Assembly (NCBI GenBank): GCA_945876945.1
Contig: CAMCQE010000018.1
Location: forward strand, 1 to 44,871
DNA length: 44,871 nt
Direction of reading: 5' to 3'
From: Klebsiella pneumoniae
GTDB lineage: Bacteria > Pseudomonadota > Gammaproteobacteria > Ga0077536
This document shows, piece by piece, positions 1 through 44,871 of this stretch. The notes under the pieces are model-generated. The model made no database searches, was not told the origin of the DNA, and saw only the letters and a list, made by a program, of their open reading frames with translations. Each line of letters starts with the position of its first letter. Within the stretch, counting starts at the first letter, position 1. The position numbers and the translations under genes were made by a program.

Positions 1-182
1 GCTTCCGTTAAAATCGGCATCGAAGCCGCCGTCAGCATGGGATGGGATCGTCTCATCGGCTCCGATGGCATTTTGTTGGCATGACCGGCTTCGGTGCCAG
101 TGCGCCCTATAAGGAACTCTACGCCCATTTCGGCATTACGGCGGAAGCCGTTGTGCAAAAAGCGCTTGCCCGTCTCGGGTAA
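1..182 (+). pseudogene. tkt: 3' end of transketolase gene, frameshifted
   Basis: The C-terminal piece of a transketolase (thiamine-diphosphate enzyme of the pentose phosphate and Calvin pathways). Frame 1 reads [20 protein letters not shown] and continues SDGI. After the T run at 71-74 the family sequence ([20 protein letters not shown]) continues only in another frame, ending at the TAA at 180-182. One T appears to be missing, so frame 1 stops early at a TGA. A one-base loss in a homopolymer fits a sequencing or assembly error better than real decay. The gene is cut by the window start. Transketolase followed directly by gap is a common alphaproteobacterial order, unlike the rest of the window. 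Confidence 0.8.
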
Positions 183-239
183 GCGTTACGTTCGTGTATT
201 CCCGATGCGTTTTCATTGATCAGATAACAGGAGATTTTC

Positions 240-584
240 ATGGCAGTCCGCGTTGCAATTAATGGGTTTGGCCGCATCGGCCGCAATGTTCTCCGTGCGA
301 TCATCGAGTCCGGCCGCACCGACATCGAAGTCGTGGCGATCAATGATCTCGGCCCTGTCGAGACCAATGCCCATCTCATGCGCTTTGACTCCGTCCATGG
401 CCGCTTCCCTGGCACAGTAACTGTCTCAGGCGACACGATCGATGTTGGTCGCGGCCCGATCAAGGTCACCGCCGTGCGCGATCCCGCCCAGCTTCCGCAC
501 AAGGAACTCGGCGTTGATATCGCGCTCGAATGCACAGGCATTTTCACATCGCGCGACACAGCCGCCGCCCATCTCGCTGCCGGC
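240..584 (+). pseudogene. gap: 5' part of type I glyceraldehyde-3-phosphate dehydrogenase, cut at a junction
   Basis: The N-terminal NAD-binding domain of GAPDH, which oxidises glyceraldehyde-3-phosphate in glycolysis and the reverse reaction in gluconeogenesis. The ATG at 240 follows a good Shine-Dalgarno (AGGAG, 230s). Visible motifs are [16 protein letters not shown] at the N-terminus and [20 protein letters not shown] at about residues 96-115. The family sequence then stops abruptly: residues after about 115 do not resemble GAPDH, and the catalytic-Cys domain is absent. From 577 the DNA instead encodes a helicase in another frame. About one third of the usual ~335 residues is present. The break is probably an assembly chimera rather than a biological truncation. 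Confidence 0.85.
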
Positions 585-1533
585 GGTGCGCACGCTGGTG
601 CTGGACGAAGCCGACCGCATGCTCGACATGGGCTTTGGCGAAGCCATTACCGGCATCCTCTCCGCCATCCCCAAACCCCGCCAAACGCTGTTGTTCTCCG
701 CCACCATTCCGCCGCCGATCCGCGACATCAGCCGACGTCTGCAGCGCGACGCGCTGGATGTGACGGTGGACGACGACCCGGCCGTGGCGCTGATCGAACA
801 GCGCTTTTTTGAAGTGGACCCCAGCCGCAAGCTGGCCGCGCTCAGCGGGCTCCTGCTGCAACACCGGCCGGAATCCGTGGTGGTGTTCTGTAACACGCGG
901 CAGGAAGTGCGCACCGTGGCGAGCGCGCTCACGGCGCAAAGATTCACCGCGCTGGCGCTGCACGGCGAACTCGACCAGCGCGAGCGCGACGAACTGCTGG
1001 TGTGCTTTGCCAACCGCAGCGCTACCGTGCTGGTGGCCTCGGACGTCGCCGCGCGAGGGCTCGACATCGCCGACCTGCCGATGGTCATCAACTACGATCT
1101 GGCCAACGACCCCGATACCCATCTGCATCGCATTGGCCGCACCGGCCGTGCGGGTAAGCACGGTCTGGCCCTGAGTCTCTGCGCGCCGGCCGAGGTCCCC
1201 CGCGCGCGCCAGATTGAACAGCGCACCGGCGAACGTCTGCGCTGGCTGCCCTGGGTGCCGGCGGGGCGCACGGAGAAAGCACCGCAGCCCGCGTTTCGCA
1301 CGGTGATTGTGGATGCCGGGCGTCAGGACAAACTGCGCCCCGGCGATCTGCTGGGCGCCTTGACCGGTGACGCCGGTCTGCCGGCCACCGCGATTGGCAA
1401 GATCGATATCTTTCCCACCCGCAGCTATGTCGCGATTGCGCGCGACTGGCACTCTCAGGCCGTGGCGCGACTGCGCAGCGGCAAAATCAAAGGCCGCAAT
1501 TTCCGCATCCGCGAGCTGGACCTCTCGGCATGA
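577..1533 (+). CDS. dbpA: ATP-dependent RNA helicase DbpA, N-terminus missing
   Basis: A DEAD-box RNA helicase that, in characterised members, acts in 50S subunit assembly and is targeted to hairpin 92 of 23S rRNA. The fragment begins just before motif II ([18 protein letters not shown] near 604). It keeps motif III (SAT, ~700), the motif V region ([11 protein letters not shown]) and motif VI (HRIGRTGR, 1126-1149). The last ~75 codons carry the DbpA-specific RNA-binding domain ([14 protein letters not shown], then [13 protein letters not shown]), which separates it from RhlE or SrmB. The Q motif, Walker A and about 140 residues are missing because the sequence upstream of 577 is gap. The stop overlaps the next helicase start as ATGA. 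Confidence 0.9.
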
Positions 1534-2825
1534 GTTTCGCCGCCCTGGGTTTGCACGACAGCCTGGCGGCGGCGGCCGGGGCGCGCGGTTATGTCGAGCC
1601 CACGCCGGTGCAGCGCGAAGCCATCCCGCTCATTCTCGCCGGGCGCGATCTGCAGGCCAGCGCGCAGACCGGCTCGGGTAAAACCGCCGCCTTCGCCTTG
1701 CCGCTGTTGCAGCGACTGCACACGCCGCCCGAATCTCCCCGCGCCCTGCAGGCGCTGGTGCTGGCGCCCACCCGCGAGCTGGCGGAGCAGATCGCGCAGG
1801 TGATGTCGGATCTGGCGCGCGATCTGCCGCAGTCGATCAAAGTGGTCACCGCGGTGGGCGGGGTTTCCATTAATCCGCAAATGATGGCCCTGCGCGGCGG
1901 CGCCGACATCGTCATCGCCACGCCGGGTCGTCTGCTCGATTTGCTGGCGCATAACGCGCTCAGTTTTCGTGGGCTGCGAACGCTGGTGCTGGACGAGGCC
2001 GATCGTCTGCTGGAACTCGGGTTTGAAGACGAACTCGCCGAGTTACTCGACGCCCTGCCGTCGCCACGCCAAACCCTGCTGTTCTCGGCGACCTTTCCCG
2101 ATGAAGTGCTGGGACTCGCCGCGCAGCTGTTGCGAGATCCGGCGCGGGTCGAGATAGCCGCCGGCCCGCCGGCGGTGATCCAGCAGCGGGCCATCGCGGT
2201 CGACGCCTCGCGTCGCACGCAGCTGTTACGCCGCTTGATTGAAACCCACGGCTGGCCGCAGGTGCTGGTGTTTGTGGCCACCCGCTATTCGACCGAACAC
2301 GTGGCCACCAAACTGCGCCGCGCCGGGATCGGCGCGGTCGCCCTGCACGGTGAACTGGCGCAAATGGTTCGGCGCGACGCGTTGGCCGATTTCAAAGCCC
2401 AGCGCACGCGGGTGCTGGTCGCCACCGATCTGGCCGCGCGCGGCATCGACATCGCGCAGCTGCCGGCGGTGGTGAACTACGACCTGCCGCGCTCAGCGGT
2501 GGATTACGTCCACCGCATTGGTCGCACCGGGCGCGCGGGCGAGGAGGGGACGGCGGTGAGTTTTGTGAGTGCCGCGACCGAAGCGCATTTCCGGCTTATC
2601 GAGAAACGCCACGAACTGGCCTTGCCGCGCGAAGTCATCCCCGGCTTTGAACCCGTCGAGACCGAGGTCCCCGCAGCCGCCACCGGCGGCATCAAGGGCA
2701 AACGCAAAAGCAAGAAAGACAAACTGCGCGAAGCCGCCGGGCAAACGGCGCCGGTGGCGTCAGCCACGCCCGCGACCGGGTTTGTGTGGCCAGCCTGGCG
2801 CGGGGCGACGAAGGACCAGACCTGA
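1530..2825 (+). CDS. rhlE: DEAD-box ATP-dependent RNA helicase, RhlE-like
   Basis: A 431-residue DEAD-box helicase expected to remodel RNA duplexes in ribosome assembly or mRNA turnover. In order: a Q-motif region (TPVQREAIPLI, ~25-36), Walker A AQTGSGKT (45-52), PTREL (~80), DEAD (155-158), SAT in motif III, ATDLAARGIDI in motif V and [13 protein letters not shown] in motif VI. The C-terminal tail is basic (GIKGKRKSKKDKLRE) and likely adds non-specific RNA binding. It lacks the DbpA C-terminal domain, so the two adjacent helicases are not simple duplicates. The start ATG overlaps the dbpA stop in ATGA, which suggests translational coupling. RhlE is the closest named type I recognise; the exact subfamily is uncertain. 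Confidence 0.85.
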   Translation: MSFAALGLHDSLAAAAGARGYVEPTPVQREAIPLILAGRDLQASAQTGSGKTAAFALPLLQRLHTPPESPRALQALVLAPTRELAEQIAQVMSDLARDLPQSIKVVTAVGGVSINPQMMALRGGADIVIATPGRLLDLLAHNALSFRGLRTLVLDEADRLLELGFEDELAELLDALPSPRQTLLFSATFPDEVLGLAAQLLRDPARVEIAAGPPAVIQQRAIAVDASRRTQLLRRLIETHGWPQVLVFVATRYSTEHVATKLRRAGIGAVALHGELAQMVRRDALADFKAQRTRVLVATDLAARGIDIAQLPAVVNYDLPRSAVDYVHRIGRTGRAGEEGTAVSFVSAATEAHFRLIEKRHELALPREVIPGFEPVETEVPAAATGGIKGKRKSKKDKLREAAGQTAPVASATPATGFVWPAWRGATKDQT

Positions 2826-2862
2826 TCGGCGCGGGAGCAATGTCCGCGTGCCGCCAGAAACA

Positions 2863-2887
2863 CCACGCCGGCCTTGCACCGGCGTGG
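2863..2887. terminator. Hairpin between convergent genes
   Basis: A perfect 9-bp inverted repeat (CCACGCCGG, 7-base loop, CCGGCGTGG) lies between the convergent rhlE-like and PEP-CTERM genes. It has no clear T tract on either side, so it may be a weak or factor-assisted bidirectional terminator. Confidence 0.5.
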
Positions 2888-2898
2888 CGTCTGCGCCA

Positions 2899-3744
2899 TC
2901 AGAGCGCCTGTTTGGCTTTGCGTTGGGCACCGACCCAACCGGCCAGCGCGATCCCGAGCAAGCCCAGCGAACCCGGCTCCGGCATCGGACAATCGATGCG
3001 ACAGGTGTCATCACGACCTTCAAAGTCGAAGGACAGATCTTCGACGATGTTGGCGCTCCCTGTGAGCGTCAGGGCACCGAGGAAGCTGCCGTCGAGGCCG
3101 CTCCAGATGGTGGCGCGGCCATTGAAGATATCGGACACATAGAAATTGGTGCCATCGAACGCGATACCCGTGCCATTGCCGTGGCCGGTGGTATCAATGA
3201 AGTTGGCCTGTAGCAGATTGCCGTCGGTGTCGTAGACCCTGTACTGATTGCCACCGACCAGACCACCGTCGAAGCGGTTGGCGATCAGTTTGCCCTTGAA
3301 GTACTCAAGGCCGTCGTAGAAGCCGATGGAGTTGGCGAGCGTAACGGTCTTCAACACCACGCCGGTGCCGTTTTGCACGTAGTAGGCCTTGTTGGAACCG
3401 GTGTAGTCGCTGGTCCAGAAGTTATCGCCGTCGAAGCTGATGGTGGAAATCCCGCCCGGCGCGCCCACCACATTAAAGCCGCCCAGCGAGGCGCCGGTCA
3501 GCCGATCAAACTTGCCAATGAAGGGCGTGCTGGCATCCGTGGTGTACACCACATCGCCCACCGTCACCACGCCACGGCCGTTCCCGCCGGAGGCGGTAAA
3601 GCTAAAAATCTGGGCGCCGGTGGTGGTGTCGAACGACTGCACGAACGGGGTGCCGGCGTTGTTGCTGTAGAGCACGCCGGCCTGCGCCATGCCTGCAAAC
3701 GCCATCGCTAAAGCGGTGAGCGCCCATCTGCTGCTGTGTTTCAT
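2899..3744 (-). CDS. PEP-CTERM sorting-domain secreted protein
   Basis: A 281-residue exported protein. It starts with a signal peptide (MKHSSRWALTALAMAFAGMA, then QAG) and ends with a PEP-CTERM tripartite tail: MPEPGSLGLLGIALAGWVGA followed by basic QRKAKQ. Such tails are processed by an exosortase (EpsH/XrtA family) and usually accompany exopolysaccharide production. The central region resembles a beta-propeller-like surface protein, with repeated hydrophobic/Asp-Gly strands such as ISFDGDNFWTSDYTG and IAFDGTNFYVSDIFNG. Two Cys precede the PEP motif. The start has an AAGGA Shine-Dalgarno. No exosortase gene lies in the window; the TPR protein upstream may be a system component. The molecular function is unknown. 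Confidence 0.85.
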   Translation of the reverse strand: MKHSSRWALTALAMAFAGMAQAGVLYSNNAGTPFVQSFDTTTGAQIFSFTASGGNGRGVVTVGDVVYTTDASTPFIGKFDRLTGASLGGFNVVGAPGGISTISFDGDNFWTSDYTGSNKAYYVQNGTGVVLKTVTLANSIGFYDGLEYFKGKLIANRFDGGLVGGNQYRVYDTDGNLLQANFIDTTGHGNGTGIAFDGTNFYVSDIFNGRATIWSGLDGSFLGALTLTGSANIVEDLSFDFEGRDDTCRIDCPMPEPGSLGLLGIALAGWVGAQRKAKQAL

Positions 3745-3838
3745 GATTGAGTCCTTTCCTTGCGGTTACCGAAATGACGCAGGCTCGAAGACCTCTGATC
3801 ACCAGACGGATCTGTGAGCCGCGCCCCGGTTGATTCAA

Positions 3839-3854
3839 AGCACGAAGCAGGCCA
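3839..3854 (-). promoter_or_regulatory. Possible sigma-54 promoter of the PEP-CTERM gene
   Basis: Read on the minus strand, TGGCCTGCTTCGTGCT has GG (-24) and GC (-12) at the correct 12-base interval and matches TGGC and TGCT of the sigma-54 consensus. It is about 95 bases upstream of the PEP-CTERM start codon. PEP-CTERM genes in exosortase systems are known to be controlled by RpoN with PrsR-type regulators, which makes the match more credible. The consensus is short, so chance occurrence is possible. Confidence 0.35.
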
Positions 3855-3872
3855 GCGCCTTGTGCGCCTTGT
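3855..3872. repeat. Tandem 9-bp direct repeat upstream of the possible sigma-54 site
   Basis: Two exact copies of GCGCCTTGT lie head to tail, directly upstream (in the minus-strand sense) of the -24 element. They could be part of an activator site but may be coincidental. The rest of 3745-3959 shows no gene. Confidence 0.4.
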
Positions 3873-3959
3873 GGTTGCTGGCGCGGCTTGCCGGTTTGGC
3901 CCGCGGGCCGCACGAATGCACGCCGAACTGTAAAAAAAATCGACAGGGCGGCCCGGGTT

Positions 3960-4874
3960 TTAGCGGGATATTCGGGCTTTTTTTACATCTCGCCACGGCG
4001 CGATAGGCGCGAAATCGCGGAAGGCCGCTGCAAACGGCTGAAAATTGTCCGGCCCGTAGCCCGCATGAAACACGGCGAACACAATGCGCGTGAAGTCGTC
4101 CGCGCGGCGCGCAATTTCCTCGCGGTACCGCGTGGCCACCTGCGCGGCGGGGTTCTGGAACGCCCCGCAGCCGAACGCGCCGCGCACCGCGTGGCGCAGA
4201 CCGTGAGCGCGGAGGGTGTCGAGTTGGGCCGCGATCCGGCGGCGCATTTCGGGGGCAGAAAACGGCGAGCCGTCGCGCAAATCGGTGGCGGCGGCGCGCA
4301 GTTCGTAAAACGGAAAGATCGCCGGCTGTGCCAGCCAGGCATAACCCAGATCCGGGCGCTCCCGTTGCTCGGGGCCGCGCAGGCAAAGCCGTGGCCGTGC
4401 GGTGTCCAGATACACCCGCCCGTCTGCGGCCTCCAGCAACTCGGTGAACGCGGGGTGGTAGGCGTCGCGCGCGCGGTCAAAGCAGTGGTCGTCGATAGAG
4501 AAGTGGCAGTCGGTGCGCCGGAACATGTTTTCTTCCTGCGCCACCAGGCCTTCCACATCGCCGCCGCCTGGCACATACGCGTTGGCCATGTTCAGGACCG
4601 CAAAGCAGTGGCCATCGCGCGCGGTCACGGCGCCGGTCACTTCGCCCCAGTCGCCGGCCTGCACTTCTACGCGCAGCGGGCCATTCGCCGCCACCGCCCG
4701 CGCCTGCCAGCGGGCAAGCTTGGCGGCGGCCAGACGCTGATAGTGGTCCGGTGCTTCGGCCTGCACGAAGGCGGCGAGGGTGTCGCGCAACACCGCGCGC
4801 CGTCGCACGCAGTCAGGCTGGTGGGAGTGGCGCAGCTGTGCGCTGCGTTCCGGGAGCAGGGTCCGTCCTGGCAT
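3960..4874 (-). CDS. Microbial-type poly(ADP-ribose) glycohydrolase (TIGR02452 / DUF2263 family)
   Basis: A 304-residue macrodomain-fold protein of the bacterial PARG family, which hydrolyses ribose-ribose bonds in poly(ADP-ribose) or related ADP-ribose adducts. The signature is plain: NMANAYVPGGG (N95, GGG 103-105), seven residues, then QEE (113-115). This is the GGG-X6-8-QEE catalytic loop with paired glutamates. The N-terminal ~80 residues match the helical extension of the family; a second family block is the GAFGCGAFQNP segment. The start ATG has only a weak Shine-Dalgarno. It follows the TPR gene on the same strand with an 86-base gap. The substrate in this organism is unknown; no ADP-ribosyltransferase gene is nearby. 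Confidence 0.85.
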   Translation of the reverse strand: MPGRTLLPERSAQLRHSHQPDCVRRRAVLRDTLAAFVQAEAPDHYQRLAAAKLARWQARAVAANGPLRVEVQAGDWGEVTGAVTARDGHCFAVLNMANAYVPGGGDVEGLVAQEENMFRRTDCHFSIDDHCFDRARDAYHPAFTELLEAADGRVYLDTARPRLCLRGPEQRERPDLGYAWLAQPAIFPFYELRAAATDLRDGSPFSAPEMRRRIAAQLDTLRAHGLRHAVRGAFGCGAFQNPAAQVATRYREEIARRADDFTRIVFAVFHAGYGPDNFQPFAAAFRDFAPIAPWRDVKKARISR

Positions 4875-4960
4875 GGCGGGTCATCCGGTCGGGGTTGTCG
4901 CCAGCGGCGGCTACCCCCGCCAACCCCCAAAATCGAGCGCCGCCGGCGCCGCCAAGGCCC

Positions 4961-7795
4961 TCAGTTCATGCCATAGGGACCGGGTGCCTTGCTCGCCCGT
5001 AAGGTGAGCAGCAGCGTGCGGGTGTCGGCCTGCGCTTCAAACTCAAGCCCCTTGGCGAGCAGCGCTTCGGCTGTGGCCCGCGCCTTGTCTTTCATGCCAG
5101 CCTCCGCCAGCGCGTAGGCGTAGTGATAGGCCACGTTGGGATCGTCCGGCCGTGCCTTATGCGCGCCTTCCAACAGCGCGAGCCCCTGCTGCACGCGCTG
5201 TTTACGCACCAGAATCCAGCCCAGGGTGTCGGCGCTGTTGGGATCGCCGGCCATTTTCTGATGCGCGCGTTCCGCCAACGGGAGCGCCCGCGGATCGTTC
5301 TGACGGTCGTACAGCCAGGCGAGATTGTTGAGCGCCAGCGGCTGGTCGGGCACTTTTTCCAGCACCTTCTCGAAGGCTGCCTGCGCGGCCGCCCAGTCTT
5401 TGGTGTCGAGTGCCAGCGCCCCCAGCGTCAGCCGCGCCATGACGTCGTCCGGATAGCGGCCAAGCCACTCGCTGAGGGTGTTGCGCGCGCCGTCAGCATC
5501 TTTTTCGGCCCGTTGCGCCGTGACCAAGCGGAGCAGGGCGCGCGTGCTGGGCTCGGCCTTGAACACGGTGCGGAAGGCGGTGGTGGCGGCTGCCCGCTGG
5601 TTTTGCGCGGTGGCGAGTTCGCCGGCCGCGCTGTCGGCGTCCACCAGCTTGGGGAATTGCTGACGCATGCGTTCCACCACCCGGCCGGCCGCCGCGTACT
5701 GGCGGTCGGCGAGTTCGGTCGCAAACAGGCTCCACCACATCGGCAGCACGCCGGGATGCGTTTTCAGCGCCGCTTCATAGTGCTCTCGTGCCGGCTTGTA
5801 GCGCTGCGTGGCGCGTTCTGACTCGGCGAGGAAATAGGTGATGCGGGCATCGTTCGGCGCCGCCGCATGCACGCCGCTCAAGGTCTTGAAAGCCTCTTCG
5901 GCGGCGCCGAGGCGGAGTTGGAAGGTGCCCCAGCGGAGCTGGCTCAAGGGAGAGGCGGCGGTCTGTTTGAACGCTTGCTCCGCGTTGTTGCGCGCGGACT
6001 CGCGTTCCCCCGCCCGCAGTTGATGCTCGGCGAGCTGCCAGCGCAGTTCTGGTTCATCCGGCTGGGTCGCCAGCGCATCGTTCAGCACCGTGGTGGCGCC
6101 TGCCGCGTCGCCCTTGCGGTCCTTCAAGGCCACCAGCGCAAGCACCGCCGGCGTGTAGGCCTTATCGGCCTTCAAGGCGGCTTCGAGCTTGGCTTGCGCC
6201 ACATCGTCCTGCCGATTGCCGAGCGCCATGAAGCCCTGATTGGCCAGCGCTGGCGCGAAGTCCGGTTTGAGTGCCAGCGCTTTGGCGAAGGCGGCGCTGG
6301 CTTCTTGTCCCTTGCCGGCCCGCGCGTACGCCAGTCCTGCCAGATTGTGCGAGAGCGCTTCCCCGGGCGCGAGTTCGACCAGCATCCGGGCGGACTCCAG
6401 CGCGGCGGCGGCGTCACCCTGCGCAACCTGCCAGGAGGTGAGGGTTTGGCGCACGGCAAGATTTTCCGGCGACTGCTCGGCGACCTTGTTCAGCGCGGCC
6501 AGCCCGCCCTGGGGATTGCCGCTGGCGAACTGGGCGGTGGCGAGTTGGGTCTGCACGGCTGAGGTGTGGTCTGGCGCGAGGCTTTGCGCTTGCTTGAGCG
6601 CGCTCCGCGCCCGCACCGAGTCGCCGCTGGCCGCATAGGCATGACTCAGCAGCGCGAGCAGACCGGCGTCGGCGGGGCGCTTCGGATCGTTCAGCAAAGG
6701 ACTCAAGGCTTCGACCGCCTCGCTGCCGCGATGCTGTTTCAGCAGCACCACCGCCAGCAGTTTGCGCGCGGCATCGTGGTCGGGGACCAGCTTGGTGAGG
6801 GTGGTCAACAGCGCTTCGGCGCGGTGGAAATCGCCCTGACGAAAATAGCTGCCGGCCAGCATCAGCAAGGCCTGTGGCTGTCGGGGCTGCAGGTTCACGA
6901 ACTCGGCGAGCGTGCTGCTGGCCTGCGCCCAGTCTTCTCTCGCATACGCCAGCATGCCGCTCAGCAACAGCACCTCCCCGGATTTGGGCGCGAGGTGTTT
7001 CAAGCGCGACACGCTCGCGCTCGCGGCCTCCAGTTGACGCGTGCCGATTTGCGCCTGCGCGAGGCCGGCCAGCGCTTCAAGATCCTCTGGCGCCAGCGCC
7101 AGCGCCGTCTCAAAGCCGCTCAAGGCGGCCGTCAGATTGCCTTGCGACAGCGCGATGCGGGCTTTCAGCGTGAGCGCTTCCAGATTCTTCGGGCTGGTGG
7201 CGAGTGCTTTATCGAGGGCGGCCGACGCGCCGCTGATGTCGCGCTGGGATAAGGCCAGACGGGCGGTGGCGACATCCAGACTCGCGGCGTCGGGGGCGTG
7301 TTGCTGCGCGGCTTCGAGCAGGGTTTTCGCCTCTGCGGTGTGGCCGAGGCCGAGCTTGGCTTTCACTTTCATCGCGTCGAGTTCAGGCGTGCGCGGCCCC
7401 CGGTAGCTGTCCAGCGTGGTGTTCGCCTCGGCGTAGCGCGCGAGGTCAATTTGCGCCTGGGCGAGATCAAGACTCACCGCCGGCGTGGTCGCGGCCAGCG
7501 CCTCGGCCCGGCTTAATTCAGACAGCGCAGCGGCCGGTTGATTGAGCGCCAGATAGGTCTGGCCCAGATGCCAGCGGGTGGGCAAATCTTCCGGCGTGAG
7601 CTGCAGCGCGCTCTTATAGTGAATCACTGCTTCCTTGAGCGAACCTTGCTGGCGCGCGGCGTCGGCGGCGGCCACCCAGTGGCTGGCGTCCGGGGTTTTC
7701 CATTGATGCCAGGCGATGGCGCCGACGGCGGTCGCGGCGCCACCCATCAGGCCCACGCCGAGCAACCAGCGGGGAAAGCGTTTCCGGTCCTGCAT
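4961..7795 (-). CDS. Large TPR-repeat protein, PrsT-like (PEP-CTERM/exosortase system)
   Basis: A 944-residue protein with one N-terminal hydrophobic segment (about residues 10-28, LLGVGLMGGAATAVGAIAW) after a basic start. The rest, from residue ~35, is almost wholly tetratricopeptide repeats with typical A/L/Y/P spacing (for example AVIHYKSALQLTPEDLPTRW). Length and architecture match the TPR protein PrsT of XrtA/PEP-CTERM systems, thought to act at the envelope in polysaccharide export and protein sorting. PrsT is often a lipoprotein; no lipobox Cys is seen here, so a signal anchor is more likely. A PEP-CTERM protein lies 1.2 kb downstream on the same strand. GAGGTGA precedes the start. A general TPR protein is the alternative. 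Confidence 0.75.
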   Translation of the reverse strand: MQDRKRFPRWLLGVGLMGGAATAVGAIAWHQWKTPDASHWVAAADAARQQGSLKEAVIHYKSALQLTPEDLPTRWHLGQTYLALNQPAAALSELSRAEALAATTPAVSLDLAQAQIDLARYAEANTTLDSYRGPRTPELDAMKVKAKLGLGHTAEAKTLLEAAQQHAPDAASLDVATARLALSQRDISGASAALDKALATSPKNLEALTLKARIALSQGNLTAALSGFETALALAPEDLEALAGLAQAQIGTRQLEAASASVSRLKHLAPKSGEVLLLSGMLAYAREDWAQASSTLAEFVNLQPRQPQALLMLAGSYFRQGDFHRAEALLTTLTKLVPDHDAARKLLAVVLLKQHRGSEAVEALSPLLNDPKRPADAGLLALLSHAYAASGDSVRARSALKQAQSLAPDHTSAVQTQLATAQFASGNPQGGLAALNKVAEQSPENLAVRQTLTSWQVAQGDAAAALESARMLVELAPGEALSHNLAGLAYARAGKGQEASAAFAKALALKPDFAPALANQGFMALGNRQDDVAQAKLEAALKADKAYTPAVLALVALKDRKGDAAGATTVLNDALATQPDEPELRWQLAEHQLRAGERESARNNAEQAFKQTAASPLSQLRWGTFQLRLGAAEEAFKTLSGVHAAAPNDARITYFLAESERATQRYKPAREHYEAALKTHPGVLPMWWSLFATELADRQYAAAGRVVERMRQQFPKLVDADSAAGELATAQNQRAAATTAFRTVFKAEPSTRALLRLVTAQRAEKDADGARNTLSEWLGRYPDDVMARLTLGALALDTKDWAAAQAAFEKVLEKVPDQPLALNNLAWLYDRQNDPRALPLAERAHQKMAGDPNSADTLGWILVRKQRVQQGLALLEGAHKARPDDPNVAYHYAYALAEAGMKDKARATAEALLAKGLEFEAQADTRTLLLTLRASKAPGPYGMN

Positions 7796-7972
7796 GCGTC
7801 ACCTCGTCCAAGGGCGCCGGACTGGCGCCTGCCGGAGTATGGTTGGCGGCGAGCAGGCGGCCCTTGGCGCGGATCAATTGGCCTTGAGGTCGTGGCGAGC
7901 GGGAGGCTGTGCGACTATTCAAGCTCAAGGCCGGCCGCCGGCCTCATCACCACACGCGAACGGGGCACGGCA

Positions 7973-8929
7973 ATGGGCATGCTGGTCAACGGCCAATGGC
8001 AGCGGGAAGACCTGCGCGAATTTGCGCGCGACGGCAGCAAGGTGCGCTTCGACAGCGGCTTTCACGACGCAATCCGCGCCGACGGGTCGACGGCGTTCTT
8101 GCCTGAATCGGGCCGCTACGCGCTGTACTGCAACTGGACCTGCCCATGGTCGCATCGGGCGCTGGTGACGCGCGCGCAGAAAGGCCTGACGGCGACGATC
8201 GATCTGGTGTTGCTGGAACCCAGCATGGGCAAGGAGTCCTGGTGGTTCGGGGAGCGCGGGCGCTACTCGGATCCGGCGCTGGGCGCGACGCATCTGCATA
8301 CGCTGTATTCGGCCTCCAATCCAGGCTTCACCGGCCGCGTCAGCGTGCCCGTGCTGTGGGACAAGCACACGCGCCGCATCGTCAACAATGATTCGGGCGC
8401 CATCGCGCGCCTGTTCAATAACGAATTCAACGCGCTGGCCGAACACCCCGAGCGCGACTTCTACCCGCTCGCCCTGCGGCCCGCGATTGATGCCCTGAAC
8501 GAGTTTGTGGCCGAGCGCCTCAACGACGGCGTGTATCGCTGCTTGCTGGCGAAAGATCAGGCGCAGTACGAGGCGGGTTTCGACCGCGTGTTCGGTGCGC
8601 TCGACGAACTGGAAACGCGGCTTGCGCATCAGCGCTACCTGCTGGGCAATAGCCCCACCGAACCAGACTGGCGGCTGTTTGCCTGTCTGGTGCGCTTCGA
8701 TGCGGTGTACTACCCGCTCTATAAGTGCAACCTCCGGCGCGTCGTCGACTACCCGAATCTCTGGGCCTATACGCGGGATTTGTACCAACTGCCGGCGGTC
8801 GCTGGCACGGTGAATCTGGCGGAGATCAAGGCCGGCTACTACGGCATGATTGGCCGGGGCGGCATGGTGCCCAAAGGCCCGCTGATTGATTTCAACACCG
8901 CGCACGGCCGCGCCGAGCGCTTTGCCTGA
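7973..8929 (+). CDS. Glutathionyl-hydroquinone reductase (Xi-class GST, YqjG/PcpF family)
   Basis: A 318-residue Xi-class glutathione transferase that reduces glutathionyl-hydroquinones to hydroquinones and free GSH, recycling adducts formed from quinones. The catalytic Cys is C57 in NWTCPWSHR (the family usually has CPWAHR). Family blocks MGMLVNGQW at the N-terminus, SVPVLWDK, IVNNDSG and the C-terminal helical domain with YYPLYKCNL are all present. The ATG at 7973 was chosen because the M-G-x-L-V-N-G-x-W start is the conserved N-terminus; codons further upstream in this frame show no homology. It is divergent from the TPR gene across 177 bases. It may protect against quinones from aromatic or terpenoid catabolism. 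Confidence 0.9.
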   Translation: MGMLVNGQWQREDLREFARDGSKVRFDSGFHDAIRADGSTAFLPESGRYALYCNWTCPWSHRALVTRAQKGLTATIDLVLLEPSMGKESWWFGERGRYSDPALGATHLHTLYSASNPGFTGRVSVPVLWDKHTRRIVNNDSGAIARLFNNEFNALAEHPERDFYPLALRPAIDALNEFVAERLNDGVYRCLLAKDQAQYEAGFDRVFGALDELETRLAHQRYLLGNSPTEPDWRLFACLVRFDAVYYPLYKCNLRRVVDYPNLWAYTRDLYQLPAVAGTVNLAEIKAGYYGMIGRGGMVPKGPLIDFNTAHGRAERFA

Positions 8930-8957
8930 TGCCCCCACCGTTAAGCAGGAACCCGCG

Positions 8958-9008
8958 ATGACTCAAGTCGTTTGTTGTGTGCGCCGCGCTGGCCGCGTCC
9001 TGTCATGA
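8958..9008 (+). CDS. Possible 16-codon leader peptide coupled to the LLM gene
   Basis: A mini-ORF, MTQVVCCVRRAGRVLS, with a Shine-Dalgarno AGGA at 8948-8951. Its TGA overlaps the start of the next gene as ATGA (9005-9008). The downstream gene has no good ribosome-binding site of its own, so termination-reinitiation is plausible. The peptide has adjacent Cys codons and several Arg codons. It could be a regulatory leader or merely a coupling device; nothing identifies it as a known family. Confidence 0.35.
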   Translation: MTQVVCCVRRAGRVLS

Positions 9009-9943
9009 GCGCGCCCTTGCCCGCGCTGGAACTGGGCCTCACGCCCTGGGATTTCTCCTCGCTTACCGCGCATTCGCTCGCCACGCAGGCGGCTTACGCG
9101 GAGTCGCTCGGCTATCGCTCGTTCTGGCTGCCGGAGAATCATTTCAATCCCTATGCAATCCCCGACCCGCTGATGCTGCTGGCGGCGGTGGCGGCGTCGA
9201 CCCGCGAGATGAAGCTCGCCACCACCAGCTATCTCTTGCCCTTGCGGAATCCGCTGCTGGCCGCCGAGCAGGTGGCGGTGCTCGATCGCCTGAGCGAAGG
9301 GCGGGTGATTCTGGGCGTCGGGCGCGGGTATTCGCGGGAAACGCTCAAGGCGTTCGCGATTGATCCGGGTGAGAAGCGCGAGCTTTTCGAGTGGGCCTAT
9401 ACGCTGATGCTGAGCGCCTGGCGCGGCGAGGCGGTGTCTTTGCACGCCGACGGCAGCGCTGCGGTTACCGTTGAACCGCGGCCGCTGCAGCAGCCGCATC
9501 CGCCGGTGTGGGTGGCGGCGTTCGGGCCCAAGGCCTTGGCGCAGGTGGGCCGCCTGGGCCTGCCCTATCTGGCCTCGCCCATCGAAACGCTGGCGGATCT
9601 CACGACTAACTTTGCGCGCTATGACGCGGCGCTTGCGGCGGCCGGGCATCCGCCCATGACGCTCCGCCCGGTGATGCGAACGGTCTTTGTGAGCGATTCA
9701 CGCGCCACGCTCAACACGCTGCGCGAGCGCTTGTCCACGCTGACCTTACCCAGTGGCCTTGCCAGTTCACCACAGGCCGACGATTGGGCCATCATAGGCG
9801 ACCGCCATGAGGTGAAAGATAAAATTGCGGTGTATCGGGAAACGCTCGGCATATCGCATCTGGTGGTCACCCGCCTGCGGGTGGAAGGTGTGCCCAGCGA
9901 CGGCCTGCGCGAATCCGTCACCGCCATCGCCGGGTTGGTCTAG
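9005..9943 (+). CDS. LLM-class (luciferase-like) flavin-dependent oxidoreductase
   Basis: A 312-residue bacterial luciferase-like TIM-barrel protein using FMN or F420. It shows the typical N-terminal block (LATQAAYAESLGYRSFWLPE, then NHF), TSYLLPLRNPLLAAEQVAVL, and LDRLSEGRVILGVGRGY. These are the hallmark strands that form the flavin pocket. PHPPVWVAAFGP marks the second half. The ATG at 9005 is preferred over a TTG at 8972, because homology begins at LELGLTPW and the ATG overlaps the upstream mini-ORF. The substrate is not predictable; members include monooxygenases of alkanes, sulfonates and terpenoids. A 28-base gap follows before the next gene. Confidence 0.85.
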   Translation: MSAPLPALELGLTPWDFSSLTAHSLATQAAYAESLGYRSFWLPENHFNPYAIPDPLMLLAAVAASTREMKLATTSYLLPLRNPLLAAEQVAVLDRLSEGRVILGVGRGYSRETLKAFAIDPGEKRELFEWAYTLMLSAWRGEAVSLHADGSAAVTVEPRPLQQPHPPVWVAAFGPKALAQVGRLGLPYLASPIETLADLTTNFARYDAALAAAGHPPMTLRPVMRTVFVSDSRATLNTLRERLSTLTLPSGLASSPQADDWAIIGDRHEVKDKIAVYRETLGISHLVVTRLRVEGVPSDGLRESVTAIAGLV

Positions 9944-9971
9944 CGTCGCCGCCCTCAATAAAGGAATTTTG

Positions 9972-10448
9972 ATGATGAATGCCCGTGCCTTCACGCTCCT
10001 GCTGAGCCTGCTGTTCCCGCTCGCCGTCGCCGCCCAAACCGCACGTTACGTGGAACCTTCGCCCGGCCGCCTGATGGTGAACACGCTGCTGGAGCCCGCA
10101 GGCAACCCGGCCGTGCCGCTGTATCTCGATAGGACCGGGCGCTATTACCTGGAGATCCTGCTGGAAGGAGAGGCGGCCGACACCCACGGCCCCATCGCGC
10201 TGACCCTGAACCTTGTGGTGCGACGTCGCGAGCAAACCCTGCTGACCCGTCAGGTGCCGGTGGCGCTCGCCGCCGGTGAGCGCGGCAAGACGCTGCTGTG
10301 GCTCAACTCGCCGGGCGACCTGCCGGCGCGCCGGGAACTGGTGCTGTCGGTAGCGCCGGAAGGCGGCGTCCTGCCGCCGCTGCCCGGCGTTGCGCTGCGT
10401 CTGCAGTTAACCCGCAAATTCGAGTTGCTGCCGGTACCTTTGTTCTAG
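9972..10448 (+). CDS. Small secreted protein of unknown function
   Basis: A 158-residue protein with a clear signal peptide: MMNARAFTLLLSLLFPLAVA with cleavage probably after AVAAQ. The mature part is short and rich in beta-type alternation (YYLEILLEG, IALTLNLVVRRREQTLLTR), suggesting a small beta-sandwich in the periplasm. No Cys is present and I recognise no family motif. AAGGAATTTTG precedes the start; ATG codons at 9972 and 9975 are both possible. It sits 28 bases after the LLM oxidoreductase, so the two may be co-transcribed, but the context gives no functional clue. Confidence 0.75.
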   Translation: MMNARAFTLLLSLLFPLAVAAQTARYVEPSPGRLMVNTLLEPAGNPAVPLYLDRTGRYYLEILLEGEAADTHGPIALTLNLVVRRREQTLLTRQVPVALAAGERGKTLLWLNSPGDLPARRELVLSVAPEGGVLPPLPGVALRLQLTRKFELLPVPLF

Positions 10449-10539
10449 ACCGCGACGGCGCTGCAGCGGCGCAGGCTAGAGCAACGGCGCAAAACGACTT
10501 AGGCTAGCGCCGGGCTCTCGCGGCCCCAGACTTCGTGCG

Positions 10540-10568
10540 GGCAGGCATCACCGCCTGCCGCTTTTCCT
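10540..10568 (+). terminator. Terminator-like hairpin just upstream of the CoA-transferase genes
   Basis: GGCAGGC, 6-base loop, GCCTGCC, then a T-rich run (CTTTTCCTTT). It would end transcription of the upstream gene. Its position, ~24 bases before the scoA start, also allows it to act as an attenuator. Confidence 0.5.
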
Positions 10569-10591
10569 TTCCACTGACTACCGGAGCCTTT

Positions 10592-11302
10592 ATGTCTTCC
10601 AAGCTCTACCGGGACGCGCATCACGCGCTCGAGGGTCTGACCGCCGATGGCATCACCGTGATGTCGGGCGGCTTCGGCCTCTGCGGCATTCCCGAAAACC
10701 TCATTACCGCCTTGCGCGATTCGGGCGCCAAAAATCTCACCGTCATTGGCAACAACGTGGGCTGCGACGAGCACGGCATGTGGCTGGTGCTGGCCAACAA
10801 CCAGATCCGCAAAGTGCTGGCGAGCTATGTGGGCGAGAACAAGATTCTTGAAACCCGCTTCATGAACGGCGAAGTGGAAATTGAGTTCAATCCGCAGGGC
10901 ACGCTGGCCGAGCGTATTCGTGCCGGCGGCGCCGGGATCCCGGCGTTCTATACCCGCACCGGCTACGGCACGGCGGTGGCCGAAGGCAAGGAAACCCGCC
11001 AGTTCAACGGCGAGTGGTATGTGATGGAAACCGGCCTCGTGGCCGACATCTCGCTGGTGAAGGCCTGGAAGGCAGATACCGAAGGCAACCTCGTGTACCG
11101 CAAAACGGCGCGCAACTTTAATCCCATGATGGCCACCGCTGGCCGCGTGACGATTGCCGAAGTAGAAGAAATCGTGCCGGTGGGCAGCATCGACCCCGAC
11201 CAGATCCACACCCCGGGCATCTACGTGCAGCGCATCGTTCAGGGGCAAAACTACGTCAAGCACATCGAACGACGCACCACGCGTCCGCGGGAGAGCAACT
11301 AA
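10592..11302 (+). CDS. 3-oxoacid CoA-transferase subunit A
   Basis: The alpha subunit (236 residues) of a family I CoA-transferase of the succinyl-CoA/acetoacetate type, moving CoA between carboxylic acids. The signature [13 protein letters not shown] lies near residues 27-40. [34 protein letters not shown] and [16 protein letters not shown] are typical of SCOT-type alpha subunits. The ATG at 10592 follows a CCGGAG Shine-Dalgarno. The stop TAA overlaps the beta-subunit ATG (11302), so the subunits are translationally coupled. Its position directly ahead of the methylcitrate operon suggests a role in short-chain acid or acetoacetate use. Substrates cannot be fixed from sequence. Confidence 0.9.
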
Positions 11303-11946
11303 TGGCCTGGACTCGTGAACAAATGGCGGCGCGCGCCGCGCAGGAACTGCGCGACGGCTTTTATGTGAACTTGGGCATCGGCATCCCCACGCTGGTGGCC
11401 AATGTGATCCCGGACGGCATGACGGTCACCCTCCAGAGCGAGAACGGCATGCTGGGTATGGGCCCGTTTCCCTTTGAAGGCGAAGAAGACGCCGACCTCA
11501 TCAATGCCGGCAAGCAGACCATTACCGAACTGCCGCAGACCAGCTATTTCTCCAGCGCCGACAGCTTCGCGATGATTCGCGGTGGGCACATCAATCTGTC
11601 GATTCTTGGCGGCATGCAGGTCTCGGCGACGGGCGATCTGGCGAACTGGATGGTGCCCGGCAAGATGGTGAAGGGCATGGGCGGGGCGATGGATTTGGTC
11701 GCCGGCGTGCGCCGCGTGGTGGTGGTGATGGAACACTGCGAGAAGAGCGGGGAATCCAAGTTCAAACCCAGTTGCACCCTGCCGCTCACCGGCAAGGGCG
11801 TGGTGGACCTGCTGGTGACCGACCTTGCCGTGTTCGAGATCGACCGTAAAGGCGGCGGCGCGCGACTGGTAGAACTGGCGGACGGCGTGACGCTGGAAGA
11901 ATTGCGCGCCAAAACCGAAGCCAGCTTCCAGAACGGGCTGGCTTAA
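11302..11946 (+). CDS. 3-oxoacid CoA-transferase subunit B
   Basis: The beta subunit (214 residues), which carries the catalytic glutamate. The active-site motif SENGMLGMG places it at Glu47, the residue that forms the glutamyl-CoA thioester in this family. GIGIPTLV (~25-32), [15 protein letters not shown] and [10 protein letters not shown] are family blocks. Subunit A overlaps the start by one base. The gene ends before a strong hairpin (11959-11991), which separates it from the GntR/prp operon. The complex is probably an A2B2 cytoplasmic enzyme. Confidence 0.9.
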
Positions 11947-11958
11947 TCTCTCGCGAAG

Positions 11959-11991
11959 GCCGGGCGTTTGCGTCGAACGCAGACGCCCGGC
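11959..11991 (+). terminator. Long hairpin after the CoA-transferase genes
   Basis: A 9-bp outer stem (GCCGGGCGT/ACGCCCGGC), one T/G mismatch, and a 5-bp inner stem (TGCGT/ACGCA) with loop CGA. No T tract follows, so termination efficiency is uncertain, but it closes the CoA-transferase unit before the gntR promoter. Confidence 0.55.
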
Positions 11992-12044
11992 AAGCGCCCC
12001 GGGCTTGCGGCCAGTGCTGGCACCGCGTGAGCCATTATCCAAAG

Positions 12045-12056
12045 ATTGTCGACAAT
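12045..12056. promoter_or_regulatory. Palindromic GntR-type operator
   Basis: ATTGTCGACAAT is a perfect 12-bp palindrome, 41 bases before the gntR start. FadR-subfamily GntR regulators commonly bind TTGTCGACAA-type palindromes, and a GntR regulator of propionate genes (PrpQ) has been described in Proteobacteria. I saw no second copy of this palindrome in the window. It likely mediates autoregulation of the whole gntR-prpB-prpC-acnD operon. Confidence 0.65.
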
Positions 12057-12061
12057 GCGCC

Positions 12062-12091
12062 TTGACCGGCCGCCGCTTCGCCCGCTATTTT
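12062..12091 (+). promoter_or_regulatory. Probable promoter of the gntR-prp operon
   Basis: TTGACC (12062-12067), an 18-base spacer and TATTTT (12086-12091) resemble a sigma-70 promoter immediately downstream of the palindromic operator. The predicted start of transcription falls close to the ATG at 12098, so the message may be leaderless or translation may begin at a later GTG (12125). Confidence 0.4.
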
Positions 12092-12097
12092 CCGGTC

Positions 12098-12808
12098 ATG
12101 TCCCCTGCATTGTGCACAACAGCCGTGTTCAACCCCGAAATCGACGACGTTAAAGCCCTGCGCACCGCCGCTGACCGGGTGTTTGAAGCGTTGCAGGACG
12201 CGATTGTGCGCGGCGAGATTGCGCCGGGGTCGCGGGTGGGCGAGACCGAACTGGCCGAGCGCTTCGGCACCAGCCGGGGGCCCTTACGCGAAGCCCTGCG
12301 GCGGCTGGAATCCCGGCGTCTGGTGGAGCGCACCCCACATGTGGGGATCCGCATCGCGGCTTTAAGTCAGGCCGCGCTTATCGAAATCTACTATGTGCGC
12401 GAGGCGCTGGAAGGCATGGCCGCGCGCCTCGCCGCCACGCTGATGACGCCGGACGAAGTCGCCGGTCTCAAGGCGCTGCTCGCCGCCCACGAGCAGGACG
12501 AAGCCCTGAAAGCCGACATGGCCTACTTCCAGCAGGAAGGCGACCTCGATTTCCACTACCGCATTATTCAGGGCAGCCATAACACCCAGCTGACCCAGCT
12601 GCTGATCGGCGAGCTTTACCACCGCATCCGGATGTATCGCTATCAGATCAGCGCCTACGCCAACCGGCCGCAAAAGGCCTTTGGAGAACATCAGCGCATT
12701 GCCGAAGCGATCGAAGCGCGCGACGGCGACCTCGCCGAAATGCTGATGCGCCGACACATCAGCTCGGCCCGACAGAACATTGAAAAACACCAGAAGGAGC
12801 TCTCATGA
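12098..12808 (+). CDS. GntR-family (FadR/FCD subfamily) regulator of the methylcitrate operon
   Basis: A 236-residue transcription factor. The winged helix-turn-helix spans roughly residues 25-90 ([20 protein letters not shown] as the recognition region). The all-helical FCD ligand domain follows; its metal/ligand residues include the D-F-H triad in [10 protein letters not shown] and the late H in FGEHQRI. The last codons overlap prpB as ATGA, so regulator and enzyme are coupled. The perfect palindrome upstream is the likely binding site. The ligand is probably 2-methylcitrate or a related acid, by context only. The start is uncertain: no Shine-Dalgarno precedes the ATG, and a GTG at 12125 also fits. 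Confidence 0.85.
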
Positions 12809-13689
12809 CTCAGCAACTCACCGCCGGCGCTCGCCTGCGCCTCGCCATCCGCGAGGAGCAGCCCCTGCAGATTATTGGCACCGTTAACGCCTACGCCGCG
12901 ATGATGGCCAAGCGCACCGGCTTCCGCGCGATTTATCTCTCTGGCGCCGGCGTGGCCAATTACTCCTACGGCCTGCCGGATCTGGGCATGACCTCGCTGG
13001 ACGACGTGCTCATCGACGCGCGTCGCATCACCAGCCAGGTAGATCTGCCGCTGCTGGTCGACGCCGATACCGGCTGGGGCGGCGCGTTCAATATCGCCCG
13101 CACCGTGAAGCAAATGACCGCCGCCGGCGTGGCCGGCATGCATATCGAAGACCAGGTGTCGCAGAAGCGCTGCGGCCATCGCCCCAACAAGGAAGTGGTG
13201 TCGACCGATGAAATGGTCGACCGCGTGAAAGCCGCGGTGGATGCCAAGACCGACGCGGACTTCGTGGTGATGGCGCGCACCGATGCCTTGCAGGTCGAAG
13301 GCCTGAACGGCGTGATCGACCGCGCCTGCGCCTTCATCGAAGCCGGCGCCGACGCCATCTTTGCCGAGGCCATGACCGACATCACCATGTACAAGCAAAT
13401 CTGCGACGCGGTGAAAGCGCCGGTGCTGGCGAACCTCACCGAGTTCGGCACCACGCCTTACTACATGGTGGATGAGCTGGGCGCGCAGGGCATTGCGATG
13501 GTGCTCTATCCGCTGTCACCCACCCGCGCCATGCAGCGTGCGGCCTTGAACGTGATGGAAGCCATTCGCAAGGAAGGCACGCAGAAAAACGTGCTCGATC
13601 TCATGCAGCCGCGTAGCGAGCTTTATGACTTCCTCGGCTACCATGCCTACGAAGACAAACTCGACCAGCTGTTCAAGAAGGGCAAGTAA
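12805..13689 (+). CDS. prpB: 2-methylisocitrate lyase
   Basis: A 294-residue member of the isocitrate lyase/PEP mutase superfamily that splits 2-methylisocitrate into pyruvate and succinate, the last step of the methylcitrate cycle. The catalytic KRCGH motif is at residues 121-125 with Cys123. Mg-binding aspartates lie in VDADTGWGG (D86, D88). MHIEDQ (~112-117) and MARTDA are also typical. The length matches the family (~295). It overlaps gntR by four bases and is followed after a 42-base gap by prpC, with AAGGAGCTCTC providing its own ribosome-binding site. Confidence 0.95.
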
Positions 13690-13731
13690 CGGCCAGCGCC
13701 GTACACGATTGATTTCAACAGGAGAATGACC

Positions 13732-14886
13732 ATGTCCGAGACCACCCCCAACCTGCCGAAACCGAAGAAATCCGTTGCCCTTTCCGGCACCGTCGCTGGT
13801 AACACCGCGCTGTGCACCGTGGGCCGCAGCGGTAACGATCTGCACTATCGCGGCTACGACATCCTCGACATCGCGAACACCTGCGAGTTCGAGGAAATCG
13901 CCCATCTGCTGGTGCACGGCAAGCTGCCGACCGTGCCCGAACTCGCCGCCTACAAGGCCAAACTGAAAGCCCTGCGTGGCCTGCCGGCGGCGCTGAAGTC
14001 GGCGCTGGAAGAACTGCCGCCCTACGCCCATCCGATGGACGTGATGCGTACGGGCGTGTCCGTGCTGGGCTGTCTGTCGCCCGAGAAGGACGACCACAAC
14101 CATCCCGGCGCGCGCGACATCGCCGACAAGCTCATGGCTTCGCTCGGTTCGATGCTGCTGTACTGGTATCACTTCAGCCACAACGGCAAGTGCATCGAGA
14201 CGGAAACCGACGACGACTCCATCGGTGGCCACTTCCTGCACATGCTGCACGGTGAAAAGCCGCGCGATTCCTGGGTGCGCGCCATGCACACCTCGCTCAT
14301 TCTTTACGCGGAGCATGAGTTCAACGCGTCCACGTTTACCTCGCGCGTGGTAGCCGGTACCGGCTCCGACATGTTCTCTGCCATCTGCGGCGGCATCGGC
14401 GCGCTGCGCGGGCCGAAGCACGGCGGCGCCAACGAAGTGGCGTTCGAAATCCAGAAGCGTTACGACAACGCCAACGAAGCCGAGGCCGATATCCGCGCCC
14501 GCGTCGAACGCAAGGAAGTCGTGATTGGCTTTGGTCACCCCGTGTACACCGTGGGCGATCCGCGTAACAAGGTCATCAAGGAAGTCGCCCGCCAGCTCTC
14601 GGCGGAAGAGAAGAACATGAAAATGTATGACATCGCCGAACGTCTTGAGACGGTGATGTGGGAAATCAAGAAGATGTTCCCCAACCTCGACTGGTTCAGC
14701 GCGGTGAGCTACCACATGATGGGCGTGCCGACCGCGATGTTTACGCCGCTGTTCGTCATTGCGCGCACCGCCGGCTGGTCTGCGCATGTGATTGAACAGC
14801 GCATCGACGGCAAGATTATCCGCCCCAGCGCCAACTACACCGGTCCGGAAGACCAGAAGTTCGTGCCCCTCAAGCGCCGCAAGTAA
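13732..14886 (+). CDS. prpC: 2-methylcitrate synthase
   Basis: A 384-residue type I citrate synthase-like enzyme that condenses propionyl-CoA and oxaloacetate to 2-methylcitrate. Catalytic histidines lie in GPKHGGANE and GFGHPVYT, the usual citrate synthase positions. The early blocks [14 protein letters not shown] and [12 protein letters not shown] mark the methylcitrate synthase branch. The ATG at 13732 was chosen over the ATG at 13726 because GGAG (13721-13724) is 7 bases from the former and only 1 from the latter. It lies between prpB and acnD in the operon, confirming the physiological role. Confidence 0.95.
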
Positions 14887-14899
14887 CGGAACTCCCCGC

Positions 14900-17497
14900 A
14901 TGACGAACACCGCCTATCGCAAACCGCTGCCCGGCACGACGCTCGAGTATTTCGACGCCCGTGCCGCGGTGAACGACCTCCAGCCCGGCGCATGGGAAAA
15001 GCTGCCTTACACCGCGCGCGTGCACGCTGAAAACATCGTGCGCCGCGCGGATCCGGCCATCATTGCCGACTGTCTGAAGCAGATCATCGAAGTCAAACGC
15101 GAGCTCGATTTTCCGTGGTTTCCGGCCCGTGTCGTGTGTCACGACATTCTGGGTCAGACCGCGCTGGTCGATCTTGCCGGCTTGCGCGATGCGATTGCCG
15201 ATCAGGGCGGTGATCCGGCCAAGGTGAATCCCGTGGTGCCGGTGCAGCTGATCGTCGATCACTCACTGGCGGTGGAGTGTGGCGGTTTCGATCCGCAGGC
15301 CTTCGAGAAGAATCGCGCGATTGAAGATCGGCGCAACGAAGACCGGTTTCACTTCATCAACTGGACCAAGCTCGCCTTCGACAACATGGTCGTGATTCCA
15401 GCGGGCAACGGCATCATGCACCAGATCAATCTGGAGAAGATGTCGCCGGTGATTCACGCCCAGGACGGTGTGGCTTTCCCCGACACCTGCGTCGGCACCG
15501 ACAGCCACACCCCGCACGTGGACGCGCTGGGCGTGATTGCGATCGGCGTGGGCGGGCTGGAAGCGGAGAACGTGATGCTGGGGCGCGCGTCCTGGATGCG
15601 CTTGCCGGAAATTGTGGGCGTGAAGCTCACCGGCAAGCTGCAGCCCGGCATTACCGCCACCGATCTGGTGCTGGCGCTTACCGAGTTCCTGCGCAAATCC
15701 AAGGTGGTCGGCGCTTATCTCGAATTCCATGGGGCGGGCGCGTCGTCACTGACGCTCGGCGACCGCGCCACCATTTCCAATATGGCCCCGGAATACGGCG
15801 CCACGGCGGCAATGTTCTCTATCGACCAACAAACGCTTGATTACCTCAAGCTCACCGGCCGCAGCGATGACAACGTGAAGCTGGTGGAGACCTACGCGAA
15901 GGAAGCCGGCCTGTGGGCCGACAGCCTCGCCGGCGTGGTGTATGAGCGTGAACTCGCGTTTGATCTCTCGAGCGTCGTGCGCAATATGGCCGGCCCCAGC
16001 AATCCGCATGCGCGGGTGGCGACCAGCGACTTGGCCGCCAAGGGCATTGCCGCGCCCTGGACCGAAACGCCCGGCCAGATGCCGGACGGGGCGGTGATCA
16101 TCGCGGCCATTACGAGCTGCACCAATACCTCCAATCCCCGCAACGTGATTGCCGCCGGCCTGCTGGCGCGCAACGCCAATCGGCTCGGCCTTACTCGCAA
16201 GCCCTGGGTGAAAAGTTCGCTCGCACCGGGTTCCAAAACCGTTGCGCTGTATCTGGAAGAGGCCGGCCTGAAGTCGGAACTCGAAGCGCTCGGCTTTGGC
16301 ATCGTGGCCTTTGCCTGCACCACCTGTAACGGCATGTCCGGTGCGCTGGACCCGGTGATCCAGCAGGAAATCATCGACCGCGACCTCTACGCCACGGCGG
16401 TACTCTCGGGGAACCGCAATTTCGACGGCCGTATTCACCCGTATGCCAAGCAGGCGTTTCTGGCCTCGCCGCCCCTGGTGGTGGCCTATGCGCTGGCCGG
16501 CACGGTGCGGTTTGATATCGAGAAAGATTCGTTTGGCACCGACGCCAGCGGCCAGCCCATCCTGCTGAAAGACCTGTGGCCGTCGGATGCGGAAATCGAC
16601 GCCATTGTCAGCGCCAGCGTGAAGCCCGAGCAGTTCCGCAAGGTCTACATCCCGATGTTTGAAGACAAGGGCGGGCCAGCGACCAAGGTCAGCCCGCTGT
16701 ACGACTGGCGGGAGATGTCCACCTACATTCGCCGCCCCCCGTATTGGGAAGGCGCGCTGGCCGGTGAGCGCACCCTTAAAGGCATGCGGCCGCTGGCCGT
16801 GCTGCCGGACAACATCACCACCGACCATCTCTCGCCCTCCAACGCCATCCTGCTCGACAGCGCCGCCGGCGAGTACCTCGCCAAAATGGGTTTGCCGGAA
16901 GAAGACTTCAATTCCTACGCCACCCATCGCGGCGACCATCTCACCGCGCAACGCGCCACTTTTGCCAACCCGCAGCTGATGAACGAAATGGCGGTGGTGG
17001 AGGGCAAGGTGAAGAAAGGCTCGCTCGCCCGCGTGGAGCCGGAAGGCACCGTGATGCGCATGTGGGAAGCGATTGAGACCTACATGAACCGCAAGCAGCC
17101 GCTCATCATCGTGGCCGGCGCGGACTATGGGCAGGGCAGCTCGCGCGACTGGGCGGCGAAGGGCGTGCGTCTGGCCGGCGTGGAAGTGATCGCGGCCGAA
17201 GGCTTCGAGCGCATTCATCGCACCAACCTGATTGGCATGGGCGTGTTACCGCTCGAGTTCAAGCCGGGCGTGACTCGCAAAACCCTGGGCTTGGACGGCA
17301 CCGAGACTTACGACGTTGTCGGCGAGCGCACCCCGCGCGCCGACCTCACGCTGGTCATCCATCGCCAGAACGGCGAGCGGCTGGAAGTCACCATGACCAG
17401 CCGCCTCGATACGGCGGAAGAAGTCTCGGTCTACGAGGCCGGTGGTGTGCTGCAGCGGTTTGCGCAGGACTTCCTGGCCGCGACCAAGTCGGCCTGA
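14900..17497 (+). CDS. acnD: Fe/S-dependent 2-methylcitrate dehydratase AcnD
   Basis: An 865-residue aconitase-family enzyme that dehydrates 2-methylcitrate to 2-methyl-aconitate. The [4Fe-4S] cysteines are C407 (TSCTNTSNP), C473 and C476 (CTTCNGMSG). Substrate-binding blocks include GTDSHTPHVDALG and GADYGQGSSRDWAAKGVRLA. The CTTCNGMSG form and the length match AcnD rather than AcnA (~890 residues). It starts 13 bases after prpC with a weak Shine-Dalgarno (ACGGAACT). A strong terminator-like hairpin follows. AcnD needs PrpF to make a product usable downstream, and prpF is the next gene. Confidence 0.93.
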   Translation: MTNTAYRKPLPGTTLEYFDARAAVNDLQPGAWEKLPYTARVHAENIVRRADPAIIADCLKQIIEVKRELDFPWFPARVVCHDILGQTALVDLAGLRDAIADQGGDPAKVNPVVPVQLIVDHSLAVECGGFDPQAFEKNRAIEDRRNEDRFHFINWTKLAFDNMVVIPAGNGIMHQINLEKMSPVIHAQDGVAFPDTCVGTDSHTPHVDALGVIAIGVGGLEAENVMLGRASWMRLPEIVGVKLTGKLQPGITATDLVLALTEFLRKSKVVGAYLEFHGAGASSLTLGDRATISNMAPEYGATAAMFSIDQQTLDYLKLTGRSDDNVKLVETYAKEAGLWADSLAGVVYERELAFDLSSVVRNMAGPSNPHARVATSDLAAKGIAAPWTETPGQMPDGAVIIAAITSCTNTSNPRNVIAAGLLARNANRLGLTRKPWVKSSLAPGSKTVALYLEEAGLKSELEALGFGIVAFACTTCNGMSGALDPVIQQEIIDRDLYATAVLSGNRNFDGRIHPYAKQAFLASPPLVVAYALAGTVRFDIEKDSFGTDASGQPILLKDLWPSDAEIDAIVSASVKPEQFRKVYIPMFEDKGGPATKVSPLYDWREMSTYIRRPPYWEGALAGERTLKGMRPLAVLPDNITTDHLSPSNAILLDSAAGEYLAKMGLPEEDFNSYATHRGDHLTAQRATFANPQLMNEMAVVEGKVKKGSLARVEPEGTVMRMWEAIETYMNRKQPLIIVAGADYGQGSSRDWAAKGVRLAGVEVIAAEGFERIHRTNLIGMGVLPLEFKPGVTRKTLGLDGTETYDVVGERTPRADLTLVIHRQNGERLEVTMTSRLDTAEEVSVYEAGGVLQRFAQDFLAATKSA

Positions 17498-17505
17498 GCC
17501 GCGAG

Positions 17506-17545
17506 GCCCGGGGCGAGGTGGCGTAACGCCGCACTCGCCCCGGGC
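17506..17545 (+). terminator. Strong hairpin between acnD and prpF
   Basis: A 12-bp perfect stem (GCCCGGGGCGAG/CTCGCCCCGGGC) with an inner GGCG/CGCC stem, followed by ATTCTTCCCC. It probably ends or reduces transcription before prpF, implying that prpF is expressed at a lower level or from its own promoter in 17546-17645. Confidence 0.65.
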
Positions 17546-17660
17546 ATTCTTCCCCGCTAACGCGTGCTGGCGAACGCGCCAGACGCAGTCCAGATCTTGA
17601 AGGTTGCTGAGGCAGGCGTCAGATCTGCCGAGGCACTCGCAAACGCTTAGGAGACCGTCC

Positions 17661-18848
17661 ATGGCCCATGTTCCGCAAGTCAAAGTCCCAGCCACCTATA
17701 TGCGCGGCGGCACCAGCAAGGGCGTATTTTTTCGCCTGCAGGATCTGCCCGAGCGCTGCCAGCAGCCGGGCGCGGCGCGCGATAACTTTCTGCTGCGGGT
17801 GATTGGCTCGCCGGATCCTTACGGCGCGCAAATCGACGGCATGGGCGGCGCGACCTCGTCAACTTCAAAGACCGTCATCCTCGACAAGAGCACGCAACCC
17901 GACCACGACGTGGACTACCGCTTTGGTCAGGTGTCGATCGATAAAGCCTTCGTTGACTGGTCCGGTAACTGCGGCAATCTCACCGCCGCCGTGGGCTCCT
18001 TCGCCATTACCAATGGTCTGGTGGATCCGGCCCGCATCCCGCGCGACGGCATCTGCGTGGTGCGGATCTGGCAGGTGCAGATTCAGAAAACCATCATCGC
18101 CCACGTGCCCATGAGCAACGGTGAAGTGCAGGAAACCGGCGATTTCGAGCTCGACGGCGTGACCTTTCCCGCGGCCGAGGTGGTGATCGAATTCCTCGAT
18201 CCGGCCGAAGACAGTGACGACGGCGGCGCGATGTTCCCTACCGGCAATCTGGTGGACGACCTCGTGGTGCCGGGCATCGGCAGCTTCAAGGCCACGATGA
18301 TCAATGCCGGCATTCCCACCATTTTTCTCAACGCGGCCGAGATCGGCTACACCGGGACCGAGCTGCGCGAAGCTATCAACACCTCGCCCGATGCGCTCGC
18401 AAGATTCGAGACCATTCGCGCGCACGGCGCCCTGCGCATGGGGCTGATCAAGGACGTCGCCGAAGCGGCCACTCGTCAGCACACGCCCAAGGTGGCCTTC
18501 GTGGCGCCGCCGGCCGACTATGTGTCCTCCAGCGGCAAACCCGTGGCGACCAGCGATATCGACCTCAACGTGCGCGCGCTGTCGATGGGCAAACTGCACC
18601 ACGCCATGATGGGCACGGCCGCGGTAGCCATCGGCACGGCGGCGGCCATTCCCGGCACTTTGGTGAATCTCGCCGCCGGCGGCGGTGAGCGCACGGCGGT
18701 GCGCTTCGGTCATCCGTCCGGCACTTTGCGGGTGGGGGCGGAAGCCACGCAGAACGCCGGCGAATGGGTGGTCAAGAAAGCCATCATGAGCCGTAGCGCG
18801 CGCGTGCTGATGGAAGGCTCGGTGCGCGTGCCCGGGGATTCGTTCTAA
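17661..18848 (+). CDS. prpF: 2-methylaconitate cis-trans isomerase PrpF
   Basis: A 395-residue member of the diaminopimelate-epimerase fold family. It isomerises the 2-methyl-aconitate made by AcnD to the cis form that aconitase hydrates. Family blocks: ATYMRGGTSKGVFF at residues ~11-24 with the conserved Lys; GMGGATSSTSKTVIL (~60-74); GNCGNLTAAVG (~98-108); and FGHPSGTLRVGAE near the C-terminus. AGGAG lies 8 bases before the ATG at 17661. It is separated from acnD by 163 bases containing the hairpin. The AcnD/PrpF pair replaces PrpD of enterics; no prpD or prpE is seen in the window. Confidence 0.93.
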   Translation: MAHVPQVKVPATYMRGGTSKGVFFRLQDLPERCQQPGAARDNFLLRVIGSPDPYGAQIDGMGGATSSTSKTVILDKSTQPDHDVDYRFGQVSIDKAFVDWSGNCGNLTAAVGSFAITNGLVDPARIPRDGICVVRIWQVQIQKTIIAHVPMSNGEVQETGDFELDGVTFPAAEVVIEFLDPAEDSDDGGAMFPTGNLVDDLVVPGIGSFKATMINAGIPTIFLNAAEIGYTGTELREAINTSPDALARFETIRAHGALRMGLIKDVAEAATRQHTPKVAFVAPPADYVSSSGKPVATSDIDLNVRALSMGKLHHAMMGTAAVAIGTAAAIPGTLVNLAAGGGERTAVRFGHPSGTLRVGAEATQNAGEWVVKKAIMSRSARVLMEGSVRVPGDSF

Positions 18849-18899
18849 GCAGCAAGCGCCAGACGGCGCGCGAGCGCCGCTAGGCACGGGGTAATGTGA

Positions 18900-20486
18900 A
18901 TGACTGAGCAGCAGGCCCGCCGGGCTTTCCTGAAGACCCTGAGTGCGACCGCGCTTGCCGCGCTGGCGTCAAATCCGCTAGGCGCCCTGGCCGGCGAACC
19001 CCGGCTCAAGCTCGGCGAGTCCAAGCTTTTCTCCTTCGAGGCCTTGAAGGCCGAAGCCCAGCGTTTAGTGAAGCTGCCGGCGCGCAAGGCCAATCTGCCG
19101 GCGCCGGACATCACCGCCCAAATCAATTACGAGAGATGGGGTCAAATCACCTACAACACCGATTACGCCCTGTACGCCGGGGCGGGCGGCAGCGGGCGTT
19201 ACCCCATCGAGTTTTTCCACCTCGGCATGTATTTCCAGAAAGCCGTGCGCATGCATGTGGTGGAGAACAACACGGCGCGCGAAGTGCTCTACGACGCGCG
19301 CTATTTCAATATGCCCAAGGATTCGATTGCGCATGATCTCCCTGCGGGCGCGGGCTTTGCCGGCTTTCGCTTGCAGGAGCCGACGGACGGCACGCTCGAC
19401 TGGCGCAAGAACGACTGGGTGGCGTTTCTGGGGGCATCGTATTTCCGCGCGATTGGCGAACTGCGCCAGTACGGCCTGTCGGCGCGCGGCGTCGCGCTGA
19501 ACACCTGGCAAGCCGGCGAGGCCGAGGAGTTTCCCGACTTCACGCAGATTTTTATCGGGCCGGAAACTGCAGAGGGGCTCGTCGTGCACGCCCTGCTGGA
19601 AGGGCCATCGATAGTCGGCGCCTACCGCTTTGTGCTGAGTCGCGGCAAAGGCGTGGTGATGGACGTGGACTGCGCGCTGTATCTGCGCAACAAGGTGTCG
19701 CGCTTCGGCGTGGCGCCGCTGACCTCCATGTTCTGGTTCTCTGAAACCGCCAAAGCCACCGCCGTCGACTGGCGGCCCGAAGTGCACGATTCCGACGGCT
19801 TAAGCCTCTGGACCGGTAGCGGCGAGCACCTGTGGCGCCCGCTGAACAATCCGGCTGAGGTTTCGGTTTCGGCGTTTAGCGATGACAATCCGCGCGGCTT
19901 CGGCTTGCTCCAACGGGATCGGAATTTTGATCACTATCTCGACGGCGTGTTCTACGAGCGGCGCCCAAGTGTGTGGATAGAGCCGAAAGGCAACTGGGGC
20001 AAGGGCGCGGTGCAGTTGATCGAAATTCCCACCGACGACGAAATCCACGACAACATCGTCGCCACCTGGGTGCCGGAACAGCCCGCCGCCGCAGGGTCCA
20101 GTTTTGAGTTTTCCTACCGGCTGCACTGGCAGGCAGATGAACCTTCGCCCACGCCGCTCGCCCGTTGTGTCGCCACCCGCCTCGGCAACGGTGGACAGCC
20201 CGGGCTGCCACGGCCCAAAGGCGTGCGCAAATTCATGGTGGAGTTTCTGGGGGCGCCGCTCGCAGGGCTGGCCTACGGGGTGATGCCGGAAGCGGTGCTG
20301 TCGGCGTCGCGCGGCAGTTTCTCTTACGTGTTCACCGAAGCCATTGCCGACGAAGTCCCCGGCCATTGGCGCGCGCAGTTCGACCTTACTGTCGAGGGCG
20401 AGGAGCCGGTAGAAATCCGGCTGTATCTGAAGAACGGGGACGAGGTCTTGTCGGAAACCTGGCTGTATCAATACCACCCGTTCTGA
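18900..20486 (+). CDS. opgD: Glucan biosynthesis protein D (OpgD/MdoD)
   Basis: A 528-residue periplasmic protein acting on the backbone of osmoregulated periplasmic glucans. The N-terminus has a twin-arginine signal (ARRAFLKTLSATALAAL, RR at residues 7-8), typical of OpgD rather than OpgG. Family blocks include YPIEFFHLGMYFQKAVRMHV, FLGASYFRAIGELRQYGLSA, and FGVAPLTSMFWF. GFGLLQRDRNFDHYLDG and RRPSVWIEPKGNWGKGAVQL are also diagnostic. It ends in the immunoglobulin-like C-terminal domain. The glucosyltransferase OpgH and OpgG are not in the window. The Shine-Dalgarno is poor (ACGGGGTAATG), so the start rests on the signal peptide. Confidence 0.92.
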   Translation: MTEQQARRAFLKTLSATALAALASNPLGALAGEPRLKLGESKLFSFEALKAEAQRLVKLPARKANLPAPDITAQINYERWGQITYNTDYALYAGAGGSGRYPIEFFHLGMYFQKAVRMHVVENNTAREVLYDARYFNMPKDSIAHDLPAGAGFAGFRLQEPTDGTLDWRKNDWVAFLGASYFRAIGELRQYGLSARGVALNTWQAGEAEEFPDFTQIFIGPETAEGLVVHALLEGPSIVGAYRFVLSRGKGVVMDVDCALYLRNKVSRFGVAPLTSMFWFSETAKATAVDWRPEVHDSDGLSLWTGSGEHLWRPLNNPAEVSVSAFSDDNPRGFGLLQRDRNFDHYLDGVFYERRPSVWIEPKGNWGKGAVQLIEIPTDDEIHDNIVATWVPEQPAAAGSSFEFSYRLHWQADEPSPTPLARCVATRLGNGGQPGLPRPKGVRKFMVEFLGAPLAGLAYGVMPEAVLSASRGSFSYVFTEAIADEVPGHWRAQFDLTVEGEEPVEIRLYLKNGDEVLSETWLYQYHPF

Positions 20487-20509
20487 GCGGTGCCGGTGCG
20501 GACAGTGTA

Positions 20510-20552
20510 AGCCGGCGCGGGGCGCCGGCTGACGGAGGCCTCAAGCCTCCGT
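20510..20552. terminator. Two tandem hairpins between convergent genes
   Basis: Stem 1 is AGCCGGCGC/GCGCCGGCT with loop GGG (20510-20530). Stem 2 is ACGGAGGC/GCCTCCGT with a 5-base loop (20532-20552), followed by TCTC. They sit between opgD (+) and the MaoC-fold gene (-) and can serve as a bidirectional terminator. Confidence 0.6.
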
Positions 20553-20569
20553 TCTCGCGGGGGCGGGGG

Positions 20570-21043
20570 TTAGCTGGCGGCCTGCCGACTCGCCCACCAT
20601 TCCTGATAGCCCTTGTCGGGCGCCAGCACTCGAGATTTCGCGCCGCCGATCGAGGCGCCTTCGGCGTTGCTGATCGCGACATCAAGTTCTACCAGCTCGC
20701 CGCGAATGCGGGCCACTTCAATGACAACGTTCACCACTTCGCCAGGACACACGGGCTTGCGCAGACGCTCCGGGGTAAAGACCAGCCCCAGGCAGCCGTC
20801 GCCCGGGAACTGAGTGCCGAAAATGCCGGTGATGGCAATCTGGAGCAGGCCGCCGGGGACGATGATGTCGGGCACGCCGGGGAAGCGGAGCTGGGCGGCT
20901 TCAACGTTGGCGTGAATCGCATTGCGGTCGCCAGAGAGGGCGCAGTAGCGTTCGACGTCTTCGCGGGAGAAGACCAGGCTGGTTTCATAGCGCTGACCGG
21001 TTTGGAGTTGGGCAGCGGTGAGGCAATTGGTTTTGGCGTTCAG
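20570..21043 (-). CDS. MaoC-like hotdog-fold protein with probable CTG start
   Basis: A 157-residue single hotdog-domain protein of the MaoC/(R)-specific enoyl-CoA hydratase group. The catalytic-type motif SGDRNAIHANVEAA supplies the D and H expected at the active site. VPGGLLQIAITGIFG and the C-terminal strands fit the fold. It would hydrate a trans-2-enoyl-CoA or bind an acyl thioester. No ATG, GTG or TTG suits the start: the frame extends upstream only through a TATAAT box to a TTG at 21100. A CTG at 21043 has GGAG 8 bases before it, giving LNAKTNCLTAAQLQ as the N-terminus. No partner gene is adjacent. Confidence 0.75.
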   Translation of the reverse strand: MNAKTNCLTAAQLQTGQRYETSLVFSREDVERYCALSGDRNAIHANVEAAQLRFPGVPDIIVPGGLLQIAITGIFGTQFPGDGCLGLVFTPERLRKPVCPGEVVNVVIEVARIRGELVELDVAISNAEGASIGGAKSRVLAPDKGYQEWWASRQAAS

Positions 21044-21068
21044 GGGAAATTCTCCAGATTGAGCGTCG

Positions 21069-21074
21069 ATTATA
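21069..21074 (-). promoter_or_regulatory. Perfect -10 box of the MaoC-like gene
   Basis: On the minus strand TATAAT lies in CTCGATATAATCGACG. Transcription would begin near 21062, with GGAG at 21055-21052 and the CTG codon at 21043. The matching -35 is not clear (TTGCCC is 20 bases upstream, a long spacer). Confidence 0.5.
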
Positions 21075-21132
21075 TCGAGACATTGCGCCCGACCGGGCAA
21101 TTTTTAGCAGGGCGCGGTGGCTATCCCGGGCC

Positions 21133-21999
21133 TTAGGGTGACCTCACGCTGAAAGTATCGCAGGCCTTGAGGCTGGCCGCCTCGAAGCCGGTCTTGAACC
21201 ATCGCATCCGCTGGGCCGAACTGCCGTGGGTAAAGGAATCTGGCACCACTACGCCGCGCGCCTGTCGCTGCAGCATGTCGTCGCCAATCGCGTTCGCCGC
21301 CCGCAAAGCCTCATCAATGTCTTCGGGGTCGAGAAAGGGTCTGGTGCGATTCGCTTCCTGCGCCCACAGCCCCGCCAGACAGTCGGCCTGCAGTTCAACC
21401 CGGACCGACACCTGATTGTATTCCGCCGCGGTCATTCGCTCGCGCAGCGCGGCCGTTTTGCGGCTCACCCCCAAGAGGTTCTGCACGTGATGGCCCACTT
21501 CATGCGCAATCACATAGGCGCGGGCGAAGTCACCGCCGGCGCCGAAGCGCTGTTTGAGTGCTTCGAAAAAGGCCATGTCGAGGTAGACCTTGCGGTCACC
21601 CGGGCAATAGAACGGGCCCATCGCCGCCTGACCCGTGCCGCATGCGGTGGACGTGCGGCCGCGATAGAGCACCAGCACCGGGTTTTCATAGGTGAGGTTC
21701 ATAGCGCGAAACACGCCGTTCCACACCACTTCCGTTTTACGCAGGACCTTCGCCATCTCGGATTTGAGCGCGGCCTGCGGGTCGTGCGCCGGATCGATGG
21801 GGCTAGCCTGCTGGGCGGTGGGCTCGCGGGCGTTTTGCACGCCCTCGGCCAGTCCCAGCAACAGCCGCGGGTCGATGCCGGTGAAGTAGCTCACAACCAG
21901 CGCGATGGCGATCCCGCCGATGCCGATCCCGCGACCTCTACCTCCGCCCCCGCGACGGTCTTCGATATTGGCGCTTTCGTTTTCGTCCTCAAGTCGCAT
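21133..21999 (-). CDS. ypfJ: YpfJ-type neutral zinc metallopeptidase
   Basis: A 288-residue membrane-anchored zinc metalloprotease family protein. After a Gly/Arg-rich N-terminus (EDRRGGGGRGRGIGIGG) comes one transmembrane segment (IGIGGIAIALVVSYFTG, ~25-41). The conserved periplasmic domain has ACGTGQAAMGPFYCPGDRKV and the zinc motif HEVGHHVQNLLG, where the two His and the Glu are catalytic. LQADCLAGLWA supplies the likely third ligand region, and the C-terminal SAQRMRWFKTGF is a family hallmark. The Shine-Dalgarno is weak. The biological substrate is unknown even in well-studied bacteria. It is divergent from glgP across 353 bases. Confidence 0.88.
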   Translation of the reverse strand: MRLEDENESANIEDRRGGGGRGRGIGIGGIAIALVVSYFTGIDPRLLLGLAEGVQNAREPTAQQASPIDPAHDPQAALKSEMAKVLRKTEVVWNGVFRAMNLTYENPVLVLYRGRTSTACGTGQAAMGPFYCPGDRKVYLDMAFFEALKQRFGAGGDFARAYVIAHEVGHHVQNLLGVSRKTAALRERMTAAEYNQVSVRVELQADCLAGLWAQEANRTRPFLDPEDIDEALRAANAIGDDMLQRQARGVVVPDSFTHGSSAQRMRWFKTGFEAASLKACDTFSVRSP

Positions 22000-22352
22000 C
22001 GGATGTTCTTTCAGTCAGAGTGGGGCAGTGGGTTGACCCGCGAGTGCGGCAAGCGACCTCCGTGGCGCAAGACCCGCGCCGAGCATAACCTGTCGATGAG
22101 GCGGTTAGACCATCGGGCAGATGACGATGCGGCGCGGACCTACGCCCGGGGCCAATCAGTGCGCTATCACCGACACAGGCCGAGCGGCGTAAGTCCGCAC
22201 TGCGACGAGGCGCCGCGCACGCTTATCGCGCCGTGCGGCCACCCCTGGCATTGTCTGAGTGCCTCGATGAGGGCAACTTCTCCTCAGCATGAATCTTGCC
22301 TGAGCATTCCATTCAGACCCTTCCCGGCCCCCCGCCATTTCGGAGCACAATC
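22000..22352. other. Intergenic region between divergent ypfJ and glgP
   Basis: 353 bases with no supported gene. It should hold the promoters of both flanking genes. I found no tRNA, convincing riboswitch or strong hairpin. A TATGCT-like -10 on the minus strand near 22083-22088 (AGCATA on the plus strand) could serve ypfJ. CGGAG at 22341-22345 is the glgP ribosome-binding site. Confidence 0.6.
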
Positions 22353-24890
22353 ATGAGCCATCAGCATCCTCCCGCCGCCCTTCATGCTGATCACGTGGAC
22401 CTGAACGACGACCGCGTGGCCTTGAGCAAGGAGGCGCTGAAGCGCTCCTTCCTCGACAACCTGTTCTACATTCAGGGCAAATTCCCCGCGCTGGCGACGA
22501 AAACCGATTACTACCTGGCGCTGGCCTACGCGGTCCGCGACCGTACCTTGCAGCGCTGGATCAGTACCGCCGCGGCCTACACCGCGCAGGGCTCGCGTAC
22601 GGTGGCGTATCTCTCTGCGGAATTCCTGATGGGGCCGCATCTGGGCAATAACCTGATCAACCTCGGCATCACGGAGCTCGTGCGTCAGGCGGTGAGCGAA
22701 CTCGGGCTCAATCTGGACGAACTGCTGGAGCAGGAGGTGGAGCCGGGCTTAGGCAACGGCGGGCTCGGGCGTCTGGCCGCGTGCTTTATCGATTCGCTGG
22801 CCAGCCTGCAGATTCCGGCCATGGGCTACGGCATTCGCTACGAATTCGGCATCTTTCAACAGGAAATTGTAGACGGCTGGCAGGTAGAGAAAACCGATAA
22901 GTGGCTGCGCTACGGTAACCCCTGGGAAATTGCGCGGCCCGAATGGGCGGTGGCCGTGAAGTTTGGCGGCTACACGGAAGCCTATACCGACGAGCGCGGC
23001 CGGCATCGGGTGCGCTGGATCCCGGGCCGGGTGGTGAACGGGGTGCCCTACGACACGCCGATTCTCGGCTACCGCAGCAACACCGCCAACACGCTCCGCC
23101 TGTGGTGCGCCGAAGCGCCCGAGTCTTTCGATTTTTCGATCTTCAATCGCGGCGACTACTACGGCGCGGTCAATCAGAAGATGACCAGCGAGAATCTGAC
23201 CAAGGTGCTCTATCCCAATGACGAGCAGATTCAGGGCAAGGAGCTGCGCCTCGAGCAACAGTATTTCTTTGTGTCCTGTTCCCTGCAGGACATGTTGCGA
23301 ATCATCGGCGTGCAGAAAATTCCGCCCGAGCGCTTCCACGAGAAATTCGCTGTGCAGCTCAACGACACCCATCCGGCGATTGCGGTGGCGGAGCTGATGC
23401 GCCTGCTGGTGGATGAACTCGGCATGGAGTGGGATCTCGCCTGGGACATCACGCGCAAGACCTTTGGTTACACCAATCACACGCTGCTGCCGGAAGCGCT
23501 GGAGCGCTGGCCGCTGGATCTCTTCGGACGCCTGCTGCCGCGACATCTGGAAATCATCTACGAGATCAACACCCGTTTTCTGGACGAAGTGCGCATCGCC
23601 TTTTTTGGTGACGATGAGCGCGTGGCGCGGATGTCGCTCATCGATGAAACCGGCGAGCGTTACGTGCGGATGGCGCATCTGGCCTGCGCCGGCAGCCATG
23701 CGATTAACGGCGTGGCGGCCCTGCATTCCGAACTCCTCAAGACCGACGTCTTGCGCGACTTTCACGAACTCTGGCCAGCCAAGTTCGGCAACAAAACGAA
23801 CGGCGTGACGCCGCGCCGCTGGATCGTGCTGGCCAATCCCAAGCTAGCCCGCTGCATCAGCGCGCAAATCGGCGAGGAGTGGATTCGCGATCTGGACCAG
23901 CTACGCCGACTCGAACCCTTGACTGAAGACGCCGGTTTTCGCGAGCAGTGGCGGGCGATCAAACTGGCGAACAAAACCTCGCTTGCCGGGCTCATTCAGG
24001 CGCGCGTGGGGCTGACGGTCAATCCGGCGGCGATCTTCGATGTGCAGGTCAAACGGATTCACGAGTACAAGCGCCAGCATTTGAGCATCCTGCACGTGAT
24101 AGGCCTCTATCACCGCCTGAAGACCGATCCGACTTTCGAGATGGAGCCACGCGTCTTCATCTTTGGCGGCAAGGCGGCGCCGGGGTATTTCATGGCCAAG
24201 CTCATCATTCGCCTGATCACAGCGGTGGCCGAAATTGTGAATCGCGATGCGGGCGTGCGCGACCTGTTAAAGATTGTCTTCATTCCCAACTTCAGCGTGA
24301 CCAACGGCCAGCACATTTACCCGGCCGCCGATTTATCCGAGCAAATTTCGACCGCCGGCAAGGAAGCCTCCGGCACGGGCAATATGAAGTTCCAGATGAA
24401 CGGTGCGCTCACCATCGGCACCATGGACGGCGCCAACATCGAGATTCGCGACGAAGTGGGGGCGGAGAACTTCTTCCTGTTTGGCATGAGCACGCCCGAG
24501 GTCGCGGCCTTGCGCGTGGCGGGTTATCGGCCTGCGGACATTGTCGAGACCAACGACGAAGTCCGCGAGGTGCTCAATCTGGTGCGGGAAGGCTTCTTCT
24601 CGCGCGGGAATACCGAACTCTTCCAGCCGCTGGTCGACAATCTTCTCCAGCACGATCCCTACATGGTGCTGGCCGACTATCAGGCCTACGCCGACTGCCA
24701 GCAGCGGGTGAACCTGAGCTATCGCGATACGGAGCGCTGGACCCGCATGTCGATTATGAACACCGCCCGCTCCGGCAAGTTCTCCTCCGACCGCACCATC
24801 CGCGAGTACTGCGCCGAGATCTGGCGCGTGCGCGCGGTGCCGGTGAAGTTGCTCACGCAGGAAGAGGTCAAAAGCGGGCTGATTCAGTAG
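22353..24890 (+). CDS. glgP: Glycogen/starch/alpha-glucan phosphorylase
   Basis: An 845-residue GT35 phosphorylase that releases glucose-1-phosphate from glycogen or maltodextrin. Diagnostic blocks: YLSAEFLMGPHLGNNLINLG (~95), LGNGGLGRLAACFIDSLA, and the catalytic-site loop QLNDTHPAIAVAELMRLL. VKRIHEYKRQ and the pyridoxal-phosphate site EASGTGNMKFQMNGALTIGT (the Lys carries PLP) are also present. The length matches the family (~815-850). The ATG at 22353 follows CGGAG by 7 bases and precedes the first conserved residues; an upstream TTG in frame is less likely. No glycogen synthase or branching enzyme is nearby. It ends 6 bases from the convergent hydrolase stop. Confidence 0.95.
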   Translation: MSHQHPPAALHADHVDLNDDRVALSKEALKRSFLDNLFYIQGKFPALATKTDYYLALAYAVRDRTLQRWISTAAAYTAQGSRTVAYLSAEFLMGPHLGNNLINLGITELVRQAVSELGLNLDELLEQEVEPGLGNGGLGRLAACFIDSLASLQIPAMGYGIRYEFGIFQQEIVDGWQVEKTDKWLRYGNPWEIARPEWAVAVKFGGYTEAYTDERGRHRVRWIPGRVVNGVPYDTPILGYRSNTANTLRLWCAEAPESFDFSIFNRGDYYGAVNQKMTSENLTKVLYPNDEQIQGKELRLEQQYFFVSCSLQDMLRIIGVQKIPPERFHEKFAVQLNDTHPAIAVAELMRLLVDELGMEWDLAWDITRKTFGYTNHTLLPEALERWPLDLFGRLLPRHLEIIYEINTRFLDEVRIAFFGDDERVARMSLIDETGERYVRMAHLACAGSHAINGVAALHSELLKTDVLRDFHELWPAKFGNKTNGVTPRRWIVLANPKLARCISAQIGEEWIRDLDQLRRLEPLTEDAGFREQWRAIKLANKTSLAGLIQARVGLTVNPAAIFDVQVKRIHEYKRQHLSILHVIGLYHRLKTDPTFEMEPRVFIFGGKAAPGYFMAKLIIRLITAVAEIVNRDAGVRDLLKIVFIPNFSVTNGQHIYPAADLSEQISTAGKEASGTGNMKFQMNGALTIGTMDGANIEIRDEVGAENFFLFGMSTPEVAALRVAGYRPADIVETNDEVREVLNLVREGFFSRGNTELFQPLVDNLLQHDPYMVLADYQAYADCQQRVNLSYRDTERWTRMSIMNTARSGKFSSDRTIREYCAEIWRVRAVPVKLLTQEEVKSGLIQ

Positions 24891-24896
24891 CCCGCG

Positions 24897-25715
24897 CTAA
24901 GCGATGATTTGCCGGCGTCGCAAGAAGGCGAGGCAGGCTTCGGCCAGTTGCTCGGGTTGCTCCATCATGATCAGATGCCCCATGCCCTTGGCGATGCCGC
25001 CTTCGCCGAGACCGTTCGGGATCCCGGCCAGCGTCTCCATCACCGCCTGTTCCGGAATGTGGTAGTCGGCCTCGCCCTTGAAGAGAAAAATCGGGCACTG
25101 GATCTGGTGCAGCTTGTCGCGCACATCGTGATCGTTCCAGGCGTCCATGTCGGCGACGCAGGTTTCCTGATAGGTCGCCCGGTGCTGCCACTTCGACTCC
25201 AGCACTTTCAAGGGATCGCAGGGGTAGTACATGGCGGAAGTTGAGGCGTTGTCGGTCAGGGCGTGAAAACCCGGAAAGGTGTGCGGATCCGCATAGCTCG
25301 AAAGGAAAGAAATCGAGCCGGTGCGCGCGGCAGATTCAAACGCCATCCCGGCGCGAATCCCGCCCGGGTAATTGCAGGCGAGCTGCAGCGTCATGTCGCC
25401 GCCGATGCCGCTGCCGCAGACCACGGGCTGCTCGCCGGGGCATACCGTTTCGATGAAATGCCATACCCATTCGGCGTAGTCGGGCATTTTGCGGAAAGGC
25501 TTCCAGTTGACCGGCATGGATTTGGCGTGGCCCGGCAGATCCGGCGCGATCACGCGGAAGCCCGCGGCGGCCATCAGCGGCATGAAGTAATGCCATTGCA
25601 GCGAGCAGGCCCAGCCCATGTGGATGCAGATCAGCGGAATGCCTTCGCCGCACACGTCGTAGTACACGCGTGCGCCGTCGACCTGGGCATAACGACCGGT
25701 AATGTCGTGCGTCAT
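24897..25715 (-). CDS. Alpha/beta-hydrolase-fold protein with altered nucleophile elbow
   Basis: A 272-residue alpha/beta-hydrolase protein. LICIHMGWACSLQWHYFMPL carries the HxxW-like oxyanion region, followed by VIAPDLPGHAKS. The acid and base are in LFKGEADYHIP (Asp) and GMGHLIMMEQPE (His). The elbow reads VVCGSGIGGDMTLQLA where GHSMGG is usual, so the Ser (S102) is one place early and Gly occupies the nucleophile position. It may be inactive as an esterase or have a different chemistry. It is the last gene of an apparent operon with the SCP2-like protein (12-base gap) and acyl-CoA synthetase, with AAGGAG before its start. The substrate is unknown. Confidence 0.8.
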   Translation of the reverse strand: MTHDITGRYAQVDGARVYYDVCGEGIPLICIHMGWACSLQWHYFMPLMAAAGFRVIAPDLPGHAKSMPVNWKPFRKMPDYAEWVWHFIETVCPGEQPVVCGSGIGGDMTLQLACNYPGGIRAGMAFESAARTGSISFLSSYADPHTFPGFHALTDNASTSAMYYPCDPLKVLESKWQHRATYQETCVADMDAWNDHDVRDKLHQIQCPIFLFKGEADYHIPEQAVMETLAGIPNGLGEGGIAKGMGHLIMMEQPEQLAEACLAFLRRRQIIA

Positions 25716-25727
25716 GGGCGTTCTCCT

Positions 25728-26108
25728 TCAGGCGTCCGCGCGTAAATCGCGCAGGGCCGACAGCATGAGGTGGGTAGATTCGTAGAGCCGGTTGGCCTGG
25801 AGCAAATCGCCATCGACCATGATTTCGCCAGTATCGAGCAGATGTCCCAGCGCGCGAGTGCCGCTGCGCAGCGCCTGCCAGACGGGCAATGGGGCGGCGA
25901 TCATGTAGTCCCAGCCGAGTGGATTGGCCATTGGGAAGTACACCATGGTGTCGATGATCTTGCCGCCGTAGAGCTTCAGCCAAAACCGCTGGTCGCCGAG
26001 GCACAGCAAGACTTTGACATCCGACCAGCGGGTAGCGGTGGCAAAGGCTTCGTCGGCATTGAGCTGCGCTTGCAGCGCCTGAACGAAATCGAGACTGGGA
26101 AACGGCAT
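25728..26108 (-). CDS. SCP2-like sterol/lipid-carrier domain protein
   Basis: A 126-residue cytoplasmic protein resembling the SCP-2 sterol-transfer fold: a five-stranded sheet pattern (SDVKVLLCLGDQRFWLKLYG, then GKIIDTMVYFP). It ends with the typical segment (SGTRALGHLLDTGEIMVDGD, then LLQANRLYESTHLMLSALRD). Such domains bind long-chain acyl-CoAs or sterols. The ATG at 26108 has GGAGG 9 bases upstream. It lies between an acyl-CoA synthetase (41-base gap) and an alpha/beta-hydrolase gene (12-base gap) on the same strand, consistent with handling a hydrophobic CoA ester. The family call is from pattern only. Confidence 0.65.
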   Translation of the reverse strand: MPFPSLDFVQALQAQLNADEAFATATRWSDVKVLLCLGDQRFWLKLYGGKIIDTMVYFPMANPLGWDYMIAAPLPVWQALRSGTRALGHLLDTGEIMVDGDLLQANRLYESTHLMLSALRDLRADA

Positions 26109-26149
26109 CACCTGGTTCCTCCGTGGAAAGCGCGTTCGGGTCGTCAGTA

Positions 26150-27772
26150 TCAGGAAATTTTTGGCGCCCCCGCGCCCACGAACTGCACCCGCAGTTCGCG
26201 CTTCAACACTTTGCCCGTCGCGTTGCGCGGCAGCGCCTCGATGATCGCGATGTCGTTCGGCACCTTGAACTTCGCTAGCCGGCTCACGCAATGGCTGAGC
26301 ACAATCGTGAGGTCGATGGTGGCGCCCGGTTTGAGCGCGAGCACGGCGAGTCCCACCTCGCCCCATTTTTCGTGCGGCACGCCGATCACGGCGGCTTCGG
26401 CCACCTGCGGTAGCTGATACAGCACGTTTTCTACTTCCGCGGGATACACGTTCTCGCCGCCCGAGATGTACATGTCTTTCCAGCGGTCGACGATGTAGAC
26501 GAAGCCCTCATCATCCTTTCGCGCGGCGTCGCCGGTTTTGAGCCAGCGCCCTTCAAAAGCGGACGCGGTGGCGTCGGGGCGATTCCAGTAGCCCGGGGTG
26601 ATGTTGGGGCCGGCGACCCAGAGTTCGCCAATTTCATCTGCCCCGCAGTCCTGCCCGTGCTCGTTCACGATGCGCATTTCGGTGTGCATGAGCGCTTTGC
26701 CGGTCGAGCCAATTTTGCGCAGGGCGTCGGCAGGATTGAGCGCGATGCAGGCCGGGCTGGTCTCTGTCATGCCAAAACCCTGCGCCATCAACACCCCGCG
26801 ACTGGCCCAGGTTTCCATGATGGTGAGCGCGCAGGGCGCGCCGCCGACGCCGGCCACGCGCAGGCGGGAGAGGTCGGTTTGCTCAAATTCGGGATGCTGC
26901 ATCATGAACTGATAGGGCGCCGGCACGCCGAAAAAATGGGTGATGCCCTGCGCCGGATCGCCCAGCACCCGCAGCGTCGTCGCGGGGTCGAAAGCCTTCA
27001 TGATCACCACCGTGCCACCGGCGTGGAGCACCGGATTGGAATAGCAGTTGAGCCCGCCGGTATGGAACAGCGGCAGGATATTGAGATGCACCGTCTCCGG
27101 GCTGATGCCGGTGGGGATCCCGAGGTTGACCGCGTTCCAGAAGTTCATGCCGTGGGTGATCATCGCGCCCTTCGGGTGGCCGGTCGTGCCCGAGGTGTAC
27201 ATGATGGTGATGACGTCGTCATGCGTCAGCGCTGCACGCGTCACCGGCTGGCCGGCAAAGCCTTGCATCATGCCTTCATAGGGATTGTTGGCGGCGGCGC
27301 TATCGATACACAGCAGGTTCGCCACGCCACACCGCTGCTGGAGGGCGTCGGCCGTGGCGCTGAAGCTTGCGTCGTGCACGAGGAGCAGCGGCTGGCTGTC
27401 GTTCAGGATGTATTCGAGTTCGGTCACCGTCAGGCGCCAGTTCAAGAGCACGCAGATACTGCCGGTGCGCGCGCAAGCAAACTGGATGTCGAAGTACTCA
27501 ACGCCATTTTGCGCCAGCACCGCGACGCGATCGCCGCGCCCGATCCCCAGCGACTGCAAATAGGCCGCAAACGCATCGGCCCGGGCGTGCAGGGCGGCGT
27601 AGCTGAACTGGCGATCCGTGCCGAGGTCGCGAATGGCTTCCTTGTCTGGCCGCTGCAAATGATGGTGGTCGAGCCAGTCGTAGGCGGGTACCGCGCCGTG
27701 TCCGCGCGGGCGGGAGGAGGTCATGGAGGCCTCTGCCTCGGCGCTGGGCGTGAAATCAAAAGCAGCAGACAT
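26150..27772 (-). CDS. AMP-forming acyl-CoA synthetase
   Basis: A 540-residue ANL-superfamily ligase that activates a carboxylic acid with ATP and CoA. Motifs in order: MYTSGTTGHPKGAMITH (P-loop-like A3), ILPLFHTGGLNC (A4), and MAQGFGMTETSPA (A5). ELWVAGPNITPGYWNRP, WLKTGDAARKDDEGFVYIVD (A7), RWKDMYISGGENVYPAEVEN (A8) and the catalytic Lys in LPRNATGKVLKRELR (A10) complete the set. It is the first gene of a three-gene unit with SCP2-like and hydrolase genes. GGGGGA lies close to the ATG at 27772; an internal ATG ~16 codons later is also possible. Chain length and substrate cannot be told. Confidence 0.92.
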   Translation of the reverse strand: MSAAFDFTPSAEAEASMTSSRPRGHGAVPAYDWLDHHHLQRPDKEAIRDLGTDRQFSYAALHARADAFAAYLQSLGIGRGDRVAVLAQNGVEYFDIQFACARTGSICVLLNWRLTVTELEYILNDSQPLLLVHDASFSATADALQQRCGVANLLCIDSAAANNPYEGMMQGFAGQPVTRAALTHDDVITIMYTSGTTGHPKGAMITHGMNFWNAVNLGIPTGISPETVHLNILPLFHTGGLNCYSNPVLHAGGTVVIMKAFDPATTLRVLGDPAQGITHFFGVPAPYQFMMQHPEFEQTDLSRLRVAGVGGAPCALTIMETWASRGVLMAQGFGMTETSPACIALNPADALRKIGSTGKALMHTEMRIVNEHGQDCGADEIGELWVAGPNITPGYWNRPDATASAFEGRWLKTGDAARKDDEGFVYIVDRWKDMYISGGENVYPAEVENVLYQLPQVAEAAVIGVPHEKWGEVGLAVLALKPGATIDLTIVLSHCVSRLAKFKVPNDIAIIEALPRNATGKVLKRELRVQFVGAGAPKIS

Positions 27773-28110
27773 CTTTCCCCCTGGATTTGTTTTTCTGGTG
27801 TGCGTGTCGCTGGGCTAAAGCATAGCGATGGCGTCTGCAAGAGGCGAATCTGTCCGGCAATCTCGCGTCTGATGCTGCGTGGAGCCGTTTAGTGGCGGCA
27901 CTAAATGCAGAAAGGAAACGGCCAAAGCAAAAACTAACGGCACGCCTTTGCAACTTAGTCTGGGGGTGGTGGGCCGGTCCGCAAAAAATCTCATGAAACC
28001 GGCTCAAAAAGCGGGCGGATCGCGCTATGCAGGACCCGCGTGGCATGGGTTAGACTCCAGCCCATACCCCGTGCCGCAACGCTGAAACCAGTCTTCAGGA
28101 GACCCGGACC
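27773..28110. other. Intergenic region between divergent acyl-CoA synthetase and AOR genes
   Basis: 338 bases, visibly less GC-rich than the flanks, with no supported gene. It should hold two divergent promoters. It includes an 18-base inverted repeat (27888-27905) and a TAGACT-like -10 near 28048 for the AOR gene. CAGGAG just before 28111 is the AOR ribosome-binding site. Confidence 0.6.
27888..27905. promoter_or_regulatory. Inverted repeat, candidate operator
   Basis: TTTAGTGGCGGCACTAAA consists of perfect 7-bp arms separated by 4 bases. Its size and placement between two divergent catabolic units fit a dimeric regulator site. No regulator gene is adjacent, so the binding protein is unknown. 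Confidence 0.45.
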
Positions 28111-29937
28111 ATGAGTTGGCAACGCAAGATTTTGAGAGTCAATTTGAGCGCAGGGACCTGCGTCTCCGAGCCGCTCAACATGGAATGGGCTGAGGCCTAT
28201 CTTGGGCAGCGCGGCCTGGCCACCAAATACCTGATGGAAGAAATCGACCCCAAGGTCGATCCGCTTTCCCCCGAGAACAAACTCATCATCGCCACCGGCC
28301 CGCTGACCGGCACGATGGCCTCCACCGGCGGCCGCTGGTCGGCGGTCACCAAGGGCGCATTGACCGGCGCCATTGCCTGCTCCAATTCGGGCGGCCAGTT
28401 TGGCGGCGAACTCAAGAATGCCGGCTGGGACTTCATCATCATCGAAGGCCGCGCGCCGACCCCGGTGTATCTGTACATCGAAAACGATAAGGCCGAGCTG
28501 AAAGACGCCACCCACCTGTGGGGGCGCTCGATTTGGGAAGCCGAGCCGGCGATCAAGGCCGCGCATCACGATCCCCTCATTCGCGTGGCTTCCATTGGCC
28601 CGGCCGGCGAGACCTTGGCGCGCTACGCCTGCATCGTGAACGATCTGCATCGCGCCGCTGGCCGCTCTGGCGTGGGCGCCGTGATGGGCTCGAAGCAACT
28701 CAAGGCCATCGCCGTGCGCGGCTCAGTGGGCACCAAGGTGGCGGACGGCAAAGCCTTCATGGCGGCGGTTTCCGGCGCCAGCACCGCGCTTGCCCAGAGC
28801 GAAGGCCGCATGGGCTTCACGCGTTACGGCACGATTCCCATGATGGACATTACCGGCGGCTTTGGCGCCTTGCCCACGCGCAACAACCGTCAGGTGCAGT
28901 TCGAGGGTTCGGACAAACTCAACGCCACGGCGATGCAAACGCCGAACGCCAACGGGCACACCAACCTCATCACCAACGGCGCGTGCTTTGGCTGCACCAT
29001 CGGCTGCGGTCGGATCTGCCACATCGACCCGCAGCACTTCTCGGTGAAAGACCGCCCGCAGTACCACCATGCGTCCGGCGGTCTGGAATACGAAACCGCC
29101 TATGCGCTCGGCGCGGCCGTGGGCGTAGACGACATGGACGCCGCGACCTTCGCCGGCTTCATGTGCAACGAATACGGCATGGACCCCATCTCCCTCGGCG
29201 GTTCGATTGCGGCGGCGATGGAGTTGTTCGACATTGGCGCCATCACCGAAGCCGACACCGGCGGGCTCAAGCTCGAGTTCGGTGACGCGCACATGCTCTG
29301 CCAGTTGGCGGAAATGACCGGTAAGGGTGAAGGCTTCGGCCGCGACATCGGCCTTGGTTCCAAACTGCTCTGCGAAAAGTACGGGCACCCGGAACTCTCC
29401 ATGGCCGTGAAGGGCCAGGAATTCGCCGCCTACGACGGTCGCGCGATGCAGGGTATGGGCCTCGCCTACGCCACCAGCAACCGCGGCGCGTGCCATCTGC
29501 GCGCCAATCCTTACGCCCACGATTTCGGCTCCACCGAAACCCCGGGCAAGGCCAAGGTGGTCATGAAAACGCAGAACGTGATTGCGGCGATCGACTCCAC
29601 CGGTCTGTGCGTGTTCACGCTGCACGCTGGCGCCACTGAAGAGCATTACGCCTCGCAGGTGAGTGCGGCGGTAGGCAGCGAGTGGACGGTGCAGCGCATG
29701 CGCGAAACCGGCGAGCGCATCTGGAATCTGGAGCGTCAGTTCAATCTGGCGGCCGGGCTTACCGCCAAAGACGACACCTTGCCGACGCGCATTCTGGCCG
29801 AGCCGGCACCGAGCGGCGCGGCCAAAGGCTTGGTCTGCAAGCTGCCCGAGATGCTGCCGGAGTACTACCAGCTCCGCGGTTGGTCGGCGGACGGCGTGCC
29901 GGAACAGGCCACGCTGGAGCGTCTGCAACTCAACTAG
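28111..29937 (+). CDS. Tungsten-type aldehyde:ferredoxin oxidoreductase
   Basis: A 608-residue AOR-family enzyme, expected to bind a bis-pyranopterin tungsten (or molybdenum) cofactor and a [4Fe-4S] cluster and to interconvert aldehydes and acids. Cluster ligands are C292, C295 and C299 (CFGCTIGC) plus C500 (STGLC). The N-terminal pterin-binding region (GRWSAVTKGALTG, then SNSGGQFGGELKNAGWDFII) is clear. The DLHRAAGRSGVGAVMGSKQL block and AYATSNRGACHLRANPY are hallmarks. CAGGAG precedes the ATG. A MoaD-like gene follows after 10 bases, as in other AOR loci. No ferredoxin-like or flavin subunit is adjacent, so the electron acceptor is unknown. The aldehyde is probably an intermediate of the surrounding catabolic genes. 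Confidence 0.9.
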   Translation: MSWQRKILRVNLSAGTCVSEPLNMEWAEAYLGQRGLATKYLMEEIDPKVDPLSPENKLIIATGPLTGTMASTGGRWSAVTKGALTGAIACSNSGGQFGGELKNAGWDFIIIEGRAPTPVYLYIENDKAELKDATHLWGRSIWEAEPAIKAAHHDPLIRVASIGPAGETLARYACIVNDLHRAAGRSGVGAVMGSKQLKAIAVRGSVGTKVADGKAFMAAVSGASTALAQSEGRMGFTRYGTIPMMDITGGFGALPTRNNRQVQFEGSDKLNATAMQTPNANGHTNLITNGACFGCTIGCGRICHIDPQHFSVKDRPQYHHASGGLEYETAYALGAAVGVDDMDAATFAGFMCNEYGMDPISLGGSIAAAMELFDIGAITEADTGGLKLEFGDAHMLCQLAEMTGKGEGFGRDIGLGSKLLCEKYGHPELSMAVKGQEFAAYDGRAMQGMGLAYATSNRGACHLRANPYAHDFGSTETPGKAKVVMKTQNVIAAIDSTGLCVFTLHAGATEEHYASQVSAAVGSEWTVQRMRETGERIWNLERQFNLAAGLTAKDDTLPTRILAEPAPSGAAKGLVCKLPEMLPEYYQLRGWSADGVPEQATLERLQLN

Positions 29938-29947
29938 GCCCTTGTCG

Positions 29948-30214
29948 ATGCGCATTGCGATCAAACTGGTCGGCATGCTCATCGACCAAATTCCTGCGGG
30001 CGGCCCACTTGGCGCCCGCCCGCAGGGCCCCAAGCCGCTGGATCTGCCAGTGGCCTGCACGCTGGCCGATTTGCTCAACATCGTTGGGCTCAAGGCCGAC
30101 GTCGAATACTTCGCGATGATTAACGACGAGCACATCCCGGCCGAGCGCCTCGCGGCGCATGTGCTGCGCGAGGCCGACAGCGTGGTGCTGTTTCCGCCGC
30201 TCAAGGGCGGTTAG
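29948..30214 (+). CDS. MoaD/ThiS-like sulfur-carrier protein paired with AOR
   Basis: An 88-residue beta-grasp protein ending in Gly-Gly (PPLKGG), the thiocarboxylate-forming tail of MoaD and ThiS. SVVLFPPLKGG and ALINIV-like strands (TLADLLNIVGL) fit the fold. Next to an AOR gene it most likely supplies sulfur for the dithiolene of the tungsten/molybdenum pterin, as a dedicated MoaD. The ATG at 29948 lies 10 bases after the AOR stop; the ribosome-binding site is weak (CTAGG), suggesting coupling to AOR translation. A terminator follows, so AOR and this gene form a two-gene operon. Confidence 0.85.
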   Translation: MRIAIKLVGMLIDQIPAGGPLGARPQGPKPLDLPVACTLADLLNIVGLKADVEYFAMINDEHIPAERLAAHVLREADSVVLFPPLKGG

Positions 30215-30223
30215 GCTGCCCCT

Positions 30224-30254
30224 CGCCCCGCCGTTCGCGCGGGGCGTTTCGTTT
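30224..30254 (+). terminator. Intrinsic terminator after the AOR operon
   Basis: An 8-bp perfect stem CGCCCCGC/GCGGGGCG with a 7-base loop is followed by TTTCGTTT, a good intrinsic terminator just after the MoaD-like gene. Confidence 0.8.
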
Positions 30255-30280
30255 CAGCTTTAAGCACGGGAGATTTCTCA

Positions 30281-30973
30281 ATGAGCATTCGCGCACGCTT
30301 TTTGCGCCCCTTGCTGGGTGCTGCGCTCTGCTGGCTGGCCGGTACTGCGGTTTGCGCCGAGCCCGCTGCCACTGCCGGCAGTCAGGACACGGCAAAAATT
30401 GCTGAACTCCAGGCGCAGGGCAAACAGGTTCATATCCATATCCCGATTTTCAGTCAGGGCCTGCGTTTTGCTTTTCCGCTCGGCTTTGTCTCGGAATACG
30501 AAGGCACCAAGGAATTTCAGTACATCCAGGAATTCGTGCCGAAGGGCGAAACCCTTGCACAGTGGTCGCAGATGCTGAGCGTGATGGGCGCACAGGATCT
30601 GGCGCAGAAAAACACCTTGCTGACCCCAGTGATCTACGCGAACAAGATGGCCGAAGGCTTCCAGAAAGACTGCCCGACTTCATTCAGCGCGAAGGGCGTT
30701 GGTACGCTGAAGTTTGGCCCGCACGACGCCTATCTGGCGCTCATGGCCTGCGGCACCACCGACTATGCGGGCACCAAGGTCAGCGAAAGCATGTTGCTGG
30801 TGGTCATCAAGGGAGAGCGCGATTTCTACAGCCTGCAGTGGGCTGAGCGAGGTAAGCCTTCGAGTTCACCCCTGCCGCTGGATGAAGAGATCTGGGGTAA
30901 GCGGTTCAGGCAGCTGGATCCGATTGAACTATGCCCGGCTGATCCCAAAGCCGCCTGCGGTGGCGGGCAGTAG
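30281..30973 (+). CDS. Secreted protein of unknown function
   Basis: A 230-residue protein with a signal peptide (RFLRPLLGAALCWLAGTAVC, then AEPAA). The mature protein begins with a low-complexity Ala/Gly stretch and contains Cys in KDCPTSF, MACGTT, ELCPADPKAACGGG. These four could form two disulfides in the periplasm. A segment FAFPLGFVSEYEGTKEFQYI precedes a W-containing helix; I recognise no domain. GGGAG lies 8 bases before the ATG. It follows the terminator of the AOR operon and precedes the CaiB-type gene by 109 bases, so it probably has its own promoter. Confidence 0.75.
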   Translation: MSIRARFLRPLLGAALCWLAGTAVCAEPAATAGSQDTAKIAELQAQGKQVHIHIPIFSQGLRFAFPLGFVSEYEGTKEFQYIQEFVPKGETLAQWSQMLSVMGAQDLAQKNTLLTPVIYANKMAEGFQKDCPTSFSAKGVGTLKFGPHDAYLALMACGTTDYAGTKVSESMLLVVIKGERDFYSLQWAERGKPSSSPLPLDEEIWGKRFRQLDPIELCPADPKAACGGGQ

Positions 30974-31082
30974 CAGGGCGCGCGGCCTTGGCGTGCTCAA
31001 GCCATCAGGCAGGGCGCTGGCAACACGGCGGACGCTTGTGCGCCGCTGTTGATCTCAATTCAAAGACGGCAGCAGGACGCGC

Positions 31083-32294
31083 ATGCACAGCCACCTTCTA
31101 AGCGATCTCAAGGTGCTCGACCTCACCCGCGCGCTGGCCGGGCCCACCTGTGCCCGCATGCTGGCCGAGATGGGCGCGCAGGTAATTAAAGTGGAGTCGG
31201 CGCCGGCGGGCGACATGACGCGTCAGATTTCCCACATCCGCAATCCCCGTGGCCTCTATTACGTGCAGCAGAATCTGGGCAAGAAAAGCCTGTGTGTGGA
31301 TCTGCGCGACCCGCGCGGCATGGCGCTGGTGACCTCGCTCATTCCCAAAGTCGACGTGGTGGTCGAGAACTTCAAGCCCGGCACGTTGGCGGCGATGGGG
31401 CTGGGCTACGAGCGGCTGCGCGAAATGCGCGAGGACATCATCCTGTGTTCCATCTCCTCCCTGGGCCAGACCGGGCCGCTGTCGCACCTGCCGGGCTATG
31501 ACTTCATCGCCCAAGGCTATTCCGGCATAACCTCTATGATTGGTGAGGCCGACGGCACGCCCTACATTCCGCCGGTCGGCATGGGCGATGTGGGCACTGG
31601 CGTGCATGCGGCGCTGGCCGTGCTGGCGGCGCTGCGCTATCGCGACCGCACGGGCGAGGGACAGCAGCTCGATATCAGCCTGCTCGACATGTACTACCAC
31701 TGTCAGGAAGTGACGGTGCATCAGGCCAGCGCCAGCGATGGGCGCCTGAATCCCACGCGGCAGGGGCCGCATCTCAACTACCTGTGCCCGGCCGGCGTGT
31801 TCAAAGCTAACGGCGGCTGGGTGGTCATCATGGCCTTCCAGCACCACTGGAAAGATCTCTGCGCCGCCATGCAGCGCCCCGACCTCGTCAATCACGAACG
31901 CTACGCCACCGATGCCGGCCGTCTCGCCGAGCGACCGGTGATCGTGAAACTGCTGGAAGACTGGCTGGCGACTTGCCCCGATCGCGATAGCGCGGTGGCG
32001 CTGATGCAGCAGCATCAGGTGCCGGCGGCGCCGGTGCTGTCGGTGGCAGAAACCCTGACGCATCCGCATCACGTTGCGCGCGGCACGGTGCGCACCATCA
32101 CCGACCCCATCGCCGGCACCTTCCAGATCCCGGGGATGCCGCTGCGCTTCTCTAAATTCCCCGACGATTTGCCGCTGGAGGCGCCCACGCTCGGTCAGCA
32201 CAACGCGGAGGTGCTCCGCGACTGGTTGGGCATGAACGAGCAGGAGATCGCGTCGCTCGAGTCGGCGAGCGTCTTGCAAGCGGGCGAGTATTAG
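31083..32294 (+). CDS. CaiB/BaiF-family (class III) CoA-transferase
   Basis: A 403-residue class III CoA-transferase moving CoA between acids without a covalent ping-pong. The N-terminal block KVLDLTRALAGPTCARMLAE and IKVESAPAGDMTR are typical. NLGKKSLCVDLRDPRGMALV and ENFKPGTLAAMGLGYERLRE follow. The catalytic aspartate is expected in VGMGDVGTGVHAALAVLAAL. The C-terminal part has QVPAAPVLSVAETLTHPHHV. Members activate carnitine, bile acids, benzylsuccinate, methylsuccinyl or steroid acids; the donor and acceptor are unknown. It is convergent with the nitroalkane oxidase-like gene, with a 12-base gap and no obvious terminator. Confidence 0.9.
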   Translation: MHSHLLSDLKVLDLTRALAGPTCARMLAEMGAQVIKVESAPAGDMTRQISHIRNPRGLYYVQQNLGKKSLCVDLRDPRGMALVTSLIPKVDVVVENFKPGTLAAMGLGYERLREMREDIILCSISSLGQTGPLSHLPGYDFIAQGYSGITSMIGEADGTPYIPPVGMGDVGTGVHAALAVLAALRYRDRTGEGQQLDISLLDMYYHCQEVTVHQASASDGRLNPTRQGPHLNYLCPAGVFKANGGWVVIMAFQHHWKDLCAAMQRPDLVNHERYATDAGRLAERPVIVKLLEDWLATCPDRDSAVALMQQHQVPAAPVLSVAETLTHPHHVARGTVRTITDPIAGTFQIPGMPLRFSKFPDDLPLEAPTLGQHNAEVLRDWLGMNEQEIASLESASVLQAGEY

Positions 32295-32306
32295 CCGCGC
32301 CTGAGC

Positions 32307-33551
32307 TTAAGCCGCGCCGGCCGCGTCCAGCGCGTGATAATCGGCGCTCATCAGCAACTCGTGTAACTGCCGGCGGCGTACGCCCATATTCCCGCCGTCG
32401 AACAGCGGTAACACCAGCGCGTCTTGCAGCAGCCCCCCCAGCGGCAGTTGGTGATCGTAGCTGTCGATCCCCACCACGCTCATGAGCTTCGTAATCACGC
32501 GCACCGCGGCCTCGGAGCCAAAAATCTTCGAATGCAGCGCCGCTTCCAGCGCACCCGGGGCTTGGGCATCCATCGCATGGCAGGCTTTCCAGCCGAGATA
32601 GCGCGCCGCCTCCAGCGTGGTTTTGGCGTCCGCCAGCGCATAGCCCACCGCCTGATGTTCGATGATGGGTTTAAGCCCGCCGCGCAGCTCGGTTTTGGCG
32701 AAATGCAGCGCGAAATCAAACGCCGCCCGCATCAGGCCTACGCCCATGATGCCGACCAGTGCGGCGGTGCCGGTGAAGCTCGCATCGATAATGCCGCGCC
32801 CCGCGCCGGCTTCGCCCAGTACGTTGTCGTAGGGCACGCGCACGTCGTTCAGTTCAAATACGGGTGCCGGATGCGCGCGATTGCCCACGGTATCGATCAG
32901 TTCCACCAATCGGAAACCACGCTCGGGCTTCGGCACCGCAATCACCGAGATACTCCGCTCCGGCGGCGCGGATGAGTCGGTGCGACAGACCACGCAGAGC
33001 AGATCCGCGCCGAGGCCATCCCAGCCCGCGCCGTTCATCCATTTTTTGGCGCCGTTGATCACCCATTCGTCGCCTTCGAGCCGGGCGCTGGTGCGCACGC
33101 CGGCGGCTGGGGCGGGCGCTGCGTAGTTGGCGCTGCCACCGGGTTCGCTATTGGCGAGCGCCGCGAGCGGGGCGCCTGTTTTGGTGAGGAAGGGGGCGAT
33201 GAGTTCCTGCTGTTGCGCGGGGGAGCCGGCGAGAAACACCGGCATCAGGCCGAGCAGGGTGGCGAGCAAGGTGAGCGAGACGTTGGCGTCTACCGCGTAG
33301 AACTCTTCGGTGAGGATGGCCATATCCATCAGCCCCGTGCCTTCGCCGCCGAAGGGTTGCGGAATGAGCCGGCGTAAAAAGCCTTCCCGCACGACCGCTT
33401 CATACATGGGGCGGGTGGCGGCGAAGCGTTCGGCCGGCGTGGTCAAGCCCTGGGTTGCGCTGCGAACCCCGCCCAGCACCTCGCGGGCAAAGTGCCGGCA
33501 CTGCAGTTGAAACGCGCGCTGCTCGGGGCTCAGGGTGAAATCGATGGCCAT
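32307..33551 (-). CDS. Acyl-CoA dehydrogenase-fold flavoprotein with nitroalkane oxidase-type active site
   Basis: A 414-residue FAD protein of the acyl-CoA dehydrogenase superfamily. FAD-binding blocks: LAALANSEPGGSANY, INGAKKWMNGAGWDGLGADL and KTELRGGLKPIIEHQAVGYA. Near the C-terminus the usual YEGT catalytic glutamate is replaced by Asp385 in PLFDGGNMGVRRRQ, with Arg392 seven residues later. This Asp...Arg pair is the active-site pattern of fungal nitroalkane oxidase (Asp402, Arg409), which converts nitroalkanes to aldehydes or ketones, nitrite and peroxide. From memory, the IEHQAVGYALAD and DGGN-R-RRRQ regions also resemble that enzyme. It follows the SDR gene by 40 bases on the same strand. 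An atypical acyl-CoA dehydrogenase is the alternative. Confidence 0.8.
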   Translation of the reverse strand: MAIDFTLSPEQRAFQLQCRHFAREVLGGVRSATQGLTTPAERFAATRPMYEAVVREGFLRRLIPQPFGGEGTGLMDMAILTEEFYAVDANVSLTLLATLLGLMPVFLAGSPAQQQELIAPFLTKTGAPLAALANSEPGGSANYAAPAPAAGVRTSARLEGDEWVINGAKKWMNGAGWDGLGADLLCVVCRTDSSAPPERSISVIAVPKPERGFRLVELIDTVGNRAHPAPVFELNDVRVPYDNVLGEAGAGRGIIDASFTGTAALVGIMGVGLMRAAFDFALHFAKTELRGGLKPIIEHQAVGYALADAKTTLEAARYLGWKACHAMDAQAPGALEAALHSKIFGSEAAVRVITKLMSVVGIDSYDHQLPLGGLLQDALVLPLFDGGNMGVRRRQLHELLMSADYHALDAAGAA

Positions 33552-33591
33552 GATGGGTCTCCGTGATTCAGGCGCAGTTTTGGGCGTGGGA

Positions 33592-34344
33592 TCAGGCGCT
33601 GAAGCCGCCGTCCACGCCGATGATCTGACCGTTGATATAGGCCGCGCCGGGCGAGATCAGAAAATCCACCACCGCGCTGACTTCTTCGGGTTTGCCCATG
33701 CGTTGCAGCGGCGTGTTGGCCACCATGGTGTTGATCACACCTTGCGCCAGCGCATTCCCGGCGAACTCCGGCGCGTAGATGATGCCGGCGTCGATTACCG
33801 CCGGCGCGATGCCGTTGCAGCGCACGTTGTGCGGTCCCATCTCGCGGGCGAACTGGCGGACCATCGCGCCCACCGCCGTTTTGGGGCAGCCCGACATGCC
33901 GTCGTTTTCCAGGGTTTGCAGCACCGCCGTGGTGAGAAACATCACCACGCTGCCGCCGCCGTTGGCCTGCAGCGCGCGGGTGCCGTGCTTGAGCACGTTG
34001 AAGGCGCCGCGGACGTCGGTCGCATACACGCGGTCGAAGTCTTCGTCGGGCACATCGACCATCGGCATCAGCGGAATGGCCGGCCCCGTGGCGGAAATCA
34101 CGGCGCCGAGGCCATCGCCCATTGCCGCTGCGGTATGAATGAACTGCGCGACCGACGCACCATCCCGACTATCCACCTGCGCGATGGCCGCGTGCCCGCC
34201 GGCGGCGGCGATGCGCTCGGCCAGTTGCGCGGCTTTATCCTGATGCCGGGCGTAACCCAGGAGCAGTGGCCCCCGCGCGGCGACCGCGCGGGCCACGGCC
34301 TCACCAAGTCCGCCGGAGGCGCCGAGTATGGCGATCGATTTCAT
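33592..34344 (-). CDS. Short-chain dehydrogenase/reductase-fold protein lacking the catalytic Tyr
   Basis: A 250-residue classical SDR-fold protein. The nucleotide motif is GASGGLG (residues 8-14). The NAG/N region is replaced by SATGPAIPL (~84-92). At the catalytic YxxxK site the sequence is SGCPK: Ser151 stands where Tyr is required, with Lys155 kept. Thr residues (FLTTAV, ~137-141) occupy the Ser position. The C-terminus is typical (NVRCNGIAPAVIDAGI, YINGQIIGVDGGFSA). It may bind NAD(P) without standard oxidoreductase chemistry. A GGAG precedes the ATG. It is the first gene of a two-gene unit with the nitroalkane oxidase-like gene and is divergent from the enoyl-CoA hydratase. Confidence 0.85.
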   Translation of the reverse strand: MKSIAILGASGGLGEAVARAVAARGPLLLGYARHQDKAAQLAERIAAAGGHAAIAQVDSRDGASVAQFIHTAAAMGDGLGAVISATGPAIPLMPMVDVPDEDFDRVYATDVRGAFNVLKHGTRALQANGGGSVVMFLTTAVLQTLENDGMSGCPKTAVGAMVRQFAREMGPHNVRCNGIAPAVIDAGIIYAPEFAGNALAQGVINTMVANTPLQRMGKPEEVSAVVDFLISPGAAYINGQIIGVDGGFSA

Positions 34345-34508
34345 GAATGCTTGCTCCGCACGGGATGTGCCTCGAGTTTACTGGAAGGCGCGCGCCCGTC
34401 AGCACCTGCATTTTCTGCTGCGCTGCGGCTGTTTTTACCCCGAGGCAGCGGCTAGGGTCTGTGTTAATTTTCGGCCGCCGCCACTCACTGGAAAAGGGAC
34501 GACGACGG

Positions 34509-35270
34509 ATGTCTGAAGTGCTGGTCGACTATGACGATGGCCTCATCGTTATCACCATCAATCGCCCCCAGGCGCGGAACGCCATCAACCGGGCGGTGTC
34601 GCTGGGCGTGTGCGCGGCACTTGATGAGCTCGATGGTCGCGACGATCTGCGCGTGGGCATACTCACCGGCGCGGGCGGCAGTTTTTGCGCCGGCATGGAT
34701 CTCAAAGCCTTTCTTGCCGGCGAGGTCATTCGGATCGAAGGTCGCGGCACGCTGGGCCTGATGATGCGGCCACCGCGCAAGCCGCTGATCGCCGCCGTCG
34801 AAGGCCACGCGCTGGCCGGCGGTTTCGAGGCGATGCTGGCCTGCGATCTCGCGGTGGCCGCGAATAACGCGCAATTTGGTTTGCCGGAAGTGAAGCGCGG
34901 GCTTGCCGCCGGCAGCGGCGGACTGCTCCGCCTGCCGCGTCTTATCCCGCCTAGAATCGCCATGGAACTCGCGCTCACCGGCGAGGCTTTGTCAGCCCCG
35001 CGTGCGGCGGAGTTGGGCCTCATCAACAGGCTCACCGAGCCGGGCGCGGCGCTGGCGTGTGCACGGGATCTCGCCCGGCAGATCATCGCCAACGCGCCGC
35101 TGTCGGTAGCGGCCAGCAAGCGGGTGATGGTCGAGAGCCGCGACTGGTCGCTGGACGAGATGTTCGCCCGGCAACAGGACATTACCGGGCCGGTATTGGC
35201 CTCGGCGGATGCCCGCGAGGGTGCCGCCGCGTTTGCCGGGAAGCGCGCGCCACGCTGGCGCGGTTGCTGA
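34509..35270 (+). CDS. Enoyl-CoA hydratase/isomerase family protein
   Basis: A 253-residue crotonase-fold protein. The N-terminus is typical (VITINRPQARNAINRAV). Oxyanion-hole segments are GGSFCAGMDLKAF and GHALAGGFEAMLACDLAVAA. LPEVKRGLAAGSGGLLRLPR contains one catalytic-type Glu (PEVKRG); the second Glu of canonical hydratases is replaced by the Gly/Ser-rich stretch, so hydratase, isomerase or other crotonase chemistry is possible. It starts a plus-strand unit with acyl-CoA dehydrogenase, thiolase-like and DUF35 genes. The ATG at 34509 follows AAAGGGACGACG. Confidence 0.9.
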   Translation: MSEVLVDYDDGLIVITINRPQARNAINRAVSLGVCAALDELDGRDDLRVGILTGAGGSFCAGMDLKAFLAGEVIRIEGRGTLGLMMRPPRKPLIAAVEGHALAGGFEAMLACDLAVAANNAQFGLPEVKRGLAAGSGGLLRLPRLIPPRIAMELALTGEALSAPRAAELGLINRLTEPGAALACARDLARQIIANAPLSVAASKRVMVESRDWSLDEMFARQQDITGPVLASADAREGAAAFAGKRAPRWRGC

Positions 35271-35313
35271 GATTTCCTTTATTCATGTCCCACATTAACC
35301 CCACGAGCGCGCC

Positions 35314-36486
35314 ATGATTCCTCGCACCATTTTCTCTGCTGAACACGAGCTGTTTCGCGCGACCGTGAAACGCTTCATCGCCGAAGAAGTGATGCCGCAT
35401 CACGCGGAGTGGGAAAAAGCCGGCCAGACGCCGCGTTCACTGTGGCTGAAGGCGGGCGAACTGGGACTTCTCTGCTGCAACATCCCCACCGAATACGGCG
35501 GGATGGGTGGTGACTTTCTGCACACGGCGGTGCTGATCGAAGAATTCTCGGCCGCCGGTGCCACCGGGCCTACGTTTTATCTGCACTCCGATATCGTCGC
35601 GCCCTACCTTCTGGACTTCGGCACCGAAGCCCAGAAGCAGCACTGGCTGCCGAAGATGGCGAGCGGGGAAGTCATCGGCGCGCTGGGCATGAGCGAACCG
35701 TCCGGCGGCAGCGACGTGCAGGCCATGCGCACCAACGCGCGCCGCGAAGGCGACGAGTACGTCATCAACGGCCAGAAGGTATTCATCACCAACGGCCACA
35801 CCGCAGATTTATTGGTGCTCGCCTGCAAGACCGACCCCACCGCGCGCGGTCGCGGGGTGAGTCTGATTCTGGTCGAGACTCATCGCGCGGGTTTCAATCG
35901 CGGCCGCAAGCTGGAAAAAATTGGCTGCAAGGCGCAAGACACCGCCGAACTTTTCTTCGCCGATCTCCGCGTGCCGGCCGGCAACGTGTTGGGCGGCGAG
36001 GGCAACGGCTTCACCATGCTCATGACCCAGCTCGCGCAGGAACGCCTTATTCAGGCAATTCGCGGCGTGGCCTGCGCCGAGTCGGCGGTGCGCTGGACCA
36101 TCGACTACGCCAGCCAGCGCGAAATGTTCGGGCAAACGCTGGCGGATTTTCAGAACACGCGCTTCGAGTTGGCCGACATGCACGCGCAGATTCTGGCCCA
36201 GCGGGTATTCGTCGACCGCTGCATCGAGTTACACGTGAAGGGCGAACTCGACGCCACCGACGCGGCGGCGGCCAAGCTGGTGGCCACCAACCTGCAGTGC
36301 GCGGTGCTCGATCGCTGTCTGCAGCTGTTCGGCGGCTGGGGCTATATGTGGGAGTACCCGATTGCGCGCGCCTTTGTGGATGCGCGCATGTCGCGGATCG
36401 GCGGCGGCGCGACCGAAGTCATGAAGCAGATCATCGCCAATAGCCTGCTGCCGAAAGTGCCGCGCGCGACCAAAAACCCCCGTTGA
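35314..36486 (+). CDS. Acyl-CoA dehydrogenase
   Basis: A 390-residue FAD acyl-CoA dehydrogenase that forms the 2,3-trans-enoyl-CoA. Blocks: GLLCCNIPTEYGGMGGDFLH, LGMSEPSGGSDVQAMRTNAR, INGQKVFITNGHTADLLVLA, and YASQREMFGQTLADFQNTRF. A glutamate in LAQERLIQAI sits where long-chain and isovaleryl-type enzymes keep the catalytic base; the C-terminal IGGGATEVMKQII lacks the alternative YEGT Glu, consistent with this subtype. It follows the enoyl-CoA hydratase by 43 bases and precedes the thiolase-like gene by 11. It contrasts with the divergent nitroalkane oxidase-like homologue, which differs at the base. The substrate is probably branched or cyclic, by context. Confidence 0.92.
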   Translation: MIPRTIFSAEHELFRATVKRFIAEEVMPHHAEWEKAGQTPRSLWLKAGELGLLCCNIPTEYGGMGGDFLHTAVLIEEFSAAGATGPTFYLHSDIVAPYLLDFGTEAQKQHWLPKMASGEVIGALGMSEPSGGSDVQAMRTNARREGDEYVINGQKVFITNGHTADLLVLACKTDPTARGRGVSLILVETHRAGFNRGRKLEKIGCKAQDTAELFFADLRVPAGNVLGGEGNGFTMLMTQLAQERLIQAIRGVACAESAVRWTIDYASQREMFGQTLADFQNTRFELADMHAQILAQRVFVDRCIELHVKGELDATDAAAAKLVATNLQCAVLDRCLQLFGGWGYMWEYPIARAFVDARMSRIGGGATEVMKQIIANSLLPKVPRATKNPR

Positions 36487-36497
36487 AGGAGCAGCAC

Positions 36498-37652
36498 ATG
36501 TCGATTGCGGACAAGGCCTGCGTGACGGGCATTGGCGAAACCGCCTACGTGCGCGGCTCGCCCAAAAGCGCCTTCGAGTTACAGATGGAGGCGGCACGGC
36601 GCGCAGCGGAAGACGCCGGTATTTCCCCGCACGACATCGACGGGGTGATTCCGATCGGCGTGGTGAGCGGCATCGCGGAAGACTTTATCGACAATTTCGG
36701 CATTACCGATCTGCGCTTCTCGGCGCTGATTCCGCACGGCGGCGCGAGTCCTTCCATGGCCTTGCAGTCGGCGACCGCGCTGGTGGCGGCGGGGATCTGC
36801 AATCACGTGCTGATTGCCTTCGGGCGTAACGTGAGTGCGGCCGCGAGCAAGGCGGGTGCGCGCATTCACCAGATGCCGCAGTTTCACTCCGTGACCGAGT
36901 TCGAATATCCGCTTGGCAACTGCGCGCCGGCGCAAATCTACGCGCCCATGGCCATGCGGCACATGCAGCTCTACGGCACTACGGTGGAACACTTCGGTGA
37001 AGTCGCGGTGGCCTGTCGCGAACACGCGCTGTTGAACGACAACGCCATCATGAAGAAGCCCATCACGCTCGAAGATCACCGCAATTCGCGGCTAATCGCC
37101 GAGCCCTTTCGTCTGCTGGACTGCAGTCTGGAGAGCGACGGCGGGGCGGCGGTGATTGTGAGCGCGGCCGAGCGGGCGAAGGATTTGCGGCACCGGCGGG
37201 TGTTCATTTCCGGGGTGGCGGTCGGGCATCCGGATTCACCCGCCTCCATTACCCAGCGACCCGACATGACCAGCCTCGGCCTTGGTAAAGCGGCGCCGCG
37301 CGCCTTCCGGATGGCGGGCGTGACGCCGGCAGATATCCAGGTGGCCGAGATTTACGATTGTTTTACCTACGCCGTCATTCGCCAGCTGGAAGACATGGGC
37401 TTTTGCGCGAAAGGCGAGGGCGGTCCGTTTGTGGCCGACGGCCGGCTGCGGCTGGGCGGCGCGCTACCCACCAATACGCACGGCGGTTTGCTGTCGCAGG
37501 CGCATATCTGGGGGCTCAACCACATTGTGGAACTGGTGCGTCAGCTGCGCGGTCACGGCGGCCGCGCGCAGGTGCCGGGCGCTGAACTCGGCCTGGTCAC
37601 GGGCTATGGCGATTTGGGCGATGGCGCGATTGCCATCATGCGCAGGGAGTAA
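36498..37652 (+). CDS. Thiolase-like protein without catalytic Cys, Ltp2-type aldolase candidate
   Basis: A 384-residue thiolase-superfamily protein of the lipid-transfer/SCPx group. At the position of the nucleophilic Cys motif the sequence is LIPHGGASPSMALQSA (about residues 78-92), with no Cys. C-terminal hallmarks are VAEIYDCFTYAVIRQLEDMG and NTHGGLLSQAHIWGLNHIVE. Cys-less members paired with a DUF35 protein include Ltp2, which cleaves steroid side-chain 3-hydroxyacyl-CoAs by retro-aldol reaction and releases propionyl-CoA. The DUF35 gene lies 6 bases downstream, completing the pair. AAGGAG sits 6 bases before the ATG at 36498 and favours it over a TTG at 36483. Confidence 0.85.
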   Translation: MSIADKACVTGIGETAYVRGSPKSAFELQMEAARRAAEDAGISPHDIDGVIPIGVVSGIAEDFIDNFGITDLRFSALIPHGGASPSMALQSATALVAAGICNHVLIAFGRNVSAAASKAGARIHQMPQFHSVTEFEYPLGNCAPAQIYAPMAMRHMQLYGTTVEHFGEVAVACREHALLNDNAIMKKPITLEDHRNSRLIAEPFRLLDCSLESDGGAAVIVSAAERAKDLRHRRVFISGVAVGHPDSPASITQRPDMTSLGLGKAAPRAFRMAGVTPADIQVAEIYDCFTYAVIRQLEDMGFCAKGEGGPFVADGRLRLGGALPTNTHGGLLSQAHIWGLNHIVELVRQLRGHGGRAQVPGAELGLVTGYGDLGDGAIAIMRRE

Positions 37653-37658
37653 ACGACG

Positions 37659-38060
37659 ATGTCTGAGCTTGTTCCCAAACCCGTCCCGGTGCCTTCGGCG
37701 GTCGCGCTCCCGTATTGGGAGGGCCTCCGGCGCGGGGAATTTTGCGTGCAGCGCTGCGCGGCCTGCGGAACGCTGCGTCACTATCCCCGTCTGCTATGCC
37801 GCGAATGTTTTAGCGACGCTGTTGACTGGCAGGCCATCAGCGGCGAGGGCCATATTCACAGCTATACCGTTGCCCATTACGCTTACCACCCCGGGTTTGC
37901 CGCCGAACTGCCCTACACCCTGGTCACGATTGAACTGACCGTGGGCCTGCGGGCTTTAGGTCGCTGGCTGGGCGATGCGGTGCCGCAGATCGGGGCGCCG
38001 GTGCGTATGATTCTGGTGCCCGGTGAGCCCTATCCCACGCTCTCGTTCGCGCCGGCTTGA
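37659..38060 (+). CDS. DUF35 / OB-fold zinc-ribbon partner protein (ChsH2-like)
   Basis: A 133-residue protein with an N-terminal rubredoxin-like zinc ribbon and a C-terminal OB fold. The four zinc Cys are in QRCAACGTLRHYPRLLCREC (CxxC...CxxC). The strand-rich OB part follows (YTVAHYAYHPGFAAELPYTL, VTIELTVGLRALGRWLG). DUF35 proteins bind acyl-CoA and form complexes with thiolase-like enzymes; ChsH2 activates the Ltp2 aldolase and also pairs with a MaoC-type hydratase. Immediate adjacency to the thiolase-like gene (6-base gap) supports a functional complex. It is the last gene of its operon; 190 bases precede the monooxygenase. Confidence 0.88.
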   Translation: MSELVPKPVPVPSAVALPYWEGLRRGEFCVQRCAACGTLRHYPRLLCRECFSDAVDWQAISGEGHIHSYTVAHYAYHPGFAAELPYTLVTIELTVGLRALGRWLGDAVPQIGAPVRMILVPGEPYPTLSFAPA

Positions 38061-38250
38061 GTCAGGGCGGGGCGTGATGGGGCGTGACAGGGGATAAAAC
38101 GATGGCCATTTGGCTAAAGACCCCGCGCGCCCAAGGATTTATCATGCGGGTTCTAAGATTGAAGGTGTGCCGGCCGCGTTCGAGCGGCTGGCCAAAAAAA
38201 TCACATTGAACGCCCCCGACTGAGGGGCGCATAGCAGGAGGTAAAGACAG

Positions 38251-39879
38251 ATGTCAGACGCGAAACAGCAGACGCAGGCCGCCACCCGGTTGGATGCGCT
38301 GGTTATCGGAACCGGCGTCGCCGGGCTCTATCAACTCCACCAGCTGCGCGAGCAGGGGTTTGCGGTAAAAGCCGTAGACACTGCGACCAACGTTGGCGGC
38401 ACCTGGTACTGGAACCGTTATCCCGGCGCCAAGTTCGACTCCGAAAGCTACATCTACCAGTACCTGTTCTCCGAAGACCTCTACAAGGACTGGACCTGGA
38501 GCCAGCGCTTCCCCGGCCAGCCCGAAATCGAACGCTGGATGAACTACATCGCCGACCGCCTCGACCTGCGCAAGGACATCCACTTCAGCACCACCGTGAA
38601 GTCGGCGCACTTCGACGAATCCACCCAACGCTGGACCGTCACCACCGACACCGGCGAGACCTTCGACACCCAGTTCCTCATTTCCTGCACCGGCATGCTG
38701 TCGGCGCCGCTGGCGAACGTGTTCCCGGGTCAGGAAACCTTCAAAGGCCGCATTTTCCACACCTCGCGCTGGCCGAAGGAACAAATCGACTTCGCCGGCA
38801 AGCGCGTTGGCGTGGTGGGCAACGGCGCGACGGGCATTCAGGTCATCCAGACCATCGCGCCCACGGTCGGCGAAATGAAAGTGTTCGTCCGCACCCCGCA
38901 ATACATCACCCCAATGAACAACCCGAGCTACGGACCGGCCGAAGCGGCTGCCTATAAAGAGCGCTTTGCAGAACTGCGCGAGCTGCTGCCGCGCACCTTC
39001 TCCGGCTTCGAATACGACTTCGAAAACGGTCCGTGGTCCGAGCTGTCGCCGGCCCGTCGCCGCGAGATTCTGGAAGCCAACTGGAAAGACGGTTCGCTCA
39101 AGCTATGGCTCGCCACCTGCTCCGAGCTCTTCTTCGAGTCTGCCGTGAGCGACGAGGTTTCGGAATTCGTGCGCGAAAAAATGCGCGAGCGCCTGAAAGA
39201 CCCGCGTCTGTGCGAACTGCTCATTCCCTCCGACTACGGCTTTGGCACGCACCGCGTGCCGCTCGAAAGCAATTACCTCGAGGTCTACCACCAGCCCAAC
39301 GTTGAGCTGGTCAGCGTGAAGGCCAACCCCATCAAGGAAGTCACGCCGAAAGGCATCAAGCTGGCCGATGGCACCGAGTACGAACTCGACATCCTCATCC
39401 TGGCGACTGGTTTCGACGCCGGCTCCGGCGCGCTCACCCGCATCGACATTCGCGGTCGCGGTGGCCGTTCGCTGAAGGACGACTGGAACCGCGAAATTCG
39501 CACCACGCTCGGCCTGCAGGTGCACGGTTATCCCAATCTGTTTACCACCGGGGCGCCGCTCGCGCCCTCGGCCGCGCTGTGCAATATGACCACCTGCCTG
39601 CAGCAGCAGACCGAGTGGATCACCGGCTGCCTCATGCATCTGCGCAGCAGCGGCGCGGCGGCGATTGAAGCCAGTGCGGCGCTGGAAGACGAGTGGGTGA
39701 AGCATCACGACGAAATCGCCAACGCGACCCTCGTCACCAAGACCGACTCCTGGTACATGGGCTCGAACGTCGACGGCAAGCCGCGGCGTCTGCTGTCGTA
39801 CATCGGCGGCGTGGGTAACTACCGCCAGAAGTGCGAAGACCTGGCGCGTGAAGGCTATCCGGGCTTTGTGATGCAGTAA
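38251..39879 (+). CDS. Baeyer-Villiger monooxygenase (cyclohexanone monooxygenase-like)
   Basis: A 542-residue FAD/NADPH class B monooxygenase that converts ketones to esters or lactones with O2. The BVMO fingerprint FxGxxxHTxxWP is present as FKGRIFHTSRWP. The first Rossmann motif is VIGTGVAGLYQLHQL near residue 20; the second is VVGNGATGIQVIQT. NVGGTWYWNRYPGAKFDSES is typical of the CHMO/PAMO group. C-terminal PNLFTTGAPLAPSALC-like and EDEWVKHHDEI segments agree. A strong Shine-Dalgarno AGGAGG precedes the ATG. It stands alone with a strong terminator after it. The ketone could be cyclic or branched. Confidence 0.93.
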   Translation: MSDAKQQTQAATRLDALVIGTGVAGLYQLHQLREQGFAVKAVDTATNVGGTWYWNRYPGAKFDSESYIYQYLFSEDLYKDWTWSQRFPGQPEIERWMNYIADRLDLRKDIHFSTTVKSAHFDESTQRWTVTTDTGETFDTQFLISCTGMLSAPLANVFPGQETFKGRIFHTSRWPKEQIDFAGKRVGVVGNGATGIQVIQTIAPTVGEMKVFVRTPQYITPMNNPSYGPAEAAAYKERFAELRELLPRTFSGFEYDFENGPWSELSPARRREILEANWKDGSLKLWLATCSELFFESAVSDEVSEFVREKMRERLKDPRLCELLIPSDYGFGTHRVPLESNYLEVYHQPNVELVSVKANPIKEVTPKGIKLADGTEYELDILILATGFDAGSGALTRIDIRGRGGRSLKDDWNREIRTTLGLQVHGYPNLFTTGAPLAPSAALCNMTTCLQQQTEWITGCLMHLRSSGAAAIEASAALEDEWVKHHDEIANATLVTKTDSWYMGSNVDGKPRRLLSYIGGVGNYRQKCEDLAREGYPGFVMQ

Positions 39880-39945
39880 GGCGGGGCCCGCAATGGGCCT
39901 TTGCGGTAACGGGCAAGGCGTGAAACGCCCTTGCCCATAGGAGAC

Positions 39946-39978
39946 AAACGCCGGCGCTGTGCAAGCACGCCGGCGTTT
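39946..39978. terminator. Bidirectional intrinsic terminator
   Basis: AAACGCCGGCG, 11-base loop, CGCCGGCGTTT form an 11-bp perfect stem with A and T ends, suited to terminate both the BVMO (+) and alcohol dehydrogenase (-) transcripts. A second, bulged hairpin (GGGCAAGGCG...CGCCCTTGCCC, 39911-39936) lies just before it. Confidence 0.8.
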
Positions 39979-39994
39979 CAGTTTCCGCGCCGAC

Positions 39995-41086
39995 CTAGTC
40001 GAAGGTCAGCACCGTGCGGGTTACTTCGCCCGCGGTCATGGCGCGGAAGGCTTCGCTGATGTTTTCCAGTTTCTCGTGACGGGTCACCATGCCGTCGAGA
40101 TCGAGCCGTCCCTGACGGTAGAAATCGAGATAGCGCGGCGCGTCCAGCGTGAAGCGGTTCGAGCCCATCATGCAGCCCATGATGCGTTTCTCCTGAAAGA
40201 AATGCCCCGGATTCAGGTTCACCGTCTGGCCCGCCGGGATCGCCCCCACCAGAATCGCCGTGCCGCGCGGCGCCAAACAATAAAACGCCTGCTCGAGGAG
40301 TTTCGGCACCCCCACCGCTTCAAAGGCATAGTCGGCGCCGCCCTTGGTCATTTTCTTGATGGTTTTCACCACATCCAGCCCTTCCGGATTGATGACGTCG
40401 GTGGCGCCAAAGCGGCGGGCGTTCTCCAGCTTTTGGTTCATCAGATCCACCGCGATGATTTGCCGCGCGCCGGCAATGCGCGCGCCCTGAATCACCGAGA
40501 TCCCAACGCCCCCGGCGCCAAACACCACCACGCTCGAACCCGGCACGACCTGCGCGGTGTTCAACGCCGCACCGACGCCGGTCGTCACCGCGCAACCCAC
40601 CAGCGCCGCGCGGTCAAACGGAATGTCCTTGTCGATTTTCACCACCGCGCGGTGATGCAACAGCATGGCTTCGGCAAAGCCGCCCAGATCGACAAACGCA
40701 TGCACCATGCTGCCGCCCTGCGACAGGCGCGGCGTGCCGTCTGCCGGGCGCTGGCTCGCGCCGCGGTCTACGCACAGATGGGTGCGGCCCTGCACGCACT
40801 GGGCGCAGGCGCCGCAGAACAGCGAAGTGCAGGCGATGACGTGGTCGCCAACGGCAACGTTACGCACTGCTGCGCCCACCGCGACCACGATGCCGGCGGG
40901 TTCGTGCCCGAGCACCGCCGGAGTGGGAGAGGCCACCCCGCCATGCACGACGTGGAGGTCGCTGTGGCAGACGCCGCAGGCCATGGTTTTGACCAGCACT
41001 TCTTCCGGGCCCGGATCGGCCACATCAATATCCTCCAGCGACAGGTCCTGATTGATTTGGCGAAAAACGGCGGCTTTGATTTTCAT
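39995..41086 (-). CDS. Zinc-dependent alcohol dehydrogenase (MDR family)
   Basis: A 363-residue medium-chain dehydrogenase oxidising an alcohol with NAD(P). The catalytic zinc site is CGVCHSDLH and GHEPAG, with a further Cys in VGCAVTTGVGAAL. The structural zinc has four Cys in FCGACAQCVQGRTHLC. The Rossmann motif is VVVFGAGGVGISVIQGA; the Asp in IAVDLM suggests NAD preference. The overall pattern (GCAVTTGVGAALNTA) matches class III/long-chain alcohol dehydrogenases, such as those found with Baeyer-Villiger genes. It is the last gene of the YghU-HIBCH-ADH unit, 38 bases after HIBCH. It could oxidise the alcohol that supplies or results from the monooxygenase. Confidence 0.92.
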   Translation of the reverse strand: MKIKAAVFRQINQDLSLEDIDVADPGPEEVLVKTMACGVCHSDLHVVHGGVASPTPAVLGHEPAGIVVAVGAAVRNVAVGDHVIACTSLFCGACAQCVQGRTHLCVDRGASQRPADGTPRLSQGGSMVHAFVDLGGFAEAMLLHHRAVVKIDKDIPFDRAALVGCAVTTGVGAALNTAQVVPGSSVVVFGAGGVGISVIQGARIAGARQIIAVDLMNQKLENARRFGATDVINPEGLDVVKTIKKMTKGGADYAFEAVGVPKLLEQAFYCLAPRGTAILVGAIPAGQTVNLNPGHFFQEKRIMGCMMGSNRFTLDAPRYLDFYRQGRLDLDGMVTRHEKLENISEAFRAMTAGEVTRTVLTFD

Positions 41087-41124
41087 GAGCGTGAACCTTT
41101 GAAAGAGTGGATGCGGTTACGGAT

Positions 41125-42270
41125 TCAGGCTTGCGCGCCCAGATCGGCCAGCGGATGCGTGGCCGCCGACCAGGGACTGGCGAAGTAGCCGTCGACCCAG
41201 TCGTCGGCGACCTCACCCACGCTGGCCGGCTGCCAACGGGGCTGCTTGTCCTTGTCGATCAGCAGGGCGCGGATCCCCTCGGCCAAATCCGGACGCGCGG
41301 CGCAGGTGAGGGCGGCGACCAGTTCGGCGCGGAAGACCTCGGCCAGCGACGCGCGTTGCAGACGCCGCTGCAAGGCAATCGACAGCACCGCGGTGCTGGG
41401 CGAGCCGGCCTTGAGCGTGGCGGCGCCGCGCGCAAACCACTCGTTGCGCGCGGCCAGCGCGCCGATGGCGGCGACGATGTCGGCGGCGTCGTGGTGGCTG
41501 CAGGCCGTGTTGATCAAATCGAAGTGCTCGCGCAGCGGGCCTGGCGCGCTGGGGGTGGCGAAGCCGTTTAGCAGTTGCGTGAGCCTCGTGTGGTTGCGCG
41601 CGGCGTCGGCCTGCCAGGGCGCGGCTTGCAGGGCCGCCAGCACTGCGGGTTTATTCGCGTGCGCAATCTCGATGTCGGCCAGGCCGGCAAAGATGGCGTC
41701 CGGCGCGTTTAACTGCGCGGCGGTAAGCGCGAGAAAAATCCCGGTCTTACCCGGCGCACGCGCCAGAAACCAGCTGCCGCCCACATCCGGAAACAGACCG
41801 ATGTTGATTTCCGGCATCGCCAGCCGGAGCTTGTCGGTCACCACGCGATGACTGCAGCCGGCCATCAGGCCCATGCCACCGCCCATCACCACCCCGTGAC
41901 CCCAGCACAGCAGCGGCTTTGGATAGTGATGCAGGAAGTAGTCGAGGCGGTATTCGCGCGAAAAGAAATCGAGCGCGTAGGCGTTGGCGCGAATGTCGTC
42001 GCGCTCGGCGCTGGCGTGATGCGCGAGGCAGGCGGCGTGCAGCTCGGTCAGATCTGCCCCGGCGCAGAACGCACGCTCGCCGGCGCCTTCCAGCAGCACC
42101 AGCGCGATGCCCGGATCTCGGGCCCAGGCCTGCAGCTGCGGCCACAGCAGATCCACCATGGCAACGGTCAGCGAGTTAAGAGATTTCTCGGCGTTCAACC
42201 GCGCCACGCCGAGGCGCAGGCCCCCGGCGGTGGGCAGTTCTTCGAACAGGACGGGCGCGGTGTCGGTCAT
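41125..42270 (-). CDS. 3-hydroxyisobutyryl-CoA hydrolase-type crotonase
   Basis: A 381-residue crotonase-superfamily protein of the HIBYL-CoA hydrolase group, which releases 3-hydroxyisobutyrate from its CoA ester in valine and branched-acid breakdown. Oxyanion segments are GERAFCAGADLTEL and GHGVVMGGGMGLMAGCSHRV. The catalytic Glu and Asp are in MPEINIGLFPDVGGSWFLAR. The long C-terminal extension (>100 residues, with SIALQRRLQRASLAEVF and DLAEGIRALLIDKDKQPRW) distinguishes it from enoyl-CoA hydratases. It starts 12 bases after yghU in the same unit, with a poor Shine-Dalgarno. Valine, or a related branched acyl-CoA from the island, is the likely source. Confidence 0.9.
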   Translation of the reverse strand: MTDTAPVLFEELPTAGGLRLGVARLNAEKSLNSLTVAMVDLLWPQLQAWARDPGIALVLLEGAGERAFCAGADLTELHAACLAHHASAERDDIRANAYALDFFSREYRLDYFLHHYPKPLLCWGHGVVMGGGMGLMAGCSHRVVTDKLRLAMPEINIGLFPDVGGSWFLARAPGKTGIFLALTAAQLNAPDAIFAGLADIEIAHANKPAVLAALQAAPWQADAARNHTRLTQLLNGFATPSAPGPLREHFDLINTACSHHDAADIVAAIGALAARNEWFARGAATLKAGSPSTAVLSIALQRRLQRASLAEVFRAELVAALTCAARPDLAEGIRALLIDKDKQPRWQPASVGEVADDWVDGYFASPWSAATHPLADLGAQA

Positions 42271-42282
42271 GGCAAGGCGCTT

Positions 42283-43140
42283 TCAGGTGGTGGCCGGGCG
42301 GTCAAAATCGCTGGCGTCGTGACGCTCGGCGAGCTGCTGGTCTTCCGGGCCCCAGGTCTTGTTCACCCGCTTGCCGCGCTTAACGGCCGGGCGCGCGCCG
42401 ATGTCCTGGGCCCAGCGCAGCACGTTTTGGTAGGAGCGGACGTCCAGAAATTCCTGCGCGTTGTAGAGGTCGCCGGTGATCAGCACGCCATACCAGGGGA
42501 AGACCGCGATGTCGGCAATGGTGTACTCGTCGCCAATGAGGTAGCGGCGCTCCGCGAGGTTGCGGTCCAGCACATCGAGCTGACGCTTCACTTCCATGGT
42601 GAAGCGATTGATGCAGTACTCCATCTTGGTCGGCGCGTAGCTGTAGAAGTGACCAAAACCGCCGCCCAGATAGGGCGCGCTGCCCATCTGCCAGAACAGC
42701 CAGGACAAACACTCGGCGCGGGCCGCGCCAGACTTGGGCAGCAGGGCGTCAAACTTTTCGGCGAGGTACATCACGATCGCGGCGGACTCAAACACCCGCG
42801 TCGGCGGCGTGGTGCTGCAGTCGAGCAGGGCCGGAATTTTCGAGTTGGGATTGATCGCCACAAAGTCGCTGCCGAACTGGTCGCCCTTGCTGATATCAAT
42901 CAGGAAGGCGTCGTATTCGGCGCCGCTGTGGCCCAGCGCCAGCAGCTCTTCCAGCATGATGGTGACTTTGGCGCCGTTCGGCGTGCCCAGCGAATACAGC
43001 TGTAGCGGATGCTGGCCACGGGGCAGTACTTTCTCATGCGTGGCGCCCGCAATGGGGCGATTGATCTTGGCCCAGGTGCCGCCGGACTCGGAATCCCAGG
43101 TCCAGACTTTGGGCGGCGTGTAATCGGTAGCGTCGGTCAT
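42283..43140 (-). CDS. yghU: YghU-type glutathione S-transferase (Nu-class disulfide reductase)
   Basis: A 285-residue GST. The family N-terminus (YTPPKVWTWDSESGGTWAKI, then NRPIAGATHEKVLPRGQHPL) and LGTPNGAKVTIMLEELL are diagnostic of YghU/YfcG-like enzymes. NSKIPALLDCSTTPPTRVFE carries the cis-Pro and ESAAI GSH-binding elements. YghU binds two GSH and reduces disulfides in vitro. QMGSAPYLGGGFGHFY and the C-terminal extension complete the match. It is the first gene of the YghU-HIBCH-ADH operon and is divergent from the sox cluster. It probably serves thiol redox or peroxide defence; its place with catabolic genes may be incidental. Confidence 0.93.
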   Translation of the reverse strand: MTDATDYTPPKVWTWDSESGGTWAKINRPIAGATHEKVLPRGQHPLQLYSLGTPNGAKVTIMLEELLALGHSGAEYDAFLIDISKGDQFGSDFVAINPNSKIPALLDCSTTPPTRVFESAAIVMYLAEKFDALLPKSGAARAECLSWLFWQMGSAPYLGGGFGHFYSYAPTKMEYCINRFTMEVKRQLDVLDRNLAERRYLIGDEYTIADIAVFPWYGVLITGDLYNAQEFLDVRSYQNVLRWAQDIGARPAVKRGKRVNKTWGPEDQQLAERHDASDFDRPATT

Positions 43141-43223
43141 GGCGAGTTCCTGCGGTGTAGGGGCTGCGAGTATAACGGGGCGTCCTGCGCTGGCGAGACG
43201 GGCGCCCGATCCGGGTTTTGCAA

Positions 43224-43251
43224 TTGCCTCGTCGGCATTAACTGCTAACCT
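43224..43251 (+). promoter_or_regulatory. Possible promoter of the sox locus
   Basis: TTGCCT (43224-43229), a 16-base spacer and an extended -10 TGCTAACCT (hexamer 43246-43251) lie ~95 bases upstream of the first small ORF. The match is fair and is not supported by other evidence. Confidence 0.35.
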
Positions 43252-43346
43252 CCAGCAGGCTTCGCGGGGTGGCCCGAGCGCCTACCCAATCGCCAGCGCG
43301 CCAGCGTGGCCTTTTGCACAGATTTTTTCGTTCAGGAGAGAGCCCG

Positions 43347-43580
43347 ATGCGTTCCAATCAATCGCTGGTGCACGGCGTAGGCTGCAACATCAATCATCGC
43401 GATTGCGGCGCGGCCAAGATCGCCAATGCCGAAGCGGCAGTGAAGGCCCGCGCCACCGAAACCGCCACCCATCAGAACGCGCTGGCCCAGTGCCGCAAGG
43501 CACTCACCGAGCGCTTCCCCGCGCTGTCCTCGATGACCGGCCTGATGGCGCTCGATGGCACGCTGGAGACCTTCAGCTAG
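43347..43580 (+). CDS. 77-residue protein of unknown function ahead of soxYZA
   Basis: A small cytoplasmic-looking protein with a strong Shine-Dalgarno (AGGAGAG, 7 bases before the ATG). There is no signal peptide or membrane segment. The N-terminus has two Cys in VGCNINHRDCG (C13, C20), followed by an Ala-rich helix with evenly spaced charges (~residues 22-56) and a third Cys (C49). The C-terminal part (SSMTGLMALDGTLETF) is not familiar. I do not recognise the family. It is 53 bases before soxY, with an intervening hairpin, so it may share the sox promoter while being made at a different level. A role in sulfur metabolism is inferred only from position. Confidence 0.7.
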   Translation: MRSNQSLVHGVGCNINHRDCGAAKIANAEAAVKARATETATHQNALAQCRKALTERFPALSSMTGLMALDGTLETFS

Positions 43581-43594
43581 GCGCTGCTCAAACC

Positions 43595-43619
43595 CACGCC
43601 GCAGCTCAGCTGCGGCGTG
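43595..43619 (+). terminator. Strong hairpin just before the soxY ribosome-binding site
   Basis: CACGCCGCAG, 5-base loop, CTGCGGCGTG is a 10-bp perfect stem with no T tract. It ends one base before the soxY Shine-Dalgarno GGAGG (43621-43625). It could be a partial terminator, an RNA-stability element or a translational control hairpin. Confidence 0.55.
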
Positions 43620-43632
43620 CGGAGGAATCTGG

Positions 43633-44088
43633 ATGCCCCTCTCGCGCAGAAATTTTATGGTGACCGCTGTGCAGGCCAGTGTGTCGATGCTGACCTTGCT
43701 CGCGCCGCGTTGGGTGCTCGCCGCCGACCGCCGGCCGGCGTTCGACGCCACTGGGATCGACGCTGCGCTGCAAGCCCTCGGTCTGTCGCCGCCGCAGGAC
43801 ACCGCAGAGATTCTCTTCAAGGCCCCGGAGATTGCCGAGAACGGCGCGGTGGTGCCGGTGGAAGTCGAAAGCCGGTTGCCCAACACCCGCGCCATGCTGC
43901 TGCTGGTGGAAAAAAATCCGCACGTGCTCTCCGCGCGTTTCGAGTTTCCCGCCGGCACCGAGCCCTTCTTCGCCACGCGGGTGAAGATGGCCGAAACCTC
44001 GCGCCTCCACGCCATCGCCCTTACCGACAGCGGCAACTTCTACACCACGCGCCTCGTCAAGGTCACCCTTGGCGGTTGCGGCGGTTAA
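43633..44088 (+). CDS. soxY: Thiosulfate-oxidation carrier protein SoxY
   Basis: A 151-residue periplasmic carrier of sulfur intermediates. The C-terminal GGCGG ending supplies the swinging-arm Cys that is conjugated with thiosulfate by SoxXA. The N-terminus has a twin-arginine signal (SRRNFMVTAVQASVSML, with LAA cleavage near residue 31), as in other SoxY. The middle shows SoxY strands (VVPVEVESRLPNTRAMLLLV; PFFATRVKMAETSRLHAIAL). GGAGG lies 7 bases before the ATG at 43633; an upstream in-frame extension would destroy the signal peptide. soxZ follows 18 bases later, its obligate heterodimer partner. Confidence 0.95.
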   Translation: MPLSRRNFMVTAVQASVSMLTLLAPRWVLAADRRPAFDATGIDAALQALGLSPPQDTAEILFKAPEIAENGAVVPVEVESRLPNTRAMLLLVEKNPHVLSARFEFPAGTEPFFATRVKMAETSRLHAIALTDSGNFYTTRLVKVTLGGCGG

Positions 44089-44106
44089 CTTTCATGGAGC
44101 GCGTTG

Positions 44107-44418
44107 ATGCCTGATCCCATGCTCATTCGTGCGGTGCTGAAAGGCGAGACGGTGGAGGTCAAGGCGCTCATCGCCCATGTGATGGAAACCGGCCAGCGCA
44201 AGGACGCCGACGGCAACCTCGTGCCGGCGCATTACATCGAAACCCTCACCGCCACCTGCGGCGGTCGGGAAGTGTTTCGGGCGGAGTGGGGCGCGTCGAT
44301 TGCGCGCAATCCCTATCTCGCCTTTCGCTTCAAGGGCGCGCGCATCGGCGACAAAATTACGCTCACCTGGACCGACACGGCCGGCGAGTCGCGCAGCGAT
44401 GCAGCCACTATTCGCTAA
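44107..44418 (+). CDS. soxZ: Thiosulfate-oxidation carrier partner SoxZ
   Basis: A 103-residue immunoglobulin-like protein that forms the SoxYZ heterodimer, the carrier for thiosulfate oxidation in the periplasm. It has no signal of its own; the dimer is exported by the SoxY Tat signal. Typical strands: VEVKALIAHVMETGQRKDAD, HYIETLTATCGGREVF, and AEWGASIARNPYLAFRFKGA. The ATG at 44107 has GGAG 7 bases before it and is preferred over a TTG at 44104. Its 3' end overlaps the soxA start by 20 bases, suggesting coupling. Confidence 0.95.
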   Translation: MPDPMLIRAVLKGETVEVKALIAHVMETGQRKDADGNLVPAHYIETLTATCGGREVFRAEWGASIARNPYLAFRFKGARIGDKITLTWTDTAGESRSDAATIR

Positions 44419-44871
44419 GCGCCTGCGCGGTCTGGGCGCGCTGCTGTTGGGAAGCCTTGCCCTGGCCGCCGCCGCGAGCGACGACGCGCTCCGCGAGTAC
44501 CGTGAAATGTTTGGCGACGATAATCCGGCCGCGCTGTGGGAAGCGCGCGGCGAACAGCTATGGCAGACCGCGCGCGGGCCGCATCACGCCAGCCTCGCCG
44601 GCTGCGATCTCGGGCTTGGGCCCGGCGTGGTGAAGGGCGCCTACGCCCAGATGCCCCGCTGGTTTGCCGACACCGCGCGCGTGGAAGATCTCGAATCGCG
44701 ACTGCTCAGCTGCATGACCGAACTGCAGGGATTCCCGCGCGACGCGCTGCTGAAAACGCGCTTTGGCGACGGCGAGCGCAAGTCCGATTTGGAAGCGCTG
44801 GCCGCCTACGTGGTGGGCGCCTCGCGCGGTGCCGAAATTCGACTGCCGCTACAGCATCCCGCCGAGCAGGC
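44399..44871 (+). CDS. soxA: SoxA, diheme/monoheme cytochrome c subunit of SoxXA, cut by window end
   Basis: The first ~157 residues of SoxA, which with SoxX couples thiosulfate to the SoxY Cys. A signal peptide (RLRGLGALLLGSLALAAA) is followed by the family sequence: LREYREMFGDDNPAALWEA, RGPHHASLAGCDLGLGPGVV, KGAYAQMPRWFADTARVEDL, ESRLLSCMTELQGF. The first domain carries Cys in LAGCDLG and LLSCMTE where diheme SoxA has its first heme, but no CxxCH is seen here, so this may be a monoheme SoxA. The C-terminal heme domain lies beyond the window. The start ATG overlaps the end of soxZ. Confidence 0.93.
   Translation, partial: MQPLFAKRLRGLGALLLGSLALAAAASDDALREYREMFGDDNPAALWEARGEQLWQTARGPHHASLAGCDLGLGPGVVKGAYAQMPRWFADTARVEDLESRLLSCMTELQGFPRDALLKTRFGDGERKSDLEALAAYVVGASRGAEIRLPLQHPAEQ

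Follow-up and report, generated by a model that had tools for sequence, protein, structure and literature searches.

The window studied here, by which we mean the whole 44,871-nucleotide stretch of DNA that was analysed, carries a gene that is, judging by its sequence, a bacterial member of the nitroalkane oxidase (NAO) family, with a rare and patchy distribution. Its predicted product is a flavoprotein with the acyl-CoA dehydrogenase (ACAD) fold, and we put the probability that it oxidises nitroalkanes at about 0.72. To our knowledge all proven NAOs are fungal and no natural substrate is known for them; our literature search, in which few subscription journals were covered, returned no publication dealing with a bacterial representative. 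The gene and the positions discussed below, given with their equivalents in the Fusarium oxysporum enzyme (FoNAO), are the following:

32307..33551, (-) strand: NAO-like flavoprotein of ACAD fold, 414 aa (ORF call, PDB matches, tree and fold)
32376..32378, (-) strand: codon of R392, equivalent to FoNAO Arg409 (alignment)
32397..32399, (-) strand: codon of D385, equivalent to FoNAO Asp402, the catalytic base (alignment)
32766..32768, (-) strand: codon of T262, equivalent to FoNAO Ser276 (alignment)
33009..33041, (-) strand: NAO-specific loop W171-G181, WMNGAGWDGLG (alignment)

The open reading frame is complete and begins with ATG. In a phmmer search of all PDB sequences the best match was the NAO of Podospora anserina (3mkh; 331 bits, E = 1.2e-97), with FoNAO second (2c0u; 288 bits, E = 8.8e-85) and the top ACAD reaching only 143 bits (E = 1.8e-40). 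Over 405 aligned residues the window protein and the Podospora enzyme share 46% identity; the value for FoNAO (structures 2c0u, 3d9d-g, 2reh and 2zaf) is 39%, and the two fungal enzymes are 43% identical to each other; identity to medium- and short-chain ACADs (1ukw, 2vig, 3mdd) is about 26-29%. The segment IEHQAVGYALADAK (residues 297-310), whose resemblance to fungal NAO had been suspected beforehand, does pair in the alignment with IEHQSVADKLIDCK of FoNAO. No ACAD model of NCBIfam comes near its cut-off (the best gives 120 of 650 bits), and Pfam returns general ACAD domains and nothing narrower. Comparison with close relatives gives a dN/dS of about 0.10, that is, purifying selection.

A maximum-likelihood tree was computed for 93 proteins, among them about 25 ACADs from the window's genome and the two fungal NAOs. 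All NAO-like proteins form one clade (support 100/100, branch 1.3), inside which a sub-clade of 47 rows (100/98) unites the two fungal NAOs with the window's group and a single additional bacterial protein; three other bacterial NAO-like groups fall outside this sub-clade. In the sample used, where the fungal side consists of two sequences, the fungal NAOs branch from inside a bacterial radiation. The earlier note had called the protein a homologue of nitroalkane oxidase and had proposed a phylogeny as a check: clustering within ordinary ACADs was looked for and not seen, and homology is upheld by the database search, the tree and the fold. Concerning the last, the AlphaFold model (pLDDT 88.7) finds with Foldseek top matches that are all NAO (TM 0.93), the best ACAD giving 0.86, and in VIA-align FoNAO obtains the best Z, 50.0. 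A CoA dehydrogenase obtains 49.6, however, and fold alone therefore does not decide function. The modelled structure has the fold of the ACAD superfamily, shared with NAOs and with medium- and short-chain ACADs alike, and FAD binding is predicted by homology.

Active-site residues were compared in a MAFFT alignment with FoNAO of 93 sequences, divided into 62 NAO-like rows and 31 ACADs on the column of FoNAO 277, a split that agrees with the tree. This defining column holds Ala, Gly or Ser in 62/62 NAO-like rows and Arg in 29/31 ACADs; the window protein has A263 here, directly after T262, and the helix-G Arg that it replaces is a CoA contact in ACADs. Asp occupies the position of FoNAO 402 in 58 of the 62 NAO-like rows and Arg that of 409 in 56, N405 never varies and the R409-R411 block hardly does. 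What sets the NAO-like rows apart from ACADs, besides the loss of the helix-G Arg and the separate clade, is the block DGGN(x)3RRR as a whole, together with a GWDxxGAD loop insertion that is also present in FoNAO. At the two sites where ACADs place their catalytic Glu, the window protein has Asp (C-terminal position) and Thr (helix-G position). Two ACAD signatures of PROSITE style, formulated as regular expressions, are absent from every NAO-like row, the window protein included, and are missing also from some of the sampled ordinary ACADs. At FoNAO Tyr398 both the window protein and the Podospora enzyme have Leu.

It had been argued from the sequence that Asp385 followed seven residues later by Arg392 is the mark of a NAO. 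The alignment of the pair with D402 and R409, shared with both fungal enzymes, stands, but its diagnostic value on its own does not. Asp is found at the catalytic position in 4/31 ACADs, Arg or Lys is usual at the second position (22/31), and both Asp and an Arg seven residues on occur in two of the 31 (L076 and L084); since these two are ordinary ACADs from the window's own genome, the pair is weak alone, and its spacing was dropped as sole evidence. The Asp belongs to a DGP motif in four ordinary ACADs of the host (L076, L080, L083, L084), which may be a trap for signature-based calls.

At the position of FoNAO Ser276 the window protein has Thr (T262), as do 50/62 NAO-like rows, so that the hydroxyl is kept and the strict Ser, present in both fungal enzymes, is absent. 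The position of FoNAO Ser171 is altered by a deletion in the W171-G181 loop, which has one residue more in other NAOs, the Podospora enzyme among them; the short form is common to the window protein and its three nearest relatives, and the window's genus has WMNGAGWD where nine residues are found elsewhere (for example WPSNSGGWD or WVSSATGWD). In FoNAO these two Ser residues tune the chemistry and do not make it. Replacement of Ser by Ala in fungal NAO reportedly costs only a few fold, so Ser at 276 should not be a strict requirement. A published search for new NAOs is said to have required the strict Asp-Arg-Ser triad and to have chosen among fungal matches; most bacterial members would escape such a search because they have Thr. 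By all sequence tests that were run, except that for a strict Ser276, the window protein is a member of the NAO family.

Natural variants at these positions were noticed among the relatives. In an NAO-like protein of Rhodococcus sp. USK13 (L070:7001-8236) the catalytic Asp is replaced by Glu (IEGSNIGVRRR). Tandem paralogues in Bradyrhizobium (L031:5857-7098, L037:9285-10532, L039:9279-10526) have Gly instead of the catalytic Asp and Ala at the equivalent of Thr276; they are full length, evolve with a dN/dS of about 0.13 and lie beside an intact copy, and are perhaps non-catalytic partner subunits. Distant NAO-like proteins encoded as neighbouring pairs (L071:4567-8317, L072:7001-10315, L073:5574-8341) have Gln at the position of Arg409. 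The first two pairs adjoin an Rrf2 regulator (RirA/NsrR-like, below cut-offs), and the L071 pair is also found with ETF, a 2Fe-2S ferredoxin-like protein and a truncated haemoglobin; the paired proteins are possibly a dehydrogenase version of the enzyme.

Gene neighbourhoods of the relatives bear on the substrate. In Nevskia (L017) the NAO gene lies inside a phenylacetate (paa) operon and its stop overlaps the start of paaH; with curated profiles PaaA and PaaZ are over their cut-offs, PaaH is just below and PaaK is cut by the contig end. Homologous neighbours show that the paa context is shared by two further loci (L027, L045), and at another (L011) the NAO gene directly follows hmgA-fahA, both over cut-off. 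Plasmid p2 of Shinella carries, in this order, nirB-nirD-cysG, a regulator, an SDR, an NTF2-like protein, an aldehyde dehydrogenase, NAO, a FeaR-like regulator and a transporter, nirBD-cysG being about 4.5 kb from NAO, the only case of nirBD adjacency seen. An aldehyde dehydrogenase adjoins NAO or is one to two genes off in Shinella, on two Rhodococcus plasmids, and in R. jostii, Pseudomonas and Novosphingobium; the gene is shortened in R. wratislaviensis and truncated in Novosphingobium. Counted by lineage this amounts to about 5 of some 20, with a binomial P near 0.003 at 5% background, which is a rough guide, the lineage count having been made by eye and the background being an estimate. 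FeaR-like regulators (154-184 bits of a 199-bit cut-off) flank NAO in Shinella, Rhodococcus and Pseudomonas, and the Bradyrhizobium copies have instead an upstream regulator and, in most cases, a downstream SDR. Two further lines were set aside. StyD-like aldehyde dehydrogenases are so numerous (12 to 67 matches per host genome at E < 1e-90) that StyD is weakened as a specific substrate marker and the phenylacetaldehyde reading of these neighbours is soft; co-occurrence of NAO with paaA in 58 relatives is uninformative, paaA being nearly family-wide (33/58).

The surroundings of the window copy are different, as the following genes show:

26150..27772, (-) strand: AMP-forming acyl-CoA ligase
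28111..29937, (+) strand: aldehyde:ferredoxin oxidoreductase (AOR) family protein
29948..30214, (+) strand: MoaD/ThiS-like protein of only 88 aa, following the AOR gene (reading of the translation)
31083..32294, (+) strand: class III CoA-transferase, convergent with the NAO-like gene (profile match)
33592..34344, (-) strand: SDR oxidoreductase, 40 bp upstream of the NAO-like gene, same orientation
34503..35270, (+) strand: enoyl-CoA hydratase/crotonase, divergent from SDR-NAO (start inferred within the ORF 34347-35270)
35314..36486, (+) strand: ordinary ACAD, LCAD-type (profile match)
36483..38060, (+) strand: SCP2-type thiolase with an OB-fold (DUF35-like) partner (profile match)
38251..39879, (+) strand: Baeyer-Villiger/FMO-like monooxygenase (profile match)

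This is a CoA beta-oxidation cluster, unlike the paa, hmgA-fahA and aldehyde dehydrogenase settings of the relatives. No aldehyde dehydrogenase or nirBD was found near the window copy, no NirB above cut-off was found in the host genome, and the paa pathway is present in that genome away from the window copy. The SDR is a probable operon partner of the NAO-like gene; it is kept in the closest relative, G001 (L046/L064), and absent from G004 and G008. The enoyl-CoA hydratase is adjacent also in G001, G004 and G008 of the window's genus, and adjacency to the CoA-transferase is repeated in L014/L054. The AOR is a possible aldehyde sink; as a conserved partner of the window NAO copy it was not upheld, because in the relatives AOR and NAO are on different contigs and G008 differs downstream of NAO. 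A second AOR copy, 60% identical, occurs elsewhere in the window's genome. In the LCAD-type ACAD the usual C-terminal Glu position is Gly, and its base is probably, to judge from the sequence, the helix-G Glu (QER). Elsewhere in the window (12005-18848) there is a 2-methylcitrate-type operon with a GntR regulator, a PrpB-like lyase, citrate synthase and PrpF; where AcnD would be expected it has a long ORF (14792-17497).

By analogy with FoNAO, the window protein would be an FAD-dependent member of the ACAD superfamily that has given up CoA esters as substrates. D385, positioned and tuned by R392 and T262, would remove the alpha-proton of a neutral nitroalkane, and the resulting carbanion would attack flavin N5; nitrite would leave, water would then yield an aldehyde or ketone, and the reduced FAD would be reoxidised by O2 with formation of H2O2. 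The carbonyl made by the window copy would then pass to the nearby genes of aldehyde oxidation, CoA activation and beta-oxidation. What the analysis shows is family membership, conservation of residues, the predicted fold and a context in relatives that suits aldehyde and nitrite products; the catalytic steps, the electron acceptor and the substrate are inferred. FoNAO acts on neutral nitroalkanes, and propionate-3-nitronate is handled by nitronate monooxygenases, an FMN TIM-barrel family that is unrelated to NAO and acts on nitronates. The suggestion of the earlier note that the substrate is 3-nitropropionate-like found no support in any neighbouring gene, the context in the relatives pointing to aryl-acetaldehyde and aryl-acetate pathways. 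Conversion, in bacteria, of nitro compounds to a carbonyl and nitrite is described for nitronate monooxygenase/propionate-3-nitronate monooxygenase (PMC9552603). Our best guess for the family is an arylnitroethane, either 1-nitro-2-phenylethane, which is a plant volatile (PMC11469922), or a ring-hydroxylated analogue, converted to phenylacetaldehyde and further to phenylacetate; the aldehyde dehydrogenases, the nitrite reductase and the paa and homogentisate operons of the relatives are as expected if an arylnitroethane gives an arylacetaldehyde plus nitrite. More tentative, and in our judgement rather doubtful, is the wider proposal that a widespread but patchy family of bacterial NAOs catabolises plant arylnitroethanes (1-nitro-2-phenylethane and its hydroxylated analogues) via phenylacetaldehyde into the paa or homogentisate pathway, some hosts drawing nitrogen from the nitrite, and that fungal NAOs derive from this family by gene transfer.

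Several observations speak against oxidation of nitroalkanes by the window protein: Thr in place of Ser276, here and in most bacterial members; the one-residue deletion, in the window's genus, in the loop holding Ser171; CoA beta-oxidation neighbours, which would suit an ordinary ACAD; the lack of an aldehyde dehydrogenase and nirBD near the window copy, with no NirB over cut-off in the host; and Foldseek and VIA scores that cannot tell NAO from ACAD function. An enzyme of NAO fold that does not bind CoA might instead oxidise some different small compound, be it an amine, an imine, an oxime or an activated C-H acid, possibly working as a dehydrogenase with ETF as electron acceptor, and in the window serve beta-oxidation and the Baeyer-Villiger pathway. 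The CoA and ketone setting, which is not one of nitro metabolism, and the deletion in a flavin-contact loop would fit such a role, as would the ETF genes beside one distant NAO-like pair (Sulfitobacter) and the fact that the ACAD relatives PigA and RedW work on C-N bonds without CoA. We consider it rather improbable, however: the residues of NAO chemistry are all kept save for Ser to Thr and the loop change, the window protein shares a sub-clade with the fungal NAOs, and next to the window copy no gene for ETF was noticed.

The neighbours would also agree with an ordinary ACAD in which Asp replaces Glu, acting on a CoA ester of the adjoining cluster, all the more as Asp occurs at the catalytic position of ordinary ACADs and homologues bear the database label "acyl-CoA dehydrogenase family protein". 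Yet the protein lies outside all sampled ACADs in the tree, has lost the helix-G Arg and both ACAD signatures, reaches only 120 of 650 bits with the best NCBIfam ACAD model, and stands near a cluster that already has its LCAD-type ACAD (35314-36486), which makes this explanation quite unlikely. That the gene is a decayed or inactive paralogue, for which the Asp-less Bradyrhizobium copies offer a precedent, has hardly any probability given the full-length ORF, the presence of catalytic Asp and Arg and the dN/dS of about 0.10. Oxidation of nitroalkanes is the reading we prefer.

NAO-like relatives were found in Bradyrhizobium, Variovorax, Pseudomonas, Rhodococcus, Nevskia and several metagenome-assembled gammaproteobacteria, also on plasmids. 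In the window's class 2/275 sampled genomes have such a gene at E < 1e-70, the window's own included; in its genus and family the count is 12 of 58 searched relatives (E < 1e-50), and a search of an E. coli collection gave no match. The bacterial NAO-like gene is thus patchy and accessory. Since RefSeq annotates these genes as members of the acyl-CoA dehydrogenase family, Bradyrhizobium, Pseudomonas, Rhodococcus and Variovorax genomes may conceal a step that denitrifies nitroalkanes. With operons that contain paa, hmgA-fahA or nirBD at hand in strains that can be cultured, the natural role of NAO is open to direct test. Two loci deposited as Klebsiella pneumoniae MAG (L010, L019) carry genes 84% and 67% identical to that of the window; they appear identical to contigs of G003 and G026 from the window's family, and are almost surely mislabelled bins.
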